Assembly: GCF_003385955.1 (NCBI RefSeq)
Contig: NZ_QRDW01000004.1
Span: forward strand, 1 to 64,000
Reading direction: 5' to 3'
Origin: Aestuariispira insulae
Lineage (GTDB): Bacteria; Pseudomonadota; Alphaproteobacteria; UBA8366; Aestuariispiraceae
DNA length: 64,000 nucleotides
In this document: positions 1 to 64,000 of the stretch, piece by piece
Numbering within the stretch: position 1 is the first letter of the stretch
How the letters are laid out: each line of letters starts with the position of its first letter
Translations under genes and position numbers: made by a program
Notes under the pieces: model-generated
What the model was told of the DNA's origin: nothing
Database searches by the model: none
The model's input: only the letters and a program-made list of their open reading frames with translations

Positions 1-104
1 AACCAATCTGGAAGGAAAAGTTCGTAGACTGAACCTGACCTGACAGAACACCGCGTCAAAGCCGGTAACTGTCAGACGGAGTCTCGACTACTACATATAA
101 TCCC

Positions 105-740
105 ATGACGGACTGGGTGCCGATCGCTGTTGCCCAGATTACTTTCTCTCAACTATATGCCAGGTATGATGACCCGCGTTTTGCGACCTGGACCCTGGCC
201 TCAGGTTTAATGACCGAGGCCGCCAGGCCGTTGAAGATTGCCTATGTTGGCAGACCCGGAAGTCTGGAGGATATCCTGCTTCGGCGTTTGGAAAGAACAT
301 TTGATACCGCTTTTGGCCGTTTGCCCCTGGACCAACCAAAAATCCGTTACAAGGCCTTGCTGAATGGAGAAGTTGATTTGCTCGTTGAGCAGCCTGGCGA
401 CGTCAAGGATCTGCTTTCTTCCAACCGCATTCGGCCTGTACTGACCTTTCTATCCGAACGCGCACCCGCATTTCCTGATGTTACATCCATGTCGGAGGCG
501 GGGCTTAAGGGAGAGACCCTGCTGCGCTATCGTACCTTCTTCGTTCAAAACGGAGTGCCGGAATACCGAATTGCCATATTGGAAGATATATTTTCGCGTG
601 CATGGAAACATCCCGATTTGCAAAAATTCAACCAATCCAAATATATGAAGGTCGTGGACGGCTATCGGAACCGAAAACAGGCTCTGGAATTGTTGGAGAC
701 CACCATCAAAACCTATCAGGGCTTCCGGCCGGATAGTTAA
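105..740 (+). CDS. TctC/Bug-family solute-binding protein, N-terminally truncated
   Basis: The 211-residue product resembles the C-terminal two thirds of tripartite tricarboxylate transporter periplasmic receptors (Bug family). It shows the GEVDLL segment, the eR-P-FPDV-s-SEAGL stretch around residues 115-135, and a final helical region after FVQNGVPEYR. No signal peptide or N-terminal lobe is present, and all three forward frames contain stops between positions 25 and 100, so an intact upstream part in the same frame is excluded. It is either a decayed gene or a short stand-alone relative. No TctA or TctB membrane gene is nearby. The family is fairly clear; function in this state is doubtful. 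Confidence 0.6.
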   Translation: MTDWVPIAVAQITFSQLYARYDDPRFATWTLASGLMTEAARPLKIAYVGRPGSLEDILLRRLERTFDTAFGRLPLDQPKIRYKALLNGEVDLLVEQPGDVKDLLSSNRIRPVLTFLSERAPAFPDVTSMSEAGLKGETLLRYRTFFVQNGVPEYRIAILEDIFSRAWKHPDLQKFNQSKYMKVVDGYRNRKQALELLETTIKTYQGFRPDS

Positions 741-763
741 AAGGCAGCCTCCAATCCAACCCA

Positions 764-2521
764 TTAATCCCCCATTACCGTGCCTTCACGCCTGGGATCA
801 GCGCCGCCGGACAATCCACCCTCGTGGATCAGGATCGCGTGCAGACCGCTGTTCAGGTTGCGGATTTTTACTTCATGGCCCATGGCTTCCAATATTCCCT
901 TGAACTGAACCGCTTCTGTGCCTTCTTCCAGGTCGGTCGCCCCGTTGCGGTTGACGAAATGGCCAAGGCTGACTGCTTGCTGTGGATGCATGCCCCAATC
1001 GAGGATCGCAACAATGGTCTTAGCGACATAGTTGATGATGCGGCTGCCGCCGGGGGAGCCGACCAGCAGATAGGGTTCACCATCCTTCATCACGATGGTC
1101 GGGGCCATGGAGCTGCGCGGGCGTTTGCCACCTTCCACCCGATTGGCAATTGGGCGTCCATCGGCCTCCGGTGCGCGTGAGAAATCGGTCAGTTCATTAT
1201 TCAAAAGGAACCCGCGCACCATGATCCGACTGCCGAAGCCGGTTTCAATGGTGGTCGTCATGGAAAGCGCGTTGCCATAGCTGTCCCGGATGACAAGATG
1301 GCTGGTGCCGGGGCGTTCGGGATCGGTATCGGGGGACCGCAGGGAAGCCTCTTTCCAGGGAGGATTACCGGCGATGGCTTTTTCCATTGCCTTGTTGCGG
1401 TTGACCCGCTGCGCGCGCGTCGTGAGATAGGCGGGGTCAAGCAGCCCGGAGGACGGCACCGAGACATAATCGGCATCAGCGATGTAAAGCGCCCGGTCTG
1501 CATAGGCCAATTTGGCCGCTTCGACAAATTGATGTACGGAATCACTGTTGGGCCCCTGGCCCGGCAGATTGAAATGGCTCAATACGCCGAGGATCTGGCC
1601 GACGCTTAACCCACCAGAGGTCGGCGGACCCATGCCGCACACCTCGTAACCGCGATAGGGCAGGCAGACCGGCGTTCGGATCTTGGCCTGATAGCGCTCC
1701 AGATCAAGCAGGGTAAGAATGCCCGGGTTTTCTGCCGGTATGCTGACAGCCTTGACGATATCGCGGGCAATTTCGCCCTTGTAGAATACATCGGCCCCGC
1801 GTTCAGCGATCAATTGAAGCGTATCGGCAAATTCCGGGTTTTTTAGAAGGGTTCCGGCCTTTTTGGGGCTGCCATCCGCTTCAAAGAAATAGGCGCGGGC
1901 TTCCGGGAACCGGTCAAGCTGGCGTTTTTCGCCTGCTGACCCGGCGATTGAGGAGGCCATGCGCGGGGAGATCTCAAATCCGTCTTTGGCAAGGGTGATG
2001 GCTGGCTCAAACAGACCCTTCCATGCCTGTTTTCCATGAATCCGGTGGGCCGTTTCCAGCATGCGCACGGTGCCCGGCACCCCCACAGAACGGCCACCGA
2101 TCACCGCCTCCCAAAAGCCTTTTGGCTGGCCATCCGGACCCAGGAAATAACCGGGAGAGGCTTTAAAGGGAGCGGTTTCGCGACCATCAAAAGCCTGGAG
2201 ACTGCGGCTTTTAGCGTCCCAGTAGAGAAGGAAAGCACCGCCGCCGATGCCGGAGGATTGTGGTTCGACCAGGTTGAGCACCATTTGCGCGGCAATAGCG
2301 GCATCGACGGCGGTGCCGCCATCCTTGAGTACGTCATAACCCGCTTTTACTGCTGCCGGATGGGCGGCAGCGATCATGAAGTCGTTTGCCGAAACGGACT
2401 GGGTTCGGTCTTGTCGGCCATAGGTTTCCTCGGGCTGGATATCCTGCGCCAATAAGGGGGTAGCCGCGAGCAATGCGGCCATACAGGCTGCCGTGCGGCG
2501 TATGCCGGTCCACCAAGTCAT
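764..2521 (-). CDS. ggt: Gamma-glutamyltransferase
   Basis: This 585-residue protein is a periplasmic gamma-glutamyltranspeptidase that cleaves glutathione and other gamma-glutamyl compounds after autoprocessing into two subunits. A signal peptide occupies about residues 1-25 and ends in LLAQ. The large-subunit motif FDGRETAP (Arg114) binds the substrate carboxylate. The processing site and nucleophile is Thr406 in GTSHLV, and the small subunit has LLNNELTDFS and SPGGSRI. The length matches the family. A good ribosome binding site (GGGGAGAGAG) precedes the ATG at 2521. The gene is monocistronic and convergent with the TctC-like fragment, 23 bases away. Confidence 0.95.
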   Translation of the reverse strand: MTWWTGIRRTAACMAALLAATPLLAQDIQPEETYGRQDRTQSVSANDFMIAAAHPAAVKAGYDVLKDGGTAVDAAIAAQMVLNLVEPQSSGIGGGAFLLYWDAKSRSLQAFDGRETAPFKASPGYFLGPDGQPKGFWEAVIGGRSVGVPGTVRMLETAHRIHGKQAWKGLFEPAITLAKDGFEISPRMASSIAGSAGEKRQLDRFPEARAYFFEADGSPKKAGTLLKNPEFADTLQLIAERGADVFYKGEIARDIVKAVSIPAENPGILTLLDLERYQAKIRTPVCLPYRGYEVCGMGPPTSGGLSVGQILGVLSHFNLPGQGPNSDSVHQFVEAAKLAYADRALYIADADYVSVPSSGLLDPAYLTTRAQRVNRNKAMEKAIAGNPPWKEASLRSPDTDPERPGTSHLVIRDSYGNALSMTTTIETGFGSRIMVRGFLLNNELTDFSRAPEADGRPIANRVEGGKRPRSSMAPTIVMKDGEPYLLVGSPGGSRIINYVAKTIVAILDWGMHPQQAVSLGHFVNRNGATDLEEGTEAVQFKGILEAMGHEVKIRNLNSGLHAILIHEGGLSGGADPRREGTVMGD

Positions 2522-2602
2522 GAAACTCTCTCCCCGAAATTGTTTTTTAACATTCTAGAGCATATGGGGAGATGATTGCCAGCAGGCAACTCCCGATTGC
2601 GT

Positions 2603-3226
2603 TTAACGGCTGGATAAGGCCAAACCGACACCGCCACCCATGAAGAGCCCGCCAATACCTTTCGAGAGCCATTTCCTAACACCAGACCTGCGGATCAGGC
2701 GCGAGAGATTCTTGCCGCCGGTGGCATAGATCATCATGCAGAGAAAGGCGATGACGGAAAGAACCAGGGTCATTTCCATATAAAGCAGGAAGCTGCCATT
2801 CTCACCCTGTATGAATTGCGGGAAGAGGGCGGTGAAAAAGACGATCGCCTTTGGATTGCCCATGGCTACGACAAAGGCTTGGTAAAACAGCTTCCATCCG
2901 GATTGGCTTTTTCCCAACTTGGCTTCAACCTCGGGGGCGGGCATCGGATGGCGCCACATCATGTAACCGATATAGAGAAGATAAGCGGCTCCGCACCATT
3001 TGATGATCTGGAAAACCCATTCCGAGGCAAACAGGACAGCGCCGAGCCCGGTTAAAGCCAGTGAGGCCTGGATGCCGCTTGCGACGGTATTGCCGGCAGC
3101 AGTCATCAGCGAATGGCGCAGGCCAAACCGCATGCCATGTGTCAAGGCGAGCAGCATGCTGGGCCCCGGGATGATTGAGGCAATGAAGATGGTCGCACAA
3201 TAGGCGATCCAGAATTCCGCTGACAT
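2603..3226 (-). CDS. LysE/RhtB-family amino acid exporter
   Basis: This is a 207-residue inner-membrane protein of the LysE/RhtB superfamily, which exports amino acids such as threonine, homoserine or lysine; the substrate here cannot be told. It has five to six hydrophobic segments, the N-terminal IIPGPSMLLALTHGMRFGLRHS signature spread over residues 16-38, and the conserved MGNPKAIVFFTALFPQF region near the middle. I chose the ATG at 3226 because it starts the family-typical N-terminus and follows GGGGG at a good distance. An upstream in-frame ATG at 3325 would add 33 residues without family similarity. Confidence 0.88.
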   Translation of the reverse strand: MSAEFWIAYCATIFIASIIPGPSMLLALTHGMRFGLRHSLMTAAGNTVASGIQASLALTGLGAVLFASEWVFQIIKWCGAAYLLYIGYMMWRHPMPAPEVEAKLGKSQSGWKLFYQAFVVAMGNPKAIVFFTALFPQFIQGENGSFLLYMEMTLVLSVIAFLCMMIYATGGKNLSRLIRRSGVRKWLSKGIGGLFMGGGVGLALSSR

Positions 3227-3355
3227 GATGATACCCCCGTTTGTTCGCTTATTCCCGCTATCATCTGTGAAAGCTGTTTCGGGGACAAGAGGAATAGCGG
3301 GGGTGAAGCACAAAAGATCGTGCATCCAGCAGGCAAGGGTTGCTATAAGGCGAAA

Positions 3356-4354
3356 ATGGACAGGAAAGATAAAAACTCAGCCCGGAAAAGTCTTCGGGAG
3401 GCCTTCATCAAGGCACATGGATATGGTGATGCGGTGGTGGAAGCCTTGCCTGCGGATGCGTCCGCCCGAACCTATTACCGTCTTCGCCAGGGCGACAATA
3501 CGGTCATGTTAATGGATGCGCCGCCTGCAACTGAGGATTCAGCAGCCTTCATCCGCATCGGCGAGCATCTGGCCGCGCTAGGCCTGAGCACGCCGGCCAT
3601 CCATCAGCGCGATCTGGAAAATGGCTTCTTGCTGGTCGAAGATTTCGGGACCGAGAGCTACAACAAGCTCTTGCGCCAGGGAGAACCGGAAGAGGGGCTC
3701 TATGCGTTGGCGGTGGATGTCCTGGCGCATCTGCATAACCACCCGGATTCTGCAAAAGTGGAGGTGCCGCCCTATGATCTTGATTTCATGCTTATGGAAG
3801 TGGGGCTTCTGACCCAATGGTACTGGCCGGTGGAACGGGGCGATGCTTGCCCGGATGAGATCGAGCAATCCTATCTGGAAATCTGGAAAGGGCTGTTTGA
3901 CCGGGCACCGGATATCGATCAGGAATTGGTGATCCGGGATTTCCATGTCGATAACCTGATGATCCTGAAAGGGCGCGAAGGCATTGCTGCCTGCGGTATT
4001 CTCGATTTCCAGGGGGCTTTGATGGGGCGTGCACCCTATGATTTGATGAGCCTGCTGGAAGATGCCAGGCGGGATATGCCGGAAACGCTGGCGCAGGCAA
4101 TGATGGCCAGATATCTGGACCAGCGTCCGGGACTGGATGTTGATAGCTTCCTTCATTGGTTTGATCTGCTGGGTACCCAGCGTCATGCGAAGATTTTGGG
4201 CGGGTTCATGCGCACCTGGAAGCGGGATGGCAAGGACGGCTATCTGCAATTCATGCCTCGGGTCCGTCGCCAGTTGGCAGCCAAACTGGCCAAACCGGCG
4301 CTAAGGCCGCTTGAGGCCTGGTTCCGTGACCATTTTCCCGTGATCTGGGATTAA
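3356..4354 (+). CDS. AmgK-like cell-wall sugar kinase (APH family phosphotransferase)
   Basis: The 332-residue product belongs to the aminoglycoside-phosphotransferase fold and most resembles AmgK, the kinase that phosphorylates recovered N-acetylmuramate/N-acetylglucosamine for peptidoglycan recycling. Features are ADASARTYYRL (nucleotide-binding loop), the catalytic VIRDFHVDNLM segment near residue 196 and the metal-binding ILDFQGA about 20 residues later. The expected partner MurU nucleotidyltransferase is not in this window, so the specific substrate is inferred. The start at 3356 follows an AAGG; an alternative GTG at 3320 lacks a good site. The stop overlaps the convergent gene by 4 bases. 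Confidence 0.75.
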   Translation: MDRKDKNSARKSLREAFIKAHGYGDAVVEALPADASARTYYRLRQGDNTVMLMDAPPATEDSAAFIRIGEHLAALGLSTPAIHQRDLENGFLLVEDFGTESYNKLLRQGEPEEGLYALAVDVLAHLHNHPDSAKVEVPPYDLDFMLMEVGLLTQWYWPVERGDACPDEIEQSYLEIWKGLFDRAPDIDQELVIRDFHVDNLMILKGREGIAACGILDFQGALMGRAPYDLMSLLEDARRDMPETLAQAMMARYLDQRPGLDVDSFLHWFDLLGTQRHAKILGGFMRTWKRDGKDGYLQFMPRVRRQLAAKLAKPALRPLEAWFRDHFPVIWD

Positions 4355-4569
4355 TGACTGCCGGCGACAGGGATTTCCTGTGCATAGAGTGCATTATCCA
4401 GCGTCGGGTCGACCGGGTCCTTCATCACTTTGCTGCACCGTCGGTAGCCGTTCTGGTCGGAGAGACAATAATGGCCGGTGGTCAAATAGCTCTCTGCGAT
4501 GGCACCGAGTGAAACGAGGGCCAGAAGAAACAGGCCGCAAATCCGTTCTATTCTGATTCTCTTGCTCAT
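4351..4569 (-). CDS. Small exported hypothetical protein
   Basis: This 72-residue product has a positively charged N-terminus (KRIRIER) followed by a hydrophobic stretch (about residues 11-25), suggesting a signal peptide or anchor. A short mature region with two cysteines (HYCLSDQNGYRRCSK) follows. No family is recognised. Support for being a real gene is the good ribosome binding site (GGTGAAAG) before the ATG and the tight convergent 4-base overlap with the kinase gene. An overlapping frame (4394-4603) is less convincing. Confidence 0.55.
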   Translation of the reverse strand: MSKRIRIERICGLFLLALVSLGAIAESYLTTGHYCLSDQNGYRRCSKVMKDPVDPTLDNALYAQEIPVAGSH

Positions 4570-4668
4570 GATCTTTCACCAACATTCTGTTGATCTGAAA
4601 CATCCTGGTTTATGAGAGTTTCAGAGCTGGTTTAGATCACGCAAAATCGATGCCAAAGAATAGATTGC

Positions 4669-5025
4669 TTATTTTTCAGGGTAGAAGGCGATATGTCCTT
4701 TTATCGTCGACATTTCGTCATAGGGCTTTTCGTAGCTCCAGGCGGCTTTATCACCGTCCAGAGACCAGTAGCTGGCGTAACCCTTGAAAGGACAATATGT
4801 GTTGTCTTCAAGGCGGGTCAGACGATCTAGCGCAACATCCTGTCGGGGGATGTAGAGGACCGGCGGATAACTGGCTTCCCTCAATATGAGGGCATTCCGG
4901 CTTTTGGCCAGGGAATGGCCCCTTCTTTCAACAATGACTTCCTGGTCACAGGGCTCAATGGTGATCTTGTGATCGGGATGTTTCAAAAAACCGGGGGCGG
5001 GGTTGGCTGCGGATGTTTCGGGCAT
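4669..5025 (-). CDS. DUF427 domain protein
   Basis: A 118-residue cytoplasmic protein made almost entirely of a DUF427 (NTP_transf_9-like fold) domain. Visible family features are the HPDHKITIEP start, the VLYIPRQDV segment near residue 58, and the TYCPFKGYASYWS stretch near residue 78. The biochemical role of the family is not established. A strong GGAGG ribosome binding site lies 9-10 bases before the ATG. It is probably a single-gene unit. Confidence 0.85.
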   Translation of the reverse strand: MPETSAANPAPGFLKHPDHKITIEPCDQEVIVERRGHSLAKSRNALILREASYPPVLYIPRQDVALDRLTRLEDNTYCPFKGYASYWSLDGDKAAWSYEKPYDEMSTIKGHIAFYPEK

Positions 5026-5167
5026 GAAGCGATAATCCTCCGGGGATCAGTCATTAAAACTGAACAACTGATATGGGATGGTTGATCAGGAATGGAAGGG
5101 GGCGGACACCGATTAAGATTATGCTAAGAACTGCCGTGTAAAATCCAGGGAAGGTTTGATCGAAGAC

Positions 5168-5206
5168 TGCCCGGCCCTAACGGGCAGAGAACGGCCCGAA
5201 ACGGGC
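5168..5206 (+). promoter_or_regulatory. Tandem GCCCG/CGGGC mini-hairpins in the leader of the TerB-like gene
   Basis: Two adjacent small stem-loops are visible: TGCCCG-7nt-CGGGCA (5168-5186) and GCCCG-AAA-CGGGC (5194-5206). They lie 24-62 bases upstream of the ATG at 5230 and would be in the mRNA leader if transcription starts upstream. They do not match a riboswitch I recognise. They may act as an RNA element, a protein site or a mere GC-rich repeat. Confidence 0.35.
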
Positions 5207-5229
5207 GGCGACTAACAAGGTGGAAAACC

Positions 5230-5763
5230 ATGCGCGTTCTGACTGGCATTGTAGATATTCTTGGTGACCTTCTCATTCATGCATACAGATCTTACAGTGC
5301 CGCAAAGGCCAACCGGGAGATGCAGGAAGCCCGCGAGGCGCAGCGCATGCCCCATGAACTGGACCGGAAAGCTGTCTATTTGAACCAGATCGCCCGGGAC
5401 GCCATCGACTGTGTCGATGACCCCTGTGTTGCCGCGACCACGATGATGTGTGCGATAGCGGATCGGGGGCGGGGTCTGGAACCGGCTCAACTGGATAAAA
5501 TACAGGCGTATATCGCGCAACTTTTCTCGATCTCCGCCGTTGAAGCGGGGGATTTGCTGTCATTGGCACGCTGGACGATGCGTTCGGCGCATAGTGTGGA
5601 GGATTGCCTGAACCGTTTGGGTTTTGTCATTCATCAGCGATGCAGTCCTGAAGAAAAGATCCAATTGTTGGAGATGCTCCATTTCGCTGCCTCGCTGGGA
5701 CAGACGGCCCATGAGAGGCATTACCAGGCTATCACCCGTTTGAAATACCGTTTGGGTATTTAG
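5230..5763 (+). CDS. TerB-like domain protein
   Basis: The 177-residue helical protein resembles the TerB/DjlA-N-like domain family (TerB, tellurite resistance-associated). The C-terminal half shows the typical pattern: acidic turn LSPEEKIQLLEMLHFAASLGQ-like spacing near residue 140 and a final helix LKYRLGI. The N-terminal 50 residues are amphipathic and may contact the membrane. A conserved function is not known. The ribosome binding site is AAGGTGG. It stands alone between DUF427 and a LysR gene. Confidence 0.6.
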   Translation: MRVLTGIVDILGDLLIHAYRSYSAAKANREMQEAREAQRMPHELDRKAVYLNQIARDAIDCVDDPCVAATTMMCAIADRGRGLEPAQLDKIQAYIAQLFSISAVEAGDLLSLARWTMRSAHSVEDCLNRLGFVIHQRCSPEEKIQLLEMLHFAASLGQTAHERHYQAITRLKYRLGI

Positions 5764-5781
5764 TTGGACAAAATCAAAAGA

Positions 5782-6648
5782 TCAAATCTGATCCGCTTCT
5801 TTTAACAGCCAATTCCTGAAAAGAACTGCTTCGGGCTTGTGCTGGGGTTCCTGCTCAGGTTGCAGGATGTAATGTGACTGTTTAACGGGGATCGCAACAT
5901 CCTCCTTTGTCAGCAACCGCCCGGTTTTCAGATAGGGTTCCGCAAAGGATCGAAGCACTATGGCGGCGGCCGGTGCACTGGCTGCCATTTCCAGGGCCGC
6001 CAGGGAGGTGTCGACATTGATGTGGTTTGGAATCTCTTTCCTTGCCTCTCCGACAAGCTTGAAATACCGGCTCCACATATCCTCCAGCCCCATCACATGG
6101 ATCAATTCACCAGCCGCGGGGGCTGCTGCAATAATTGGATTATAGACCAGGATAGCATCATCATTTTTCAACAGATGGGCATCAAAGCCTGCCCATTTCC
6201 CATCACCAAACCGGATATCAATATCGGTTCGGTCTGCGGCCAAATTCTCTGCCCAAATGGCAGAACATAATCGGACATCGATATGGGGGTGATCGGCACG
6301 AAAATCCTTGATCCTGGGGGAGAGCCAGGAAACGGCGAAGGATATCGGAGCGCGGACAGTGACCGTTGAATGGGCCTGGCTGCCAAAAAGACCGGTGGTG
6401 GTCATGGAGAGGTCTTCAAAAGCCTTACGGACCGGGGGTAAGTAAGCCCGGCCCATATCGGTGAGCTTCAAGCTGCGCGATAGCCGTTCGAACAGCGGAT
6501 AGCCCAAATGCTTTTCCAGTGAGCGTACCTGGTTGCTGACCGCCGCCTGGGTCAGGTTCAATTCCTCGGCGGCAGCCGTGAAACTGCAATGGCGCGCAGA
6601 TGCTTCAAAGGAGCGGAGCCAGGATAAGGGGGGAAGCTTATAGGCCAT
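5782..6648 (-). CDS. LysR-family regulator, GcvA-like
   Basis: This 288-residue DNA-binding regulator has the N-terminal winged helix typical of the GcvA/AmpR branch: PPLSWLRSFEASARHCSFTAAAEELNLTQAAVS across residues 6-38. The C-terminal part is an effector-binding domain. It is transcribed divergently from the dehydrogenase/MttB-like pair at 6828-9212, the usual LysR arrangement, so it is the likely regulator of those two genes. I start it at 6648, where the family N-terminus begins; the frame remains open to 6774 without similarity. Confidence 0.85.
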   Translation of the reverse strand: MAYKLPPLSWLRSFEASARHCSFTAAAEELNLTQAAVSNQVRSLEKHLGYPLFERLSRSLKLTDMGRAYLPPVRKAFEDLSMTTTGLFGSQAHSTVTVRAPISFAVSWLSPRIKDFRADHPHIDVRLCSAIWAENLAADRTDIDIRFGDGKWAGFDAHLLKNDDAILVYNPIIAAAPAAGELIHVMGLEDMWSRYFKLVGEARKEIPNHINVDTSLAALEMAASAPAAAIVLRSFAEPYLKTGRLLTKEDVAIPVKQSHYILQPEQEPQHKPEAVLFRNWLLKEADQI

Positions 6649-6827
6649 GATGGAAAACCGTATGGAAGAAGGCTGGATCTGGCACAAACCAATCAGGGGC
6701 CTCAGTGGCTGAATTGATTGTTTGTGCTTCTTTGGCCGGCACCGATAATCGGAACCAGCATTTGTTGAACACATAACAGGAAAAAGAGACCGCGAGAATA
6801 GCGGATCGAATTTGGGAGATCGGGAAT

Positions 6828-7793
6828 ATGAAAATCGGCTTCATTGGATTGGGCAATGTGGGTTCGAAACTGGCGGGAAGTGTTTTGCGCAATGGTTTCG
6901 ACCTGACTGTCCGCGACTTGGATAAGTCATTGGCAAAGCCTTTCCTGGATAAAGGGGCCCATTGGGCCGAAAGTCCGAAGGCAATGGCGGAGCAAGTGGA
7001 TATCGTCATTACGTGCCTGCCGTCCCCGGCGGCGAGTGCGGACGTGATGGAAGCAGTCGATGGCGTGCTGGCCGGTCTGTCTGAGGGCAAGGTCTGGCTG
7101 GAAATGAGCACCACTGATGAGGCGGAAGTGCGCCGCTTGGCCCGCCTGGTGGTGGAAACAGGGGCCATGGCCATGGACTCCCCTGTCTCGGGTGGCTGTC
7201 ATCGGGCCGATACGGGGAATATCTCGATCTTTGCCGGCGGCAGCCGGGAGGCATTTGAAAAAGTTCTGCCGGTATTGAAGACCATGGGGCGGCGGGTCCT
7301 TCATACCGGTGAGTTGGGTTCTGCATCGGTCTTGAAGGTGATCACCAATTTTCTGGCGACTGTTCATCTTGTGGCCTCCTGCGAAGCGCTGACAGTGGCC
7401 AAGCAAGCGGGAATGGACCTCAATGTCGCCTATGAGGCGATTAAGATCTCGTCGGGCAATTCTTTTTCCCATGTAACCGAGAGCCAGGTGATCTTGAATG
7501 GCAGCCGTGATATTAATTTCACCATGGATCTCGTGGTGAAGGATGTTGGCATTTTCGACGATATTGCCAAACGCCTGGATGTGCCGCTGGAGGTTTCTCC
7601 GCTGGTGCTTGGCATTTTCAAGGATGGTGTCGAAAAATATGGTCCCAGGGAATTATCGCCCAATATTATCAGAAGGCTGGAAGAGGCATGTGGCTCCAAA
7701 GTGCTGGCACCGGGCTTTCCGGCCTATATGGTCGATGACGAGCCGGAAGAGCCTGGCTATGAGGTGGTCGTCGAGCATAGAAAAGATCAGTAA
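6828..7793 (+). CDS. 3-hydroxyisobutyrate dehydrogenase-family oxidoreductase
   Basis: A 321-residue NAD(P)-dependent beta-hydroxyacid dehydrogenase. The Rossmann motif IGFIGLGNVGSKLA is at residues 3-16, the substrate-binding signature DSPVSGG near residue 118-124, and the catalytic Lys region SVLKVITNFLA near 167. Family members oxidise 3-hydroxyisobutyrate, tartronate semialdehyde, sulfolactaldehyde or similar substrates; the true substrate cannot be read from sequence. It is the first gene downstream of a divergent LysR regulator and is followed by a terminator, then by an MttB-like gene. Confidence 0.85.
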   Translation: MKIGFIGLGNVGSKLAGSVLRNGFDLTVRDLDKSLAKPFLDKGAHWAESPKAMAEQVDIVITCLPSPAASADVMEAVDGVLAGLSEGKVWLEMSTTDEAEVRRLARLVVETGAMAMDSPVSGGCHRADTGNISIFAGGSREAFEKVLPVLKTMGRRVLHTGELGSASVLKVITNFLATVHLVASCEALTVAKQAGMDLNVAYEAIKISSGNSFSHVTESQVILNGSRDINFTMDLVVKDVGIFDDIAKRLDVPLEVSPLVLGIFKDGVEKYGPRELSPNIIRRLEEACGSKVLAPGFPAYMVDDEPEEPGYEVVVEHRKDQ

Positions 7794-7811
7794 CTGTTTA
7801 TAATGTTTCGG

Positions 7812-7838
7812 AAAAGGCGGTCTTTGGCCGCCTTTTTT
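7812..7838 (+). terminator. Intrinsic terminator after the dehydrogenase gene
   Basis: AAAAGGCGG (7812-7820) pairs with CCGCCTTTT (7828-7836) around a 7-base loop and runs into a T-tract. It lies 19 bases after the stop at 7793, so the following MttB-like gene is expressed by readthrough or from its own promoter. Confidence 0.85.
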
Positions 7839-7910
7839 GGTGCGTTTAGAGAAAATGCGGTCGCTTTATGACGACGTGGATTGTCTGTCCGGGTATAGAC
7901 AGGATAGAGA

Positions 7911-9212
7911 ATGCAACAGACCCCAGTCTGGAGAGTGATCGTGGCGGCATTATCCGATTTGCAATTGAGAGCGTTTCCTGAGCCTCTGGCCGGAACTGTA
8001 TCCGTACCGGTCCTGTCTCAAGATCAGCTTGCAGCGATCGAGGCCGACGCCGACAAGATCCTGGCCGAGATTGGCATCGCCTTCCGGGATGATCCCGAAA
8101 GCCTGGCGCTGTTAGATGGGATGGGCGCGAAAATTGACGGCGATATCGCCCGAATGGACGGTGCGGCATTACGCCGTGTGATATCGTCCGCGCCATCAAG
8201 CTTTGCGATTAAAAGCCGGAACCCGGATCGGGATCTCATGGTCGGAACCGGAAAGCGGGTTTTTGTGCCCAGTTATGGCACGCCCAATGTCCGGCATCTT
8301 GATGGCAGCTATGGCCTGGGAAGCCTGGCGGATTATCACATGCTGGTGCGTCTGGCCCATGACATGCCGATTATCAATCATACTGGAACGCTGCTTTGTT
8401 TCCCCCATGACCTGTCAGAAGGGCATCGCCCATTGGAGGTGGTCGCCGCACATCTTAAGTTGTCCGACAAACCGTTCATGGGTTCTGTTCTGACCCCGGA
8501 TGGTTGTGCGGATGCGATTGACCTGACCGCAGCGGTGGTCGGGGATGACGAAATGGACCGCCATTGTTACCTGATGCATCTGATCAATTCTAATCCGCCG
8601 CTGGTCTATGTGGAAAAGGCCTTGAAGACACTCCGGACTGCGGCCATCCGCAATCAGGGTTGCCTGGTGACCGCCTATGCCATGATGGGGGCCTCTTCCT
8701 CTGTCAGCCTGATGGGGACACTCGCCCAGCTTTATGCGGAAGTTATGGCCGGGGCGGCGTTGTCCCAATTGGTGCGGCCGGGCGCACCGGTCATTGGCGG
8801 GATCTATGCCATCCCCTTTTCCATGCGTTCCATGATCCCGGTTTTTGGCGATCCCGTCGCGGCACTGGCCCAGATGGCCGGATGCCAGCTTGTTCGCAGG
8901 CTGGGACTGCCGACAAGGGGTGAGGGGGGAATAACTTCTTCAAATACTTTTGACGGGCAGGCAGCCGCTGAGAGCGCATTCAATATGACTGCAAGTTTTC
9001 ATGCCGGTGCGGATTTCATACTCCATTCCGTTGGTTGGTTGGAAAACGGCCGCACAATTTCGATCGACAAATTCGAACGCGAATCCGATTGGTTGTCGAC
9101 GGTGATCGGCCATCCGGACCATTCAGAAAAACCGCCCGTTCCTTTGACGCAATCACAAGAACAGTCTTTGTCAGCCTTGTTGAAGGAACTCCGGCACCGC
9201 CGGTCTGAATGA
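7911..9212 (+). CDS. MttB-like trimethylamine methyltransferase family protein (copy 1)
   Basis: The 433-residue protein belongs to the trimethylamine methyltransferase (MttB) superfamily of TIM-barrel enzymes that demethylate quaternary amines. Family features are the barrel with LLCFPHDLSEGHRPLE (residues ~162-178), LQPE-like internal repeats and the C-terminal DFILHSVGWLENGRTISIDKFE region. There is no in-frame amber codon, so it is a non-pyrrolysine member, like the glycine-betaine or carnitine demethylases. No corrinoid protein gene is adjacent. A GTG at 7941 with GGAGAG in front is a plausible alternative start (423 residues). The neighbouring dehydrogenase and LysR regulator suggest a catabolic role. 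Confidence 0.85.
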   Translation: MQQTPVWRVIVAALSDLQLRAFPEPLAGTVSVPVLSQDQLAAIEADADKILAEIGIAFRDDPESLALLDGMGAKIDGDIARMDGAALRRVISSAPSSFAIKSRNPDRDLMVGTGKRVFVPSYGTPNVRHLDGSYGLGSLADYHMLVRLAHDMPIINHTGTLLCFPHDLSEGHRPLEVVAAHLKLSDKPFMGSVLTPDGCADAIDLTAAVVGDDEMDRHCYLMHLINSNPPLVYVEKALKTLRTAAIRNQGCLVTAYAMMGASSSVSLMGTLAQLYAEVMAGAALSQLVRPGAPVIGGIYAIPFSMRSMIPVFGDPVAALAQMAGCQLVRRLGLPTRGEGGITSSNTFDGQAAAESAFNMTASFHAGADFILHSVGWLENGRTISIDKFERESDWLSTVIGHPDHSEKPPVPLTQSQEQSLSALLKELRHRRSE

Positions 9213-9357
9213 TCTATCGGGCGGAATATCGATAAAAATAATCCTGTCACAATTGGGCGCTATCGGACCGGGACGTTGCGGCCTCGTTCAAAATGGCTGG
9301 ACATGTTCCTTGGAATAAAGGTTCCGGATTATGTGTTTATCCTCACCAGTCTGGCAC

Positions 9358-9382
9358 GATTGTTTCTTGGATCGAAACAATC
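9358..9382. promoter_or_regulatory. Perfect 9-bp inverted repeat, candidate operator
   Basis: GATTGTTTC (9358-9366) and GAAACAATC (9374-9382) form a perfect dyad with a 7-base spacer, about 80 bases before the cytochrome b561 start. The AT-rich arms and lack of a T-tract argue for a protein-binding site rather than a terminator. The binding protein is unknown. Confidence 0.45.
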
Positions 9383-9464
9383 TGTTTCATTCTAGCTGGC
9401 TAAAAAAACGCTGAAGTTGGCCTTATGTGTATCGGCGTGACATCACAGTAACGAGGATTTGGGC

Positions 9465-10013
9465 ATGGCCCTTAAAAACACCAAAGATCAATATGGCTCT
9501 GTTGCCAAATGGATGCATTGGATCAGTGCGCTGACCATCATTGGTCTGTTTGCCCTGGGCCTGTGGATGCGCAGTCTTTCTTATTATGATCCCTGGTACA
9601 AGGATGGGCCCGATCTTCATCGCAGCATCGGTGTCGTTCTGGCGGTTTTGATTCTGGCGCGCCTTGTCTGGCGGTGGATGAATCCGCAGCCGCATGATCC
9701 CGCTCATGCCCGGTGGGAGCGGGTTGTCGCGTCCTGGACCCATGGGCTGTTTTATGTGTTGCTGTTTGCGCTCTTCATTGCGGGATTTCTGATTTCCACA
9801 GCAGATGGCCGCTCTATGGATGTCTTTGGCCTTTTCTCAATTCCCTCTGTCATCAAGCAGGCCGGGTTGGAGAAAACCGCTGGCGAGATCCATGAAATCC
9901 TGGCCTTCACTGTGATCGGGCTTGCCGTTTTCCATGTGATCGGTGCTCTCAAACATCATGTGATCGACAAAGACCGAACGTTGCTGCGCATGTTACCGGA
10001 ACGGAAAAAATAA
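9465..10013 (+). CDS. Cytochrome b561
   Basis: A 182-residue inner-membrane cytochrome b561 with four hydrophobic segments and the conserved haem-ligand histidines: KWMHWISA (first helix), DLHRSIG, the WTHGLFY segment and IHEILAF/FHVIGALKHH toward the C-terminus. It moves electrons between ubiquinol and periplasmic acceptors. The gene directly precedes yceI, the same pairing known from yceJ-yceI in enterobacteria. The ATG at 9465 follows GAGG at an eight-base distance. Confidence 0.92.
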   Translation: MALKNTKDQYGSVAKWMHWISALTIIGLFALGLWMRSLSYYDPWYKDGPDLHRSIGVVLAVLILARLVWRWMNPQPHDPAHARWERVVASWTHGLFYVLLFALFIAGFLISTADGRSMDVFGLFSIPSVIKQAGLEKTAGEIHEILAFTVIGLAVFHVIGALKHHVIDKDRTLLRMLPERKK

Positions 10014-10032
10014 CCGATGTGCGATCGGTTTT
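10012..10032 (+). terminator. Weak hairpin between cytochrome b561 and yceI
   Basis: AACCGAT (10012-10018) pairs with ATCGGTT (10024-10030) around five bases and is followed by only TTTA-type sequence. It overlaps the b561 stop codon. It may attenuate rather than end transcription into yceI. Confidence 0.4.
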
Positions 10033-10083
10033 ACCCTAACCAACCTGTCCAACTAGAATTGTAATTTAACAAGGAACCGAACG

Positions 10084-10662
10084 ATGAAAAAGGCTCTTAT
10101 TCTGTCTGCTGCTTTGATGGCCGGTATTGTAACCGGCGGGGTGACAAAGGCTGATACCTATGTGATCGATACAAAAGGTGCTCATGCTTCGATTAATTTC
10201 AATATCAAGCACCTGGGTTATAGCAACCTGCGCGGCCGCTTTGACAAGTTTGAAGGTGAGTTTACTTTTGACGAAGCGAACCCGGAAGCATCCAGTGTCT
10301 TGGTTACCATCGACACCAGCAGTGTGAACAGCAACCATGCGGAGCGTGATAATCACCTGCGCAGTGCTGATTTCCTGAATGTGAGTGAATACCCGACCGC
10401 CACTTTCAAAAGCACGAAAGTTACCGTTAATGGTGACGGTCAGGGCGTGATCACTGGTGACCTGACCTTGAATGGGGTGACCCGTTCCATTGATATCGTT
10501 GCCAGTCATGTTGGTGGTGGACAGGATCCGTGGGGCGGCCATCGCCAGGGTTTCACCGGCACCACCACCATTGCACTTGCCGATTATGGCATTGATTTCA
10601 ATCTGGGCCCGGCTTCCAAAGAGGTTGAACTAACCCTGGAAGTGGAGGGAATCAAGCAATAA
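10084..10662 (+). CDS. YceI-family periplasmic lipid-binding protein
   Basis: The 192-residue product has a signal peptide (residues 1-23, cleaved near TKA-DT) and a YceI lipocalin-like barrel that binds polyisoprenoid or similar lipids in the periplasm. Recognisable parts are YVIDTKGAHASINFNIKHLGYS (residues 24-45), the DNHLRSADFLNVSEYPTATFKST stretch in the middle and GDLTLNGVTR. Length fits the family. AAGGA precedes the ATG. The placement after cytochrome b561 suggests a shared role in quinone- or isoprenoid-related redox chemistry. Confidence 0.93.
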   Translation: MKKALILSAALMAGIVTGGVTKADTYVIDTKGAHASINFNIKHLGYSNLRGRFDKFEGEFTFDEANPEASSVLVTIDTSSVNSNHAERDNHLRSADFLNVSEYPTATFKSTKVTVNGDGQGVITGDLTLNGVTRSIDIVASHVGGGQDPWGGHRQGFTGTTTIALADYGIDFNLGPASKEVELTLEVEGIKQ

Positions 10663-10682
10663 CACTTAAGTATGTGGTTTTT

Positions 10683-10713
10683 AAAAGCCCTGCTGTCTGC
10701 AGGGCTTTTTTTT
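10683..10713 (+). terminator. Intrinsic terminator after yceI
   Basis: AAAAGCCCTGC (10683-10693) pairs perfectly with GCAGGGCTTTT (10699-10709), five-base loop, followed by a T8 run. It closes the b561-yceI unit before oxyR. Confidence 0.93.
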
Positions 10714-10774
10714 GTCCCTGATCGATTGTATCTGTATTAATCGGGGAAAAAATTGAAAAGGGCGATCAAGTGTC

Positions 10775-11710
10775 ATGAAGGCTCTACCGACATTGAAACA
10801 GCTGCGCCATCTGGTGGCAGTTGCAGAATTTGAGCATTTCGGCAAGGCGGCGGAAGCTTGTTTCGTGACCCAATCCACGCTCAGCGCCAGCATCAAGGAA
10901 TTGGAGACCATCTTGGGATCCACCCTGATTGAGCGGACCAAACGTTCGGTCATGGTCACGGCGCTGGGTCTTGAGGTGGTGGAGCGGTCGCGCAATGTAT
11001 TGCGGGATGTCGAGGATATCGTTGACCTTGTGGCGGGCAAGGGCGAGCCGCTGACCGGCAATCTGCGCATGGGGGTGATCCCGACGATTAGCCCGTTCCT
11101 GTTGCCCCGTGTGATGCCGACCTTGCGTCGGGCCCATCCGGAACTCAGGCTCTATTTGCGCGAAGACCAGACGGCCCGGATCCTTGAAAAACTCGGCCAG
11201 GGTGATCTTGATCTGGTGTTGATCGCCTTGCCCTATCCGATGGATGGCATCGAAACGCTGACCGTTGCCGATGACCCTTTCTTTGTTGCCTTTCCCAAGG
11301 GGCATCGGTTTGAAAACCGGGAGATGGTACCAACTGAAGCCTTGGCTGAAGAAGAGCTTTTATTGCTGGAAGAAGGCCACTGCCTGCGAGAACATGCCCT
11401 GAGCGCCTGTCAGCTGATAACGGCGCCGCGCCGGGAAGACGGTTTCCAAGCGACCAGCCTATATACGCTGGTACAAATGGTTGAAAGCGGCCTCGGGCTG
11501 ACCCTTTTGCCTAAAATGGCGGTGGATGCGGGGCTTTTGCAGGGAACGAAATTGCAGATCAGACCCTTGGAAGGTCGCACTGCTTCCCGCGAAATCGGTT
11601 TGGCCTGGCGAAAATCCAGCAGCCGGGATCACGAATATCGAATGCTAGGGGACATACTGCGTGAAGAGCTGGCAACGCCTGTGCCCCCAACCGGACGAAA
11701 ACCGAAATAG
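10775..11710 (+). CDS. oxyR: Hydrogen peroxide-sensing regulator OxyR
   Basis: This 311-residue LysR-type regulator carries the OxyR redox site: EEGHCLREHALSAC places Cys203 and Cys212 nine residues apart, exactly as Cys199 and Cys208 in the E. coli protein. It also has the downstream F-ATSLYTLVQMVESGLGLTLLP stretch. The N-terminal helix-turn-helix is at residues 5-60. It senses peroxide through a disulfide and activates antioxidant genes. No catalase or peroxiredoxin gene is next to it, so its targets lie elsewhere or include unrecognised neighbours. Confidence 0.93.
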   Translation: MKALPTLKQLRHLVAVAEFEHFGKAAEACFVTQSTLSASIKELETILGSTLIERTKRSVMVTALGLEVVERSRNVLRDVEDIVDLVAGKGEPLTGNLRMGVIPTISPFLLPRVMPTLRRAHPELRLYLREDQTARILEKLGQGDLDLVLIALPYPMDGIETLTVADDPFFVAFPKGHRFENREMVPTEALAEEELLLLEEGHCLREHALSACQLITAPRREDGFQATSLYTLVQMVESGLGLTLLPKMAVDAGLLQGTKLQIRPLEGRTASREIGLAWRKSSSRDHEYRMLGDILREELATPVPPTGRKPK

Positions 11711-11731
11711 CAATTGTGGTGGATCCTTCGG

Positions 11732-11768
11732 ATCCCGGCAGGCCGGTTGGGTGGCGGCCTGCCGGGAT
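11732..11768. terminator. Long perfect hairpin downstream of oxyR
   Basis: A 14-bp stem (11732-11745 with 11755-11768) encloses a nine-base loop, 21 bases after the oxyR stop. No T-run follows on either strand, so it may be an RNA 3'-end stabiliser or factor-dependent terminator rather than a classical one. The rest of the 200-base gap to 11910 shows nothing else. Confidence 0.5.
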
Positions 11769-11909
11769 GTGCTGCTGACTTAAAAGGCAAATACAGCAGC
11801 ATCTGGGGGAGGTCTGTTAAAAGAGCTGCCTTTCGAAGATCAGCATGGCCGATTTCGATAAATCAGGGAAATGGGTTATTTCTTTTTAAGAAATCGATAA
11901 GAGCGATTA

Positions 11910-13145
11910 TTAGTGCGGCTTGAAATCAAGATGCAGCCAATTCGCCGCTCCCAGACCGGCGGTCAGACCAGTCGCCAGGCAGGCATTGAGGAGATAGCCC
12001 CCGGTGGGCGCTTCCCAATCGAGCATTTCCCCAGCGCAAAAGACACTGGGGCGTTTCCTGATCATCAAATTATCATTCAGTTCCTGGAAGCAGACACCAC
12101 CGGCGGTGCTGATGGCTTCATCAATGGGGTGAGGTTGGGTCAACGGGATTGGCAGTGCCTTTACTGCCTGCGCCAGAAGGTGGTTATCTTCGAAGGTTTG
12201 TTTATCGGTCAATTCCCGCAGGAGGCCGGCTTTCACCCCTTTGAGCCGCAGGGTCTTGCGCAGATGATTGGCTTTGGAATCGGCCCCCCTTGGGCGTTCC
12301 AGGCGCCGGAATATTTCTTGTTCGTCAATGTCGGGCAGGAGATCGAGATAAAGATCAGCCTTGCCGTCTTGCGCGATCTGATCGCGCAGCCTGGCCGACA
12401 GCGCATAAACCGCGCTGCCTTCGATGCCGCGATGGGAGATGACAAATTCGCCTTGTAACCGCGTATCCTTTGTCGAGAGGCAAACGGTCTTAACTGGTTC
12501 GCCGGAGAATTTGCCCCGGAAATGATCGGACCAATCGACCCCAAAACCGCAATTGCTGGGGCGCAGCGGTTGGATTGCAATCCCAGATCTTTCAAGAACA
12601 GGGATCCATGCGGCATCTGAACCAAGCTTGGACCAACTGCCACCGCCCATGGCCAGAATGGTTGCGGAAGTGGGGTATTCTTGTCTGCTGCCATCGGTTT
12701 CAAAACAGAGGGTATTGTGATCCGACCAACCGACCCAACGATGACGCCGGTGAAACTGGACACCATTCCTGTCCAGCCGTTCAAGCCAGGCTCTCAGCAG
12801 GGGGGAAGCCTTATAATGGGTGGGAAATATGCGACCTGAACTCCCGACAAAAGTTTCAATGCCGAGTCCTGCGGCCCATTCCTGCAGCAATTTGGGTGGG
12901 AAGCGATCAATGGAGCCCTTCAGTTTTTCCTGCCGGGCGCCATAGCGTTTCAGGAAACTCTCATATGCCTCTGCATGCGTCAGGTTCAGACCACTTTTTC
13001 CCGCCATCAGGAATTTTCGACCAAAGGAAGGCATGGCGTCGTAAACGTGAATTTCACATGGATAGTCCGTCAGGGCCTCGGCAGCCATGAGACCTGCCGG
13101 GCCGCCGCCGATGATGGAGACTACCGGGTTACCTTGCTCGGTCAT
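11910..13145 (-). CDS. BaiN/HI0933-like flavoprotein (NAD(P)/FAD-dependent oxidoreductase)
   Basis: The 411-residue protein has the FAD-binding motif VSIIGGGPAGLMAAEALT (residues 9-26), followed by the family signature GRKFLMAGKSGLNLTHAE (residues 42-59) and a C-terminal AGEMLDWEAPTGGYLLNACLATG segment. These mark the HI0933/YhiN/BaiN group of flavin reductases, probably cytosolic. Physiological substrates are mostly unknown. TATC-terminated hydrophilic insert in the middle contains the second domain (about residues 200-330). It is a single-gene unit reading toward oxyR. Confidence 0.9.
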   Translation of the reverse strand: MTEQGNPVVSIIGGGPAGLMAAEALTDYPCEIHVYDAMPSFGRKFLMAGKSGLNLTHAEAYESFLKRYGARQEKLKGSIDRFPPKLLQEWAAGLGIETFVGSSGRIFPTHYKASPLLRAWLERLDRNGVQFHRRHRWVGWSDHNTLCFETDGSRQEYPTSATILAMGGGSWSKLGSDAAWIPVLERSGIAIQPLRPSNCGFGVDWSDHFRGKFSGEPVKTVCLSTKDTRLQGEFVISHRGIEGSAVYALSARLRDQIAQDGKADLYLDLLPDIDEQEIFRRLERPRGADSKANHLRKTLRLKGVKAGLLRELTDKQTFEDNHLLAQAVKALPIPLTQPHPIDEAISTAGGVCFQELNDNLMIRKRPSVFCAGEMLDWEAPTGGYLLNACLATGLTAGLGAANWLHLDFKPH

Positions 13146-13461
13146 GGATATTGGGAACCAGTTTTTTTATTCATTTCCCTTTTGGTTCTACCGGAGCCTG
13201 GATGGGGAGGCAATGAATTGATGTTATTGGCAATGTTGTCCTGATCAGTTCGGTAGGCGCAATTTTATCTTTATTTGTTAAATATTTGCAGGCTTTTTAG
13301 GCGTTTACGGGCCTCTCGATTGAATGCTATTTTCTAATCCATACAGGTGGTTTGGGTCCCGGCCGTTCAATGGGTAGACGTACCGGGGGCAATCGGGAAA
13401 TCTTGTGCCGTTATTGATTTTCCGAACCGGCAGCCCAAGCCGGTTTTAGTGTCGTTCAACC
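13146..13461. other. Intergenic region between two divergent genes
   Basis: About 316 bases separate the flavoprotein start from the methyltransferase start and must hold both promoters. The part from 13260 to 13340 is AT-rich. An AACCGGC/GCCGGTT hairpin (13425-13445) followed by TT lies just before the methyltransferase. No open frame here looks real. Confidence 0.6.
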
Positions 13462-14562
13462 ATGAAACAGATATTGCGAAGAGTCGTTTCATCGCTGCAA
13501 ACGAATGACGATGCCATCATTGTCGAGCGCGGTGAGATCAATTTGGGGAAGCGTCTCATGGCCTGGTGGCAGGGACGGGATCTGGTCACCCAGACGGGGG
13601 CCGGCCGTTCATCTGCGTCCAGACGGTCTGGCAAGACAAAGCGCGCCAGACCAAAAGCCAAGGGACCGCGCGTTGGGAAACCCACCAACGACCTATCGCG
13701 CAATGCCCCGTCTGTTCAAAAGGCCAAGGCTCAGGCAGGGGCTGGGGAAGAAACTGCAGAATCGTCGAAGAAAAAAGAAAACCCGGCGGGGCTTGCCACG
13801 CGCAAGAGTGACAAGATGATCCGCAACAGTGCGTCACCGATCCGGGATATGGATATGGCGGATCTGTTGGAGGTTATGTGGGATGCACCGGTGCGGACAC
13901 CGGGCGGCATAAAGGGGGCCGTTGACCTGCTAGAGCCGGTTATCCAGAATCTGAAACCGTTCAAGGAGGTGTTGGATATTTGCGCCGGAGACGGCCAAGT
14001 GATGGATTATCTGCGTGAGCATCATCAGGCGGTTACCGTGGCCTATGACACCAGTGAATTGTTATGTGACCAGTCGCGTGGGGAGGTGCGAAACTATGCG
14101 CCGCGACGGGCTAATTTCGGGGCCGAACGGTTTGATTTTGTCTGTGCGCTGGAAGGCATGCAGGATGAAGAGGACCGGGAAGAGATCCTAAAGGCCGCGA
14201 CGGATGCCATGAAGGTCGGCGGCAAGATGCTGTTGGTGGATGCAATCGGTGATGCGCCTAACGGCAAAGTGCCTTATCTGGCCCGTCATGACGGGTTTGA
14301 GGCCCCGGTGCTGTCGGCCCGCTATTACAAAAAAATTTTGGCCGATTGCGGGCTTAAACTGATCGGTACCGAGAATATCACCCAGATTTATCAGCATCGG
14401 TTGAAAATGGGATGGGCTAAGGCAGCGGAATTGTTCCGGACACGCCGGATGGATGAAAGATCGCGTGATATTCTCAAAGAGCAATCCGTTCATCAGTTCG
14501 ACCGGTTGAAATCGCTGCATGAACGCCATGCCAAGATCATGCGGCTTGAATTGACCAAATAA
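13462..14562 (+). CDS. SAM-dependent methyltransferase with a basic N-terminal linker
   Basis: The 366-residue product consists of an N-terminal segment (1-45), a Lys/Arg/Ala/Ser-rich low-complexity linker (about 46-120) and a class I methyltransferase-like domain (about 125-270). The SAM-binding motif I is EVLDICAGDGQVMDYL. A C-terminal helical tail follows. The substrate is unknown; the basic linker suggests contact with nucleic acid or an acidic partner. The ribosome binding site is weak. It reads in the same direction as ung, 93 bases upstream of the chosen ung start. Confidence 0.7.
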   Translation: MKQILRRVVSSLQTNDDAIIVERGEINLGKRLMAWWQGRDLVTQTGAGRSSASRRSGKTKRARPKAKGPRVGKPTNDLSRNAPSVQKAKAQAGAGEETAESSKKKENPAGLATRKSDKMIRNSASPIRDMDMADLLEVMWDAPVRTPGGIKGAVDLLEPVIQNLKPFKEVLDICAGDGQVMDYLREHHQAVTVAYDTSELLCDQSRGEVRNYAPRRANFGAERFDFVCALEGMQDEEDREEILKAATDAMKVGGKMLLVDAIGDAPNGKVPYLARHDGFEAPVLSARYYKKILADCGLKLIGTENITQIYQHRLKMGWAKAAELFRTRRMDERSRDILKEQSVHQFDRLKSLHERHAKIMRLELTK

Positions 14563-14655
14563 GGCCTTCTCATCCGAATGACGGATTGGAACAGCCGCAC
14601 CAGTTTGTTACATAGCGGGTTCGAACCGTTTTCCAGACAGTTTCCGGAGCCGCCC

Positions 14656-15306
14656 ATGACTTGGCAAAATACCCTCCCATTTTTTAAAGATGGCCGCTGT
14701 GACACGGTAATGGCGCGTGTCCGTGCCGAGGTCGAGGCCGGTAAAGAGGTCTTGCCCGCTTGGGATAAAATTTTTCGTGCCTATGACGAGATGACGCCGG
14801 AAGAGGTGAAGGTAGTAATCCTGGGACAGGATCCCTATCCGACGCCGGGACATGCCCATGGTTTGAGTTTTTCGGTGGAGGCGAATGTCCGCCCTTTGCC
14901 CCGGTCGCTGAACAACATTTTTAAGGAGTTGGAGACCGACTTGGGGATCGCCCGACCGGAGCATGGCAATCTTGAACATTGGGCGCGGCAGGGCGTGATG
15001 CTGTTGAACAGCAGCTTGACTGTCGAGGCTGGTAATGCCGGTTCCCATGCCAAATATGGCTGGATGGAACTCACGGATGAGACGATCAGCCATCTTAGCG
15101 GCCAATGCGAACATGTGGTTTTCATCCTGTGGGGCGGTCATGCCCGCAAGAAGAAGGATCTAATTGATCTATCAAACCATCTGATCATCGAATCCGCCCA
15201 TCCGTCGCCCCTGTCGGCATCGCGCGGTTTTTTCGGCAGCAGGCCATTCTCGCGCGCTAACCAGTATCTCAAGGCCCAGGGCCGAAACCCGATCAGATGG
15301 GGTTAA
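14656..15306 (+). CDS. ung: Uracil-DNA glycosylase, family 1
   Basis: This 216-residue base-excision-repair enzyme removes uracil from DNA. It has the catalytic water-activating motif GQDPYPTPGHAHGLSFSV (residues ~57-74) and the minor-groove loop HPSPLSASRGFFGSRPFS near the C-terminus. I chose the ATG at 14656 because MTWQN aligns with the usual ELTWHDVL beginning and CGGAG precedes it; the ATG at 14578 would add 26 residues. The stop overlaps the convergent fadE stop by four bases. Confidence 0.95.
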   Translation: MTWQNTLPFFKDGRCDTVMARVRAEVEAGKEVLPAWDKIFRAYDEMTPEEVKVVILGQDPYPTPGHAHGLSFSVEANVRPLPRSLNNIFKELETDLGIARPEHGNLEHWARQGVMLLNSSLTVEAGNAGSHAKYGWMELTDETISHLSGQCEHVVFILWGGHARKKKDLIDLSNHLIIESAHPSPLSASRGFFGSRPFSRANQYLKAQGRNPIRWG

Positions 15307-17723
15307 CCCTTTAACCGGGCGTGGGCTGTTGGTTTGTAAGCACGGACCTGGATCACCTGATCCTGTAAGCTCAGAGCGGCCTGCAGATCAGTAAATTCAT
15401 CCGAAGTGATGATGTCGGCATCAAAAGCACGCTGTGCCTGGGTGGCCAGAGGCTCTGCCGGAATCTGACCGACTTTCAGGGCGGCGCGGATTTTCTGGCG
15501 GGCCGGTTTGGATTTCATCAAGGCCGCCTCGGCTGCCATCATCTGCCCCAGACCTTCTTCCTCCGGATCGGGTAGATACATGTCGCCACAGATTCGCTCC
15601 CGCGTTGGCCCCCTATCAAGAATGGCATTGGCAATTTTTGCGCCGATCCGGTCGGAGGGCGGTTTTTGCCGACGGCCCAGCGGGAAGAGCAGGGGGCGGA
15701 GCAGATACCCCAGCCATCGGTTGGGCATGTTGGCCAGGATGCCGTCAAACGCTTCTTCAATGTGATAGTTAGCTTGCGTGCAGGACCAGTCGAGGAGATG
15801 GCGGTCATCTGCCTGACACCCTTCATCATGGAAGCGTTTCAGCGCGGAAGAGGCGATATACATCCAGGAAAGCGCATCCGCATAGCGGCCACTCAGCTTT
15901 TCCCGCCGTTTCAGAGCGCCGCCCATGCTGGCAAGGGCGATATCCGTGAGCAGGGCAAAACCGGCACTATACCGGTTGAGTTTCCGGAAATACCTGGCCT
16001 CCGGCCCGGACGAGGGCGTGGCAGAGCCGTGGCCGTTTGTCATGCCTAGAACCAGGCTGCGGGCGGCATTCCGGCTGACAAAATTGATATGATCGAAAAA
16101 GGCGTCGTCGAAGGATTTTATATCGCCTTTGGCTATGGCGTGCATCTCACGCTGGATGAAGGGATGGCTGCGAATGGCACCCTGGCCGAAAATGATCATG
16201 GATCGGGTAAGGATATTGGCCCCTTCCACTGTGATCGCGATCGGGACCGCGTTATGGGCCCGCGACAAGTTATTCCCGGGGCCTCTGCAAATGCCGGAAC
16301 CGGCAGCGATATCCAAGGCATCAGTGACTGATTGGCGCATTGAATCGGTGAGATATGCCTTCACAATAGCAGAAACCACTGACGGTTTTTCTCCGGCATC
16401 GACCGCACCACAGGTCATGCGTCTGGCCGCGTTCATCCAATAAGCGTTTCCGGCCATGCGGGCCAGGGGTTCCTGAATACCTTCAAATCGACCTATCTGC
16501 ATGTTGAACTGTTCGCGGACACTGGCATAGGTGGCGGAATGGCGGCAGACGGTCTGGACGGCGGAAACCGAGAGCGAGGGCAGCGATATCGATCGGCCCG
16601 CTGCCAGACAATCCATAAGCATCATCCAGCCCCGACCGACACCGTCACGCCCGCCGATCACCTGATCCAGGGGGATGAAAACATCTTTGCCCAGGATCGG
16701 CCCATTTTGAAAGGGGATGCCCATGGGATCATGCCGTTCCCCGATGGTAATGCCCTTCACATCCCTGGGAATCAGAGCGCAGGTGATGCCTAGATCCTCG
16801 TCGTCGCCGAGCAAATGGTCCGGGTCGTATAGACGGAACGCCAAGCCGATACAGGTCGCAACCGGTGCCAGTGTAATATAGCGTTTCGACCAACTGAGCT
16901 GGATGCCGAGCGTTTTTTTGCGGCCAATGGTTTTCTCAACAATTGTACCGATGCTGCGGCTGGCTGCGGCATCGCTGCCGGCATGGGGTTCGGTCAGGGC
17001 GAAGCATGGAATGTCCCGGCCGTCGGCAAGGCGGGGAAGGTAATGTTTGCGCTGTTTGTCCGTGCCGTAATGCAACAGCAATTCCGCGGGCCCCAGCGAG
17101 TTTGGCACCATGACGGTAACCGCAGCGGTGATAGACCGGCTGGCCAGTTTCACCACGACGGCAGAATGTCCAATGGCGGAAAACTCCAGACCGCCATAGA
17201 TCTTGGGAATGATCATGCCGAAGAAGCCATGTTTCCGCATGAAGTCCCAGATTTCCGGCGGTAGGTCACGTTTTTGCTGAATCTCCCAGTCATCCAGCAT
17301 TTTGCAGAGCTGTTCAACCGGTCCATCCAGGAATGCCTGCTCTTCGTCGGACAGGGGGGTGATCGGGAAATCCATCAGTTTGCGCCAATCCGGCTGGCCG
17401 GAAAATAGATCGCCATCCCACCAGACGGTTCCGGCTTCCAGCGCTATACGCTCGGTTTCCCCCATGCGGGGCAGCAGGCCTTTAACAAATTTCATGAGGG
17501 GTTTTGTCACCATTTGGCGGCGCAGGTTGCCAAGGCCGGTTACAACGGCAATTGCCGCCATGATCAGCCCTAAGAGAGGGAGCAGAAATCCGTCTGTTCC
17601 CCCTTGTTGCGCCCAGGCCGCAAGAAGCAGCACTGCTGATACGGTCCAGGCGACATAGCCGTAACCGAAGAAACAGAACAAAACCAAAAGAACAACTGCC
17701 AGGAGGATCAATAGGGCTGTCAT
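15303..17723 (-). CDS. fadE: Acyl-CoA dehydrogenase FadE
   Basis: An 806-residue FadE-type flavoenzyme catalysing the first oxidation of beta-oxidation. Two to three N-terminal membrane segments (residues 1-65) precede a 740-residue acyl-CoA dehydrogenase core with CFALTEPHAGSDAAASRSIG (FAD/substrate motif, about residue 240) and the C-terminal DUF1974-like region. The length is close to E. coli FadE (about 814). It is the last gene of the four-gene fatty acid operon, 33 bases downstream of the hydratase/dehydrogenase gene. Confidence 0.95.
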   Translation of the reverse strand: MTALLILLAVVLLVLFCFFGYGYVAWTVSAVLLLAAWAQQGGTDGFLLPLLGLIMAAIAVVTGLGNLRRQMVTKPLMKFVKGLLPRMGETERIALEAGTVWWDGDLFSGQPDWRKLMDFPITPLSDEEQAFLDGPVEQLCKMLDDWEIQQKRDLPPEIWDFMRKHGFFGMIIPKIYGGLEFSAIGHSAVVVKLASRSITAAVTVMVPNSLGPAELLLHYGTDKQRKHYLPRLADGRDIPCFALTEPHAGSDAAASRSIGTIVEKTIGRKKTLGIQLSWSKRYITLAPVATCIGLAFRLYDPDHLLGDDEDLGITCALIPRDVKGITIGERHDPMGIPFQNGPILGKDVFIPLDQVIGGRDGVGRGWMMLMDCLAAGRSISLPSLSVSAVQTVCRHSATYASVREQFNMQIGRFEGIQEPLARMAGNAYWMNAARRMTCGAVDAGEKPSVVSAIVKAYLTDSMRQSVTDALDIAAGSGICRGPGNNLSRAHNAVPIAITVEGANILTRSMIIFGQGAIRSHPFIQREMHAIAKGDIKSFDDAFFDHINFVSRNAARSLVLGMTNGHGSATPSSGPEARYFRKLNRYSAGFALLTDIALASMGGALKRREKLSGRYADALSWMYIASSALKRFHDEGCQADDRHLLDWSCTQANYHIEEAFDGILANMPNRWLGYLLRPLLFPLGRRQKPPSDRIGAKIANAILDRGPTRERICGDMYLPDPEEEGLGQMMAAEAALMKSKPARQKIRAALKVGQIPAEPLATQAQRAFDADIITSDEFTDLQAALSLQDQVIQVRAYKPTAHARLKG

Positions 17724-17756
17724 TTCACGGTTTCCATTTCATTATTGGCTGATGGG

Positions 17757-20084
17757 TCAATTCCTGAGCGGCCTGCCGGTTTTCAGTATATGGCTTACTC
17801 TGTCCTGGCTGGCCGGCATACGGGCCAGGGAGACGAACTGATCCCGCTCCAATTCCAACAGTCGGTTGCCTGAGACAGGTTTCAGATGATCGGTATCGCC
17901 GCCGCTCAATGTGATGCCCAGATGTTTTGCCACCACACTATCATGGGCTGTCACCAAGCCCATTCGTTTGAAGCCTTCAACGGCCATTTCCAAGGCGGCG
18001 CGGGCCGTCTCGCCGGGAAGATAGATGTTTGCCGGTTCCGGTGGCCTGTAATCGTCAACCATGGCAAGCGCGCGTGCCTTGGCATCGGCCAGCAGACGGT
18101 CCCGGTTCATGGTGATGCCGTCACCGTCGCGCAGGATCAGCATCTCTTGTGCTTGTGCGGCGGATTTTGCGACCTTGGCGGTTGCGATCATCTCAAAACT
18201 GTTGATGACAGGCGGCATCGGACCGCGGGGTTTGGTTCTGTCCTGGGACCAGCGGAATAACATTTCCTTGCAACCGCCCCAGCCGGGGATGACGCCGATT
18301 CCGGTTTCCACCAGGCCGGAATAGGTTTCCGCATGGGCCTGGATAGCGTCACAATGCAGCAGGATCTCGCAGCCACCGCCAAGGGCCATGCCGGAGGGCG
18401 CGCCGACAACCGGGAAGGGGGCATGTTTCAAGGCATCAAAGGTTTCCTGGCCTTGTTTGATCAAATAGCGCACGGCAAACCATGCCCGGATTTTCATCGC
18501 CCCCAATAACAGGCCCACATTGGCGCCAACAGAGAAATTGCTGCCTTCGTTATAGATCACCAGGGCTCGATAACGGCGTTGGCAAAGCTTGATCGCTTTG
18601 CGGATCATGCTGAGGGTGAACGGGTTTAGGGAGTTCATCTTGCTGGTGAATTCCAGGCAAAGCACGCCATCACCGATGTCCCAGAGGTTGGCGGACATAT
18701 TCCGCGCAACGGGTTTTGAGGCGTGTTTGATATCGGCCAGCAACAAAATCCCGTCGGGCCGTTGAAAATCGCGATAATCACCGGTCAGGTCGAGATATTG
18801 TCTCTGTCCACGGTGAGTTCGGTAGAAGGAGCGATTACCCGCGGTCTGGATCAGGGGCGGGACATCGATCCCTTCTGCCTGCAGGCGCTCCCGAAACCAA
18901 CCGGTACCTAATTGGTCGATCAGTTCAAACGGTCCGTATTTCCAGTTATACCCCTGGCGCATGGCCTCATCGACAGACAGAATGTCATCAGCAATTTCCG
19001 GCACCAGGCTGGCAGCATAGGCTAGAACCCGCAACAAAACCCATCCGGCATATTGTCCGGCCTGATCAGGATGGCCGATGAAGGCCTTCAATCCTTTCTT
19101 CCGGGCCAGCTGAACGCTTTCCAGTTTCGGTTTTTGCGCCTTGGCATAGTCACCGGTGGTTAGGTTTATCGCTTCCTTGATTTTTTTATCCGTGTCCGGT
19201 TTCAACCGATAAAAACCGCCTTTTCCCTTTCGACCGGTATAGCCATCGGCAATCATTTTATCCAGCAAAGGGAAATCCCGGTTGACCGAATGAAACGGGT
19301 CGTCCGGCGGCAGGCTTTCCTTCATGCTCGAGAGAATGCGCGGCATCAGGTCCAGGCCAACCATGTCAAGCAATCCGAAAACCCCTGTCTTTGGGATGCC
19401 GCAGGGGCGTGACAATGCAGCGTCGGCCGCTTCGATCGGCACCCCGTCATCCAATGCTTTGGCAACGGCGCATTGCAGCCAGAAAATCCCGATCCGGTTG
19501 CCGATGAAACCTGGTGTATCGTGGCAATTCACGACGGATTTCCCGAGCTTACGGTCGGCAAAGGATCGGATCATCTCCAACGCATCGGATTTGGTATCCG
19601 GTCCGGCCACCATCTCGAACAGCCGCAGATAGCGGGGCGGGTTGAAGAAATGGGTGATCAGGAAATCCTGCGAGAATTTCTTCGGCATCCCTTTCACGAG
19701 ATCACCCAGCGGGATGGTTGAGGTATTGGAGGAGACAATAGAGCCCGGTTTTCGGGCCAACTGGATCTGTTTATAGAGGCGGCGTTTAAGCTTGATATCC
19801 TCAATAATGGCTTCAAGGATCCAGTCGCATTCAGCCAGCCGGTGCATGTCATCTTCGATATTGGCTGGCGTGATCAATGCCGCATTCGAAGGATGCATGA
19901 AAGCTTCCGGGTCAGATTTTAGCAGCTTTTTTATCGCTGTCTTGGCCAGAATATTCCGGTCTTCTGCACCTTCGGGCACGATATCGAGCAAGATGACCGG
20001 TATGCCGGCATTAGTGATATGGGCGGCGATGCTGGCCCCCATCACTCCCGATCCGAAAACGGCGACTTTGCCGATCTTTTTCAT
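17757..20084 (-). CDS. 3-hydroxyacyl-CoA dehydrogenase / enoyl-CoA hydratase, FadN-like
   Basis: A 775-residue bifunctional beta-oxidation enzyme with the dehydrogenase first and the crotonase last, the reverse of FadB/FadJ and like FadN. The Rossmann motif KVAVFGSGVMGASIA starts at residue 5 and the dehydrogenase catalytic His is in LITHFFNPPRY. The C-terminal hydratase keeps GGGCEI and LVETGIGVIPGWGG with both catalytic glutamates. The start is set by the overlap with the thiolase stop (TAATG, one base), which suggests translational coupling; the frame extends 68 codons upstream without similarity. Confidence 0.93.
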   Translation of the reverse strand: MKKIGKVAVFGSGVMGASIAAHITNAGIPVILLDIVPEGAEDRNILAKTAIKKLLKSDPEAFMHPSNAALITPANIEDDMHRLAECDWILEAIIEDIKLKRRLYKQIQLARKPGSIVSSNTSTIPLGDLVKGMPKKFSQDFLITHFFNPPRYLRLFEMVAGPDTKSDALEMIRSFADRKLGKSVVNCHDTPGFIGNRIGIFWLQCAVAKALDDGVPIEAADAALSRPCGIPKTGVFGLLDMVGLDLMPRILSSMKESLPPDDPFHSVNRDFPLLDKMIADGYTGRKGKGGFYRLKPDTDKKIKEAINLTTGDYAKAQKPKLESVQLARKKGLKAFIGHPDQAGQYAGWVLLRVLAYAASLVPEIADDILSVDEAMRQGYNWKYGPFELIDQLGTGWFRERLQAEGIDVPPLIQTAGNRSFYRTHRGQRQYLDLTGDYRDFQRPDGILLLADIKHASKPVARNMSANLWDIGDGVLCLEFTSKMNSLNPFTLSMIRKAIKLCQRRYRALVIYNEGSNFSVGANVGLLLGAMKIRAWFAVRYLIKQGQETFDALKHAPFPVVGAPSGMALGGGCEILLHCDAIQAHAETYSGLVETGIGVIPGWGGCKEMLFRWSQDRTKPRGPMPPVINSFEMIATAKVAKSAAQAQEMLILRDGDGITMNRDRLLADAKARALAMVDDYRPPEPANIYLPGETARAALEMAVEGFKRMGLVTAHDSVVAKHLGITLSGGDTDHLKPVSGNRLLELERDQFVSLARMPASQDRVSHILKTGRPLRN

Positions 20085-21220
20085 TACGCGGCCTCCAAAA
20101 TGGTGGCGATACCCTGACCTCCGCCGATGCATTGGGTGGCCAGCGCGATCTGCCCGCCGCCCCTGGCGAGCAAACTGGCGGCCTTGCCGGTAATGCGGGC
20201 ACCGGTCGCGCCGAGCGGATGCCCGATGGCGATCGCGCCGCCATGGAGATTGACCTTCTCCTGGCTGAGGCCCAGATCTCCCAAACAAGCCAGGGCCTGG
20301 GAGGAGAAGGCTTCATTTACCTCGGCAATGTCGATATCCTCGACCTTTAACGCTGCGCGTTCCAGGGCTTTTCTGGTGGCAGGCACGGGGCCGATGCCCA
20401 TGATCTCCGGGGCACAACCCGCAATCGCGATGCCTCTGATCCGGGCAAGAATGGTAAGACCGTTGGTTATTGCATAATCCTTGCTGCAAACCAATGTGAT
20501 GCTGGCGCCGTCGGTCAGGGGTGAAGAGGTGCCGGCGGTGACGGTGCCTGTCCGCTCGAAAGCAGGCTTAAGGGCAGCAAGCCCTTCCAGGTTGGTATCC
20601 GGGCGGATGCAGCCGTCTTTCACCACCATGCCATCCTCTGAGGTGATCGGAATGATCTCTTCCTTGAAGGCTGATTGCTCATCGGCTCTTGCTGCCTTAA
20701 TATGTGACTGGACTGCGAAACCTTCCTGTTCTGCTCGGGAAATCTGGTATTTCTGGGCGACGTTTTCCGCCGTTTCACCCATGGAAATATAGGAGGCTGG
20801 AAATCTCTTATACAGTCCCGGATGGGGCATTGGGTTGAAACCCATCATGGGGACGCGCGACATGGATTCGACGCCGCCACACAAAAAAGCCTCGCCGGCA
20901 TTCATCTGAATGGCACCGGCAGCCATATGGATGGCATACATCGACGATCCGCAAAAACGGTTGACGGTGGCGCCGGCGACCGTCAGCGGCAGGTCTGCAT
21001 TAAATGCTGCCAGTCGAGCCATGTTGAGGCCCTGTTCGCCCTCGGGGAAGGCACAGCCCAGAATAAAATCCTCCAGATCATTAGGATCAACGCCGGTTCT
21101 TTCCAGAAGACCGCGTATGACCTGGGCCATCAGATCATCCGGCCTGACAGAGGCGAGCGCTCCTTTGGTTGCCTGCGTGAAGGGAGAACGCGCATATCCG
21201 CAGATAACCACTTCTCTCAT
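20084..21220 (-). CDS. fadA: Acetyl-CoA C-acyltransferase (3-ketoacyl-CoA thiolase)
   Basis: A 378-residue thiolase that cleaves 3-ketoacyl-CoA to acetyl-CoA and a shortened acyl-CoA. The nucleophile is Cys88 in VNRFCGSSM; the conserved NEAFSSQ, GGAIAIGHPLGATGAR and TQCIGGGQG motifs are all present. The length is typical. It lies 21 bases downstream of the acyltransferase/hydrolase/ligase fusion and overlaps the FadN-like gene by one base, so it belongs to a single operon. Confidence 0.95.
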   Translation of the reverse strand: MREVVICGYARSPFTQATKGALASVRPDDLMAQVIRGLLERTGVDPNDLEDFILGCAFPEGEQGLNMARLAAFNADLPLTVAGATVNRFCGSSMYAIHMAAGAIQMNAGEAFLCGGVESMSRVPMMGFNPMPHPGLYKRFPASYISMGETAENVAQKYQISRAEQEGFAVQSHIKAARADEQSAFKEEIIPITSEDGMVVKDGCIRPDTNLEGLAALKPAFERTGTVTAGTSSPLTDGASITLVCSKDYAITNGLTILARIRGIAIAGCAPEIMGIGPVPATRKALERAALKVEDIDIAEVNEAFSSQALACLGDLGLSQEKVNLHGGAIAIGHPLGATGARITGKAASLLARGGGQIALATQCIGGGQGIATILEAA

Positions 21221-21241
21221 GTCGCTTCTCCTTGTTTGAAG

Positions 21242-24200
21242 TCAGTCTCCGGCTGAGGCCACGGTCGGTGCGGGGCCCGCTGGTTCGGTCAGTTCCGCGA
21301 TCAGGTCGCGTTTGGATATTTTGCCAATGGGTGTCTTTGGTAGCTCATCGCGAAATTCGATCCGGCGCGGTATCTTGTAAGGGGCCAGGCGCTCTTTGAG
21401 ATATTGCCGCAAGGCACCAGCGGTTAGTTCTTTACCCGCCTTGAGCTGGATGAAGGCCATGACGGTTTCACCACGATGTTCGTCCGGCAGCCCGATGACT
21501 GCGGCTTCGGCGACGGCGGGATGCTGGTAAATCTCTTCTTCCACCATGCGCGGATAGACATTGAAACCGCCGCTGAGGATCATCTCTTTGATCCGGTCGA
21601 CAATGAACAGATAGCCATCTTCATCCAAATAACCGAGATCGCCGGTTCGAAGCGCTGTATCATAAAATACATCAGATCCCTCATCGGAATTCGAGGTGTA
21701 ACCTGACATCACCTGCGGGCCGGACACACAGATCTCGCCGATTTCGCCGGCCGGCATCTGAACCCCGTTCCCGTCTATGGATCTGATGCTGATGATGGTG
21801 CGTGGCAGTGGCAGGCCAACGGATCCCGGTTTCCCGCCACCCGTCAGCGGGTTGACGGTGCAAACCGGGCTGGTCTCTGAAAGCCCATAACCTTCAAAAA
21901 TCGGGCAATCCGCGAGTATCTCAAAATGGTCTTGCACGGCGCGCGGCAATGGCGCACCACCGGATATGCACAAAGTCAGACTGGAAAGGTCGTGCTGTTC
22001 CGGGTTCATGGCCCCATTGATGGCGGAATACATGGTTGGCACGCCGATAAAGATGGTTGGTTTCAGCTTGGTTAGTGTCTCCATGACCTTGGAAAGCTGG
22101 AAATTGGGTAGCAGGATTAGCTCCGCCCCGAGATAGATTCCCAAATTCATCACGGCCGTCATGCCAAAGGCATGGAACAGCGGCAGGATGCCAAGAACCT
22201 TTTCATGCCCCTTTTCCGCGTTCCGGGCCAGTTGGGTCAACTGGATGACATTGGCATAAAGATTCGCATGGCTGAGTTTGGCCCCTTTGGGACGACCGGT
22301 TGTGCCGCCGGTATATTGCAGGACGGCAATATCATTGATCGGATCGAGAATGGGCGGATCAATCAGACCGTCATTATTGACCAGGGCGGCAAAAGGAACA
22401 TGGCGATCATCTTCCGGGATCTTCGCCACCTCTTTTGACTTCATCAGATCAAACAGGATTTTGTCGGTCAGTTTCAAAAGCCCGCTCACCCGGCAGACGA
22501 TTAGTTTGCGCAATCCCATGGGCAACGTATCTTTGCCTTTTTCCGGCGCGATTTTTTCATACATACCCTTCATATCCAGCGTCACCATCAATCTGGCACC
22601 GGAATCCCGGACCTGATGGGAGATTTCGTGACGGGAATAGAGTGGGTTGATCTGCACCACCGTGCCACCGGCTTTCAGGATGCCGTAAAAACAGATGACA
22701 GCATAAGGGCAGTTGGGCAGCATCATGGCAACAACCGAGCCCTTGGTAACCCCAAGCTGCTGAAAACCCCTGGCCGCTTTATCCACCAATTTGCCGATTT
22801 CCCTGTAGCGCAGACGCTTGCCGCGGAAATGGGTGCACGGCTTATCCGAATATTTGGTGACGGCCTCATCAAGCAGATCCGTCAATGGTGCGATGGGGAT
22901 GGTGCTGTCCCAATTTGTACCGTCGGGATAGGATTTCTCCCAGGGATATTTTTCCGTTTCCGTCTGTATTTCCGGCGGCTCACCTGGACTACGCAGCATT
23001 TGAAAGCGCTTTAGGCCAGTTTTTAGAACCTTGAGCGGATGCTGAAAGACTGCATCCAGGGAAAATACCGGTGTGCCGACTTTGTGAGGCTGGGACAGGT
23101 TTTTTTGTTCTGCGACATGGCCGAGGGCCACGGATAATTCCAATGATAGTTTGTCCACATAATCCGCAATAATGTCCTGGCAACCGCCAAGATCCTCATT
23201 CAGAATTCCATGCCGGTTGGCGGGAAGAATGTTCAGCTTTTTGTTTGCAGAAGCTATTTTCTCGTGAAGGATGGTCGCGCTGACAGGATCGATCACAGGG
23301 TCATCCTTTCCCTGCAAGATCAGGGCCGGGCAGGTGACAATATCCAAATGGTCACGCATATCGTTGACCAGTAACCTGAGCTCTTGCAGGCCGGCAAGCG
23401 GGATATTCCGGTAGTTGATGTCCGGATGCTCCGATTCATTCACCCGGAATGTCATGATCCCTTCCGCCGGAGTGACCATCTCCGTCAGTTTGTTCAAGCT
23501 GTTGATCAAAGGAACAAAAACGAGGTTTTTATTCCGGAATTTCACCGGGGCGGACACGCTGACCACCGCAGCCAGCCGTTTCGGTTTCTCAGCGGCCAGC
23601 CGCAGGCACAGCGCGCCGCCGGTTGAAAACCCGATCAGACAGACCTCGTCCGCCAACATTGACATGATTTCATAGCCGCGGCGCACGGAGCCCAGCCATT
23701 CCTGCCAACTGCGATCCTTTAGATCCCAGGGGGATGTACCATGCCCGCGCAAGCGCGCCCCCAGCACGGGATAGCCCATAGCCCAGAGTTTTTCTCCAAA
23801 AGATCGCATTTCCGCAGGCGATGCCAGAAAGCCATGAACCAGCACAATGCCCAGGCGCGCCTGCTGTTTTCTGGCCCTGCCTTCCGGCATCAGCAGAAAG
23901 GGCGCACCGGATTTTGTCGCGGTTTCCTGCTTGTTGATTTCCTCATGGCGGCTTCTGGAATAGGTTTCCCGGCACCAGTGGAAGGCTTTTACCTCGTCAT
24001 CAAACAGGTTATGGGCAAATGTTGGATGTTCGGCGGGATATTCATTTTCCATGGCCTGTTCAACGGCAAGACAAGCCGATTTCACCGGACGAGCCTCGTT
24101 GGCATAGACGATGATCGGGTTTTCCAGCCTGGTTTCATGGAAAGTATGTTCCTGGCGCAGTTTGGGCAGGAACCGATACCGGTTGGCGGTGGCCTCGATC

Positions 24201-25432
24201 AGGCCGGAGGAAACGGCCCGGCCAATGAATTGGCTGAAGCCCCGGCAGCTGCCTTGGTGGATACCGTCATAGGCCTCAGGATTGGAAATGGATCGATGAT
24301 GATGGATGTCCGGCTGGGCCTGGGCATTTTTGATCACGCTATAGAGCAGGCGGTGAAAACGGTCATGCTCAATTTCTTCGATATTGCGATCCAATAGGTT
24401 CAGGATCAACAAGGAAGCAAGATGACTGAGATTAATTGAGACCAGCGCGTACATGGAATGCATGCATTTATCCCGCAGACGTGTGGTCTTCCGGGCCAGA
24501 GCGGTGCCGATCATCCGATCCACCAGGCGGTCTGAACCGGTTTGTAGGGAAAAAAGCTGCTCCAGGCTTTCAGTACGCTCAAACATCTGCTTTAGCAGGA
24601 TGTTTTCAAGCGGGTTCCAGGATAATTCCGGCACGCGCGGTTTGCCGATACGGATATCCATATCCGTTTCCTTCAACAGGATATTGCCCTCGATCAGCAA
24701 TTCCTCCCGGGCCTGACTGCCCAGTTCGCCACCGAACAGCTCCATGCCTTTGCGCAGGATATTGTCATCGCTGCGGATCGGATAGAAGGTGATATTGCTG
24801 GGCACCACCTGGGTCGGTTTTTGGGCGGCGGCAATCATCATCTCCAGATCGCCGAAACCAAGCGCGTTGACCCAGCGGTACAGCCGGTCCTCTTCACCGG
24901 CTTTATGGACCGACAGGATGCGGCGCTTGAACATTTCAAGCGTGATCGCGATGGCGGCGGCACCCTTGTGATGCTTTCTGTGGGTTTTGTCGGATGGTGA
25001 AAAAATGCTGTATTTGCCATCCTGATCAACCACGCGGCGGTCCTTGATCATGCCACCTTCGGGAAAAACAATGATCTTGCGACCGCGCAGGATTTCAGCA
25101 GCCAGGAACGGCAAAAGGCCCGGATGATTGTTGGGGACAGCCCCCACATTCCAGAGGAATTTCGAAAACGTCTCGCTGCCGGCAAACAGTTCATGGGTTG
25201 CGATCGAGCGGCAATAGGCGCCGGTCTGTTTATGGATCAGATATTGCGGGATGATGGTTTCGAAACGGGCAAAATGGTTGAACAGGAATATCTGCCCGGA
25301 ATCCAGGTAGTTTTCAGGATCATGCACCTTGATGTTGATGCCCAGCCGGTCATGCAGGAAGGAAAACGCGCCCACGCATCGCTGGTAGGTGGTTTCATTA
25401 ATCTGATGATGACCCATACTCCCTGACGTCAT
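21242..25432 (-). CDS. Trimodular acyltransferase - alpha/beta-hydrolase - long-chain acyl-CoA synthetase fusion
   Basis: One uninterrupted 1396-residue frame joins three enzymes. Residues about 40-260 form a PlsC/PlsB-like acyltransferase with NHFARFE (53-58, an HX4E in place of HX4D) and FPEGG (123-127). Residues about 520-770 are an alpha/beta hydrolase with oxyanion HGF (533-535), nucleophile Ser603 in GFSTGG, Asp710 or 711 and His741, resembling monoacylglycerol lipases. Residues about 845-1380 are a FadD-type ligase with TGGTTGRPKGAK (1041-1052), GYGLSE (1181-1186), TGDLGY (1263-1268) and PIGKISK (1368-1374). A linker with no recognised domain occupies 270-510. As first gene of the beta-oxidation operon it could release, activate and reacylate fatty acids. 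Start follows AGAGGA. Confidence 0.92.
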   Translation of the reverse strand: MTSGSMGHHQINETTYQRCVGAFSFLHDRLGINIKVHDPENYLDSGQIFLFNHFARFETIIPQYLIHKQTGAYCRSIATHELFAGSETFSKFLWNVGAVPNNHPGLLPFLAAEILRGRKIIVFPEGGMIKDRRVVDQDGKYSIFSPSDKTHRKHHKGAAAIAITLEMFKRRILSVHKAGEEDRLYRWVNALGFGDLEMMIAAAQKPTQVVPSNITFYPIRSDDNILRKGMELFGGELGSQAREELLIEGNILLKETDMDIRIGKPRVPELSWNPLENILLKQMFERTESLEQLFSLQTGSDRLVDRMIGTALARKTTRLRDKCMHSMYALVSINLSHLASLLILNLLDRNIEEIEHDRFHRLLYSVIKNAQAQPDIHHHRSISNPEAYDGIHQGSCRGFSQFIGRAVSSGLIEATANRYRFLPKLRQEHTFHETRLENPIIVYANEARPVKSACLAVEQAMENEYPAEHPTFAHNLFDDEVKAFHWCRETYSRSRHEEINKQETATKSGAPFLLMPEGRARKQQARLGIVLVHGFLASPAEMRSFGEKLWAMGYPVLGARLRGHGTSPWDLKDRSWQEWLGSVRRGYEIMSMLADEVCLIGFSTGGALCLRLAAEKPKRLAAVVSVSAPVKFRNKNLVFVPLINSLNKLTEMVTPAEGIMTFRVNESEHPDINYRNIPLAGLQELRLLVNDMRDHLDIVTCPALILQGKDDPVIDPVSATILHEKIASANKKLNILPANRHGILNEDLGGCQDIIADYVDKLSLELSVALGHVAEQKNLSQPHKVGTPVFSLDAVFQHPLKVLKTGLKRFQMLRSPGEPPEIQTETEKYPWEKSYPDGTNWDSTIPIAPLTDLLDEAVTKYSDKPCTHFRGKRLRYREIGKLVDKAARGFQQLGVTKGSVVAMMLPNCPYAVICFYGILKAGGTVVQINPLYSRHEISHQVRDSGARLMVTLDMKGMYEKIAPEKGKDTLPMGLRKLIVCRVSGLLKLTDKILFDLMKSKEVAKIPEDDRHVPFAALVNNDGLIDPPILDPINDIAVLQYTGGTTGRPKGAKLSHANLYANVIQLTQLARNAEKGHEKVLGILPLFHAFGMTAVMNLGIYLGAELILLPNFQLSKVMETLTKLKPTIFIGVPTMYSAINGAMNPEQHDLSSLTLCISGGAPLPRAVQDHFEILADCPIFEGYGLSETSPVCTVNPLTGGGKPGSVGLPLPRTIISIRSIDGNGVQMPAGEIGEICVSGPQVMSGYTSNSDEGSDVFYDTALRTGDLGYLDEDGYLFIVDRIKEMILSGGFNVYPRMVEEEIYQHPAVAEAAVIGLPDEHRGETVMAFIQLKAGKELTAGALRQYLKERLAPYKIPRRIEFRDELPKTPIGKISKRDLIAELTEPAGPAPTVASAGD

Positions 25433-25589
25433 GATGGTCCTCTGTGGTGGGCACGGAACGGGAGAACTGTCTCAAGAGTACATTATGTTAATGATATAGC
25501 GTTAATTTTCTCTTGCCACCGATAGTTTGTCGCAGGCCGGACAGCGCCCATTCCGGCGCTGTTGGTTTGGCAATGATTATGGGACCGGA

Positions 25590-27008
25590 TCAGCGGCCCA
25601 ACAGCCCCTTAGGGTCAAAATGGGCTTTCAACGCGGTTTGTGCCGCCAGGGTGGCAGCGGGCAAATATTTTTCGCAATAATGCCGGTTGATTGGGCCAAC
25701 GCCATGTTCTGCGCTAAAGGACCCGTTCAGGCCTTCCATGACGATCTTGTAGATATCGGTGCGAATCTCTTCCGCGATCTCGGGGCAATAGGGCTGGGCG
25801 CCATGGGGCCAGATCAGGTTGAAATGTTCGCCGCCATCACCGCGATGGCCAAAATCATAGATCTTGAGATAGGGATATTTTTCAGCCAGCAGGGCTTTTG
25901 CCCGTCGGCGGAATTCCCCCAGCGAGGATCGGGGGCAGGAAATGTCATGGGCGATGATCCTGCCTTCCTGGGCGACAGCTTCGGAAATGGAATGGCGCAG
26001 CCCCCAAATCTCTTCCGGCCGGTTGAATACCGCATTGGCGACCGCGCCGGAACCATCGTCGGCATAGAGCGCCATGATCTGTTCGGCGAGAAAATCCTCC
26101 AGGCTGCTGCCCAGGCTTTCGCTGTCAGCGGCGGAAAATTCCACCAGAAGACAATCATCGGGGGGATTATCGAACTGGGCAAACGGGTTGGGCAGGGCTG
26201 GGCGGTGTTTCAACACCACCTCAACAGTAGCACGCGACAGACTCTCAAAGGCGGTCAGCCAAGGGCCTGCATGATGTTCCAGATGCAGCAGAATTTCATC
26301 CATGGCCGCTTCATCACGCGGTACGACCAGTGCAACCGCGCGGTCTTTCGGGCTGGGATGCAGTTCCAGGATCGCCCGCGTGACGATGCCATATTGGCCG
26401 CCGGTGCCGGTGAAAAGCTGTTTGAGATCCAGGCCCAGATTGTTTTTCCGCAAGGCCTTCAGGTCATCGATCACGGTACCCTCGGCATCGGGCAGTACCA
26501 CTTCCACACCCAAAAGATTGCGTCGGACATCGCCATATCGGATCAGCCTGGATCCGCCGGTATTGGTGGCGATCATCCCGCCAACGGTCGGGTCGGCCCC
26601 AAGATCAATGGGAAAGAATAAGCCGTGACTGGCCAGGGCCTGGTTCAATTGGGAGAGGGAGACACCCGCACCGACCAGAACGGACCGGTTGATGGGATCA
26701 ATCTCGATCGGTGCTTTTAGCCGTTCCAGGCTCAAGACCAGCATCTGGCCACCTTCATCAGGAGTGGATGCACCTGTTAGTCCGGTATTCGCCCCCTGCG
26801 GGACAACCGGCACATCATGGGCAAAACAGGCACGCAGAACGGCTGATACTTCTTCCGTGCTGGCGGGGCGGGCAACGGCGAGCGCACGGCCATGGCCATA
26901 GCGCGCGCCTTTTTCGTAGCCGCTTAAATCCTGATCATGCCGCATCAGGTTTTTAGCGCCGATGGCGGCTTCCAGCCGATCTAAGAATTCCGTCCGTTCT
27001 GCATGCAT
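25590..27008 (-). CDS. FAD-linked D-2-hydroxyacid (D-2-hydroxyglutarate-type) dehydrogenase
   Basis: The 472-residue flavoprotein is of the GlcD/D-lactate/D-2-hydroxyglutarate dehydrogenase family (FAD_binding_4 plus FAD-oxidase_C). Visible motifs are PQGANTGLTGAS (FAD pyrophosphate loop, about residues 70-81), GADPTVGGMIATNTGG, the metal-site histidines in FGHRGDGGEHFN and the C-terminal SAEHGVG. It starts 19 bases after the stop of the HglS-like gene in the same direction, so it most likely oxidises the D-2-hydroxyglutarate made by that enzyme to 2-oxoglutarate. This substrate is inferred from context. Confidence 0.88.
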   Translation of the reverse strand: MHAERTEFLDRLEAAIGAKNLMRHDQDLSGYEKGARYGHGRALAVARPASTEEVSAVLRACFAHDVPVVPQGANTGLTGASTPDEGGQMLVLSLERLKAPIEIDPINRSVLVGAGVSLSQLNQALASHGLFFPIDLGADPTVGGMIATNTGGSRLIRYGDVRRNLLGVEVVLPDAEGTVIDDLKALRKNNLGLDLKQLFTGTGGQYGIVTRAILELHPSPKDRAVALVVPRDEAAMDEILLHLEHHAGPWLTAFESLSRATVEVVLKHRPALPNPFAQFDNPPDDCLLVEFSAADSESLGSSLEDFLAEQIMALYADDGSGAVANAVFNRPEEIWGLRHSISEAVAQEGRIIAHDISCPRSSLGEFRRRAKALLAEKYPYLKIYDFGHRGDGGEHFNLIWPHGAQPYCPEIAEEIRTDIYKIVMEGLNGSFSAEHGVGPINRHYCEKYLPAATLAAQTALKAHFDPKGLLGR

Positions 27009-27027
27009 GCTTTTTGTCTTTCCCGGA

Positions 27028-28062
27028 TTACTCGGCGGCGGCGGCCGTCATTTTAAAAATGCCCTGGGCATTGGAGCTGTCAAAGCGAAGATCCATTTTA
27101 TCGGGCGTATTCAGAGATTTATGTCGGGTGATAAATTCAACAAATGAACCCGGAACCTGATAGGGAGTAAGGGTGCCGTCCTCTCCGATCATATAACGGC
27201 GGACCATCGTGGCCTTATAGGCCGTCTGCAAGACGGTCTTATCCTTGGAAACCTCGACTTTGTCTTTGATCGGCTGGCCCTTGGCACGAAGCTGATCGGC
27301 CAATCCTTCAACATCGGCGACCCGGTCGGTCAGATGATTGAAGAAAGTGCCTTCGGTGGCGATCCAGGCCATTTCATCGGATTCCGTTTTTAGGATCTCA
27401 TAATCCCGACGGGTCGGAACGGAGTGCTGTCGATCAAAGGCGCGGGCTAGATCCGCCAGCAGGGACGGAGCTTCATCGGTAGGGAGCGCGCCGGTGTCGG
27501 CTAACAACGACAATGCCGCTTTGGACCGATCGGACAAAGGATCCCGGCTGGTTTTGATGACCCGTTCCGCCGCAGCACGGAAATCATCGGAAAACTGACT
27601 GGTGTCCAATTCGCTGACAAAGAACTGCGCGATATCTTCCGGAAGGTCTGCATGGCAATAGGCATGACCCATCATCTTAAGGCGCGCCAGCGGATATTCC
27701 TCAACCCGTTCAAAACCCAGTGGTTCCAGGATGCGGGCGATGCTGGCCCGGCCTTCGGGCAGCGCACCGCAATCGACACCGCATACCGTGCGAACAGCGC
27801 CATGGTCAAAAACAATCTTCTCACCACCTGCCAACTTGTCTGATACATAACGGCGGCCCTCCGGCACATTATCCACCAGTTTGCGGAACAGGATCATGGT
27901 CATGGCTTGAGCCACAACAGCCCGGGATGCGATTCGAGTTTCTGCTCCCTGCTGCAGGAGGGCAGGCGTGATCTCGATGGTGTGGAATAACTCTTCGGTC
28001 TGGGCTTCGCCCACCGTTTCGCTCAGCAGTTTCCACAGCAGACTCTTATGTTCGGTTGTCAT
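27028..28062 (-). CDS. hglS: 2-oxoadipate dioxygenase/decarboxylase (HglS, DUF1338)
   Basis: A 344-residue Fe(II)-dependent VOC-fold enzyme that converts 2-oxoadipate to D-2-hydroxyglutarate in lysine catabolism. Putative metal ligands are His87 (FDHGAVRTV), His243 (FFNHLTDRV) and Glu309 (PGSFVEF), with Arg91 four residues after the first histidine as in the characterised HglS. The start at 28062 marks the family N-terminus; the frame is open to 28131. It is followed by the D-2-hydroxyglutarate dehydrogenase-like gene and preceded by an Lrp regulator. Neighbours for other lysine steps are on the opposite strand. Confidence 0.88.
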   Translation of the reverse strand: MTTEHKSLLWKLLSETVGEAQTEELFHTIEITPALLQQGAETRIASRAVVAQAMTMILFRKLVDNVPEGRRYVSDKLAGGEKIVFDHGAVRTVCGVDCGALPEGRASIARILEPLGFERVEEYPLARLKMMGHAYCHADLPEDIAQFFVSELDTSQFSDDFRAAAERVIKTSRDPLSDRSKAALSLLADTGALPTDEAPSLLADLARAFDRQHSVPTRRDYEILKTESDEMAWIATEGTFFNHLTDRVADVEGLADQLRAKGQPIKDKVEVSKDKTVLQTAYKATMVRRYMIGEDGTLTPYQVPGSFVEFITRHKSLNTPDKMDLRFDSSNAQGIFKMTAAAAE

Positions 28063-28222
28063 GATCCTAGGATTCCATTTGTTGGCTGATTGATCTGGCC
28101 GATCAATAGGCCTCTCAAGAGGAAAAGCCAAACAATGATTAGCTGGATATTCACGATGAAACAGAATGAATTATTGCTGTATATAGGGCTTTTTGTGCTG
28201 TTTAAATAATGAAAAGGAATGA

Positions 28223-28675
28223 TTATCGGTCAAATTTGGTGGCAAGAATAATCGACGAGGTGGTTTCCGTGATGCCGGGGATGTCCCGGATTTTGTCCAA
28301 TGCCACATCCATCAGATCCATGCGTGATTCCTCGACTATCGCGATCAAGTCATATTTGCCGCTGATGGAATAGAGGCCGGTCACGGCGGGAATGCGTTCC
28401 AAAGCGGTTTCAATCCGCCCGCCGGGATTGGCGCCGGTCACGATCATCACATGGGCGCGGATGCGCGATGCTTCATAGCCCTTATCCAGTTTCAAGGTAA
28501 AACCGTGGATAATGCCCCTGTGGCGCAGACGGTCGATTCGGTTCTGTACGGTGGCGCGGGAAACCCCCAGTTTCCGCGCAAGAGAGGCATTGGGTTCCCG
28601 CGCGTCCGCATTCAACATCTGCAATAACTGCTGATCCAGGTTGTCCAGATTAGGAAATTGACCGTCATCGCTCAT
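28223..28675 (-). CDS. Lrp/AsnC-family regulator of the lysine catabolic genes
   Basis: A 150-residue feast/famine regulator with an N-terminal helix-turn-helix (KLGVSRATVQNRIDRLRHRGII, residues about 29-50) and a C-terminal RAM domain for amino acid binding (MIVTGANPGGRIETAL to the SIILATKFDR end). It sits between hglS, reading the same way, and a divergent lysine/saccharopine dehydrogenase-family gene. Lysine or 2-aminoadipate is a reasonable guess for its effector. Confidence 0.88.
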   Translation of the reverse strand: MSDDGQFPNLDNLDQQLLQMLNADAREPNASLARKLGVSRATVQNRIDRLRHRGIIHGFTLKLDKGYEASRIRAHVMIVTGANPGGRIETALERIPAVTGLYSISGKYDLIAIVEESRMDLMDVALDKIRDIPGITETTSSIILATKFDR

Positions 28676-28837
28676 TGGCTTCAGGCTCCGTCAGACTGAT
28701 TTATGACGAATTGATAAGTCATTTTGTCGATATGTTCAAAAAAAATTACCATATTGGCATAATGCTCTCTTCGATCTGACAGGTTTCGGACGCATGCTGG
28801 TGATAGAACAAAACATCAGTTTCCATGGGAGATGGAC
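28676..28837. promoter_or_regulatory. Divergent promoter region of lrp and the dehydrogenase gene
   Basis: This 162-base intergenic stretch separates the divergent lrp-like and lysine/saccharopine dehydrogenase genes. It contains an AT-rich core (about 28715-28760) with a run of A at 28739-28747 and TTGGCATAAT. It must hold both promoters and is the likely site of Lrp binding. I cannot fix the exact boxes. Confidence 0.5.
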
Positions 28838-29950
28838 ATGAAAGAAATTCTGCTGATCGGTAGCGGTAAAATTGGTGAGGTTATTGCGGATCTGCTCTGC
28901 AATACCGGTGATTATGCGGTGACCATCGCAGACCAGTCCGAGAGCCAGCTTAACCGGATTGAAAAGCACAAGAACCTGTCCACCCTGGTGTTGGATGCCA
29001 GCAGCAAGGATGAGTTGGTCAAGGCAATGGCAGGTAAATTCGCGGTTCTGTCTGCGGCCCCCTTCTTCCTGACCAAGACCATTGCCGGAGCGGCGAAAGA
29101 CGCTGGTATTCATTATTTTGACCTGACCGAGGATGTGGCCTCCACCGATGTGGTGAAGGAATTGGCAAAAGACGCTAACAGCACCTTTATCCCGCAATGC
29201 GGTCTGGCGCCGGGCTTTATTTCCATTGTCGCCTATGACCTGGCGAAAAAGTTCGATGAGCTGGATACTGTCCGCATGCGTGTTGGCGCGTTGCCGAAAT
29301 ATCCGTCCAACCGCCTGAACTATAACCTGACCTGGTCCACCGAAGGCGTGATCAACGAATATTGCAATCCCTGCGACGCCATTGTTGAGGGTGAGTTGCA
29401 GAAGGTTCCGGCGCTTGAGGAATTGGAAGAGTTTTCCCTGGACGGCATCCGCTATGAAGCCTTCAACACATCGGGCGGCCTGGGCACGCTGTGCGAAACG
29501 CTCAAGGACAAGGTGAAATATTTGAACTACCGCTCGGTCCGTTATCCGGGCCACCGGGATGTGATGAAGCTGTTGATCGAGGATCTGAAGCTGAACGAGC
29601 GTCGTGGGATGCTCAAAGACATCTTCGAATATGCCCTGCCGGTCACCATGCAGGATGTTGTCCTGATCTTTGTTACTGTTTCGGGTAAGAAAAACGGCAT
29701 GCTGGTTCAGGAAACCTATGCCAACAAGGTCTATTCCCGCGCCATAAACGGCCGCCATCGCAGTGCGATCCAGATCACGACCGCATCGGGTATCTGCGCG
29801 GTTGTCGATATGCTTGCCAAGGGCGATCTGCCGCAAAAAGGCTTTGTCAAACAGGAAGATATCAGCCTGGATACCTTCCTGGCTAACCGGTTCGGCAAAA
29901 ATTATGCAAAAGCCGAGGAACAGGTTGTGCTGGCCGCTGCTGCGGAATAA
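28838..29950 (+). CDS. Saccharopine dehydrogenase-family oxidoreductase, probable L-lysine 6-dehydrogenase
   Basis: A 370-residue NAD(P)-dependent enzyme with the Rossmann motif EILLIGSGKIGEVIA at residues 3-17, CGLAPGFISI near residue 130 and a NTSGGLGTL segment near residue 215. The layout matches lysine 6-dehydrogenases, which convert lysine to 2-aminoadipate 6-semialdehyde directly, as well as saccharopine dehydrogenases. No separate lysine-ketoglutarate reductase is nearby, which favours the one-step enzyme, but this is inference. The ATG at 28838 is preferred over 28832 because GGAG lies six bases before it. A terminator follows the gene. Confidence 0.75.
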   Translation: MKEILLIGSGKIGEVIADLLCNTGDYAVTIADQSESQLNRIEKHKNLSTLVLDASSKDELVKAMAGKFAVLSAAPFFLTKTIAGAAKDAGIHYFDLTEDVASTDVVKELAKDANSTFIPQCGLAPGFISIVAYDLAKKFDELDTVRMRVGALPKYPSNRLNYNLTWSTEGVINEYCNPCDAIVEGELQKVPALEELEEFSLDGIRYEAFNTSGGLGTLCETLKDKVKYLNYRSVRYPGHRDVMKLLIEDLKLNERRGMLKDIFEYALPVTMQDVVLIFVTVSGKKNGMLVQETYANKVYSRAINGRHRSAIQITTASGICAVVDMLAKGDLPQKGFVKQEDISLDTFLANRFGKNYAKAEEQVVLAAAAE

Positions 29951-29960
29951 TCACCTCTGA

Positions 29961-30002
29961 CAGGGCCGGGCAGGGATCCTTCCTGTCCGGCCTGTTTTTT
30001 TT
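29961..30002 (+). terminator. Intrinsic terminator after the lysine/saccharopine dehydrogenase gene
   Basis: CAGGGCCGGGCAGG (29961-29974) pairs with CCTGTCCGGCCTG (29982-29994), with small bulges, and is followed by an eight-base T-tract. It separates this gene from the semialdehyde dehydrogenase gene. Confidence 0.85.
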
Positions 30003-30182
30003 CGAGGCAGGCAACGTTATGGAATGATGATACGCGAAAGCATCATTTGACCCGATCCCGCTTCGATTGGACATATGGTCCAAGATTTTTCAGGCCGTGG
30101 GGTGCAACCCGCCGCCATAGCTGACAAGATACAAGGCGCAGATATCCTTGAAATGATGCGCGCTTGAAATGGAGAGCCGGAA

Positions 30183-31688
30183 ATGAATTATGCAGAAATC
30201 CTGACCCGTCTTGGCATCGGAGAGGCCGACCTGGCTGGCGGCAGCCTTGCTGTCCGGACCCCGATCGACGGTTCCGAAATTGCCAAAGTGCCTGAACTGG
30301 CGCCGGAGAAAATGGCCGATGTGATCGCCACGTCCAAAGCGGCCTTTAAAAAATGGCGCATGGTCCCGGCACCGCGCCGGGGCGAGCTGGTCCGCCTGCT
30401 GGGGGAAGAGCTGCGCGCCGCCAAGGATGACCTGGGTCAGCTGGTAACCCTGGAAGCGGGCAAGATCTTCCAGGAAGGCCTTGGCGAAGTTCAGGAGATG
30501 ATCGACATTTGCGATTTTGCGGTTGGCCTTTCCCGTCAGCTTTATGGCCTGACCATCGCGTCTGAGCGTCCGGGCCACCGGATGCAGGAAACCTGGCATC
30601 CGATCGGACCGGTTGGGATCATTTCCGCTTTCAACTTCCCGGTTGCCGTTTGGTCCTGGAATGCGGCTCTGGCGCTGGTTTGCGGCAACCCGGTGATCTG
30701 GAAGCCGTCCGAGAAAACCCCGTTGACCGCTCTGGCCTGCCAGAAAATCCTGGAAAAAGCCATCGCCCGCTTTGGCGATGATGCGCCGGCCGGCCTCAGC
30801 CAGGTCGTGATTGGCGGCGCAGCTCTCGGCGAAGCTCTGGTCACCAGTGAGGATGTGCCGGTGATTTCCGCGACCGGCTCCACCCGCATGGGTCGGATTG
30901 TCGGTCCGAAAGTCGCCGAACGCTTCGGCCGTTCCATCCTGGAACTGGGCGGCAACAATGCCATGATCGTCAGCCCGACGGCGGATCTGGAAATGGCCGT
31001 GCGCGCAATCGTTTTCTCTGCGGTCGGCACCGCGGGCCAGCGCTGCACCACGCTGCGCCGTCTCTTTGTCCATGACAGCGTCTATGATCAACTGATCCCG
31101 CGCCTGGTGAAGGCCTATGCCGGCGTTCCGGCGGGCAACCCGCTGGAACAGGGTGTCCTGATGGGGCCGCTGATCGATTCCGATAGCTTTGACCGCATGC
31201 AGGGTTCCCTGGCTGCTGCTAAGGAAACCGGCGCTACCGTCCATGGCGGCGCGCGCCAGTTGGAAGACAAATTCCCGAACGGCTATTATGTCACCCCGGC
31301 CATCGTCGAGATGAAATCCCAGGAACAGGTGATGAAGGACGAAACCTTCGCGCCGATCCTCTATGTGATGCGCTACAGCGATTTGGATGATGCGATCGAT
31401 ATGCAGAATGATGTGCCGCAGGGCCTGTCATCCTGCATCTTCTCTACCGATGTGCGTGAAACCGAAGCCTTCCTGTCCGATGCCGGCAGTGATTGCGGCA
31501 TCGCCAATGTGAATATCGGCCCCAGCGGTGCCGAGATTGGCGGCGCGTTTGGCGGCGAAAAAGAGACCGGCGGCGGTCGTGAATCCGGTTCTGACGCCTG
31601 GAAGGCCTATATGCGCCGTGCGACCAACACCATCAACTATTCCCGTGAACTGCCGCTTGCGCAGGGGATTAAGTTCGATATCGATTGA
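30183..31688 (+). CDS. amaB: L-2-aminoadipate 6-semialdehyde dehydrogenase (ALDH7 family)
   Basis: A 501-residue aldehyde dehydrogenase of the ALDH7/AmaB group, oxidising 2-aminoadipate semialdehyde to 2-aminoadipate. Features include ISAFNFPVAVWSWN (residues ~150-163), the glutamate motif LELGGNNA, the catalytic cysteine in GQRCTTLRR and the C-terminal GGAFGGEKETGGGRESGSD, where ALDH7 proteins recognise the amino-carboxylate of the substrate. The gene follows the lysine/saccharopine dehydrogenase gene. Codon usage is strongly biased, consistent with high expression. It has its own ribosome binding site (GGAG). Confidence 0.92.
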   Translation: MNYAEILTRLGIGEADLAGGSLAVRTPIDGSEIAKVPELAPEKMADVIATSKAAFKKWRMVPAPRRGELVRLLGEELRAAKDDLGQLVTLEAGKIFQEGLGEVQEMIDICDFAVGLSRQLYGLTIASERPGHRMQETWHPIGPVGIISAFNFPVAVWSWNAALALVCGNPVIWKPSEKTPLTALACQKILEKAIARFGDDAPAGLSQVVIGGAALGEALVTSEDVPVISATGSTRMGRIVGPKVAERFGRSILELGGNNAMIVSPTADLEMAVRAIVFSAVGTAGQRCTTLRRLFVHDSVYDQLIPRLVKAYAGVPAGNPLEQGVLMGPLIDSDSFDRMQGSLAAAKETGATVHGGARQLEDKFPNGYYVTPAIVEMKSQEQVMKDETFAPILYVMRYSDLDDAIDMQNDVPQGLSSCIFSTDVRETEAFLSDAGSDCGIANVNIGPSGAEIGGAFGGEKETGGGRESGSDAWKAYMRRATNTINYSRELPLAQGIKFDID

Positions 31689-31748
31689 TCGAGACCAAAA
31701 ACATCCCGGCTATCGTCAAGTTGCCATCGATGGCCGGGAGGTTCAGGG

Positions 31749-31782
31749 AAGGGCGGGTGAATTCACCCGCCCTTACTTTTTT
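31749..31782 (+). terminator. Intrinsic terminator after amaB
   Basis: A perfect 26-base palindrome (31749-31774) with the central GAATTC gives a 13-bp arm, followed by ACTTTTTT. It lies 60 bases after amaB and just before the convergent beta-lactamase stop. Confidence 0.9.
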
Positions 31783-31792
31783 GAACGCATCG

Positions 31793-32686
31793 TCAGAGGC
31801 TTTCCATCAGCTTTTCTCCGATGACGGCGATGGCGTTATTGCGCAGCTCGAAAGAGGCGCTGGTATCCGTTATATAAACAGCGGCAATAACCGGTTTCCG
31901 CTTCGGCGGGCGCAAAACAGCAATGATAGAGCGTGACCCGTGGCCGCCGGCGCCAGAGCGGTCCCCAATCAGCCAGTCTTTCGGCAGGCTGGAACGGAAT
32001 AATGGCCCGCTGACCTGGTTGCCTTCCAGCCAGCGGTTCAGCTGCGCGCGCGAGGCCGGGCTTAACCGATCTCCCAATGCGAGGGCCATTAGGCTGTTGG
32101 CTGCGGCCTCGGGGCTGGTGGTGTCTCGCGGGTCACCGGGGGCGGCTTCATTTAATTCGGGTTCCCAGCGGTCCAGCCGGGTGGTGTGATCGCCGATTTC
32201 CTGCATGAAACCGTTAAAGCCTTCCGGGCCGCCCAATTGATCCAGCACCAGGTTGGCAGCCGTATTGTCGCTCATATGCATGGCAGCCTGGCAGATGGAG
32301 GAAAGTGGCATTGGCGCAACGCCGGCAAAGCCTTCAGTCACCGGGGAATAGGTGACCAGATCTGCTTTTCCGAAACTGATCTCCGTATCCAATATATCCT
32401 CGCCTCGATCAGTTTTGGCCAGTATGCCGGCGCAGGCAAAAGCCTTGAAAGTGCTGTTAAGCGGGAACCGTTCCCGGGCCCGGTGCTGCCAGACCCGGTT
32501 TGTTTCCGTATCGAGTATATAAGCCCCAAGCCTGGCCTTCAGGCGGTTTTCGATATCGGGCAGGGCAAGCGTGAGCGGATCGCTTGCCGCCGGGGAGGTG
32601 GCGTTAGCGAATTTTCCGGTAACGGTTGCAAAAATGGCGGTCGATAACGCGGCCTTGGCAAAGGCGCGTCTGCTGACGTCTTTCAC
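31793..32686 (-). CDS. Class A beta-lactamase, CARB-like, Tat-exported
   Basis: This 297-residue protein is a serine beta-lactamase with all class A motifs: STFK (Ser78, Lys81), SDN (139-141), the omega-loop EPELNE (Glu175) and RSG (243-245) in the place of the common KTG. The RSG form, the TYSPV and RLDRWEPELNE stretches, and NQVSGPLFRSSLP match carbenicillin-hydrolysing CARB/PSE enzymes. An N-terminal twin-arginine signal (SRRAFAKAAL) suggests Tat export with the folded protein. No LysR AmpR-type regulator is adjacent and no mobile element is visible. It is probably a chromosomal intrinsic enzyme. Confidence 0.93.
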   Translation of the reverse strand: MKDVSRRAFAKAALSTAIFATVTGKFANATSPAASDPLTLALPDIENRLKARLGAYILDTETNRVWQHRARERFPLNSTFKAFACAGILAKTDRGEDILDTEISFGKADLVTYSPVTEGFAGVAPMPLSSICQAAMHMSDNTAANLVLDQLGGPEGFNGFMQEIGDHTTRLDRWEPELNEAAPGDPRDTTSPEAAANSLMALALGDRLSPASRAQLNRWLEGNQVSGPLFRSSLPKDWLIGDRSGAGGHGSRSIIAVLRPPKRKPVIAAVYITDTSASFELRNNAIAVIGEKLMESL

Positions 32687-32938
32687 GGATCTTCTCCAGC
32701 TCGGATGATGGTTTGTTATTGGCAGGTGCCGGCAGGATTGTGTCGGCCGCTTATAGGATAAGCCCCATTATGGCTTTTCTATGTCGGGTTCATGTCATTC
32801 CAGGACTGATCCTTGGAAAAAGAGGGGGGAGCACGGAGGGGGCGGTTGAACCGGCTCCGCTATTGTAATTCTGGTTGTACCGCCGATTGCCGCATCCTAA
32901 ATTCGACCAATAATTCGAGTGAAGGGGAGTTTCGGGGG

Positions 32939-34303
32939 ATGGTCACAAGACTGTTTGGAATGGTTGTTGCGAGCGCTGTTTTGGCTGCTTGCGGCGGCGT
33001 TGAGTCCAATCCAGATGCGACAATAGTGACAACGCACACAGTTTCCAGCGATGTTGGACAGGCTGCCACACCTGACGCCAACCGAGACTTGTCTGCGGAA
33101 ACGGATCTGCCAAACGCATTCATCGGGCAGTTTGTCGATGTTATCTTCGGCTATATGCACCGGCTACACGAAGCAGAGGAATTATACCGGCATCTGCCGC
33201 TGGCCCTGATATATATGGAACGGGTCGAAACGGATTATCTGCAGGAAGTCGATAGGCCCGCTGTTCTGGAAAAAATCAAACAGCAGCTTGCAAGCGATTA
33301 TCCTGGGAAAACCGAAAAGATAGATCCGAAGGACTTCGCTCATTCAATTATGGACGGCGTTAGTGAGGCCCTGATCGATAGCGAGTATTTTGATTATCGG
33401 GGAAAGGAATTTCCATCGGCTATAGGATCCGCCGGAAGTGTCGGGCTGGTGTTGATGGCTGGCAATAAGGGGATTCGCGTTCTCGAAGCTATGGATCAGG
33501 GGACTGCGAAACAGGCGGGCATCAGCAAGGGCGACCTGATTCTCGCTGTGGATGATTTTCAGCTCAATGACGCGTCTCTCAATGACGCGGTCGAGGCGCT
33601 TCGAGGGCCTGTTGGCAGCAAACTCCGGCTGGAAGTACAAAAAACGGGGAAAGGGAAAACGGAAACGGTTGAACTGACCCGCATCCCCAGGAAAAACTTG
33701 TCCAGCACCAGTTTTAGAATGGTTGAGGGAATTCCTGTTCTGAAACTAGGATCGATTCAGGAGCAGACCCTGTCTCATGTCAAAGAAAAGCTTTATGGTT
33801 CCAACCATCACGGCAAACCAATTATCATTGATTTAAGAGTTTGTGGCGGGGGCCTGCTGGAGGGTTCCATAAATATTGCGGATCTCTTTCTTCCAAAAGG
33901 GACATTTATTGCCGGTTTGCGCGGCCGCCCCGGAGATCGGAATAACAACAGGGTTTTCCAAGCGTCCGCCGGATACAAGACTGAAAATAGGCTGATAATT
34001 CTTACCGGGCCAATGACAGCTTCGGGCGCTGAAATCATTGCGCGCAGCCTGAAACATGGTCGTGATGCAGTCGTCATTGGCAAAAACAGTTACGGGCGCG
34101 GGTCGGTTCAGACACTGCTGCCGATCACCCGGGATTTTATGATAAAACTGACGACCGCGCTTCTTTATGATGCCAAGGGGATCAGCCTGTCTGAACCTTT
34201 GGTTCCGGATATCCTGATCACAGAACCGGCAACAGATGAATGGGACCCTGTAATGCAAAAAGCGCTTTTGGTCGCAAAAGAAACCGAGGCTGGACAATTC
34301 TGA
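32939..34303 (+). CDS. S41-family peptidase-like lipoprotein with PDZ domain
   Basis: A 454-residue predicted lipoprotein (LAAC lipobox, Cys18) similar to C-terminal processing peptidases. A PDZ domain spans about residues 165-245 (GIRVLEAMDQGTAKQAGI) and an S41 domain about 250-410. The nucleophile Ser362 lies in TASGAE. The general-base lysine is replaced by Arg387 in SYGRGSVQ, at the same 25-residue distance seen in E. coli Prc (Ser452-Lys477); the following glutamine is kept. The replacement may lower or abolish activity. The ATG at 32939 (GGGGAG upstream) fits the lipoprotein signal; the frame is open earlier. Confidence 0.82.
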   Translation: MVTRLFGMVVASAVLAACGGVESNPDATIVTTHTVSSDVGQAATPDANRDLSAETDLPNAFIGQFVDVIFGYMHRLHEAEELYRHLPLALIYMERVETDYLQEVDRPAVLEKIKQQLASDYPGKTEKIDPKDFAHSIMDGVSEALIDSEYFDYRGKEFPSAIGSAGSVGLVLMAGNKGIRVLEAMDQGTAKQAGISKGDLILAVDDFQLNDASLNDAVEALRGPVGSKLRLEVQKTGKGKTETVELTRIPRKNLSSTSFRMVEGIPVLKLGSIQEQTLSHVKEKLYGSNHHGKPIIIDLRVCGGGLLEGSINIADLFLPKGTFIAGLRGRPGDRNNNRVFQASAGYKTENRLIILTGPMTASGAEIIARSLKHGRDAVVIGKNSYGRGSVQTLLPITRDFMIKLTTALLYDAKGISLSEPLVPDILITEPATDEWDPVMQKALLVAKETEAGQF

Positions 34304-34420
34304 TGCCGGGGTGGGAATACTGGTAAACGGGGCCGCTATGGATTGATAATCCTACTGTGATGCTCCCCAGTCACAAATAATGTGCTTGAATTCACTTTGA
34401 TCACGAAAGGTTTGGTTACC

Positions 34421-35065
34421 GTGGGATCTAAGGAACGAACAGAGCGCCTGCAACAGGTTTATGGCGCATCAGACCAGGGCAGCCTCGAGAAAGCCTATGA
34501 TGAATGGGCCGAGCATTATGATGAGGATCTGACCGCCTTTGGCTACAAAAACCCGGCCGTGGCGGCGGGGCTGATTGGGCGGCACGTGGCTAAGGAGGCG
34601 TCAATTCTGGATGCCGGCTGCGGCACGGGGATGCTGGGCGAGGTGCTTGGTTGGCTGGGCTATGACAACCTTCACGGTATTGACCTCTCTGATGGCATGT
34701 TAGCGCAGGCACGTACCAAGGGGGCCTATCAAGAGCTTCGCAAAATGGCCCTGGGCGGAAAACTGGATTTCCCGGAAAATCATTTTGGCGCCGTCATCTC
34801 GTTTGGTGTGCTGACGGCCGGTCATGCGCCGCCGGAATCGCTTGATGAAATGATCCGGATCACACGGCCCGGCGGTCACCTGATCTTTTCACTCAGCAAC
34901 CTGGTTTATGAACCGCTTAAGTTTAAAGACAAGCTTGAGGGACTTGGGATAGAGGGGCTTTGGCACGAGTTGGAGAGGACATCTTTCTTTCCCGTCATGC
35001 CGGGTTCAGGCGCCGAAAACCACGTGGAAAGCGCTGTGTTTGTTTTTCAAAAGTTAGCAAGGTAA
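34421..35065 (+). CDS. Class I SAM-dependent methyltransferase
   Basis: A 214-residue methyltransferase of the UbiE/Methyltransf_11 type. Motif I is ILDAGCGTGMLGEVL (about residues 60-75), followed by GIDLSDGMLAQAR and the acidic post-motifs. The start is uncertain: a GTG at 34421 follows AAAGG, while a GTG at 34382 has no ribosome site. The substrate is unknown. It precedes a small peptide gene by 140 bases on the same strand, so a role in modifying that peptide is possible but not shown. Confidence 0.8.
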   Translation: MGSKERTERLQQVYGASDQGSLEKAYDEWAEHYDEDLTAFGYKNPAVAAGLIGRHVAKEASILDAGCGTGMLGEVLGWLGYDNLHGIDLSDGMLAQARTKGAYQELRKMALGGKLDFPENHFGAVISFGVLTAGHAPPESLDEMIRITRPGGHLIFSLSNLVYEPLKFKDKLEGLGIEGLWHELERTSFFPVMPGSGAENHVESAVFVFQKLAR

Positions 35066-35206
35066 CTCATTGAAAACGAATATAAAATTAATAGAAACTA
35101 AACTAATGATACGTATTATTGTAGTATTGCGCACATAAGTTGTGTGTTGATAGCATCCCCGGTGTTAACCAAATATTCCAACAATAAATTATCGAGGACA
35201 GGTACT

Positions 35207-35347
35207 ATGAATAAAGTCACTTCTGATATCGCGCGCAAAACCCTTGGTACTGCCAACAAGACCGGAGAAAAGCCGGTTCAGTTCAAAATGACCCTGAAAA
35301 GCGGCAAGGCATTTTGCGGTAAACTCTGCATGCCGATGCGCAGCTGA
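35207..35347 (+). CDS. Small basic peptide, 46 residues, with C-terminal FCGKLCMPM
   Basis: This short gene has a good start: AGGACAGG before ATG and a predicted AT-rich promoter in the preceding 140 bases. The product is basic, rich in Lys and Thr (TLGTANKTGEKPV), and ends in FCGKLCMPMRS with two cysteines. No signal peptide or known domain is visible. A strong hairpin terminator follows 61 bases later, before a glycine-rich-domain-like gene and an MFS transporter. That layout recalls peptide precursors with downstream modification and export genes. I rate it as a probable gene of unknown function. Confidence 0.6.
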   Translation: MNKVTSDIARKTLGTANKTGEKPVQFKMTLKSGKAFCGKLCMPMRS

Positions 35348-35407
35348 TGTCTGATCTATCCTGCGGGCTGGCATGACTTGACCGGTCTATAGGTGGAAAT
35401 GCTGTGG

Positions 35408-35446
35408 ACCGCCCGCCTGGGCTGAATGCCGGGGCGGGCGGTTTTG
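35408..35446 (+). terminator. Terminator between the small peptide gene and the glycine-rich-domain-like gene
   Basis: ACCGCCCGCC (35408-35417) pairs perfectly with GGCGGGCGGT (35433-35442), followed by a short T-tract (TTTGCCGTTTT). It allows the peptide to be made in excess of the downstream products. Confidence 0.75.
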
Positions 35447-35491
35447 CCGTTTTAACGGTGGAAATTTATCTTTTTGTCTGTGAGGCGAGAT

Positions 35492-35983
35492 ATGGAACTG
35501 CTTGATGTGACGGTGGCTGACATTCACGATGATATGGCATTGCCATTGGGAATCCCCAATATCCTTACGCTGCAAAATATGGAAGAGATCCGCGACTATA
35601 TTTTCAACATGGATATGTCGATGATCCTCTACAAAATGACGGATGAGGAATCGGCGGGTGAGTTGGGCCTGCTTTGGGAGCGGGCTGATGCGGAGTTTGC
35701 GATAAACCAGTATCGTCAATATCTGTATCTGGTCCGAAAATACGAGACACATATTTCTCCGACGCTGGCCATTGATGCGGTATGGCACAATCATATCCTG
35801 GACACCCGGAAATATGTCAGGGACTGTCAGGTGATATTTGGCCGTTACCTGCATCACTTTCCCTATTTCGGTAATCGAGATGAAGAAGACAGACGCCAAC
35901 TGGATATTGCATTTGAAAACACCAAGCGTTTGTTCCGAGCTGAATATGGCGTGGATGTGACCCGGATACCGGGGGTGGACTAA
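35492..35983 (+). CDS. Glycine-rich-domain-containing-protein-like (GRDP-like, PF07173 type)
   Basis: The 163-residue helical protein matches the GRDP-like domain by its DAVWHNHILDTRKYVRDC segment (residues about 95-112) with its WH-x-H pair, followed by GRYLHHFPYFG. The clustered histidines (WHNH, LHH) could bind a metal, but no biochemical role is established for bacterial members. GAGG precedes ATG 35492. It sits between a 46-residue peptide gene and an MFS transporter, eleven to twelve bases apart from the latter. A role in peptide modification or binding is speculative. Confidence 0.7.
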   Translation: MELLDVTVADIHDDMALPLGIPNILTLQNMEEIRDYIFNMDMSMILYKMTDEESAGELGLLWERADAEFAINQYRQYLYLVRKYETHISPTLAIDAVWHNHILDTRKYVRDCQVIFGRYLHHFPYFGNRDEEDRRQLDIAFENTKRLFRAEYGVDVTRIPGVD

Positions 35984-35998
35984 GCGGCTATTTGTTTG

Positions 35999-37189
35999 AT
36001 GATCGAAACCTCTATCATTGTTAAGCAGGGGCGGGGTGCGGTTAGCCTGTTCTTCGCCCGCATCGGTGTCAGCGCGGTCTGTGGTCCACTGGCATTTGCC
36101 TTTAATGCAATGATGGTGGAGGTTTATCATTATGCAGCAACGGACCTGTCACTGGTCCGGATATTTGCCTCCATCATTGCCCTTTCGATGCCTTTGTTGC
36201 TCGGGCTTTGGGTTGATCGCGGCATGGGAAAAGAGAGATTATCTTTCCTGCTGTTTTCGGGCTGTTTTTTCTGGGGGGTCTTTTCGATAGAGCTAGGTCT
36301 TTTCGGCTGGATCCTGGCTGTTGGAATGCTGGGTGCCTATGCCAGTCTCGGGGATATGGCCCTGGCCAGGGCCATCCCAAACCTGTTTGAGAAACACGAC
36401 TATCAACGGGTCAACGCTTATTTGTTGATGGCGGGATCTCTTGTGGCCGCTTCCGGTGCGGCTATTGCTGGCTCGGTGATCTCTTTTGCCGGTTTCGAGA
36501 AATTTGCTGTTGCCGGGGTGGTTCTGACGGCTTTGGCCGGGGTGTTTTTTGCCTTTTGGGGCTATGTGCCAATCGCGCAGACCACCTCTTCCGCCACTAG
36601 GACAGGCTTCTGGCAAGGGGCAAAGCTTGCACTTGGCAATCGGGACATCCGGCTTCTGCTGCTCCATGGGGCTATGGCCATCATCACCTTCACCATCGTA
36701 GATATGTTGCTGTATCTGTTTTTGTCGAGGATCGTGGGGTTGAGCCTTTCGGCCATCGCCATCGTGATTTCCATAAGAATCCTGATCGGCGCTTTTTCAC
36801 CAGCCCTGGCGGCTAGGCGTTACGGCTGGTTAAGATTGGGATCACTTTTGTTCCTGTTGTCCTTTGCAAGTGGGGCGGCCTGGATGCTCTTCGGGGCGAT
36901 GGGCGCAAATCTGAGCTTGGTTTCAGCCGCCTTGATTGTGGCTGTGCCAGCGGCCCTTTCTGCGCTGTTTAATGTTCACGCGGCAAGTTTCCGCCAATTG
37001 ATAATACCGCCTGAGCTGCAGGCTCAAACCATTGCGGTCACCAGGGCTCTTATGTTTGCGGCCATGCCTCTGGCGGGAGGGTTAGTGTTCCTTTTCGGGG
37101 ATCTGGCACCACTGACATGGCTTTTTATCGCCGCCGGCTGTTTCCAGATGGCAGCCGCCCCCATGCTGCTATTCCTGCGCAATCGTTGA
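35999..37189 (+). CDS. MFS transporter
   Basis: A 396-residue integral membrane protein with about 12 hydrophobic segments, resembling major facilitator superfamily exporters. The cytoplasmic loop LGLWVDRGMGKERL between helices 2 and 3 resembles the MFS motif A region. No substrate is recognisable. It starts 15 bases after the GRDP-like gene and is probably co-transcribed with it. In this context it may export the small peptide product or confer self-protection. Confidence 0.8.
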   Translation: MIETSIIVKQGRGAVSLFFARIGVSAVCGPLAFAFNAMMVEVYHYAATDLSLVRIFASIIALSMPLLLGLWVDRGMGKERLSFLLFSGCFFWGVFSIELGLFGWILAVGMLGAYASLGDMALARAIPNLFEKHDYQRVNAYLLMAGSLVAASGAAIAGSVISFAGFEKFAVAGVVLTALAGVFFAFWGYVPIAQTTSSATRTGFWQGAKLALGNRDIRLLLLHGAMAIITFTIVDMLLYLFLSRIVGLSLSAIAIVISIRILIGAFSPALAARRYGWLRLGSLLFLLSFASGAAWMLFGAMGANLSLVSAALIVAVPAALSALFNVHAASFRQLIIPPELQAQTIAVTRALMFAAMPLAGGLVFLFGDLAPLTWLFIAAGCFQMAAAPMLLFLRNR

Positions 37190-37200
37190 TTGATGAGGTG

Positions 37201-38406
37201 TCAGGGTTTTAAAACGGCGACAGCCTCCGCGATGCGGTCCAAGGCGTTTTCCAGATTTTGCGTCGATGCGGCAAAGCTCAATCTGAAATTCGGGGAAAGG
37301 CCGAAAGCGGCTCCCTGAACGATGCCCACATGGGCACTTTCCAAAAGGTAGAGCGCGAAGTCGGTATCATTTTCGATTACCGTGCCTTCCGGGTTTTTTT
37401 TGCCCAGCAGCCCCCCGATATCCGGATAGGCATAAAAGGCACCGGCGGGTTCCAGGCAGGTGATCCCTTCAATAGCATTCAGGCTTTCAACCACCAGGGC
37501 TTTGCGGGTTTTATAGGCCTCCAACATGTGGTCCAGGCAGTCCTGTGGGCCGTTTAGCGCCTCGATGGCCGCATGCTGGGTAATGACGCAGGGATGGGTG
37601 GTGGAGTGGCCCTCACACAGGCGCATGGCCGGGGCGAGAGATTTCGGTGCGCCCGCGTAGCCCAGGCGCCAGCCGGTCATGGCATAGGCTTTTGAAACGC
37701 CATTCATGGTGACAGTGCGCTCAAACAGATCCGGTGCCACTTTGGCCATGGTGGCATATTCATGGCCTTCAAAGAAAAACTTCTCATAGATATCATCCGA
37801 CAGAACCCAGACATCGGGGTGCTTACGCAGCACACCGGCCAGTTCTTCCAGTTCTGCGGCGCTATAGGCCGCACCGGTCGGGTTCGACGGGCTGTTCAGC
37901 ATCACCCATTTGGTCTTGGGCGTGAGGGAGCGCGCTAGATTTTCCGCCGTCAGCTTGAAGCCGTCTTCCTTGGGGCAATGGGTGATCACCGGGGTTCCGC
38001 CCGCCAGGGTGACAATGTCGGGATAGCTGGTCCAGAAGGGGGCCGGGATCAAAACCTCGTCACCCGGCTCCAGGGTGGCCAGGAAGGCGTTATAGATAAT
38101 CTGTTTACCGCCGGCGCCGATGGTGATCATGTCGGCGTCATAAGCCAGACTGTTTTCCCGCTGGAACTTGTCAGCAATGGCGGCGCGAAGCGCGGGCAGG
38201 CCACCAATGGCGGTATAACCTGTATGCCCGGCATTGATCGCGTCAATCGCGGCCTTTTTGATATGATCCGGCGTGTCGAAATCAGGTTCGCCAATGGAGA
38301 GATCAATCACATCATGGCCCGCTGCCCGCAATTCCCGGGATTTGGCAACCACCGCCTGGATCAGGGAGGGTTTCAGATTGGCAACACGGGAAGAGAGCAG
38401 GGGCAT
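37201..38406 (-). CDS. Class I/II PLP-dependent aminotransferase, aspartate-type
   Basis: A 401-residue aminotransferase of the AspC I-gamma group. It shows DLSIGEPDFDTPDHIKKAA (residues ~28-46), the YTAIGGLPALR stretch, the SPSNPTGAAYS motif and the PLP lysine in GVSKAYAMTGWRLGYAGAP. It could transaminate aspartate, prephenate or, by context, 2-aminoadipate, the step missing from the lysine cluster 6 kb away, although this is only a guess. The start at 38406 has GGAG upstream. A LysR gene is divergent from it. Confidence 0.9.
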   Translation of the reverse strand: MPLLSSRVANLKPSLIQAVVAKSRELRAAGHDVIDLSIGEPDFDTPDHIKKAAIDAINAGHTGYTAIGGLPALRAAIADKFQRENSLAYDADMITIGAGGKQIIYNAFLATLEPGDEVLIPAPFWTSYPDIVTLAGGTPVITHCPKEDGFKLTAENLARSLTPKTKWVMLNSPSNPTGAAYSAAELEELAGVLRKHPDVWVLSDDIYEKFFFEGHEYATMAKVAPDLFERTVTMNGVSKAYAMTGWRLGYAGAPKSLAPAMRLCEGHSTTHPCVITQHAAIEALNGPQDCLDHMLEAYKTRKALVVESLNAIEGITCLEPAGAFYAYPDIGGLLGKKNPEGTVIENDTDFALYLLESAHVGIVQGAAFGLSPNFRLSFAASTQNLENALDRIAEAVAVLKP

Positions 38407-38543
38407 GACAGCAACTCCGGAGGGTTTCATAGCGATTTGATGAGGCTGAGGATTTCTGAACTTGGCAAGGAAAGCAAACAAGTTATTATTCCTTGATCCA
38501 TGACAAAATGGAATGAACTACTCAGATTAGAACAGGGTCGCCC

Positions 38544-39431
38544 ATGCGCCGCTTCCTTCCCTCCATCACCGCGCTGCAGTTTTTTGAATCCTCCGCCCGC
38601 CATTTGAGCTTCACAAAGGCGTCGGAGGAATTGAACGTGACCCAAAGCGCGGTCAGCCGACAGGTGCGCAACCTGGAGGACTTCCTGGGCAAGCCGTTGT
38701 TTTTAAGGGTCAAAAAACGCCTGGTGCTGACCCCTTCGGGGGCAGCTTACGCCCTGAAAATCAAGCGACTTCTGGACCAGGCGGAAGAGGCCACCATTGA
38801 GCTTATGGCGCGCAAGGGCGGAGGCGGGGTCTTGAATGTGGCTGTGCATCCCACCTTTGGCTCGCGCTGGTTGGTGCCGCGTTTGAGTGCGTTCATGAAG
38901 GAAAATTCAGATATACAGGTCAACCTGTCGACCCATCTGGAGACCATTGACCTGGAACAGGATAATTTTGACGTGGCGATCCTTTATGGCAATGGCGACT
39001 GGCCAGGGACGTTGACGGAGCGTCTGATGGGGGAGAGCATTGTGCCGGTCTGCGCACCGGAACTTCTGTCCGATCTGCCCAATCCGGGCGCCGGTGACCT
39101 AATGGACATGACTTTGTTGCAACATACCACAAGGCCCAGTGCATGGGCGGACTGGTTCAAGGCGGCGGGTATAGACCAGGATGGCAGTCTTTCCGGCCCG
39201 CGTTTTGAGCAGATCTATATGGTAATCCAGGCGGCGCTCGCGGGGTTGGGGGTGGCAATATTGCCCAGTTTTCTGGTTCAGGACGAGGTTGCCAGTGGTA
39301 AGCTGGTGGTGCCTGTGGACTTGGCGGTGCCCAGCGAACAGGCCTATTACCTGATTTATCCGGAACAGCGTGCTGAGGAATGGTCGATCCAGCAGTTTTG
39401 CAATTGGGTCCGGCAGACCGCGCAGACCTGA
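38544..39431 (+). CDS. LysR-family regulator, GcvA-like
   Basis: A 295-residue LysR regulator of the GcvA/AmpR branch with the N-terminal SITALQFFESSARHLSFTKASEELNVTQSAVS spread over residues 7-39 and a C-terminal effector domain ending in FCNWVRQT. It is transcribed away from the divergent aminotransferase gene, which is therefore its likely target. The intergenic distance is 137 bases. Confidence 0.87.
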   Translation: MRRFLPSITALQFFESSARHLSFTKASEELNVTQSAVSRQVRNLEDFLGKPLFLRVKKRLVLTPSGAAYALKIKRLLDQAEEATIELMARKGGGGVLNVAVHPTFGSRWLVPRLSAFMKENSDIQVNLSTHLETIDLEQDNFDVAILYGNGDWPGTLTERLMGESIVPVCAPELLSDLPNPGAGDLMDMTLLQHTTRPSAWADWFKAAGIDQDGSLSGPRFEQIYMVIQAALAGLGVAILPSFLVQDEVASGKLVVPVDLAVPSEQAYYLIYPEQRAEEWSIQQFCNWVRQTAQT

Positions 39432-39535
39432 TCATTCAAACCGAGGACCAAAATCTGCTGACATAAGGTTGTCAGGGGACATGGAATAGGAACTGTGGGG
39501 ACAGAGCCTAACCTTTTTGTACCAAGGACAAGAAA

Positions 39536-40666
39536 ATGCCCGAACCCTTTAAGAATTTTTTTAATCCGAACATGGTCGCGCAAATGGCTGACCATTTCAA
39601 AAAGCAATGGCCGGATTTTGACCGGGATGGTTTTGTCCGGGAGGCGGTTTCCGGTTTCGAAGGGCAGGAATTGAAGGAGCGTGCGCACGCTATCACGCAT
39701 GCGATGATCCGATACCTGCCGGATGATTTTATCCATGCGGGCAAAATTTTGCGGGCCAGCCTGCATCCCGATGATGGCGCGGATCTCTCCACCGACGGCA
39801 GCGATGCTGACGGCGTGCGCGGTTGGGGGATCATGTGCCTGACCGAATATGTCGCCGCGCGCGGGCAGGATCATTTTGACCTGTCCCTGGATTTGCTGAA
39901 AGAAATGACGAAGCGGTTTTCTTCGGAATTTTCCATCCGGCATTTTCTGATCCGGGAACCGGTGCGTACCTTGGCTGTGATGGAAGATTGGGTGAAGGAT
40001 GATAACCATCATGTTCGCCGTCTGGTCAGCGAGGGCACGCGTCCGAAACTGCCCTGGGCAATGAACCTGCCTTTGTTCCGGGAAAAGCCGGAGATGGTAT
40101 TGCCCCTGCTGGAGAGCTTGAAGGATGACGAATCGGAATATGTCAGACGCTCTGTTGCCAATAACCTGAATGAGATGGCCAAGGATCACCCGGATTTGGT
40201 GGCAGAGCTGGCGGCACGCTGGATGAAGGGGGCGTCGAAAAATCGTGTGCGACTGGTGAAGCATGCCTGCCGAACCCTGGTCAAACAGGGGCATGCGGGC
40301 GCCTTGGCCGCTTTGGGGTTTGGCCAGCCGGAGATTGATTTGCGCAGCTTCCGCATCCTGACGCCGGTTGTGCAATTTGGCGAAGAACTGAGATTTGATA
40401 TTGATCTGGCCTCAACTGGTCAGGCTTCGCAAAACTTGGTGATCGATTATGCGATCCACCATCGCAAGGCCAATGGCAGCCTCGCGCCCAAGGTTTTTAA
40501 ATGGAAGAATTTATCCCTGGAAGCCGGGGCCGGAGAGAGGGCTGAGCGCAAACACGCGATCAAGCCGATCACGACCCGAAAATATTATCCGGGCGAGCAT
40601 GCAGTTGAGATTTTGGTGAATGGCGAGGCGATAAAGCGGCTGCCCTTTACCCTGGTGATGGCATAA
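39536..40666 (+). CDS. AlkC-like DNA alkylation repair protein (HEAT-repeat)
   Basis: The 376-residue product belongs to the AlkC/AlkD-like glycosylases that excise alkylated bases. An N-terminal region (residues 1-230) is built of HEAT-like helical repeats, with RHFLIREPVRTLAVMEDWVKDDNHHVRRLVSEGTRP as the clearest family stretch around 150-180. A beta-rich C-terminal domain (about 270-376) resembles an Ig-like domain found in AlkC. No adjacent alkylation regulator is visible. It reads alone downstream of a LysR gene. Confidence 0.82.
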   Translation: MPEPFKNFFNPNMVAQMADHFKKQWPDFDRDGFVREAVSGFEGQELKERAHAITHAMIRYLPDDFIHAGKILRASLHPDDGADLSTDGSDADGVRGWGIMCLTEYVAARGQDHFDLSLDLLKEMTKRFSSEFSIRHFLIREPVRTLAVMEDWVKDDNHHVRRLVSEGTRPKLPWAMNLPLFREKPEMVLPLLESLKDDESEYVRRSVANNLNEMAKDHPDLVAELAARWMKGASKNRVRLVKHACRTLVKQGHAGALAALGFGQPEIDLRSFRILTPVVQFGEELRFDIDLASTGQASQNLVIDYAIHHRKANGSLAPKVFKWKNLSLEAGAGERAERKHAIKPITTRKYYPGEHAVEILVNGEAIKRLPFTLVMA

Positions 40667-40689
40667 GGCCAGGATTAGCGGGCAGGATT

Positions 40690-41172
40690 TTAGGTCAGGT
40701 CTTTTTCAAACCTGAGGCAGGGCATATCAAAACTGCCACTTTCAATTTGTGCTTTGTAATGGATCAGACCAACCTCCTGCCAACCCGCTTTGCGGTAAAA
40801 GCCTATCGCCCGGTCATTGCCTTCGACCACAGCCAGGAACGCCCGCTGTATGCCATTGTCGCGCAGTCTGTCTTCACCAGCCTGCATCAATCTTTTCGCA
40901 AGCCCGGTTCCACGGGCATCCGCATGTAAAAAGAACTGATCCAGCTCTTCGCCTTTCAGCGAGACGAAACCCAGTAACTGACCGGTGTCGGCATCAATTG
41001 CCACCAGGCAGTTTGGAACCCGTTCCAGGGCGCGGGGTCGGAAACTCTCTAAGGTGCGATGCTTGTAGAGATCTTCCGGTACCAGGCCGTGATGGCCATC
41101 CTTCCAGCCCTGATGCCAAAGAGTGGCAATGGCATTTGCGTCACTGTCTACTGCTGGACGGATTTCAATCAT
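40690..41172 (-). CDS. GNAT N-acetyltransferase
   Basis: A 160-residue GCN5-related acetyltransferase. The acetyl-CoA binding signature is in the FLHADARGTGLAKRLMQAGEDRL segment (residues ~81-104). The C-terminal GFYRKAGWQEVG motif is also present. The substrate is unknown. Its start overlaps the end of the LysR gene by 8 bases, so both are co-transcribed. Confidence 0.85.
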   Translation of the reverse strand: MIEIRPAVDSDANAIATLWHQGWKDGHHGLVPEDLYKHRTLESFRPRALERVPNCLVAIDADTGQLLGFVSLKGEELDQFFLHADARGTGLAKRLMQAGEDRLRDNGIQRAFLAVVEGNDRAIGFYRKAGWQEVGLIHYKAQIESGSFDMPCLRFEKDLT

Positions 41173-42100
41173 CGGCGGCCTCGAGATTGGCGATATGTTC
41201 GTTGAACATGGGCGGATGCAGGAAAAGATGCTGTTTGATCGCCTGGCCGAATTCCTGGGCCAGTTGTGATCGAACCTTGTGACGTGGATAGCAGAGCGAG
41301 AAGGAAAACTGGATGCGTGGCCGGAATTTTCGAATGATCACGCCATTATTGGCCCATTCGCGTGCTGAAAACGGCTCCAGGATGCTAAAGCCGATGCCTT
41401 CGGCGATGGCGGCATAGGCGGTATGTGCGCGTTGGGTCGACATGCGTGTATCCACACTGACCTTGTGATCCTCAAACATCTGGTCGATGGTGTTCCAGTT
41501 AAGCGGCCCTTCGGGAGACAGGCCGATATAAGGTTCACCATCCAGGTCTTCGGGGGTGATCGTTTCTTTCTCCGCCAGTCTATGCCCCGGAGGCAGGGCG
41601 CAGACAAAATCTGTGCTGACCAGCGGTTCCTGTTCAATGCCTGGCAGTTCCGCGTAAGAATTGGAAACGGCTACATCAGTGCTGTGGGCCTGTAACGCTT
41701 CAAATATGGTGACGGGCGAGCGCACTTCGATGGTGACCTTGACGCTAGGGCGTTTTTCTTCGAACAGCCGCAGGGCACCGGGGATCAGATTGGTGGACAT
41801 GGCGGGGGCGCAATGAACCGTCAGATGGCCGGTGCGTTCTTCCCGGATCTGGGCGGCGACACGTTCCAACCGGTCCATGCCGGCAAAGGCGCGTTCTACT
41901 TCCTGAAAGAATTTCACACCTTCCGGCGTTGGCTGCAGACGTCCTTTCGATCGTTCAAACAGGCTGAAGCCCAGATTGGCCTCCAGGTCGGAAATCAACC
42001 GGCTGGCGGAAGGCTGGGTGATCATCAAGAGCTTGGAAGCGCCGGTAATTGTGCCAGTCAGCATGGTGGCGCGGAACGCCTCAACCTGTCTTAGTCGCAT
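41165..42100 (-). CDS. LysR-family regulator
   Basis: This 311-residue LysR protein has an N-terminal HTH (RLRQVEAFRATMLTGTITGASKLLMITQPSASRLI, residues 2-36) resembling the regulators of amino acid and polyamine catabolism (NocR/OccR-like). I prefer the ATG at 42100, preceded by AGGTGGA, over a GTG four codons upstream. It overlaps a GNAT gene and faces away from argE. Its effector is unknown; argE on the opposite strand is a candidate target. Confidence 0.86.
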   Translation of the reverse strand: MRLRQVEAFRATMLTGTITGASKLLMITQPSASRLISDLEANLGFSLFERSKGRLQPTPEGVKFFQEVERAFAGMDRLERVAAQIREERTGHLTVHCAPAMSTNLIPGALRLFEEKRPSVKVTIEVRSPVTIFEALQAHSTDVAVSNSYAELPGIEQEPLVSTDFVCALPPGHRLAEKETITPEDLDGEPYIGLSPEGPLNWNTIDQMFEDHKVSVDTRMSTQRAHTAYAAIAEGIGFSILEPFSAREWANNGVIIRKFRPRIQFSFSLCYPRHKVRSQLAQEFGQAIKQHLFLHPPMFNEHIANLEAADD

Positions 42101-42283
42101 GTATGAGTCCACCTGATAAGAAAACTATGAAATATCCCATAGCAAAAACGCATGGTATACGCAAATAATCCGATTTGACACTATAGGGTGAAAGGTGCTG
42201 TTGTAGTCTTCATAAAAATGACACAAGACCGGAACAACCGACTTTGTGTACATCGAGTAAGGGTAGAGCAGGCGGGACGCACC

Positions 42284-43441
42284 GTGAAAACCTATTCACC
42301 GGTCGAGATGATCGAAAAATTGGTGTCTTTTGACACGGTATCACGCCATTCCAACATGGCGTTGATCGATTTTGTCAGGGATTACCTGAGCGGTTTTGGT
42401 GTGGAAAGCCATCTTGTCCCCAATGAAGACGGCTCCAAGGCCAATTTATATGCCACCGTCGGTCCAAATGTGACCGGCGGTGTCGTCTTATCCGGCCATA
42501 CGGACGTTGTGCCGGTAGATGGCCAGCCATGGGATACCGATCCTTTCAAGATTGTCGAGAAAGACGGCAAGCTGTTTGGGCGTGGCACTTGCGATATGAA
42601 AAGCTTTATCGCGATTGCATTGTCCAAAGTGCCGGAGATGCTCTCAAAAGACATTGCCGCCCCGATCCATTTTGCCTTTTCTTATGATGAGGAAGTGGGC
42701 TGTGCCGGCGCGCCGCCGATGATTCGCGAAATGGCGGAAAAGGTTCCGCAGCCGCGCGCGGCCATCATCGGTGAGCCGACCAATATGGAAATCGTGAATG
42801 CCCATAAGGGTGTGAATGGCTTCAAAACTACGGTGATTGGTCATGAAGCGCATTCCAGCCAGGTGCATCGCGGTGTCAGCGCAGTGATGACCGCGGCAAA
42901 ACTGATCAATTTCCTGGATTGCATGATGGCGGAAAACCGCGCGCGTGCCGATGCCAGCAACGGATTCGAACCGCCGTTCAGCACCCTGCATGTGGGGCAG
43001 GTCAATGGCGGCACCGCTTTGAACATCATTTCCCGGAAATGCGAATTTGTCTGGGATGTGCGTAATATCCCGGAAGATGATCCTTTCGCCTTTGTTGAGC
43101 GGTTTGAGCAATATGCCAATGAAGAGCTGTTGCCGGGCATGCGCGCTATTGCACCGGAATGTTCGATCACGACGGAGCGCACATCTTCTGCACCGGCCAT
43201 GCGGCCGGAGGAAAATGGCGCGGCAGAGGAATTGTGCAAACATCTGACAGGCCGAAACTCGGTATCCGTGGTGCCCTATGCCACAGAAGCAGGCCAGTTT
43301 CAGGAAGTCGGCTATTCAACCATCGTCTGCGGCCCTGGTTCCATTGACCAGGCGCATCAGCCGAATGAATTCATTGAAAAATCACAGGTCACGGAATGTG
43401 AGCAATTCCTGGGCCGCCTGATAGATCATCTGGCACGGTGA
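42284..43441 (+). CDS. argE: Acetylornithine deacetylase
   Basis: A 385-residue zinc metallopeptidase of the M20 family that removes the acetyl group from N-acetylornithine in arginine biosynthesis. Metal-binding motifs are SGHTDVVPVDGQPW, GRGTCDMK and SYDEEVGCAGA. The C-terminal half carries the dimer domain and the GPGSIDQAHQPNEFI stretch. The GTG at 42284 begins the family-typical KTYSPVEMIEKLVSFDTVS start; the frame is open upstream to 42188. The specificity (ornithine versus succinyl-diaminopimelate) is well supported by length and motifs. Confidence 0.9.
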   Translation: MKTYSPVEMIEKLVSFDTVSRHSNMALIDFVRDYLSGFGVESHLVPNEDGSKANLYATVGPNVTGGVVLSGHTDVVPVDGQPWDTDPFKIVEKDGKLFGRGTCDMKSFIAIALSKVPEMLSKDIAAPIHFAFSYDEEVGCAGAPPMIREMAEKVPQPRAAIIGEPTNMEIVNAHKGVNGFKTTVIGHEAHSSQVHRGVSAVMTAAKLINFLDCMMAENRARADASNGFEPPFSTLHVGQVNGGTALNIISRKCEFVWDVRNIPEDDPFAFVERFEQYANEELLPGMRAIAPECSITTERTSSAPAMRPEENGAAEELCKHLTGRNSVSVVPYATEAGQFQEVGYSTIVCGPGSIDQAHQPNEFIEKSQVTECEQFLGRLIDHLAR

Positions 43442-43544
43442 CGGATTCGTCCCGCCAGGGAGGGAAGGAAGTGTACGGTTAATAGCTGTGGTGTGAGATC
43501 GAGGAAGGCTCTTCCCGGAAACAGCCATAGCATGAGTAAATCCC

Positions 43545-43607
43545 TGTCGGCCGGTATCGCCCCTATTGTTCTCGCAGCCCCAGATACCGGCTGACAGCGG
43601 ATTTTTT
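43545..43607 (+). terminator. Inverted repeat with T-run downstream of argE
   Basis: TGTCGGCCGGTATC (43545-43558) pairs with GATACCGGCTGACA (43583-43596), with one G-U pair, around 24 bases, and TTTTTT follows at 43602-43607. The large loop and four-base gap before the T-run make it a less standard terminator. Confidence 0.55.
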
Positions 43608-43699
43608 GAAAGGCTTTCCGGTGTTTCCCACACCGGTATGAAGAATATTGGAAGAGGCTAGGGTCGATTCCAATGCAACGGGGGAAAGGATTGGTCTTG

Positions 43700-43713
43700 T
43701 GTCACATGTGACA
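43700..43713. promoter_or_regulatory. 14-bp perfect palindrome TGTCACATGTGACA
   Basis: This perfect dyad of 14 bases lies in the unassigned region before the universal stress gene. Such symmetric sequences often bind dimeric regulators, for example of the GntR or Crp/Fnr type. No downstream promoter is evident at this position. Confidence 0.4.
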
Positions 43714-43762
43714 GGGGGCCTGGATATCTCTGTGGTTCTTAATCCTGAAACCCAAAACACTG

Positions 43763-43792
43763 GGCCCGCCAGATTTCTGGCGGGCCTTTTTT
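43763..43792 (+). terminator. Strong intrinsic terminator in the argE-usp gap
   Basis: GGCCCGCCAG (43763-43772) pairs perfectly with CTGGCGGGCC (43777-43786), four-base loop, followed by T6. No protein gene ends near it, which points to a non-coding transcript upstream. Confidence 0.9.
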
Positions 43793-44014
43793 CTGTTCTA
43801 AATAGCGGTGAGATAACAATATTTCGAAGAAACAGTGAATTATTGTAACCATACAATCGAAATTTACCTCTGGAAAAAAACATTCAGCGGCATTATGACA
43901 CCGCTCGCGAGAATGCCGCTGGATAAGGTTTGCCGAAAAGAGCTGCCGCCGCGGAAGGGGTGTTGCCCATTGTTCAATCGGGGTGACATAGCAAATAATA
44001 ATTGGGGTAATAAA

Positions 44015-44116
44015 ATGACTGTATGTTTGAAGGGGCTTTCTTCCTTCAAGAGGCATTTGCCGCAGCGATGCGGTATGGCAGCCAATCGCTCATTGTCTGC
44101 CTGTAACTCAGAATAA
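44015..44116 (+). CDS. Possible 33-residue peptide
   Basis: A short frame with GGGG seven bases before the ATG encodes MTVCLKGLSSFKRHLPQR and further to a final CNSE. It has three cysteines and no similarity I recognise. The only support is the ribosome binding site, so this is a weak call. It may belong to the leader of the universal stress gene. Confidence 0.2.
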   Translation: MTVCLKGLSSFKRHLPQRCGMAANRSLSACNSE

Positions 44117-44217
44117 TCACCCGTAAAACTGATTGTTTTTGTGACCGAACCCTGTCCGGCGCGTGAGGATCGCCTCACCTGTGCGGAGCAGGCCAAGCTT
44201 CTTGAAGAGGGAAAAGA

Positions 44218-44649
44218 ATGCCAAAAACCTATATTGTCGGATACGACACAAGCGCGGGTGCGGACCGGGCTGTGGAGTTTGCCGTTGCGCAGGCAAAAGG
44301 CACCGGGGCCGCGATTAAAATCGTCCATGTTTTGGAATGGTCCGCCTATAGTTTCCTGACACCACAGGAATTGGAAGAACGTCATCAGCGCCGGACGGAA
44401 GAGTTGGACCGGGCCGCAGCCCAGGTTAATCCGGTTGTGGAGCGCGTGCGTGCGCAGGATGTTGAATGCGAATCTGTCATCAAATACGGCCATGTGGCCG
44501 ACATTATTTGTGATATCGCCGAGGAGACGGGGGCCGCGCAGATCTTTGTCGGGCGCACTGGCCATTCAGCCCTTTCGTCCAGGGTGTTCGGCAGCGTTCA
44601 GTTATCTCTGGTTCAGGCATCACCGGTCGCTGTGACTGTTGTGCCCTGA
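44218..44649 (+). CDS. Universal stress protein (UspA domain)
   Basis: A 143-residue single UspA domain. The nucleotide-binding G-2X-G-9X-G-S/T motif is visible in GRTGHSALSSRVFGSVQ near residue 112-128, so it probably binds ATP. A strong purine-rich ribosome site (GAAGAGGGAAAAGA) precedes the ATG. It lies upstream of the alanine symporter gene, 46 bases away, and may share its transcript. Confidence 0.93.
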   Translation: MPKTYIVGYDTSAGADRAVEFAVAQAKGTGAAIKIVHVLEWSAYSFLTPQELEERHQRRTEELDRAAAQVNPVVERVRAQDVECESVIKYGHVADIICDIAEETGAAQIFVGRTGHSALSSRVFGSVQLSLVQASPVAVTVVP

Positions 44650-44695
44650 CCAGATAACTTCTCAAGAATTCAATGCTTTAAGCTAAAGGCTTTAT

Positions 44696-46219
44696 ATGAT
44701 GAGCAAACTGAAAACAGTTCTGCCCGCGGTTGCGGCTATGCTGGTGCCGGCTGTGGCGATGGCACAGGAAAAGACCCTGGATCAGACCATCAACGAGATT
44801 GTCTCGCCGGTCTCCAATGCGATCGCGTCAACCGTCTTCTATTCGGTGCCGGTTGCCGGGACTCAATTCCCTTTGATTGTCGGCTGGCTGGTGATTGCCG
44901 CGACGATCTTCACCCTCTATTTCGGTTTTATTCAGTTTCGGGGCGTCGGCCATTCCATTGCCCTGGTCAAAGGTGATTATTCCGATCCCAATGACGCGGG
45001 CGAGGTCTCTCATTTCCAGGCTCTGGCGACCGCGCTTTCCGGTACCGTCGGGCTCGGCAATATCGCCGGTGTGGCCGTGGCGGTTTCCATTGGCGGCGCA
45101 GGAGCCACATTCTGGATGATCCTGGCCGGCCTGTTGGGTATGGCCTCCAAATTCACCGAATGTACTTTGGGGGTGAAATACCGGAATGAATACAAGGATG
45201 GCTCTGTCTCCGGCGGACCGATGTATTACCTGTCCAAGGGCCTTGCGGAGCGCGGTATGGGCGGTTTCGGTAAGGTTCTGGCTGTATTCTTTGCCATTTG
45301 CTGTGTTGGCGGCGCGCTTGGCGGCGGCAACATGTTCCAGGCCAATCAGTCTTACCAAATTCTGCTGACGGTGACTGGTGGCGAGGATAGCGTGTTGAAT
45401 GATATGGCCTGGGCTTTTGGCCTTCTCATGGCTGTGTTTGTTGGCATTGTTATTATCGGTGGTATCAAATCCATTGCCCGCGTGACCGAGAAAGTGGTGC
45501 CTTTCATGGGGATCCTTTATGTGACGACTGCTGTTGTCATTGTTGCAATGAATTACGATATGATCGGCTGGGCTTTCGGCCAGATTTTTGAAGGTGCCTT
45601 CAGTGCCGAAGGCGTTGCCGGCGGCATGGTCGGCGCGTTGATCCAGGGCTTCAAACGGGCGGCTTTCTCCAACGAGGCGGGTATTGGTTCCGCGGCCATC
45701 GCCCATTCGGCTGTGCGCACCAATGAACCGGTGACCGAGGGGTATGTGGCCCTGTTGGAACCCTTCATCGATACGGTGGTGATCTGTACGATGACCGCTT
45801 TGGTGATCATCATCACCGGGTCGCTTGGTGCCGAAGGTGTTTCTGGTGTCGCTCTGACCTCGCATGCCTTTGAAAGTGCGATTTCGTGGTTCCCCTACGT
45901 GTTGTCAGTGGCGGTTGTGTTGTTTGCTTTCTCTACCATGATTTCCTGGTCCTATTACGGCCTGAAGGCTTGGACCTATCTGTTTGGTGAAGGCAAGGCC
46001 AAGGAAATGGTCTTCAAGCTGATTTTCTGCATCTTCGTGGTGATAGGGGCCAGCATGAATCTGGGGCCGGTGATTGATTTCTCCGATTCCATGATTTTTG
46101 CCATGTCCATTGCCAATATCATTGGTCTCTATTTCCTGATGCCGGTGGTGAAGCGTGAGCTTCAATCCTATCGGGCGCGTTTGAAATCCGGTGCGGTGAA
46201 GAAATTTGCCAAAGCCTGA
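44696..46219 (+). CDS. AGCS-family sodium:alanine symporter
   Basis: A 507-residue inner-membrane protein with about 11 transmembrane helices that imports alanine or glycine with sodium. The family signature is [29 protein letters not shown] around residues 111-139. [28 protein letters not shown] in the C-terminal half is equally typical. A cleavable-looking N-terminus (ending AVAMAQ, residue 24) is present, as in several members. AAAGG lies six bases before the first ATG. A terminator follows. Confidence 0.95.
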
Positions 46220-46240
46220 CGGGTGATTTGATGGTATGGG

Positions 46241-46269
46241 AAAGGGCGGCTGTCATGGCCGCCCTTTTT
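46241..46269 (+). terminator. Intrinsic terminator after the alanine symporter gene
   Basis: AAAGGGCGGC (46241-46250) pairs with GCCGCCCTTT (46258-46267) around a seven-base loop and ends in a T5 run. It lies 21 bases after the stop codon. Confidence 0.92.
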
Positions 46270-46358
46270 CTTTTGGCTGAATTAATATTGCCTTATACGT
46301 AAATTAAATTACCTTAAGTGCAGTTCAAAATATTATTGAGGGAGCGACAAGGCAGGCC

Positions 46359-47129
46359 ATGACCGAATTTGTGACAATCGATCGGCAGGATGCGGTTTTG
46401 CATCTGCAATTCAACCGGGTGGAAAAGAAGAACGCACTGACCCATGCCATGTATGAAATTCTGGCAGACAGCCTGGTCAAAGCCGAAGAGGATCTGTCTG
46501 TCGGCGCGATTGTGTTTTCCGGTGCTGGGGATTGTTTCACTTCGGGCAATGACCTGGTTGATTTCCAGCAAAACCCGATTTTAGATGAAACTGCGCCGGG
46601 CGTTCAGTTCATTCTGGCACTGGCCAGATCGACGGTTCCCCTGATCGCGGCTGTGGACGGACCGGCGGTCGGCATCGGTTCTACTATGCTGCTTCATTGT
46701 GATCATGTCTTTGCGGCGCCCTCGGCCCAACTGCAGTTTCCCTTCGTCAATCTGGCGCTGCCGCCGGAAGCGGGTGCAACCTATTTGCTCAGCCGTCAGC
46801 TGGGCCATGCGCGGGCGGCGGAGTTGCTGCTGGGCGGTGCGCCTTTTGACGCGGAAAAGGCGCATGAGCTTGGGATCGTAAATACGATCGTGCCAGCGGA
46901 CGATCTGTTGGAAACGGCGCTCACACATGCGGCTTTCTATGCGGCCAAGCCACCGGCCGCCATTCGCAAGACAAAGAAGCTGATGAAATCCGATATGGAT
47001 CAGGTGGTGGCCCAGATAAAGGTGGAATTGCAGGATTTCATGGCGGGATTGAAATCACCGGAATGCCATGAGGCCCTGGCCGCCTTTCTGCAAAAAAGAA
47101 AGCCTGATTTCAAACAGTTCCGGAACTGA
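46359..47129 (+). CDS. Crotonase-fold enoyl-CoA delta-isomerase-like protein (ECI2/PECI type)
   Basis: The 256-residue crotonase lacks both hydratase glutamates: the usual GGCEL is GSTML (108-112) and the usual QPE-I is FPFV (127-130). Instead it keeps PPEAG with Glu137, the arrangement of peroxisomal-type delta3,delta2-enoyl-CoA isomerases, which move double bonds of unsaturated acyl-CoAs. The CoA-binding SGNDLVDF loop is present. It heads a three-gene group with an iron alcohol dehydrogenase and a thioesterase, all with fatty-acyl or alcohol chemistry. Isomerase rather than hydratase activity is inferred from residues only. Confidence 0.75.
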   Translation: MTEFVTIDRQDAVLHLQFNRVEKKNALTHAMYEILADSLVKAEEDLSVGAIVFSGAGDCFTSGNDLVDFQQNPILDETAPGVQFILALARSTVPLIAAVDGPAVGIGSTMLLHCDHVFAAPSAQLQFPFVNLALPPEAGATYLLSRQLGHARAAELLLGGAPFDAEKAHELGIVNTIVPADDLLETALTHAAFYAAKPPAAIRKTKKLMKSDMDQVVAQIKVELQDFMAGLKSPECHEALAAFLQKRKPDFKQFRN

Positions 47130-47195
47130 CGCTAGCGCGGCCACCGGTTCCGGTCTAAGCTTTCCCGAAAGAATGAACGGGAAGGGGCCGGAAAG

Positions 47196-48347
47196 ATGGG
47201 TGGTTTCAGCTTTCATACGACAAAATCATTTCTGTGTGAGCCGGGGGCTGCCAATGGGCTTGCCAGCCATGCGGAAGAAACTGGCATGTCGCGTATCCTG
47301 CTGGTCACCGATGCGGCGATTCTGAAGCTGGGTCTGTTGGAGGATGCTATTCAGAGCCTGGTGGCGGCAGGTCTGTCCTATCAGGTTTTTCAGGATGTGA
47401 CCCCGGATCCGGAGGAAGCGATCGTTCTGGCGGCGGTTGATCTGGCCCGGGACATGAGGGCAGATGGTGTTGTTGCGATTGGCGGCGGCAGTTCCATGGA
47501 TGTGGCAAAGCTGGTTGCCGTGCTGGCGACAAGCGAACAGGAACTTTCGGATATCTATGGCGTTGGCCAGGTGCGGGGTAGGCGACTGCCGCTGATCCTT
47601 GCGCCGACAACGGCCGGTACGGGATCCGAAGTCACGCCAATCTCGATCATCACCACTGGCCGGAACGAGAAGATGGGTGTGGTGTCTCCACAATTATTGC
47701 CGGATATGGCGTTGCTGGATGCGGATCTGACCCTGGGGCTGCCAGCCTCCGTGACTGCGGCCACGGGCATTGATGCGATGGTGCATTCCATTGAGGCCTA
47801 TACCAGCAAGATCCGGAAAAACCCCATATCCGATATGCTGGCGGTCAAGGCGCTGGGTCTGCTGTCCGGCAATATCCGCGAAGCGGTCTTTAATGGGGGC
47901 AATCGCGAGGCGCGTTCCAATATGTTGCTGGGAGCGATGCTGGCCGGTCAGGCCTTTGCCAACGCGCCGGTGGGCGGTGTGCATGCGCTGGCCTATCCCC
48001 TGGGCGGTCATTTTCATGTGCCGCACGGGCTCAGCAATGCCCTGGTGCTGACTGCGGTGATGCGTTTCAACCATGAGACTTGCGCGGATCAATATCGCCA
48101 GTTGGCGCCGATTGTCTTTCCTGATGGATTGGACGAGGCCGGTGATCCGGCACTGGATCTGATTGGCGGGTTGGCGCGTCTGACGGCTGAATTGGGGTTG
48201 GAAACCCGGCTGGGCCAGGTGGGGGTTCGCGAAGGCGATCTCGACCTTCTGGCGGCGGACGCCATGAAACAGCAGCGTCTATTGGTCAATAATCCGCGGA
48301 AAATGACCTTTAGCGCGGCGCGCGAAATCTATGAAACAGTCTTATAA
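47196..48347 (+). CDS. Iron-containing alcohol dehydrogenase
   Basis: A 383-residue type III (Fe-ADH) dehydrogenase. The NAD-binding GGGSSMDVAK motif is near residue 96 and the metal ligands are in ATGIDAMVHSIEAY and the HFHVPHG segment near residues 270-276. It probably oxidises a short- or medium-chain alcohol or reduces an aldehyde; the substrate cannot be told. It lies 66 bases downstream of the isomerase-like gene and reads into the thioesterase gene. Confidence 0.9.
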   Translation: MGGFSFHTTKSFLCEPGAANGLASHAEETGMSRILLVTDAAILKLGLLEDAIQSLVAAGLSYQVFQDVTPDPEEAIVLAAVDLARDMRADGVVAIGGGSSMDVAKLVAVLATSEQELSDIYGVGQVRGRRLPLILAPTTAGTGSEVTPISIITTGRNEKMGVVSPQLLPDMALLDADLTLGLPASVTAATGIDAMVHSIEAYTSKIRKNPISDMLAVKALGLLSGNIREAVFNGGNREARSNMLLGAMLAGQAFANAPVGGVHALAYPLGGHFHVPHGLSNALVLTAVMRFNHETCADQYRQLAPIVFPDGLDEAGDPALDLIGGLARLTAELGLETRLGQVGVREGDLDLLAADAMKQQRLLVNNPRKMTFSAAREIYETVL

Positions 48348-48363
48348 AAAACGGGGCAACAGA

Positions 48364-48798
48364 ATGGATAATAAGCCGGGCCTGCTATCGGACTATCCGC
48401 ATCATCAGCCGCTGACCACCAGATGGATGGACAATGACATCTATGGGCATGTGAATAATGTGACCTACCTGTCCTACTTCGATACTGTCGCAAACCAGTT
48501 TCTGATTGAAAAAGGCGGATTGGATATCGCCAAGTCACCGGCCATCGGGCTGGTGGTTGAATCCCATTGCCGTTACTTTGCCTCCATTGCCTATCCAGAG
48601 CGGATCACGGGCGCTTTGCGGGTCGAACATCTTGGAAACAGCTCAGTGCGATATGGCATCGGGATTTTTAAAGAGGGCCGCGAAGAGGCCTGTGCCGAAG
48701 GCTATTTTGTCCATGTCTTCGTGGATCGGGCCAGTAATAAGCCGCATGACATCCCAGCCCCGATCCGACAGGCCCTTGAAGGGATCAAAACCGGTTAA
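48364..48798 (+). CDS. Acyl-CoA thioesterase, YbgC/4HBT hotdog fold
   Basis: A 144-residue hotdog thioesterase with the active-site signature TRWMDNDIYGHVNNVTYLSYFDTV (residues ~18-41), in which Asp is the expected catalytic residue. Members hydrolyse acyl-CoA thioesters. I start it at 48364, with GGGG upstream; the frame is open to 48331, overlapping the alcohol dehydrogenase. The C-terminus overlaps the convergent HtrA-like gene by four bases. Confidence 0.85.
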   Translation: MDNKPGLLSDYPHHQPLTTRWMDNDIYGHVNNVTYLSYFDTVANQFLIEKGGLDIAKSPAIGLVVESHCRYFASIAYPERITGALRVEHLGNSSVRYGIGIFKEGREEACAEGYFVHVFVDRASNKPHDIPAPIRQALEGIKTG

Positions 48799-49778
48799 TT
48801 TTCCAGCCGTCTTTCCGCAAGGGTGGTGGTCAATGTCAGCGGTCTGCCCCCGCGCATGATCGAGAGCGCATATTGATTGCCAACCTGGCTGTTGGCGACT
48901 AGGCGCGGCAGCATGCGCATTTCCAGGAGCGGAATGTCGTTAAAGGCCAGCAGGATATCACCGCTTTGCAAGCCTGCAAGATCGGCGGGGCTGTTTTCCG
49001 TGACATAGGAAATTTGAACGCCTTCTTCCTTCTGGAGGCCCAGATGGTGGCGCCGGTCCAGGGCGACCGGCTCAATACCGATACCGAGCCAACTGCGGCG
49101 CACCCGGCCAAAGGTGCGAAGCTCCTTCACCACATTCTCGATCGTATCATAGGGAATAAAGACGCCCCGGGCCATGTGTCCATCCCCGGTAAGGTCCATG
49201 GCCGTGAAGATGCCGGCCAAATGACCGTCCCTGTCAATCAGGATGGCACCGCGTTCCCTTTCATGCAGATTGTCCAATATCTCAATGAAACGGTCGTGTG
49301 GCCCCCAATTGATGACCCGGTCCGGGTTGGTGAGCAGGGTGGTGACAATTTTTCCGCTCAAACCGGTAGTGGGTATCACAATGGCGACTGGTGTGCCGGC
49401 TTTCAATCCCGTGCTTTTGATCCATTCGGGTGCAGGCAGATCCGGGAATTGCGGCGATATGATTTTCAAGATGGCCAGGTTGCTGATCGGGTCGACCGCC
49501 AGGAGGGTGAGTTTGTGCCATTTCTGATCCCTGGTGCGACCCCGGATGTTTCCATAATGCCGCACAGTGCGCGCGGTTGTAAGAACAAGGCCGTTTGGAC
49601 CCAGGATGAAACCGTTACCGCTTTTGTCCGTTTCCTCACCGCCCCTGTGATAGAGGCTGATGAGTTTTTTCTGGTGAGCTTGGGCGGCGGATTGCCAATC
49701 CACCCTGTCTGCCGCCAGCAGATTGCCGGGCAGGAACCATAGGGCAATCAGCCCACAGATGATCCTCACATACAGCAT
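48795..49778 (-). CDS. HtrA-like PDZ protein without catalytic triad (pseudoprotease)
   Basis: A 327-residue exported protein (signal peptide 1-24, ending LAA) of the trypsin-PDZ architecture. A chymotrypsin-like domain spans about 50-215 and a PDZ domain about 230-320 (VTENSPADLAGLQSGDILLAF). Aligned with DegP, the catalytic His becomes Arg70 (LTTARTV), the Asp becomes Asn100 (DPISNLAIL) and the Ser becomes Arg176 (ERERGAIL). It therefore should not cleave peptides and may act as a chaperone, scaffold or sensor. The ATG at 49778 fits the signal peptide better than an upstream TTG at 49814. Confidence 0.85.
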   Translation of the reverse strand: MLYVRIICGLIALWFLPGNLLAADRVDWQSAAQAHQKKLISLYHRGGEETDKSGNGFILGPNGLVLTTARTVRHYGNIRGRTRDQKWHKLTLLAVDPISNLAILKIISPQFPDLPAPEWIKSTGLKAGTPVAIVIPTTGLSGKIVTTLLTNPDRVINWGPHDRFIEILDNLHERERGAILIDRDGHLAGIFTAMDLTGDGHMARGVFIPYDTIENVVKELRTFGRVRRSWLGIGIEPVALDRRHHLGLQKEEGVQISYVTENSPADLAGLQSGDILLAFNDIPLLEMRMLPRLVANSQVGNQYALSIMRGGRPLTLTTTLAERRLEN

Positions 49779-49937
49779 GGCCTCCGGTCTCCATGCCCTG
49801 TTCGTTGATTTCAAGCCGGGCCAGGGTTCCCTCCCACAGGAACCCAGGTCCGTGAGAACGGATTCTAGCGATGAATGATTAAATTATCCTTATTGGCCCT
49901 GGTAATGTTCCATAGCCATATTTTTATTATGCATTGA

Positions 49938-49952
49938 GAACAAAACAAGAAC
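49938..49952 (+). promoter_or_regulatory. LexA box (SOS operator) upstream of imuA
   Basis: GAAC (49938-49941), seven bases, GAAC (49949-49952) is exactly the direct-repeat LexA operator known from alphaproteobacteria. It lies 53 bases before the imuA GTG. A further GAAC at 49963-49966 is out of register. It implies SOS control of imuA-imuB-dnaE2. Confidence 0.88.
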
Positions 49953-50004
49953 ATGCTATATGGAACAGCTCTGGTATTCCCTTTGACTGTCTGGTGGAGG
50001 CGTC

Positions 50005-50673
50005 GTGCGATCATCCTCTCTTGATCCTGGCTGTGGCGACAATCTTGTGGATCTTGCATCTTTGCGGGCGCAGGTCGCGCGGTTGGAACGATCTTCTTTT
50101 GGTGCGGTGGATATGCAGGCCGTTCTGGAAACCGGCGTGAGGGCCATTGATGAAACCTTGCCCGACGGAGGTCTGTTGATTGGGGCGGTGCATGAGATTT
50201 CCGGTGCAGCTGCGGATGCGTTCCTGCTGCATTTATTGGCCCGGGTGACGGGACCGGTGCTCTGGTGCCGGGGGCGCTCGGGCCGGACCGGTGAACTTTA
50301 TGGCCCCGGGCTTGATCTTTGTGGCATCCGGACCGGGGAATTGCTGTTTGCCCGGGGGCGGGATGACCATGACTGTCTCTGGGCCATGGAAGAGGCTCTG
50401 AGATCCGGCTTGTTGGCTGCCGTGGTGGGCGAGCCTGGAAAACGGGTTGATCTGACCGCCAGCCGCCGTTTGCAGCTGGCGGCGGAGCGTGGCCGTACGT
50501 TGGGGATCATCCTGGCGGGAGAGACCGGGGGGGAGGGGCTGAGCCCCAGTGCGCTGCAAAGCCGATGGCAGGCGGCCCCTTGTCCTCTGGAAACGGGGGA
50601 ACAGGCAGCCTGGACCCTGCATCTGCGCCGCTGCCGGGGCGGTGGCCAGGGATACTGGCGCATGGCGGTATAA
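50005..50673 (+). CDS. imuA: ImuA, RecA-like mutasome component
   Basis: A 222-residue ImuA protein, the RecA/SulA-like partner of ImuB and DnaE2 in SOS-dependent translesion synthesis. Typical features are the HEISGAAADAFLLHLLARV segment (about 64-82) in place of a Walker A loop and a C-terminal Arg/Gly-rich tail. The GTG start has TGGAGG upstream. It is the first gene of the cassette and stops 10 bases before imuB. LexA control is predicted from the box at 49938. Confidence 0.92.
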   Translation: MRSSSLDPGCGDNLVDLASLRAQVARLERSSFGAVDMQAVLETGVRAIDETLPDGGLLIGAVHEISGAAADAFLLHLLARVTGPVLWCRGRSGRTGELYGPGLDLCGIRTGELLFARGRDDHDCLWAMEEALRSGLLAAVVGEPGKRVDLTASRRLQLAAERGRTLGIILAGETGGEGLSPSALQSRWQAAPCPLETGEQAAWTLHLRRCRGGGQGYWRMAV

Positions 50674-50682
50674 GGGGCGGAT

Positions 50683-52245
50683 ATGGAAAAGCGCTACCTC
50701 TCGCTCTGGTTTCCCTATCTGGCGACGGATCATGTTCATCGGCGCGGTCTGGTGGACCGGGACCAGCCCTTTGTTCTGACCCGCGAAGATCATGGCCGTT
50801 CCATCATCGTGGCGGCCAATCCGAAAGCCCGCCGTGAAGGGATGGCCGTAGAGATGCCCCTGGCCATGGCACGCGCCATTTGCGGCGATCTGGTCCATGG
50901 GGAGGAGGATGTGGCGGAAACGGCCCGCCTGTTGGAAAAAATGGCGGATTGGTGTGATCGTTTCAGCCCGCTGGTGGCGCTGGATGCGCCCGATGGGCTG
51001 ATGTTGGATGTGAGCGGCTGTGCCCATCTTTATGGCGGGAAAGAGGCTTTCATGGAAACTGTCCGCCTCAGCCTGAAGGGACAGGGGTTCCTGGTTTGTG
51101 CGGCCATGGCGCCGACGCCGGGGGCTGCGCGCGCGATTGCCCGCTATGGCCGCAACGGCATGATTTTGGGGCGGGAAGGGATGAAGGCCGCCTTGGCGGC
51201 GCTGCCGGTCACTGCCTTGAACCAGGACAGAACGGCGACCGAGAGTCTGATGACGGTGGGGCTGGTGACGCTGGGTCATCTCTATGAGATCCCCAGGGCG
51301 GCGCTGGCCAATCGCTATGGTATGGGACCGGCCCTGGCCTTGGACAAGATGCTGGGCGATCTGCCGGACCCGATCAGCCCGAGGCCTCATAAATCGCCAT
51401 ATGCGGCCAGGCTTGCTTTTCCCGATCCGGTCGGTCGGGCGGAGGATATCCATCAGGCGGTTCTGGATCTGCTGTCGGAGGTTTGCCAGCGGCTGGAGGA
51501 TGACCGGCTGGGCGCGCGACAATTTTGCCTGCGTATTTTGAAAACCGACAATGGCGAGCAACATTTTCTGGTCGGCACGGGCGCGCCTGCGCGTGATCCC
51601 CGGCATATAATGCGCCTGTTTGAGGAAAAACTGACCCTGGTGGAGCCCGGTTTCGGCATTGATTGTTTCCTGCTGTCGGTCAGCCGGATGGAACCCATGG
51701 CCGCCAGCCAGGCCCCGATGGGGTCGGCCTTGACTGCCCCCGGGGAGAAGGGGAAAACACGGGCCGGGGCCGAGCTTATTGAACTGGCGGACCGGTTGCG
51801 CAACCGGTTGGGGGCAGGCGCGGTCTATGGCCTTGAACCCCGCAACAGCCATTTGCCGGACCGGGCGCAGGCCTTGGGAGTGGGGATCGGGGCCCGGCTG
51901 GCCAGGGAAGCCTTGCCTAAAGGCGGCTGGCCGCAACAGACGGCCCGGCCCGTGCGGCTGATCAGCCCGGCAGAGCCAGTGGTGCTGCTCAGTTTGGCGG
52001 GGGAAGACCAGGCGATGATCCGTCCGGGCGAAACCGCCTTTCGCTGGCGTGGGCGGATCCGGCGGGTGATGAAGCTGGCGGGGCCGGAACGGATCGCACC
52101 GGATTGGTGGCAGGACCGGGCCGGCTGGCGGGGCGCGCGGGATTATTACCGGGTCGAGGATGACACCGGTGCGCGTTATTGGCTTTATCGGGAAGGGGGC
52201 AGGGCCGGGCAGACGCGGTGGTTCCTTCAGGGGCTGTTCCGGTGA
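50683..52245 (+). CDS. imuB: ImuB, inactive Y-family polymerase-like protein
   Basis: A 520-residue Y-family polymerase homologue that recruits DnaE2 in the SOS mutasome. The palm lacks the metal-binding aspartates: the usual DMDCFF region reads LWFPYL and the SIDEAY region reads LDVSGCAHLY, so it should not polymerise DNA. A long C-terminal region (about 350-520) is used for protein contacts in the family. Its stop overlaps the dnaE2 start (TGATG, one base), indicating coupled translation. Confidence 0.93.
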   Translation: MEKRYLSLWFPYLATDHVHRRGLVDRDQPFVLTREDHGRSIIVAANPKARREGMAVEMPLAMARAICGDLVHGEEDVAETARLLEKMADWCDRFSPLVALDAPDGLMLDVSGCAHLYGGKEAFMETVRLSLKGQGFLVCAAMAPTPGAARAIARYGRNGMILGREGMKAALAALPVTALNQDRTATESLMTVGLVTLGHLYEIPRAALANRYGMGPALALDKMLGDLPDPISPRPHKSPYAARLAFPDPVGRAEDIHQAVLDLLSEVCQRLEDDRLGARQFCLRILKTDNGEQHFLVGTGAPARDPRHIMRLFEEKLTLVEPGFGIDCFLLSVSRMEPMAASQAPMGSALTAPGEKGKTRAGAELIELADRLRNRLGAGAVYGLEPRNSHLPDRAQALGVGIGARLAREALPKGGWPQQTARPVRLISPAEPVVLLSLAGEDQAMIRPGETAFRWRGRIRRVMKLAGPERIAPDWWQDRAGWRGARDYYRVEDDTGARYWLYREGGRAGQTRWFLQGLFR

Positions 52246-55200
52246 TGGAAAAGGCCCCCGTTTATGCCGAGCTGCAATGCCTGACCAATTTTTCCTTTCT
52301 GGAAGGAGCCAGCCATGCGGCTGAACTGGTGATCCAGGCCAAAGCGCTGGGGCTGGCGGCTGTTGGGGTGGCGGACCGCAACACGTTGGCGGGGGTGGTA
52401 CGCGCCCATATGGCAGCCAAAGAGCATCACATGCGGCTGCTGGTCGGTGCCAGGCTGGATCTGGAGGAAGGGATCAGTCTGCTGGCCTATCCGGAAGACC
52501 GGGCCGCCTATGGGCGGCTGTCGCGGCTGATCACCCTTGGGCGACGACGGGCGGAAAAAGGGGAATGTCTGTTGCGGTTCCAGGATATCCTGGAGGGGGG
52601 CGCGGGCATGCGGCTGATCATGCTGACGCCAGAAGCTGCCGGGGATGAACCCGCTTTTCCAGAGCAACTGTCGGCCTTGAAGGCAGTCTATGGGGCGCGG
52701 GTCTATCTAGCGGCCCATCACCGACTGGGTGGGGCGGATCGGGACCGCATTGCCGAAATATCGGTCCTGGCGGAACAGGCGGGGGTTCGGATGCTGGCCA
52801 CCAATGATGTCTTGATGCATGGCGCGGCAAGGCGCCCGCTGGCGGATGTCTTGAGCTGTATCCGAGAAAAAACCGTGATCGACCGGGCGGGGCTTTTGTT
52901 GCAGAAAAATGCCGAACGGCATCTCAAATCCCCGGCGGAGATGGCCGCTTTGTTCGAGGACTGGCCGGAAGCGCTGGTAGCGGGCATTGAAGTGATGGAG
53001 GCCTGCCGATTCAGCCTGGATGAACTGGCCTATGAATATCCCGACGAGGTGGTCGAAGAGGGGCTTACTCCGCAGAAAAGCTTGGAAAAATTTGCCTGGA
53101 AAGGGGCCAAGTGGCGCTATCCGGGCGGGATCCCGGCCAAAGTTAAGGCCGCGGTCGAGCATGAGCTCGCCCTGGTGGAGCAGCTGGATTACGCGCCCTA
53201 TTTCCTGACGGTTTATGATCTGGTGCGCTTTGCCAGGGCCCGGGACATCCTGTGCCAGGGGCGCGGATCGGCAGCCAATTCAGCGGTTTGTTACTGCCTG
53301 GGCATCACCTCGGTCGATCCCGCCGAGCTGGATCTGCTGTTTGAACGCTTTATCTCTGCCGAACGCAATGAACCGCCTGACATTGACGTGGATTTCGAGC
53401 ATGAGCGCCGCGAGGAGGTGATCCAATATCTCTATGAGAAATACGGTCGCCACCGGGCGGGCATGACCGCGGTGGTTTCCTCCTACCGTGCCCGGGGGGC
53501 GATCCGGGATGTGGGCAAGGCCATGGGATTGGGGCAGGACAGCGTGACCTTGCTTTCCTCCCAGATTTTCGGTTGGGGTCATGACGATGAGATCACTGAT
53601 GAGCAGTTGGAAAATGCCGGGCTGGATCCCCGGGATCGGCGTCTGCGCCAGACCATTGCCCTGATCCACGCGCTTATGGGCTTTCCACGCCATTTGAGCC
53701 AGCATGTGGGCGGATTTGTCATCACGCGCGGCCGGCTGGATGAGGTGGTGCCGGTTGAAAATGCGGCCATGGAAGATCGGACCGTGGTGCAATGGGACAA
53801 GGATGATCTGGATGCGCTGGGCATCCTGAAGGTGGATGTGCTGTCGCTCGGCATGCTGACCTGTATCCGCAAAGGGTTTGAGCTGCTGAAAACCCATTAT
53901 GGCCGCAATTACAATCTGGCGATGGTGCCGCAGGGGGATGCAAAGACCTATGATATGCTCTGCCGGGCGGACAGTTTGGGGGTGTTTCAGGTGGAAAGCC
54001 GGGCGCAGATGGCCTTTCTGCCGCGCATGAAGCCTCGGAATTTCTACGACCTGGTGATCGAGGTGGCGATTGTGCGCCCGGGCCCGATCCAGGGCGATAT
54101 GGTCCATCCCTATCTGCGCCGCCGCAATGGCGAGGAAACAGTGATCTTCCCATCAAAGGAATTGGAGCAGGTGTTGGGAAAAACACTGGGCGTGCCTTTG
54201 TTTCAGGAACAGGCCATGCAGATCGCCATTGTCGCGGCCGGTTTCACGCCCTCGGAAGCCGATCAGCTGCGCCGGGCCATGGCGACCTTCCGTCATACCG
54301 GCAAGGTCCATACCTTTCATGAAAAGATGGTCCGAGGCATGCTGGAGCGCGGCTATGACCGGGAATTTGCTGAACGCTGTTTCCGCCAGATTGAGGGATT
54401 TGGCGAGTATGGTTTCCCGGAGAGCCATGCGGCCAGCTTTGCGCTGCTGGTTTATGTTTCGGCCTGGATGAAATGTCATTATCCGGCGGTTTTTGCCTGC
54501 GCGCTGTTGAACAGCCAGCCCATGGGGTTTTACGCGCCCGCCCAGATTGTCCGGGATGCACGGGACCATGGGGTAGAGGTGTTGCCGCCTGACATTAATG
54601 AATCCGATTGGGATTGCGCGCTGCAGCCCAGCATCCATGGCCATGCGCTGCGATTGGGGTTGCGCATGATCAAGGGGCTGGCCCAGGCGGAGGCGGAAGA
54701 GATCCTGGCCTTCCGGGGCAACGGTTATCGCCGGGTGGAAGATATCTGGCGGCGGGCCGGTGTCAGCCGCAAGGCGCTAAATGCGCTGGCCAGGGCGGAT
54801 GCCTATGCCAGTTTCGATCTGGATAGGCGGGCGGCGATTTGGGCGACCAAGGGCATTGCTGGGGACAAGCCTTTGCCATTGTTTCAGAATGCGGGGGAAG
54901 CAGAGCGTGGCGATGATCCGGAGGTGGCTTTGCCGGCCATGAGCCTGGGCGCGGAGGTGGTAACCGATTACAAGGCGATCAAGCTTTCGCTCAGGGCCCA
55001 TCCCCTGGAATTGATGCGGCCCTCCCTGCCGGGGGTGACCACGGGGGCCGGGCTTCTGGACCGGCAGGATGGTGATAAGGTGGTGGTGTGCGGGTTGGTG
55101 TTGGTACGCCAGCGGCCGGGCAGTGCGCGCGGTGTCATTTTCATTACCCTGGAAGATGAGACCGGCACGGCCAATTGCATCGTCTGGCCGGACAAATTCA

Positions 55201-55445
55201 AACAATTCAGGCGGGTGGTTCTGACCGCGCGGGTGATCCGGATTTCCGGTAAATTGCAGCGGGAAGGCATTGTCACCCATGTGGTGGCGGACCAGGTCGA
55301 GGATCTTTCCGACATGCTGGACGAGCTTGCCTGCCGCAAAGGGACACCCCGGCCCAACCGTCTGGTGCCGCAGGCCTCAAACAGTGGGCGCAGTCATCCC
55401 AGAGACAGTGCGCGCAGGCTCTTTCCCAGTCGGGATTTCCATTAA
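52245..55445 (+). CDS. dnaE2: Error-prone DNA polymerase DnaE2 (ImuC)
   Basis: A 1066-residue C-family polymerase that performs error-prone synthesis across lesions. The N-terminal PHP domain starts with AELQCLTNFSFLEGASHAAEL, the polymerase active site contains PPDIDVDFEHERREEVIQYL and the catalytic QGRGSAANSAVCY region. The C-terminal OB-fold ends around residue 1010. The start is fixed by the TGATG overlap with imuB, not by the longer frame opening at 52179. It lacks the extended C-terminus of replicative DnaE1. Confidence 0.94.
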   Translation: MEKAPVYAELQCLTNFSFLEGASHAAELVIQAKALGLAAVGVADRNTLAGVVRAHMAAKEHHMRLLVGARLDLEEGISLLAYPEDRAAYGRLSRLITLGRRRAEKGECLLRFQDILEGGAGMRLIMLTPEAAGDEPAFPEQLSALKAVYGARVYLAAHHRLGGADRDRIAEISVLAEQAGVRMLATNDVLMHGAARRPLADVLSCIREKTVIDRAGLLLQKNAERHLKSPAEMAALFEDWPEALVAGIEVMEACRFSLDELAYEYPDEVVEEGLTPQKSLEKFAWKGAKWRYPGGIPAKVKAAVEHELALVEQLDYAPYFLTVYDLVRFARARDILCQGRGSAANSAVCYCLGITSVDPAELDLLFERFISAERNEPPDIDVDFEHERREEVIQYLYEKYGRHRAGMTAVVSSYRARGAIRDVGKAMGLGQDSVTLLSSQIFGWGHDDEITDEQLENAGLDPRDRRLRQTIALIHALMGFPRHLSQHVGGFVITRGRLDEVVPVENAAMEDRTVVQWDKDDLDALGILKVDVLSLGMLTCIRKGFELLKTHYGRNYNLAMVPQGDAKTYDMLCRADSLGVFQVESRAQMAFLPRMKPRNFYDLVIEVAIVRPGPIQGDMVHPYLRRRNGEETVIFPSKELEQVLGKTLGVPLFQEQAMQIAIVAAGFTPSEADQLRRAMATFRHTGKVHTFHEKMVRGMLERGYDREFAERCFRQIEGFGEYGFPESHAASFALLVYVSAWMKCHYPAVFACALLNSQPMGFYAPAQIVRDARDHGVEVLPPDINESDWDCALQPSIHGHALRLGLRMIKGLAQAEAEEILAFRGNGYRRVEDIWRRAGVSRKALNALARADAYASFDLDRRAAIWATKGIAGDKPLPLFQNAGEAERGDDPEVALPAMSLGAEVVTDYKAIKLSLRAHPLELMRPSLPGVTTGAGLLDRQDGDKVVVCGLVLVRQRPGSARGVIFITLEDETGTANCIVWPDKFKQFRRVVLTARVIRISGKLQREGIVTHVVADQVEDLSDMLDELACRKGTPRPNRLVPQASNSGRSHPRDSARRLFPSRDFH

Positions 55446-55485
55446 AAAGGTTTAGGCTCTCTGCTGAAAAGGTGGAGACTCTCTG
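55445..55485. repeat. Imperfect 19-base tandem repeat after dnaE2
   Basis: AAAAGGTTTAGGCTCTCTG (55445-55463) and AAAAGGTGGAGACTCTCTG (55467-55485) differ at three positions and are separated by three bases. They fill the gap between dnaE2 and the convergent AraC gene. No role is apparent. Confidence 0.45.
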
Positions 55486-55490
55486 GGCGA

Positions 55491-56471
55491 TCAGACTGCC
55501 TGAAACCGTTCTTCCCGGGGGGTGACTCCAAATTTCAGGCGATAGCTTTTGGTGAAATGGGACAGGGATGTGAAGCCGCAGGCAATGGCGACTTCTATGA
55601 TCGGTATGCCGGTCCGGATCAGCAGGGTCCGGGCCTTGGAAAGTCGTAGGTTACGGTAAAATTCGGCCGGTGACTGGCCGGTATGGGTTTTGAACCGTCG
55701 CTCCAGCTGACGCCTGGACATGAAAATCCGGGTGGCAATATCATCCAGAGGCAGCGCCTCTTCCAGATTCTGTTCCATGATCTTGATCCCGGCCAGCACA
55801 CGCTCGCATTTCACATGCAGTCGCTGCTGTTCGAGGCGCTGCTGTTCATCGGAGGAAGAGCGCACCCGCTCATGCTGGAACTGGTTGGAAACTTGGGAAC
55901 AAAGTGTGCTGCCGTAATCTTCCAGGATCAGGTTTAACATCATATCCAGGGTTGCCGAACATCCCGAGCAGGTCATCCGGTCCCTGTCCTGTTCGAACAG
56001 GGCACCGGTCCAGTCGACCGCGGGATATTGCTCCACGGCGGCGGGGGCGTCTTCCCAATGGGTGGTGGCACGATAACCATTGAGCAGGCCGGCATCAGCC
56101 AACAGGAAGGCACCGGTGCTGATCCCCCCAAGGACCGTGCCATAGGCTTTCAACGACCGCAGCCAGCCATAGGCCTTTTCCGGCACATCAAGGGGGGTGA
56201 AACCGGCCACGACAAACAGGATTTTTGGTATGCTGCCCTCTTCAATATCGGCATCCACGGGAATGGAGATGCCGCTGCTGGACCGGACAGGAAGGCCATC
56301 GGAGGAATAGAGGCACCATTCATAGAGCGGTTTCCCACTGAGCCTGTTGGCTTCGCGCAGCGGTTCAACCGCGGAAGAGAGCGAAAGAATGGAAAAACCC
56401 GGGACCAGAAGGAAACCGACCCGGCATTCCCAATCCAATTTGTTCTCTGGAATGATCTCACTTGGCATCAA
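55491..56471 (-). CDS. GlxA/GbdR-type AraC-family regulator
   Basis: A 326-residue regulator with an N-terminal DJ-1/PfpI-like domain (about 16-190) whose nucleophile elbow is GISTGAF (no catalytic cysteine) and a C-terminal AraC HTH domain (about 228-322; MSRRQLERRFKTHTGQSPAEFYRNLRL). This architecture is that of GbdR and CdhR, activators of betaine and carnitine catabolism. The adjacent MttB-like and DMGDH-like genes support a methylated-amine ligand here. The stop lies 46 bases from dnaE2. Confidence 0.85.
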   Translation of the reverse strand: MMPSEIIPENKLDWECRVGFLLVPGFSILSLSSAVEPLREANRLSGKPLYEWCLYSSDGLPVRSSSGISIPVDADIEEGSIPKILFVVAGFTPLDVPEKAYGWLRSLKAYGTVLGGISTGAFLLADAGLLNGYRATTHWEDAPAAVEQYPAVDWTGALFEQDRDRMTCSGCSATLDMMLNLILEDYGSTLCSQVSNQFQHERVRSSSDEQQRLEQQRLHVKCERVLAGIKIMEQNLEEALPLDDIATRIFMSRRQLERRFKTHTGQSPAEFYRNLRLSKARTLLIRTGIPIIEVAIACGFTSLSHFTKSYRLKFGVTPREERFQAV

Positions 56472-56674
56472 ACCACCCTCATAAAGTACAGGTTAAAATA
56501 CATATCATGCGTATGATCCCGCCGTTTAGGGCTTTTTGGCGCATTCTTCATTCAATTTACGACCATTTGGCCCATTCTGTTGCCCGGTCCGGCATGCTTG
56601 GCCCTAGGGGGCTTGATCATAGAATGGCAGGTTAAAGATTGATGGCGGGTTGATTGATCAGTATTTTAAAAAAA

Positions 56675-56689
56675 TTCAGTATAATGGAA
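56675..56689. promoter_or_regulatory. Dyad operator upstream of the XRE-cupin gene
   Basis: TTCAGTATAATGGAA reads TTCCATTATACTGAA on the other strand and matches the site at 57368-57382 in 14 of 15 positions. It lies 23 bases before the XRE-cupin start, suggesting autoregulation. Confidence 0.55.
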
Positions 56690-56711
56690 ATGATGTTCTG
56701 GCGGTGATAAA

Positions 56712-57314
56712 ATGAACAAAGAGCTCAAGCTTCCCAATGTGCCGGATTTGGGCGGGGCACTCCAGGTGCTCCGCAAGGAGCGAAAGCTGACCCTTGAGCA
56801 GTTGGCCAGCCGCAGCGGTGTCTCCAAATCTATGCTGTCGCAAATTGAGCGCGGAAAAGTGAACCCCACTTTTGCTGTATTATGGAACCTGACCTTTGCC
56901 ATGGGGGTGGATATTGCCGATTTGGTTGAGGGTGGCAAAGGCGCTGGCCGCAAGCAGGTAATAGAGCATCTGAAAGATTATTCGACCCCGGAAATCAGAA
57001 GCCGTGACGGGAAATGTGTCCTGAAAATCCTCAGTCCGGCCCGCACAATCCTGCCTATGGAATGGTATGAGGTCACCATGGAACCAGGTGGCCGTCTGGA
57101 TACGGTGCCACAGCCGGAAGGCACCTGGGAGCATATCACGGTGCAGGAAGGACAGATTTTGCTCACTCTGTCCGACCGGGTCATGGAGGTTCAGGAAGGA
57201 GATACCATACGATTCGGGCCGACGGTTGCACATGAGATTGAAAACAGGGGCAAAAAAACCGTTAAGGCGTTGATGGTCATGGCGCTGCCCAGCCAGTATC
57301 AGGGTAAATCCTGA
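56712..57314 (+). CDS. XRE-cupin regulator
   Basis: A 200-residue transcription factor: HTH_3 domain at about residues 12-68 (LTLEQLASRSGVSKSMLSQIERG) and a cupin domain at about 110-195 (TWEHITVQEGQILLTLSD). Such proteins sense small metabolites and often repress adjacent catabolic genes. It lies 100-odd bases before the MttB-like gene, and both upstream regions contain the same TTCcATtATAtTGAA-type dyad, so it probably controls itself and that operon. The ligand may be an amine or betaine. Confidence 0.87.
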   Translation: MNKELKLPNVPDLGGALQVLRKERKLTLEQLASRSGVSKSMLSQIERGKVNPTFAVLWNLTFAMGVDIADLVEGGKGAGRKQVIEHLKDYSTPEIRSRDGKCVLKILSPARTILPMEWYEVTMEPGGRLDTVPQPEGTWEHITVQEGQILLTLSDRVMEVQEGDTIRFGPTVAHEIENRGKKTVKALMVMALPSQYQGKS

Positions 57315-57367
57315 CAAAAAAACACATCGCCGTCATTTTCCCTATTGACGCAGGATATTAAATTAAA

Positions 57368-57382
57368 TTCCATTATATTGAA
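57368..57382. promoter_or_regulatory. Dyad operator upstream of mttB copy 2
   Basis: TTCCATTATATTGAA has the symmetric pattern TTC-N-AT-N3-AT-N-GAA and differs by one base from the inverted copy at 56675-56689. It lies 40 bases upstream of the mttB start and could overlap its promoter. Confidence 0.6.
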
Positions 57383-57422
57383 ATTTTGGAATGCGGATCT
57401 CTGATATCTGGGAGTGCAGGCG

Positions 57423-58973
57423 ATGACAGTGGCCGGAAACAGACGGCCCCGCAGAAGGGGTAACGCGCGCGAAGCCGTGACGGGCTGCGGTGTGAAACAG
57501 TTGCCGTGGCAAAACCTGGAACATACCAGACCCTTTATTGAAGTCCTATCGGCCGATGAATTGGAAAATATCCATCTGGCATCCCTGAGGGTGCTGGAGG
57601 AAATCGGGGTTAATTTCCTGCTGCCTGAGGCCCGTCGTCTCTTGAAGGAAGCCGGTGCCGACGTGGATGAGGGCAGCGGCCGTGTCCGGTTCGACCGGAG
57701 CATGGTGATGGATCATCTGGCCAAGGCTCCGGCGGAATTCACCCTTCATGCCCGCAACCCGGAACGGAACTTGCGCATTGGCGGCAATCATCTCAATTTC
57801 TGCACAGTTGCCAGCGCGCCCAATGCCTCGGATCTGACCGGCGGCCGTCGGCGTGGCAATCAAGAGGATTTCCGCAACTTCCTGAAACTGGGGCAGTATT
57901 TTAACATCATCCATCTTTATGGCGGGTATCCGGTGGAACCGGTGGATCTGCCGCCCTCTACCCGTCATCTGGATTGCCTGTCCGATTTCGTGAAGCTGAG
58001 CGACAAAGTGTTTCATGCCTATTCCCTGGGGCGCGAACGCAATTTGGACGGACTGGAGATCACCCGTATTGCGCGTGGCATTTCCGTAGAGATATTGCAG
58101 GCGGAGCCAAGTCTTTTCACCATTATCAATGCCAACTCCCCGCTGACCATGGATGAACCGATGCTGCAGGGTATCATTGAGATGTCCAGCCGCAATCAGG
58201 TGGTGGTGCTGACGCCCTTTACCTTGGCCGGTGCGATGGCGCCGATCACCCTGGCTGGGGCTGTCACCCAGCAGAATGCGGAAGCCCTGGCGGGGATCGT
58301 CTTCACCCAGGTGGTCCGGGCGGGGGCACCGGTCGTTTATGGCGGTTTCACGTCCAATGTGGATATGAAAACCGGATCGCCCGCCTTTGGCACACCCGAA
58401 TATGTGAAAGCGGCCCAGATCAGCGGCCAGCTGGCCAGGCGCTATCAACTCCCATTCCGCTCTTCAAATGTGAATGCGTCGAACTGTGTCGATGCCCAGG
58501 CGGCCAGTGAATCTCAAATGGCGCTGTTCGGGGCCATCATGGGCGGCACCAATTTCCTCATGCATGGGGCAGGCTGGCTGGAAGGTGGGCTCTGTGCCTC
58601 TTTTGAGAAATTCATCCTCGACGTGGATCTGTTACAGCAGGTCGCGGAATATATGAAACCGGTGGCAACCGATCCTGACAGTCTGGCTCTTGACGCCATG
58701 CGCGAGGTGGGGCCTGGTGGCCACTATTTCGGCACCGCCCATACCCAGGAACGCTATTCGGATGCGTTTTATGCGCCGTTGGTCGCCGATTGGCGGAATT
58801 TTGAGACCTGGTGCGAGGCCGGGGCCAAGGACACGGCCCAGCGCGCTCATGAAATCTACCGGCAGGTCTTGGAGGACTACCAGGCCCCACCCCTGGATCC
58901 GGCAGTAGAAGAGGAATTGGATGCCTTTGTGGCAAAGCGCAAAGAAGAGGGAGGGGCACCGTCCAACTTCTAA
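57423..58973 (+). CDS. MttB-like trimethylamine methyltransferase family protein (copy 2)
   Basis: A 516-residue MttB-superfamily methyltransferase, the full-length form compared with copy 1 at 7911. It contains the LQAEPSLFTIINANSPLTMDEPML stretch (about 225-248), the FTLAGAMAPITLAGA barrel segment and the C-terminal GGTNFLMHGAGWLEGGLCASFEKF region. The frame contains no amber codon, so there is no pyrrolysine. It likely demethylates a quaternary amine such as a betaine; the partner corrinoid protein is not in this window. The ATG at 57423 follows GGGAG. The DMGDH-like gene follows after 32 bases. Confidence 0.88.
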   Translation: MTVAGNRRPRRRGNAREAVTGCGVKQLPWQNLEHTRPFIEVLSADELENIHLASLRVLEEIGVNFLLPEARRLLKEAGADVDEGSGRVRFDRSMVMDHLAKAPAEFTLHARNPERNLRIGGNHLNFCTVASAPNASDLTGGRRRGNQEDFRNFLKLGQYFNIIHLYGGYPVEPVDLPPSTRHLDCLSDFVKLSDKVFHAYSLGRERNLDGLEITRIARGISVEILQAEPSLFTIINANSPLTMDEPMLQGIIEMSSRNQVVVLTPFTLAGAMAPITLAGAVTQQNAEALAGIVFTQVVRAGAPVVYGGFTSNVDMKTGSPAFGTPEYVKAAQISGQLARRYQLPFRSSNVNASNCVDAQAASESQMALFGAIMGGTNFLMHGAGWLEGGLCASFEKFILDVDLLQQVAEYMKPVATDPDSLALDAMREVGPGGHYFGTAHTQERYSDAFYAPLVADWRNFETWCEAGAKDTAQRAHEIYRQVLEDYQAPPLDPAVEEELDAFVAKRKEEGGAPSNF

Positions 58974-59005
58974 TGGCGGTCCCCGTATTCGGGAGACAGT
59001 AGATT

Positions 59006-61441
59006 ATGAAAACCCATACTCAGGTTGTTGTTATCGGCGGCGGCGTGGTCGGTTGTTCGGTGCTCTATCATCTGACCAAGCTTGGTTGGAAAGATGTGGT
59101 TCTGGTGGAGCGGTCGGAACTGACCTCCGGCTCCACCTGGCATGCGGCGGGTGGGTTCCATACCCTCAATGGAGATCCCAATGTGGCCAAGCTGCAGTCC
59201 TATACCATTGATTTATATAAAGAGATCGAGGAAAAATCTGGTCAGTCTTGTGGATTGCATTTGACCGGTGGGGTCATGCTGGCCGGGACAAGGGAGCGTA
59301 TGGATTTCCTGCGCCTGGCCCAGGCGAAAGGCCGCTATCTGGGGATGGATGATTTGCAGCTGATCACTGCGGATGAGGCGGCGGCAATCTTCCCGCTGAT
59401 GGATAAGAAGCATTTCGAAGGCGCACTCTATGATCCGATTGAGGGGCATCTTGATCCCAGCGGCACCACACATGCCTATGCCAAGGCGGCCAAGGTCAAT
59501 GGGGCTGAGATCTATCTGCGCAACAAGGTGGAGGAGCTGGTCCAGCGTCCGGATGGCAGTTGGGATGTGATCACCGAGAAGGGCACGATCCATGCCGAGC
59601 ATGTGGTCAATGCCGGCGGCCTTTGGGCTCGCGAGGTCGGCCGCATGGTCGGGATCGAGCTGCCGGTATTGGCAATGGAACATATGTATCTCCTGACCGA
59701 GGATATGCCGGAGGTGGCGGCGATCAACAAAGACACCGGCAAGGAAGTGCCGCACTGCATTGACTTTGAAGGAGAGCTCTATCTCCGCCAGGAACGCGGA
59801 GGCATGTTGATGGGAACCTATGAACGTGCCGGGGTGCCCTGGTCGGAAAAGACCACTCCCTGGGATTTCGGTCATGAACTGCTGCAGCCCGATATCGATC
59901 GGATTGCGCCATCTCTGGAGGTCGGGTTCAAACATTTTCCCGCCTTCGCCCAGGCCGGTATCAAACAGATCATCAACGGCCCCTTCACTTTTGCGCCTGA
60001 CGGCAATCCATTGGTTGGGCCAGTAAGGGGCCTGCAGAACTATTGGTCGGCCTGCGGGGTGATGGCCGGTTTCAGCCAGGGCGGCGGCGTGGGCCTGGCC
60101 CTGGCCAACTGGATGATCAACGGCGATCCGGGCTTTGATGTTTGGGGTATGGATGTGGCGCGTTATGGCGACTGGACGACCATGGCTTATACAAATGCCA
60201 AGGTTCGCGAGAATTATTCAAGGCGTTTTCGGATCGCTTTCCCCAATGAAACCCTGCCGGCAGGGCGGCCGCTGCGTATGACCTCGATTTATGACCGGCT
60301 GAAGGAGAAGGGCGCGGTATTTGCCGATTCCTGCGGAATTGAAAGCGCTATGTGGTTTGCGCCGGACGGGACGGAAGCTGTGGAGCAAGTCAGTTTTCAC
60401 CGGTCCAACGCCTTTGATGCCGTGGCGGCGGAATGCCGGGCGGTGCGTGAAAAGGTGGGACTGTTCGAAATTTCCGGTTTCGCCAAATATGAAGTCACCG
60501 GGCTTGAGGCGGAAGGTTGGCTGAACCATATGCTGGCCAACACAATGCCTGCAATAGGCCGCATGGTTTTGGCACCTATGTTGAACCGGGAGGGTAAGCT
60601 TATTGGTGATTTCACCGTAGCGAAGGTGGCACAGGGGCATTTCCTTATCTTTGGAACCGGTGTTGCAGAAGACTACCATATGCGCTGGTTTGAGGAGCAT
60701 TTGCCGGAAACCGGCGTTCAAATCCGCTGTCTGGGGCTGGATCTGGTCGGGCTTTCGCTCTCAGGGCCCAAATCGCGGGATCTGATGACCACTGTTGCGG
60801 GCGGCGATGTCAGTGCCGAGGCTTTTAAATTCATGGATTTTGCGAAGATGGATGTGGGCATGATTCCGGCTTATGTGGGGCGTGTCAGCTTTACCGGTGA
60901 TCTGGGGTTTGAAATATGGGTGAAAGCTGACTATTTGACGGCGCTCTATGACCTGCTGACGGCCAAGGGCGAGGATTTTGGTCTCACCCTGTTTGGCAGC
61001 CGGGCTCTGCGCTCGCTCAGCCTGGAAAAGGCCTTTGGTTCCTGGGCAACTGAATATCGGCCGATCTATGGCCCTTATGAAGCGGCCATGGGGCGGTTTG
61101 TGAACCTGAATAAAGGCGATTTTATCGGACGGGATGCGGCTGTCCGGGAAAAGGAAGAGGGGCCGACAAGAAAACTGGTCCTGATGGATGTTGCCGCGAC
61201 GGACGCGGATGTTCTTGGGGATGAACCAATCTGGCATCGGGGGGAGGTTATTGGCTGGGTGACTTCCGGTGGATACGCCCATTATCTGAAAAAATCGCTG
61301 GCGCTTGGATATGTGCCAACGGCGCTTTCAGGTGAATATGGAGCCGGAGAATTCAGCATCGAAATTCTTGGCCGGGAATGTTCTGCTACAATTTTACCGG
61401 AGGCTCCCTTCGACCCCAAAGGGGAAAGAATGCGCGGCTGA
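59006..61441 (+). CDS. DMGDH-like FAD oxidoreductase with GcvT folate domain
   Basis: An 811-residue flavoprotein of the dimethylglycine/sarcosine dehydrogenase type. The dinucleotide motif VVVIGGGVVGCSVLYHL starts at residue 7 and the covalent FAD-attachment His46 is in GSTWHAAGG. An FAO_M domain follows and the C-terminal 380 residues form GcvT/GCV_T_C domains, which bind tetrahydrofolate and take up the formaldehyde unit. Family members act on N-methylated amino acids; DmdA-like folate enzymes also have this fold. Placement after mttB suggests consecutive demethylation of one substrate. Confidence 0.88.
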   Translation: MKTHTQVVVIGGGVVGCSVLYHLTKLGWKDVVLVERSELTSGSTWHAAGGFHTLNGDPNVAKLQSYTIDLYKEIEEKSGQSCGLHLTGGVMLAGTRERMDFLRLAQAKGRYLGMDDLQLITADEAAAIFPLMDKKHFEGALYDPIEGHLDPSGTTHAYAKAAKVNGAEIYLRNKVEELVQRPDGSWDVITEKGTIHAEHVVNAGGLWAREVGRMVGIELPVLAMEHMYLLTEDMPEVAAINKDTGKEVPHCIDFEGELYLRQERGGMLMGTYERAGVPWSEKTTPWDFGHELLQPDIDRIAPSLEVGFKHFPAFAQAGIKQIINGPFTFAPDGNPLVGPVRGLQNYWSACGVMAGFSQGGGVGLALANWMINGDPGFDVWGMDVARYGDWTTMAYTNAKVRENYSRRFRIAFPNETLPAGRPLRMTSIYDRLKEKGAVFADSCGIESAMWFAPDGTEAVEQVSFHRSNAFDAVAAECRAVREKVGLFEISGFAKYEVTGLEAEGWLNHMLANTMPAIGRMVLAPMLNREGKLIGDFTVAKVAQGHFLIFGTGVAEDYHMRWFEEHLPETGVQIRCLGLDLVGLSLSGPKSRDLMTTVAGGDVSAEAFKFMDFAKMDVGMIPAYVGRVSFTGDLGFEIWVKADYLTALYDLLTAKGEDFGLTLFGSRALRSLSLEKAFGSWATEYRPIYGPYEAAMGRFVNLNKGDFIGRDAAVREKEEGPTRKLVLMDVAATDADVLGDEPIWHRGEVIGWVTSGGYAHYLKKSLALGYVPTALSGEYGAGEFSIEILGRECSATILPEAPFDPKGERMRG

Positions 61442-61450
61442 ACAAGAACC

Positions 61451-61479
61451 GGGCAGTCTTATAGGCTGCCCGCCTTTTC
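61451..61479. terminator. Hairpin between the DMGDH-like gene and the acyl-CoA ligase gene
   Basis: GGGCAG (61451-61456) pairs with CTGCCC (61466-61471) and GCC-TTTT follows on the plus strand. It overlaps the end of the convergent acyl-CoA ligase gene and may end transcription from the mttB side. Confidence 0.5.
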
Positions 61480-63078
61480 ACGTAAGGCGTATTTCTGGAT
61501 CTTGCCGGTGGAAGTCTTTGGGATTTCGGTGAAAATCACATGGCGCGGGCATTTGAAATGGGCCAGCCGTTCACGGCAGAATGCGATGATCTCGTTTTCG
61601 TCAATAGTTACGCCCGATCTCAGCTCAATAAAGGCACAAGGCGTTTCCCCCCATTTTTCATCCGGTTTTGCGACCACGGCGGCGGTTAGAATATCGGGAT
61701 GATCATAAAGGACATTCTCGATTTCGATTGATGATATGTTTTCCCCACCCGATATGATGATATCCTTGGACCGGTCCATGATCTGCACATAGCCGTCTGG
61801 ATGCATGACGGCCAGGTCGCCGGTATGAAACCAGCCGCCTGAAAAAGCCGTTTCGGTTGCTGCTTTATCCTTCAGATAACCTTTCATCATGATGTTACCG
61901 CGCATCATGATCTCGCCAATGGTTTTGCCATCGGTCGGAACAGGTTCCATCGTCTTAGGATCTGCGACATAAAGATCTTCCTGCACCTCGTAAGGCACCC
62001 CCTGGCGGGCCTTTTTGGCCGCCCGTTCCGCCGGGGGCAGGGAGTCCCATTCAGGGTGCCAGCTGCAGATTACCGCAGGGCCATATACTTCCGTCAGGCC
62101 GTAAACATGGGTGACGTCAATGCCGAGTTCTTCCAGTGCGCTCATCACCGAGGCGGGGGGCGGCGCTGCGGCCGTCATCATGGAAACTTTCTGGCTGAAC
62201 CGCGTTTTCTGATCTGCTGCGGCGCTGATCAGCATGCTCATGACAATCGGCGCCCCGCAGAAATGCGTAACCTGGTGCTCCTCAATTGCCGCGAGGATAT
62301 TGTTGCCGTCAACCTTACGCAGGCAGACATGTGTGCCGCCAAGCGCAGTGATCGTCCAGGGAAAGCACCAGCCATTGCAATGGAACATAGGCAACGTCCA
62401 TAGATAGACCGGAAAATGGGGCATGGGCCAGGTAACGGCATTGCCCATGGCATTCAGATAAGCTCCCCGGTGGGAGTAGACGACACCCTTCGGGTTGCCG
62501 GTGGTGCCGGAGGTATAGTTCAACGCTAGGGCGTTTTCTTCATCATCGGGCATGTGCCAAGGAAAGTTGGGATCTCCCTTGGAAATGAGGGTTTCATAAT
62601 CTGTTTCACCAAAGGGTGCTCTTGCAGGGCCTTCATTATCTTGGATATCAATGATGGTCGGAGGATTTTCCAGGTTGCTCACCGCTTCCCTGGCCAAGTC
62701 GGAAAACTCGCTGTCCACTAGGAAGAGTTTTGCCTCCCCATGTCTAAGCATATAACTGAGGGCATTGGCATCAAGACGGGTATTGAGGGAATTGAGGACC
62801 GCCCCGCACATTGGAATGGCAAAATGCGCCTCCAGAAATTCCGGAATATTGGCGGCGATGATTGCAACGGTATCTCCTTTGCCAATACCCAAATCAGTCA
62901 GGCTGGAGGCCAGTCTCACGCATCTCTCATAGGTTTCGCGCCACGTACGGCGGAGGGAGCCATGAATGACGGCCAATCGGTTGGGATAGACCTTGGCAGT
63001 GCGCCGGATCAGGGAGAGCGGGCTTAACGGGACATGATTGACGGAATTTCGGCCTAGATCATTTTCGTAAATTGTCAT
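61459..63078 (-). CDS. Acyl-CoA ligase, DmdB-like AMP-binding protein
   Basis: A 539-residue acyl-CoA synthetase with YTSGTTGNPKGVVYSHRG (about residues 185-202), the TLPMFHCNGWCFPWT segment, HVYGLTEVYGP, HTGDLAVMHPDGY and the C-terminal PKTSTGKIQKYALR lysine motif. This subgroup includes medium-chain and 3-methylmercaptopropionate-CoA ligases (DmdB). It is convergent with the DMGDH-like gene. A role in DMSP or in short/medium-chain acid activation is possible; the exact substrate is not readable from the sequence. Confidence 0.85.
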   Translation of the reverse strand: MTIYENDLGRNSVNHVPLSPLSLIRRTAKVYPNRLAVIHGSLRRTWRETYERCVRLASSLTDLGIGKGDTVAIIAANIPEFLEAHFAIPMCGAVLNSLNTRLDANALSYMLRHGEAKLFLVDSEFSDLAREAVSNLENPPTIIDIQDNEGPARAPFGETDYETLISKGDPNFPWHMPDDEENALALNYTSGTTGNPKGVVYSHRGAYLNAMGNAVTWPMPHFPVYLWTLPMFHCNGWCFPWTITALGGTHVCLRKVDGNNILAAIEEHQVTHFCGAPIVMSMLISAAADQKTRFSQKVSMMTAAAPPPASVMSALEELGIDVTHVYGLTEVYGPAVICSWHPEWDSLPPAERAAKKARQGVPYEVQEDLYVADPKTMEPVPTDGKTIGEIMMRGNIMMKGYLKDKAATETAFSGGWFHTGDLAVMHPDGYVQIMDRSKDIIISGGENISSIEIENVLYDHPDILTAAVVAKPDEKWGETPCAFIELRSGVTIDENEIIAFCRERLAHFKCPRHVIFTEIPKTSTGKIQKYALREKAGSL

Positions 63079-63242
63079 GCCGTCCTCGCTGTTACCATTT
63101 ATTCGTCCGATGATGGCGAATTTTAGGGATAATATAAAACCAAAACTGAATTGTGCTATATATTGCGGTGACTTGTTGGGACGCTTTTATGATGTGCCAG
63201 TTCATTCGTGGAGTTACCTATTGTTAATCAAAGCGGTCTAAG

Positions 63243-63596
63243 ATGCGGGATGAGGGTTGGGTTAAACTGATTAAATTTGAAGGGTCCAGGATGTATTACG
63301 ACGCGGATGATGAAAACGGTGCTAAAGCTGTAAAGCTATACGGGGAGCTTACGTTCAACGACCATGGCAGCTTTAACGATTTGATTGAGGAACTCTCGAC
63401 GGGCGGTACGTCAAACATTTCATGTGACCTTAGCGGGCTTGAATTTATCGATTCCTCCGGCCTGGGTCTTTTGCTTCTGCTTACGGATCGGGCAAAGAAA
63501 AACGGTTGGACCCTGACCTTTTTGAAACCGCAGGGTCAGGTAGCCAAGATGTTGAAATATACCGAAATCAGCAAACAGCTCGCGCTGGAAGAATAA
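63243..63596 (+). CDS. STAS-domain protein (anti-anti-sigma-like)
   Basis: A 117-residue STAS protein. The phosphorylatable-serine motif FIDSSGLGLLLLL lies at about residues 67-79, as in SpoIIAA/RsbV antagonists of anti-sigma factors. The start at 63243 lacks a strong ribosome site; an ATG 16 codons later (63291), after GAAGGG, is an alternative. A response regulator gene starts seven bases after its stop, so a small signalling operon is likely. Confidence 0.83.
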   Translation: MRDEGWVKLIKFEGSRMYYDADDENGAKAVKLYGELTFNDHGSFNDLIEELSTGGTSNISCDLSGLEFIDSSGLGLLLLLTDRAKKNGWTLTFLKPQGQVAKMLKYTEISKQLALEE

Positions 63597-63603
63597 CGTT
63601 TCG

Positions 63604-64000
63604 ATGAATGATCCATTGGAAGAGGATTTCCTGATCGATGATGAGGACGGTGCCGGAACGGATGCCGTATCAGATGGGGTTTGGAAAATTCTTGTGGTGG
63701 ATGACGAGATTAATGTGATTTCGGCGACTAAGCTGGCGTTGAATGATTTCGTTTTTGAAGGGCGCCGCCTCGAATTTTTAAGCGCGACTTCCGGGCGTGA
63801 GGCCCGCGAGATTCTCAGTCGCGAGAATGACATTGCCCTGGTTCTGCTTGATGTGACGATGGAAAGCGAACATGAGGGGCTGGATGTCGCCCGATGGATT
63901 AGGGAAGTTCTTGAAAACCAGGAAGTCAGGATTGTATTGCGCACTGGACAGCCGGGCCAGGCTCCGGAGCGAGAAGTCGTGATTAAATATGATATCAACG
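63604..64000 (+). CDS. Response regulator receiver protein (DUF3369 type), cut by the window edge
   Basis: The visible 132 codons encode a receiver domain: acidic DDE (residues ~38-40), phosphoacceptor Asp in LLDVTM and a following RIVLRTGQPGQAPEREVV segment, typical of REC-DUF3369 proteins, often with a C-terminal HD-like output domain. The gene continues past 64000, so length and output domain are unknown. It is preceded by a STAS gene seven bases upstream. Confidence 0.85.
   Translation, partial: MNDPLEEDFLIDDEDGAGTDAVSDGVWKILVVDDEINVISATKLALNDFVFEGRRLEFLSATSGREAREILSRENDIALVLLDVTMESEHEGLDVARWIREVLENQEVRIVLRTGQPGQAPEREVVIKYDIN

Follow-up and report, generated by a model that had tools for sequence, protein, structure and literature searches.

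A GPAT-like acyltransferase, a monoacylglycerol-lipase-like hydrolase and a FadD-type ligase in one frame leading a beta-oxidation operon of Aestuariispira insulae

Why would one bacterial protein carry an acyltransferase-like, a lipase-like and an acyl-CoA synthetase module ahead of genes for beta-oxidation? The question is raised by a frame of 1396 residues in the window, a stretch of 64,000 nucleotides of contig NZ_QRDW01000004.1 from Aestuariispira insulae. An earlier note, made from the sequence alone, had described one unbroken frame heading a beta-oxidation operon and had given no strand. The frame is a single ORF on the minus strand, open from ATG to TGA, frame 1 of the plus strand containing many stops over 21242-25432, and three genes for beta-oxidation follow it.

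21242..25432, minus strand: entire fusion ORF of 1396 aa, comprising a GPAT-like acyltransferase, an MGL-like hydrolase and a FadD-type acyl-CoA synthetase (frame, motifs, Pfam)
20084..21220, minus strand: FadA-like thiolase, 21 bp beyond the end of the fusion (Pfam, NCBIfam)
17757..20084, minus strand: 3-hydroxyacyl-CoA dehydrogenase / enoyl-CoA hydratase (HCD/ECH), with Met 69 of its mechanical ORF taken as the start and a 1-bp overlap with the thiolase stop
15303..17723, minus strand: FadE-type acyl-CoA dehydrogenase with a strongly hydrophobic N-terminus, 33 bp further
25491..25519, minus strand: weak site of sigma-70 type, located in the gap of 157 bp ahead of the fusion (such patterns are no more frequent than by chance)

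The promoter scan upstream of the fusion gave 5 sites against 6.6 by chance and thus no excess. The search for the same architecture elsewhere, which the earlier note had proposed, retrieved an equivalent fusion of 1397 aa (G001, 55% identity) from another genus of the same family and the same fusion in nine further loci, and because of these a frame error does not explain the fusion. An artefact of assembly or frame, which the earlier note had named as a possible refutation, has no point in its favour among our findings; the full-length frame recurs in separate assemblies from different genera, and we regard the probability of an artefact as negligible. The other named refutation, that the parts are always separate genes in close relatives, does not describe what was found: some relatives have FadD fused, others have it as a neighbouring gene of its own.

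The three modules and their predicted chemistry

The motifs reported earlier lie where they had been placed, and the modules divide the chain as follows.

24443..25432, minus strand: acyltransferase core, residues 1-330 (PF01553 at 34-165; Pfam, structural match to GPAT1 and PlsC)
25259..25279, minus strand: acyltransferase motif I NHFARFE, residues 52-58, HX4E form (N52, H53, R56 and E58 invariant in 77/77 relatives)
24044..24442, minus strand: acyltransferase C-terminal domain, residues 331-463, winged-helix-like (inside the GPAT1 match)
23132..23986, minus strand: monoacylglycerol-lipase-like alpha/beta-hydrolase, residues 483-767 (Pfam, structure, profile)
23624..23626, minus strand: codon of the nucleophile S603 (Ser in 74/77; 2 Ala, 1 Gly)
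23300..23302, minus strand: codon of the acid D711 (Asp in 75/77; 2 Glu)
23210..23212, minus strand: codon of H741 (His in 77/77)
22964..23131, minus strand: hydrolase/FadD junction, residues 768-823, of the long type found in L009 and L039 (junction comparison)
21242..22963, minus strand: FadD-type long-chain acyl-CoA synthetase module, residues 824-1396 plus stop (Pfam, NCBIfam)

The reading that we prefer, and to which we give an even chance, is a lipid-salvage enzyme that frees and activates acyl chains and then burns or re-esterifies them. Judging from its fold and triad, the lipase domain would cleave a mono- or lyso-acyl lipid to free a fatty acid, and the FadD module, being complete, would convert the freed acid to acyl-CoA with ATP and CoA. 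The acyl-CoA would enter beta-oxidation via the three operon enzymes; alternatively, the GPAT-like domain would put its chain back on an acceptor. The fusion would keep the acyl chain where the routes to burning and to re-esterification part; its activities, channelling and coupled chemistry are what we infer.

The N-terminal domain had been called PlsC-like. Pfam supports this at the family level, with PF01553 at residues 34-165 above its cut-off (35.6 bits against 23); the same model was matched by 71 of the 77 relatives at E up to 1 and, among six other fused proteins, by L009 only (E 1e-4), while NCBIfam TIGR00530 (1-acylglycerol-3-phosphate acyltransferase) reached 18.4 bits against a cut-off of 102.95. 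The acyltransferase part was then modelled and structure-searched alone, the whole-chain match list having been filled by the hydrolase. The model of residues 1-463 matched human GPAT1 (8e4y; Z 18.1, rmsd 3.9, 328 aligned) better than PlsC (Z 13.5, 193 aligned), so that the fold departs from the earlier assignment. Foldseek also recovered GPAT1 at E 5.8e-8 with a weak TM-score of only 0.47 of the query, and hhalign with E. coli PlsB as a single-sequence template was not significant (probability 0.4%). Because the GPAT1 match spans residues 1-463, the stretch 300-480 belongs to the acyltransferase, and the N-terminal part as modelled is GPAT-like rather than plain PlsC-like. Third in the structural ranking, just below PlsC, came a chain from a complex I assembly intermediate that looks unrelated (7zkq_T, Z 12.6).

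Motif I has the HX4E form in 77/77 relatives rather than the HX4D form of GPAT/PlsB. Motif III (FPEGG at 123-127) reads FPEGGM, with Met in 72/77, versus FVEGGR in E. coli PlsB, so that the arginine of FxEGxR is absent, and arginine is not common at the motif-II position either. Glycerol-3-phosphate is therefore doubtful as acceptor, and the sequences indicate that the acceptor may be something other than this compound. The same substitutions, together with the catabolic operon, speak for a chain devoted to degradation only, in which lipase and FadD feed beta-oxidation and the GPAT fold has lost acyl transfer and serves as a platform that binds membrane/lipid or CoA. We consider this unlikely, since P124-E125-G126 are, like N52, H53, R56 and E58, invariant in 77/77 relatives and are kept more strictly than the hydrolase serine. 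LpxL and LpxM moreover require the Glu of HX4E to be active, according to passages of PMC6286764, although in the same passages the Glu of A. baumannii LpxM may pair with Arg and not with His; a passage of PMC3087551 gives HX4D for LpxL and HX4E for LpxM. The HX4E form is also seen in a PlsC-like protein of the same genome.

Since the phosphate-binding arginines are missing, an uncharged glycerolipid comes into consideration as substrate. The pair of GPAT fold and MGL could then be a new family that removes and adds acyls on such a lipid, the FadD fusion being a self-contained acyl-moving device, which seems to us tentative and unlikely; in such an acylglycerol cycle, an acyl would be taken off one lipid, activated, and moved onto another or to beta-oxidation.

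For the central domain, the earlier description as a monoacylglycerol lipase-like hydrolase agrees with Hydrolase_4 at residues 525-746 (74.6 bits), a profile match to bacterial MGLs (E 2.8e-44) and a structural match of the model to bacterial MGL 5xks (Z 32.0, 246 aligned, 28% identity). The Ser-Asp-His triad of bacterial monoacylglycerol lipase is intact, with S603 within GFSTGG, D710/D711 and H741; G001, which lies outside the 77 relatives, has Glu at the D711 position. By fold and sequence, the domain is bacterial monoacylglycerol-lipase-like, and lipase activity is predicted. The catalytic Ser is missing in three of the 77 relatives (L108, L126 and L103), and L108 sits ahead of FadD and the full gene set; lipase chemistry therefore appears dispensable in some members.

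The C-terminal module is a complete FadD module, as had been claimed, with AMP-binding at 855-1245 (304 bits), AMP-binding_C at 1297-1371 (79.8 bits), the ATP-binding motif and TGD, and with the FadD-type motifs TGGTTGRPKGAK and TGDLGY both present. Among 25 of the 110 matching NCBIfam models, its best matches are long-chain ligases, all under cut-off (PRK05605, 501.9 of 766; PRK06187, 440.8 of 476).

Fused, adjacent and stand-alone relatives

The acyltransferase and hydrolase form a conserved two-domain unit of about 770 residues across 92 related loci; the 80 named loci are the best 80 of 340 by similarity and therefore lean towards Alphaproteobacteria. Ten rows had been removed before the 92-row tree, namely the duplicates L010-L013 and L118-L121, the cut-off L115, and L133, which is distant and has an internal stop; two identical pairs were kept (90 different rows). 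The unit is fused to FadD in 11 loci and has FadD as the next gene in 21; in 8, thiolase follows without FadD, in 45 neither is present, and 7 are cut off. From these comparisons, the unit looks like a usually FadD-free protein to which FadD has repeatedly been added; it occurs without FadD in many Proteobacteria and, in Rhodospirillales-type bacteria, often directly before the first gene of a fadD-fadA-fadB-like-fadE operon, with several probable fusions to FadD in these bacteria. Locus L039 is from strain SYSU D60014, and unfused forms occur in Thalassospira and Kiloniella.

Thiolase, HCD/ECH and acyl-CoA dehydrogenase follow in 18 of the 20 FadD-linked loci for which sufficient sequence was available. 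All three lie downstream, as in the window, in 7/7 fused and 10/11 adjacent loci with enough sequence. L101 has FadD and lacks the remaining beta-oxidation genes, and no beta-oxidation gene was found among the three genes downstream of the G001 fusion. Stand-alone units showed thiolase in 0/32, a circular count because they are defined partly by its absence; in 13 of the 45 the downstream sequence was too short for it. Among 20 neighbours of stand-alone units scanned, no steady theme was found, only three looking acyl-related (AMP-binding in L082 and L060, PHB-esterase-like in L072). Coupling to beta-oxidation is therefore not the sole setting of the unit, given these neighbours and the 45/92 loci with neither FadD nor thiolase. 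A plasmid- or virus-borne unit was ruled out: nothing in the plasmid collection covered 80% of the query, and of the 16 matches to the pattern in viral contigs none was a relative.

The 54-row tree held all 11 fused and 21 adjacent loci, 5/8 with thiolase but no FadD, 17/45 stand-alone and 0/7 cut-off loci. On the careful tree the fused label needed 5 changes, and the fused loci formed one clade in 0% of 200 bootstrap trees. The fused clades differ in junction, with four lengths; together with the 5 changes, this indicates that fusion of the unit to FadD probably happened about four separate times, on a tree that does not separate fusion from fission. Where linked FadD modules were long enough for comparison (28 of 32), the nearest relative was another linked FadD in 28/28, versus 25 unlinked FadD, and their distances tracked the unit distances (r 0.68; 0/2000 permutations as high), a correlation that is also expected from shared descent.

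In L040, L042 and L114, the FadD frame continues in the same frame after the stop of the first gene, and merging therefore needs little. This favours a fusion of no mechanistic meaning, in which loss of a stop codon joined co-transcribed neighbours whose domains act independently of each other. Such an outcome appears distinctly improbable, because fusions recur with junctions of four types and no frame examined joins two of the thiolase, HCD and acyl-CoA dehydrogenase genes, or thiolase with FadD or the unit, which makes fusion peculiar to the unit-FadD border. That the parts seem to have been joined several separate times suggests that they work together, and the functional link proposed earlier gains support from recurrent fusion and recurrent adjacency. 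The recurrent fused state is evidence, independent of assays, that in these bacteria the breakdown of lipids is tied to the activation of fatty acids and perhaps to re-esterification, and with versions that are naturally split or fused, acyl-chain channelling by fusion could be tested cleanly.

Comparison with known systems

Each module is known already; neither the three-part chain nor its two-part core family is the subject of any of the open-access papers listed, as judged by titles and the starts of abstracts. The same genome encodes PlsX, PlsY and two stand-alone PlsC-like proteins, which rules out the fusion as the cell's only glycerol-phosphate acyltransferase; the wax-ester/DGAT family had no match there, but none in the control genomes either, so that this negative carries no weight.

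The same logic is found in Aas/LplT-Aas, which likewise has a PF01553-superfamily acyltransferase and an AMP-binding ligase on one chain, as the domains of a protein of this kind in the same genome show. This similar domain pair, and the occurrence of LplT and Aas both fused and split (in the portions of PMC11416262 consulted), are in line with Aas-like phospholipid remodelling, in which the hydrolase would remove, FadD activate and the acyltransferase re-add acyl chains for lysophospholipid repair, the operon merely supplying acyls. This seems quite unlikely, since the genome already has a separate MFS(LplT-like)-PlsC-AMP-binding protein of 1139 aa with the Aas architecture, and since the fusion has a FadD-like ligase whose linkage is to beta-oxidation genes rather than to a lysolipid transporter. 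The separate protein also rules out the fusion as the Aas orthologue. In contrast to the fusion, where a 285-residue MGL-like hydrolase lies in between and the Aas architecture is not found, Aas has a plain PlsC domain, is joined to a transporter and is not followed by beta-oxidation genes.

GPAT1/PlsB have the same fold as residues 1-463, C-terminal domain included, but differ in having HX4D and the motif-III Arg in place of HX4E and Met, and in not being joined to a hydrolase. The hydrolase has the fold of the MGLs of Bacillus H257 and Geobacillus 12AMOR (Z 31-32) at 26-28% identity and keeps their Ser-Asp-His residues, but here it lies between two other enzyme modules. FadD ligases share the whole AMP-binding and C-terminal domains, whereas here they form a module of a larger chain, under the NCBIfam cut-offs of the models listed; a FadD paralogue in the same genome, 50% identical, belongs to a parallel FadD-thiolase-HCD-ACAD gene set. 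In OleBC fusions of olefin biosynthesis, an alpha/beta-hydrolase is joined to an AMP-binding enzyme without an acyltransferase.

Domain organization and active sites

The fusion occupies a single uninterrupted 1396-residue frame, in which Pfam places an acyltransferase (residues 34-165), Hydrolase_4 (525-746) and a complete pair of AMP-binding (855-1245) and AMP-binding_C (1297-1371) domains, in agreement with the earlier note, which had claimed three enzyme domains in one unbroken frame at the head of a beta-oxidation operon. The second claim is borne out by the genes downstream on the same strand.

The fusion and its surroundings in the window
21242-25432 (-): acyltransferase-hydrolase-FadD fusion
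21 bp downstream of the fusion (-): thiolase
1-bp overlap with the thiolase (-): 3-hydroxyacyl-CoA dehydrogenase/enoyl-CoA hydratase (HCD/ECH), start codon taken as Met 69 of the mechanical frame
33 bp after HCD/ECH (-): FadE-type acyl-CoA dehydrogenase (ACAD)
25590-31688: gene cluster reading as lysine degradation
31793-32686 (-): protein of the beta-lactamase family (PF13354), next to the lysine cluster

Because the nearest same-strand gene upstream, 157 bp off, appears from its family and neighbours to be part of the putative lysine-degradation cluster, we infer that transcription of the fusion gene begins separately; a promoter pattern scan of the gap gave no match above chance. The cluster contains a D-2-hydroxyglutarate-dehydrogenase-like FAD oxidase, an HGLS-family 2-oxoadipate dioxygenase (cf. 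PMC7286885 on the HglS pathway), an Lrp/AsnC regulator, a saccharopine-dehydrogenase-like protein and an aldehyde dehydrogenase.

Residues 1-776, modelled from 77 relatives, gave a good model (mean pLDDT 86.8, pTM 0.87), in which residues 483-767 resemble bacterial monoacylglycerol lipases (5xks; Z 32.0, 246 aligned, 28% identity), an assignment also returned by profile search (E 2.8e-44). The top structural match of residues 1-492, modelled separately (pLDDT 86.9), is human GPAT1 (8e4y; Z 18.1, rmsd 3.9, 328 aligned, model residues 1-463), with lower scores for PlsC (Z 13.5, 193 aligned), for a chain of a complex I assembly intermediate (Z 12.6) and for plastid GPATs (Z about 10.5); GPAT1 is also first in Foldseek (E 5.8e-8), with a modest TM-score for the query (0.47). 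The N-terminal part, previously described as PlsC-like, is thus closer in modelled fold to GPAT1 than to PlsC. In sequence comparisons, the match with E. coli PlsB was not significant, and that with PlsC-like proteins of the same genome covered motifs I-III (E 2.3e-4) at a probability of only 44%. No Pfam model covers residues 300-480, and since the GPAT1 match spans model residues 1-463, this stretch is most likely the C-terminal domain of the GPAT-like enzyme. Model residues 331-452 also show similarity to the winged-helix domains found in ORC and FNR-type proteins (Z about 6-7.6), which may reflect no more than a common arrangement.

Over the 77 relatives, N52, H53, R56, E58 and P124-E125-G126 of the acyltransferase are invariant, as is H741 of the hydrolase; D711 is kept in 75, with Glu in the other two (and likewise in the fusion of genome G001, outside the 77), and residue 603 is Ser in 74. 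The three relatives that have lost this serine (to Ala in L108 and L126, to Gly in L103) still have the Asp and His, and L108, from Kiloniella, stands before FadD, thiolase, HCD/ECH and ACAD. Motif I in the family is HX4E, as in one PlsC-like protein of the window's genome (KHQSAWE; L136:1282-2112). According to passages of PMC6286764, the equivalent His and Glu are both required in LpxL and the Glu in LpxM; in the A. baumannii LpxM these residues are separated by 7.6 A, possibly as parts of two dyads. PMC3087551 assigns HX4D to LpxL and HX4E to LpxM. Where E. coli PlsB has FVEGGR, the family has Met at the last position in 72 of 77, and no common arginine was found at the motif-II place across the relatives. 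In GPAT/PlsC enzymes, arginines of motifs II and III bind the phosphate of the acceptor; if that is their role, glycerol-3-phosphate would be an unlikely acceptor here.

Recurrent fusion and operon context

A species-genome collection was scanned with two short conserved patterns for relatives of the acyltransferase-hydrolase pair (the unit), which are encoded by 340 stretches; judged by record title, the best 80 of these belong to Rhodospirillales-type and other Alphaproteobacteria, Gammaproteobacteria (Sedimenticola, Chromatiales, Methylococcaceae), some Betaproteobacteria and a few bins called Acidobacteria or Nitrospinota. At E up to 1e-60, and with the window's genome included, the unit is present in 16 of the 385 genomes searched at class level, 6 of 43 at order level and 5 of 398 at phylum level. 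The search for the same architecture elsewhere, proposed earlier, recovered further fusions: three of the six carriers in the order are fused (window, G001, G036) and three have a separate neighbouring FadD (G022, G027, G031), so that the domains are not always separate in close relatives.

Among 92 classified loci, ten having been dropped beforehand, the unit is fused to FadD in 11, followed by FadD as the next gene in 21, linked to thiolase without FadD in eight and to neither in 45; seven are cut off. A careful mixture-model tree built from 54 of the 92 rows requires five changes of the fused state, every one forced by well-supported branches, and the fused rows form one clade in 0 of 200 bootstrap trees. 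The tree by itself does not discriminate between fusion and fission. The unit-FadD junctions fall into four length types, matching clades, and because the junctions differ, several separate fusions are favoured.

Junction types of the fused loci
Long: window, L009, L039
Medium: L050
Short: L070, L074, L085
Shortest: L062, L071, L075, L087

In L040, L042 and L114 the FadD frame starts directly past the stop of the first gene, in-frame, an obvious step towards fusion, and these loci are candidates for stop-codon readthrough or fusion in the making. Among the frames that match thiolase, HCD or ACAD (34, 29 and 24, respectively), none combines any two of these enzymes or fuses thiolase to FadD or to the unit. 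Hydrolase_4, AMP-binding and AMP-binding_C were detected in all six other fused proteins scanned with Pfam; PF01553 falls within the 1e-4 limit only in L009, and the acyltransferase call in the other five therefore rests on alignment. At E up to 1, PF01553 matches 71 of the 77 relatives.

Among loci with enough sequence, thiolase, HCD/ECH and ACAD are all present downstream in 7/7 fused, 10/11 FadD-adjacent (exception L101) and 3/3 thiolase-without-FadD loci, and in 0/32 stand-alone loci, in part by definition of that class. Adding the window (all three) and G001 (without), whose short fetched loci lay outside this count, gives the full set in 18 of 20 FadD-linked loci. Behind the G001 fusion lies an HI0933-like gene, of a family found at 11910-13145 in the window, beyond the operon. 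Two FadD-thiolase pairs, L021 (G024) and L022 (G033), have no unit in the 1.5 kb upstream, and the unit is absent genome-wide from both genomes at E 1e-60. When the 28 of 32 unit-linked FadD modules that were long enough were compared, with 25 unlinked ones as competitors, the closest relative was another linked FadD in 28/28; FadD distances correlate with unit distances (r 0.68; 0/2000 permutations that high), which reflects shared descent as well. Around stand-alone units, 3 of 20 scanned neighbours look acyl-related, with no recurring theme. In Sedimenticola (L082, L088, L089, L091, L092, L095, L102) an AMP-binding-like gene precedes the stand-alone or cut-off unit; the one scanned, in L082, is acetyl-CoA-synthetase-like (ACAS_N), not FadD.

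Proposed function and comparison with known systems

Judged from fold, motifs and context, the lipase domain would most likely release a fatty acid for activation by the FadD module; the acyl-CoA would then either be broken down by the enzymes of the operon or be transferred to an acceptor by the GPAT-like domain. A purely degradative role is spoken against by residue conservation, since the acyltransferase motif is kept more strictly than the hydrolase serine. Besides PlsX and PlsY, the genome encodes two PlsC-like proteins that stand alone and an Aas-kind protein of 1139 residues with the order MFS(LplT-like)-PlsC-AMP-binding, so that neither ordinary synthesis of phospholipids nor repair of lysolipids need rely on the fusion. 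The start of the Aas-kind gene is overlapped by 4 bp by a putative alpha/beta-hydrolase gene (323 aa; assigned by eye, Pfam giving only DUF7379 just below cut-off), which makes this locus (L140:2930-7317, contig C6 of G000) a second acyltransferase/ligase/hydrolase grouping in the genome. Another FadD, with 50% identity, leads a parallel set of thiolase, HCD/ECH and ACAD genes, and Hydrolase_4 occurs at 14 places at E 1e-8, the fusion included.

Among the matches listed in the open-access literature, none deals with the three-part chain or with the two-part family. The LplT-Aas system, as described in passages of PMC11416262, follows a similar logic and is likewise split or fused; unlike the fusion, it is without a hydrolase, and the window's genome has its own Aas-kind protein. 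We regard the fusion as a new combination built from known kinds of enzyme.
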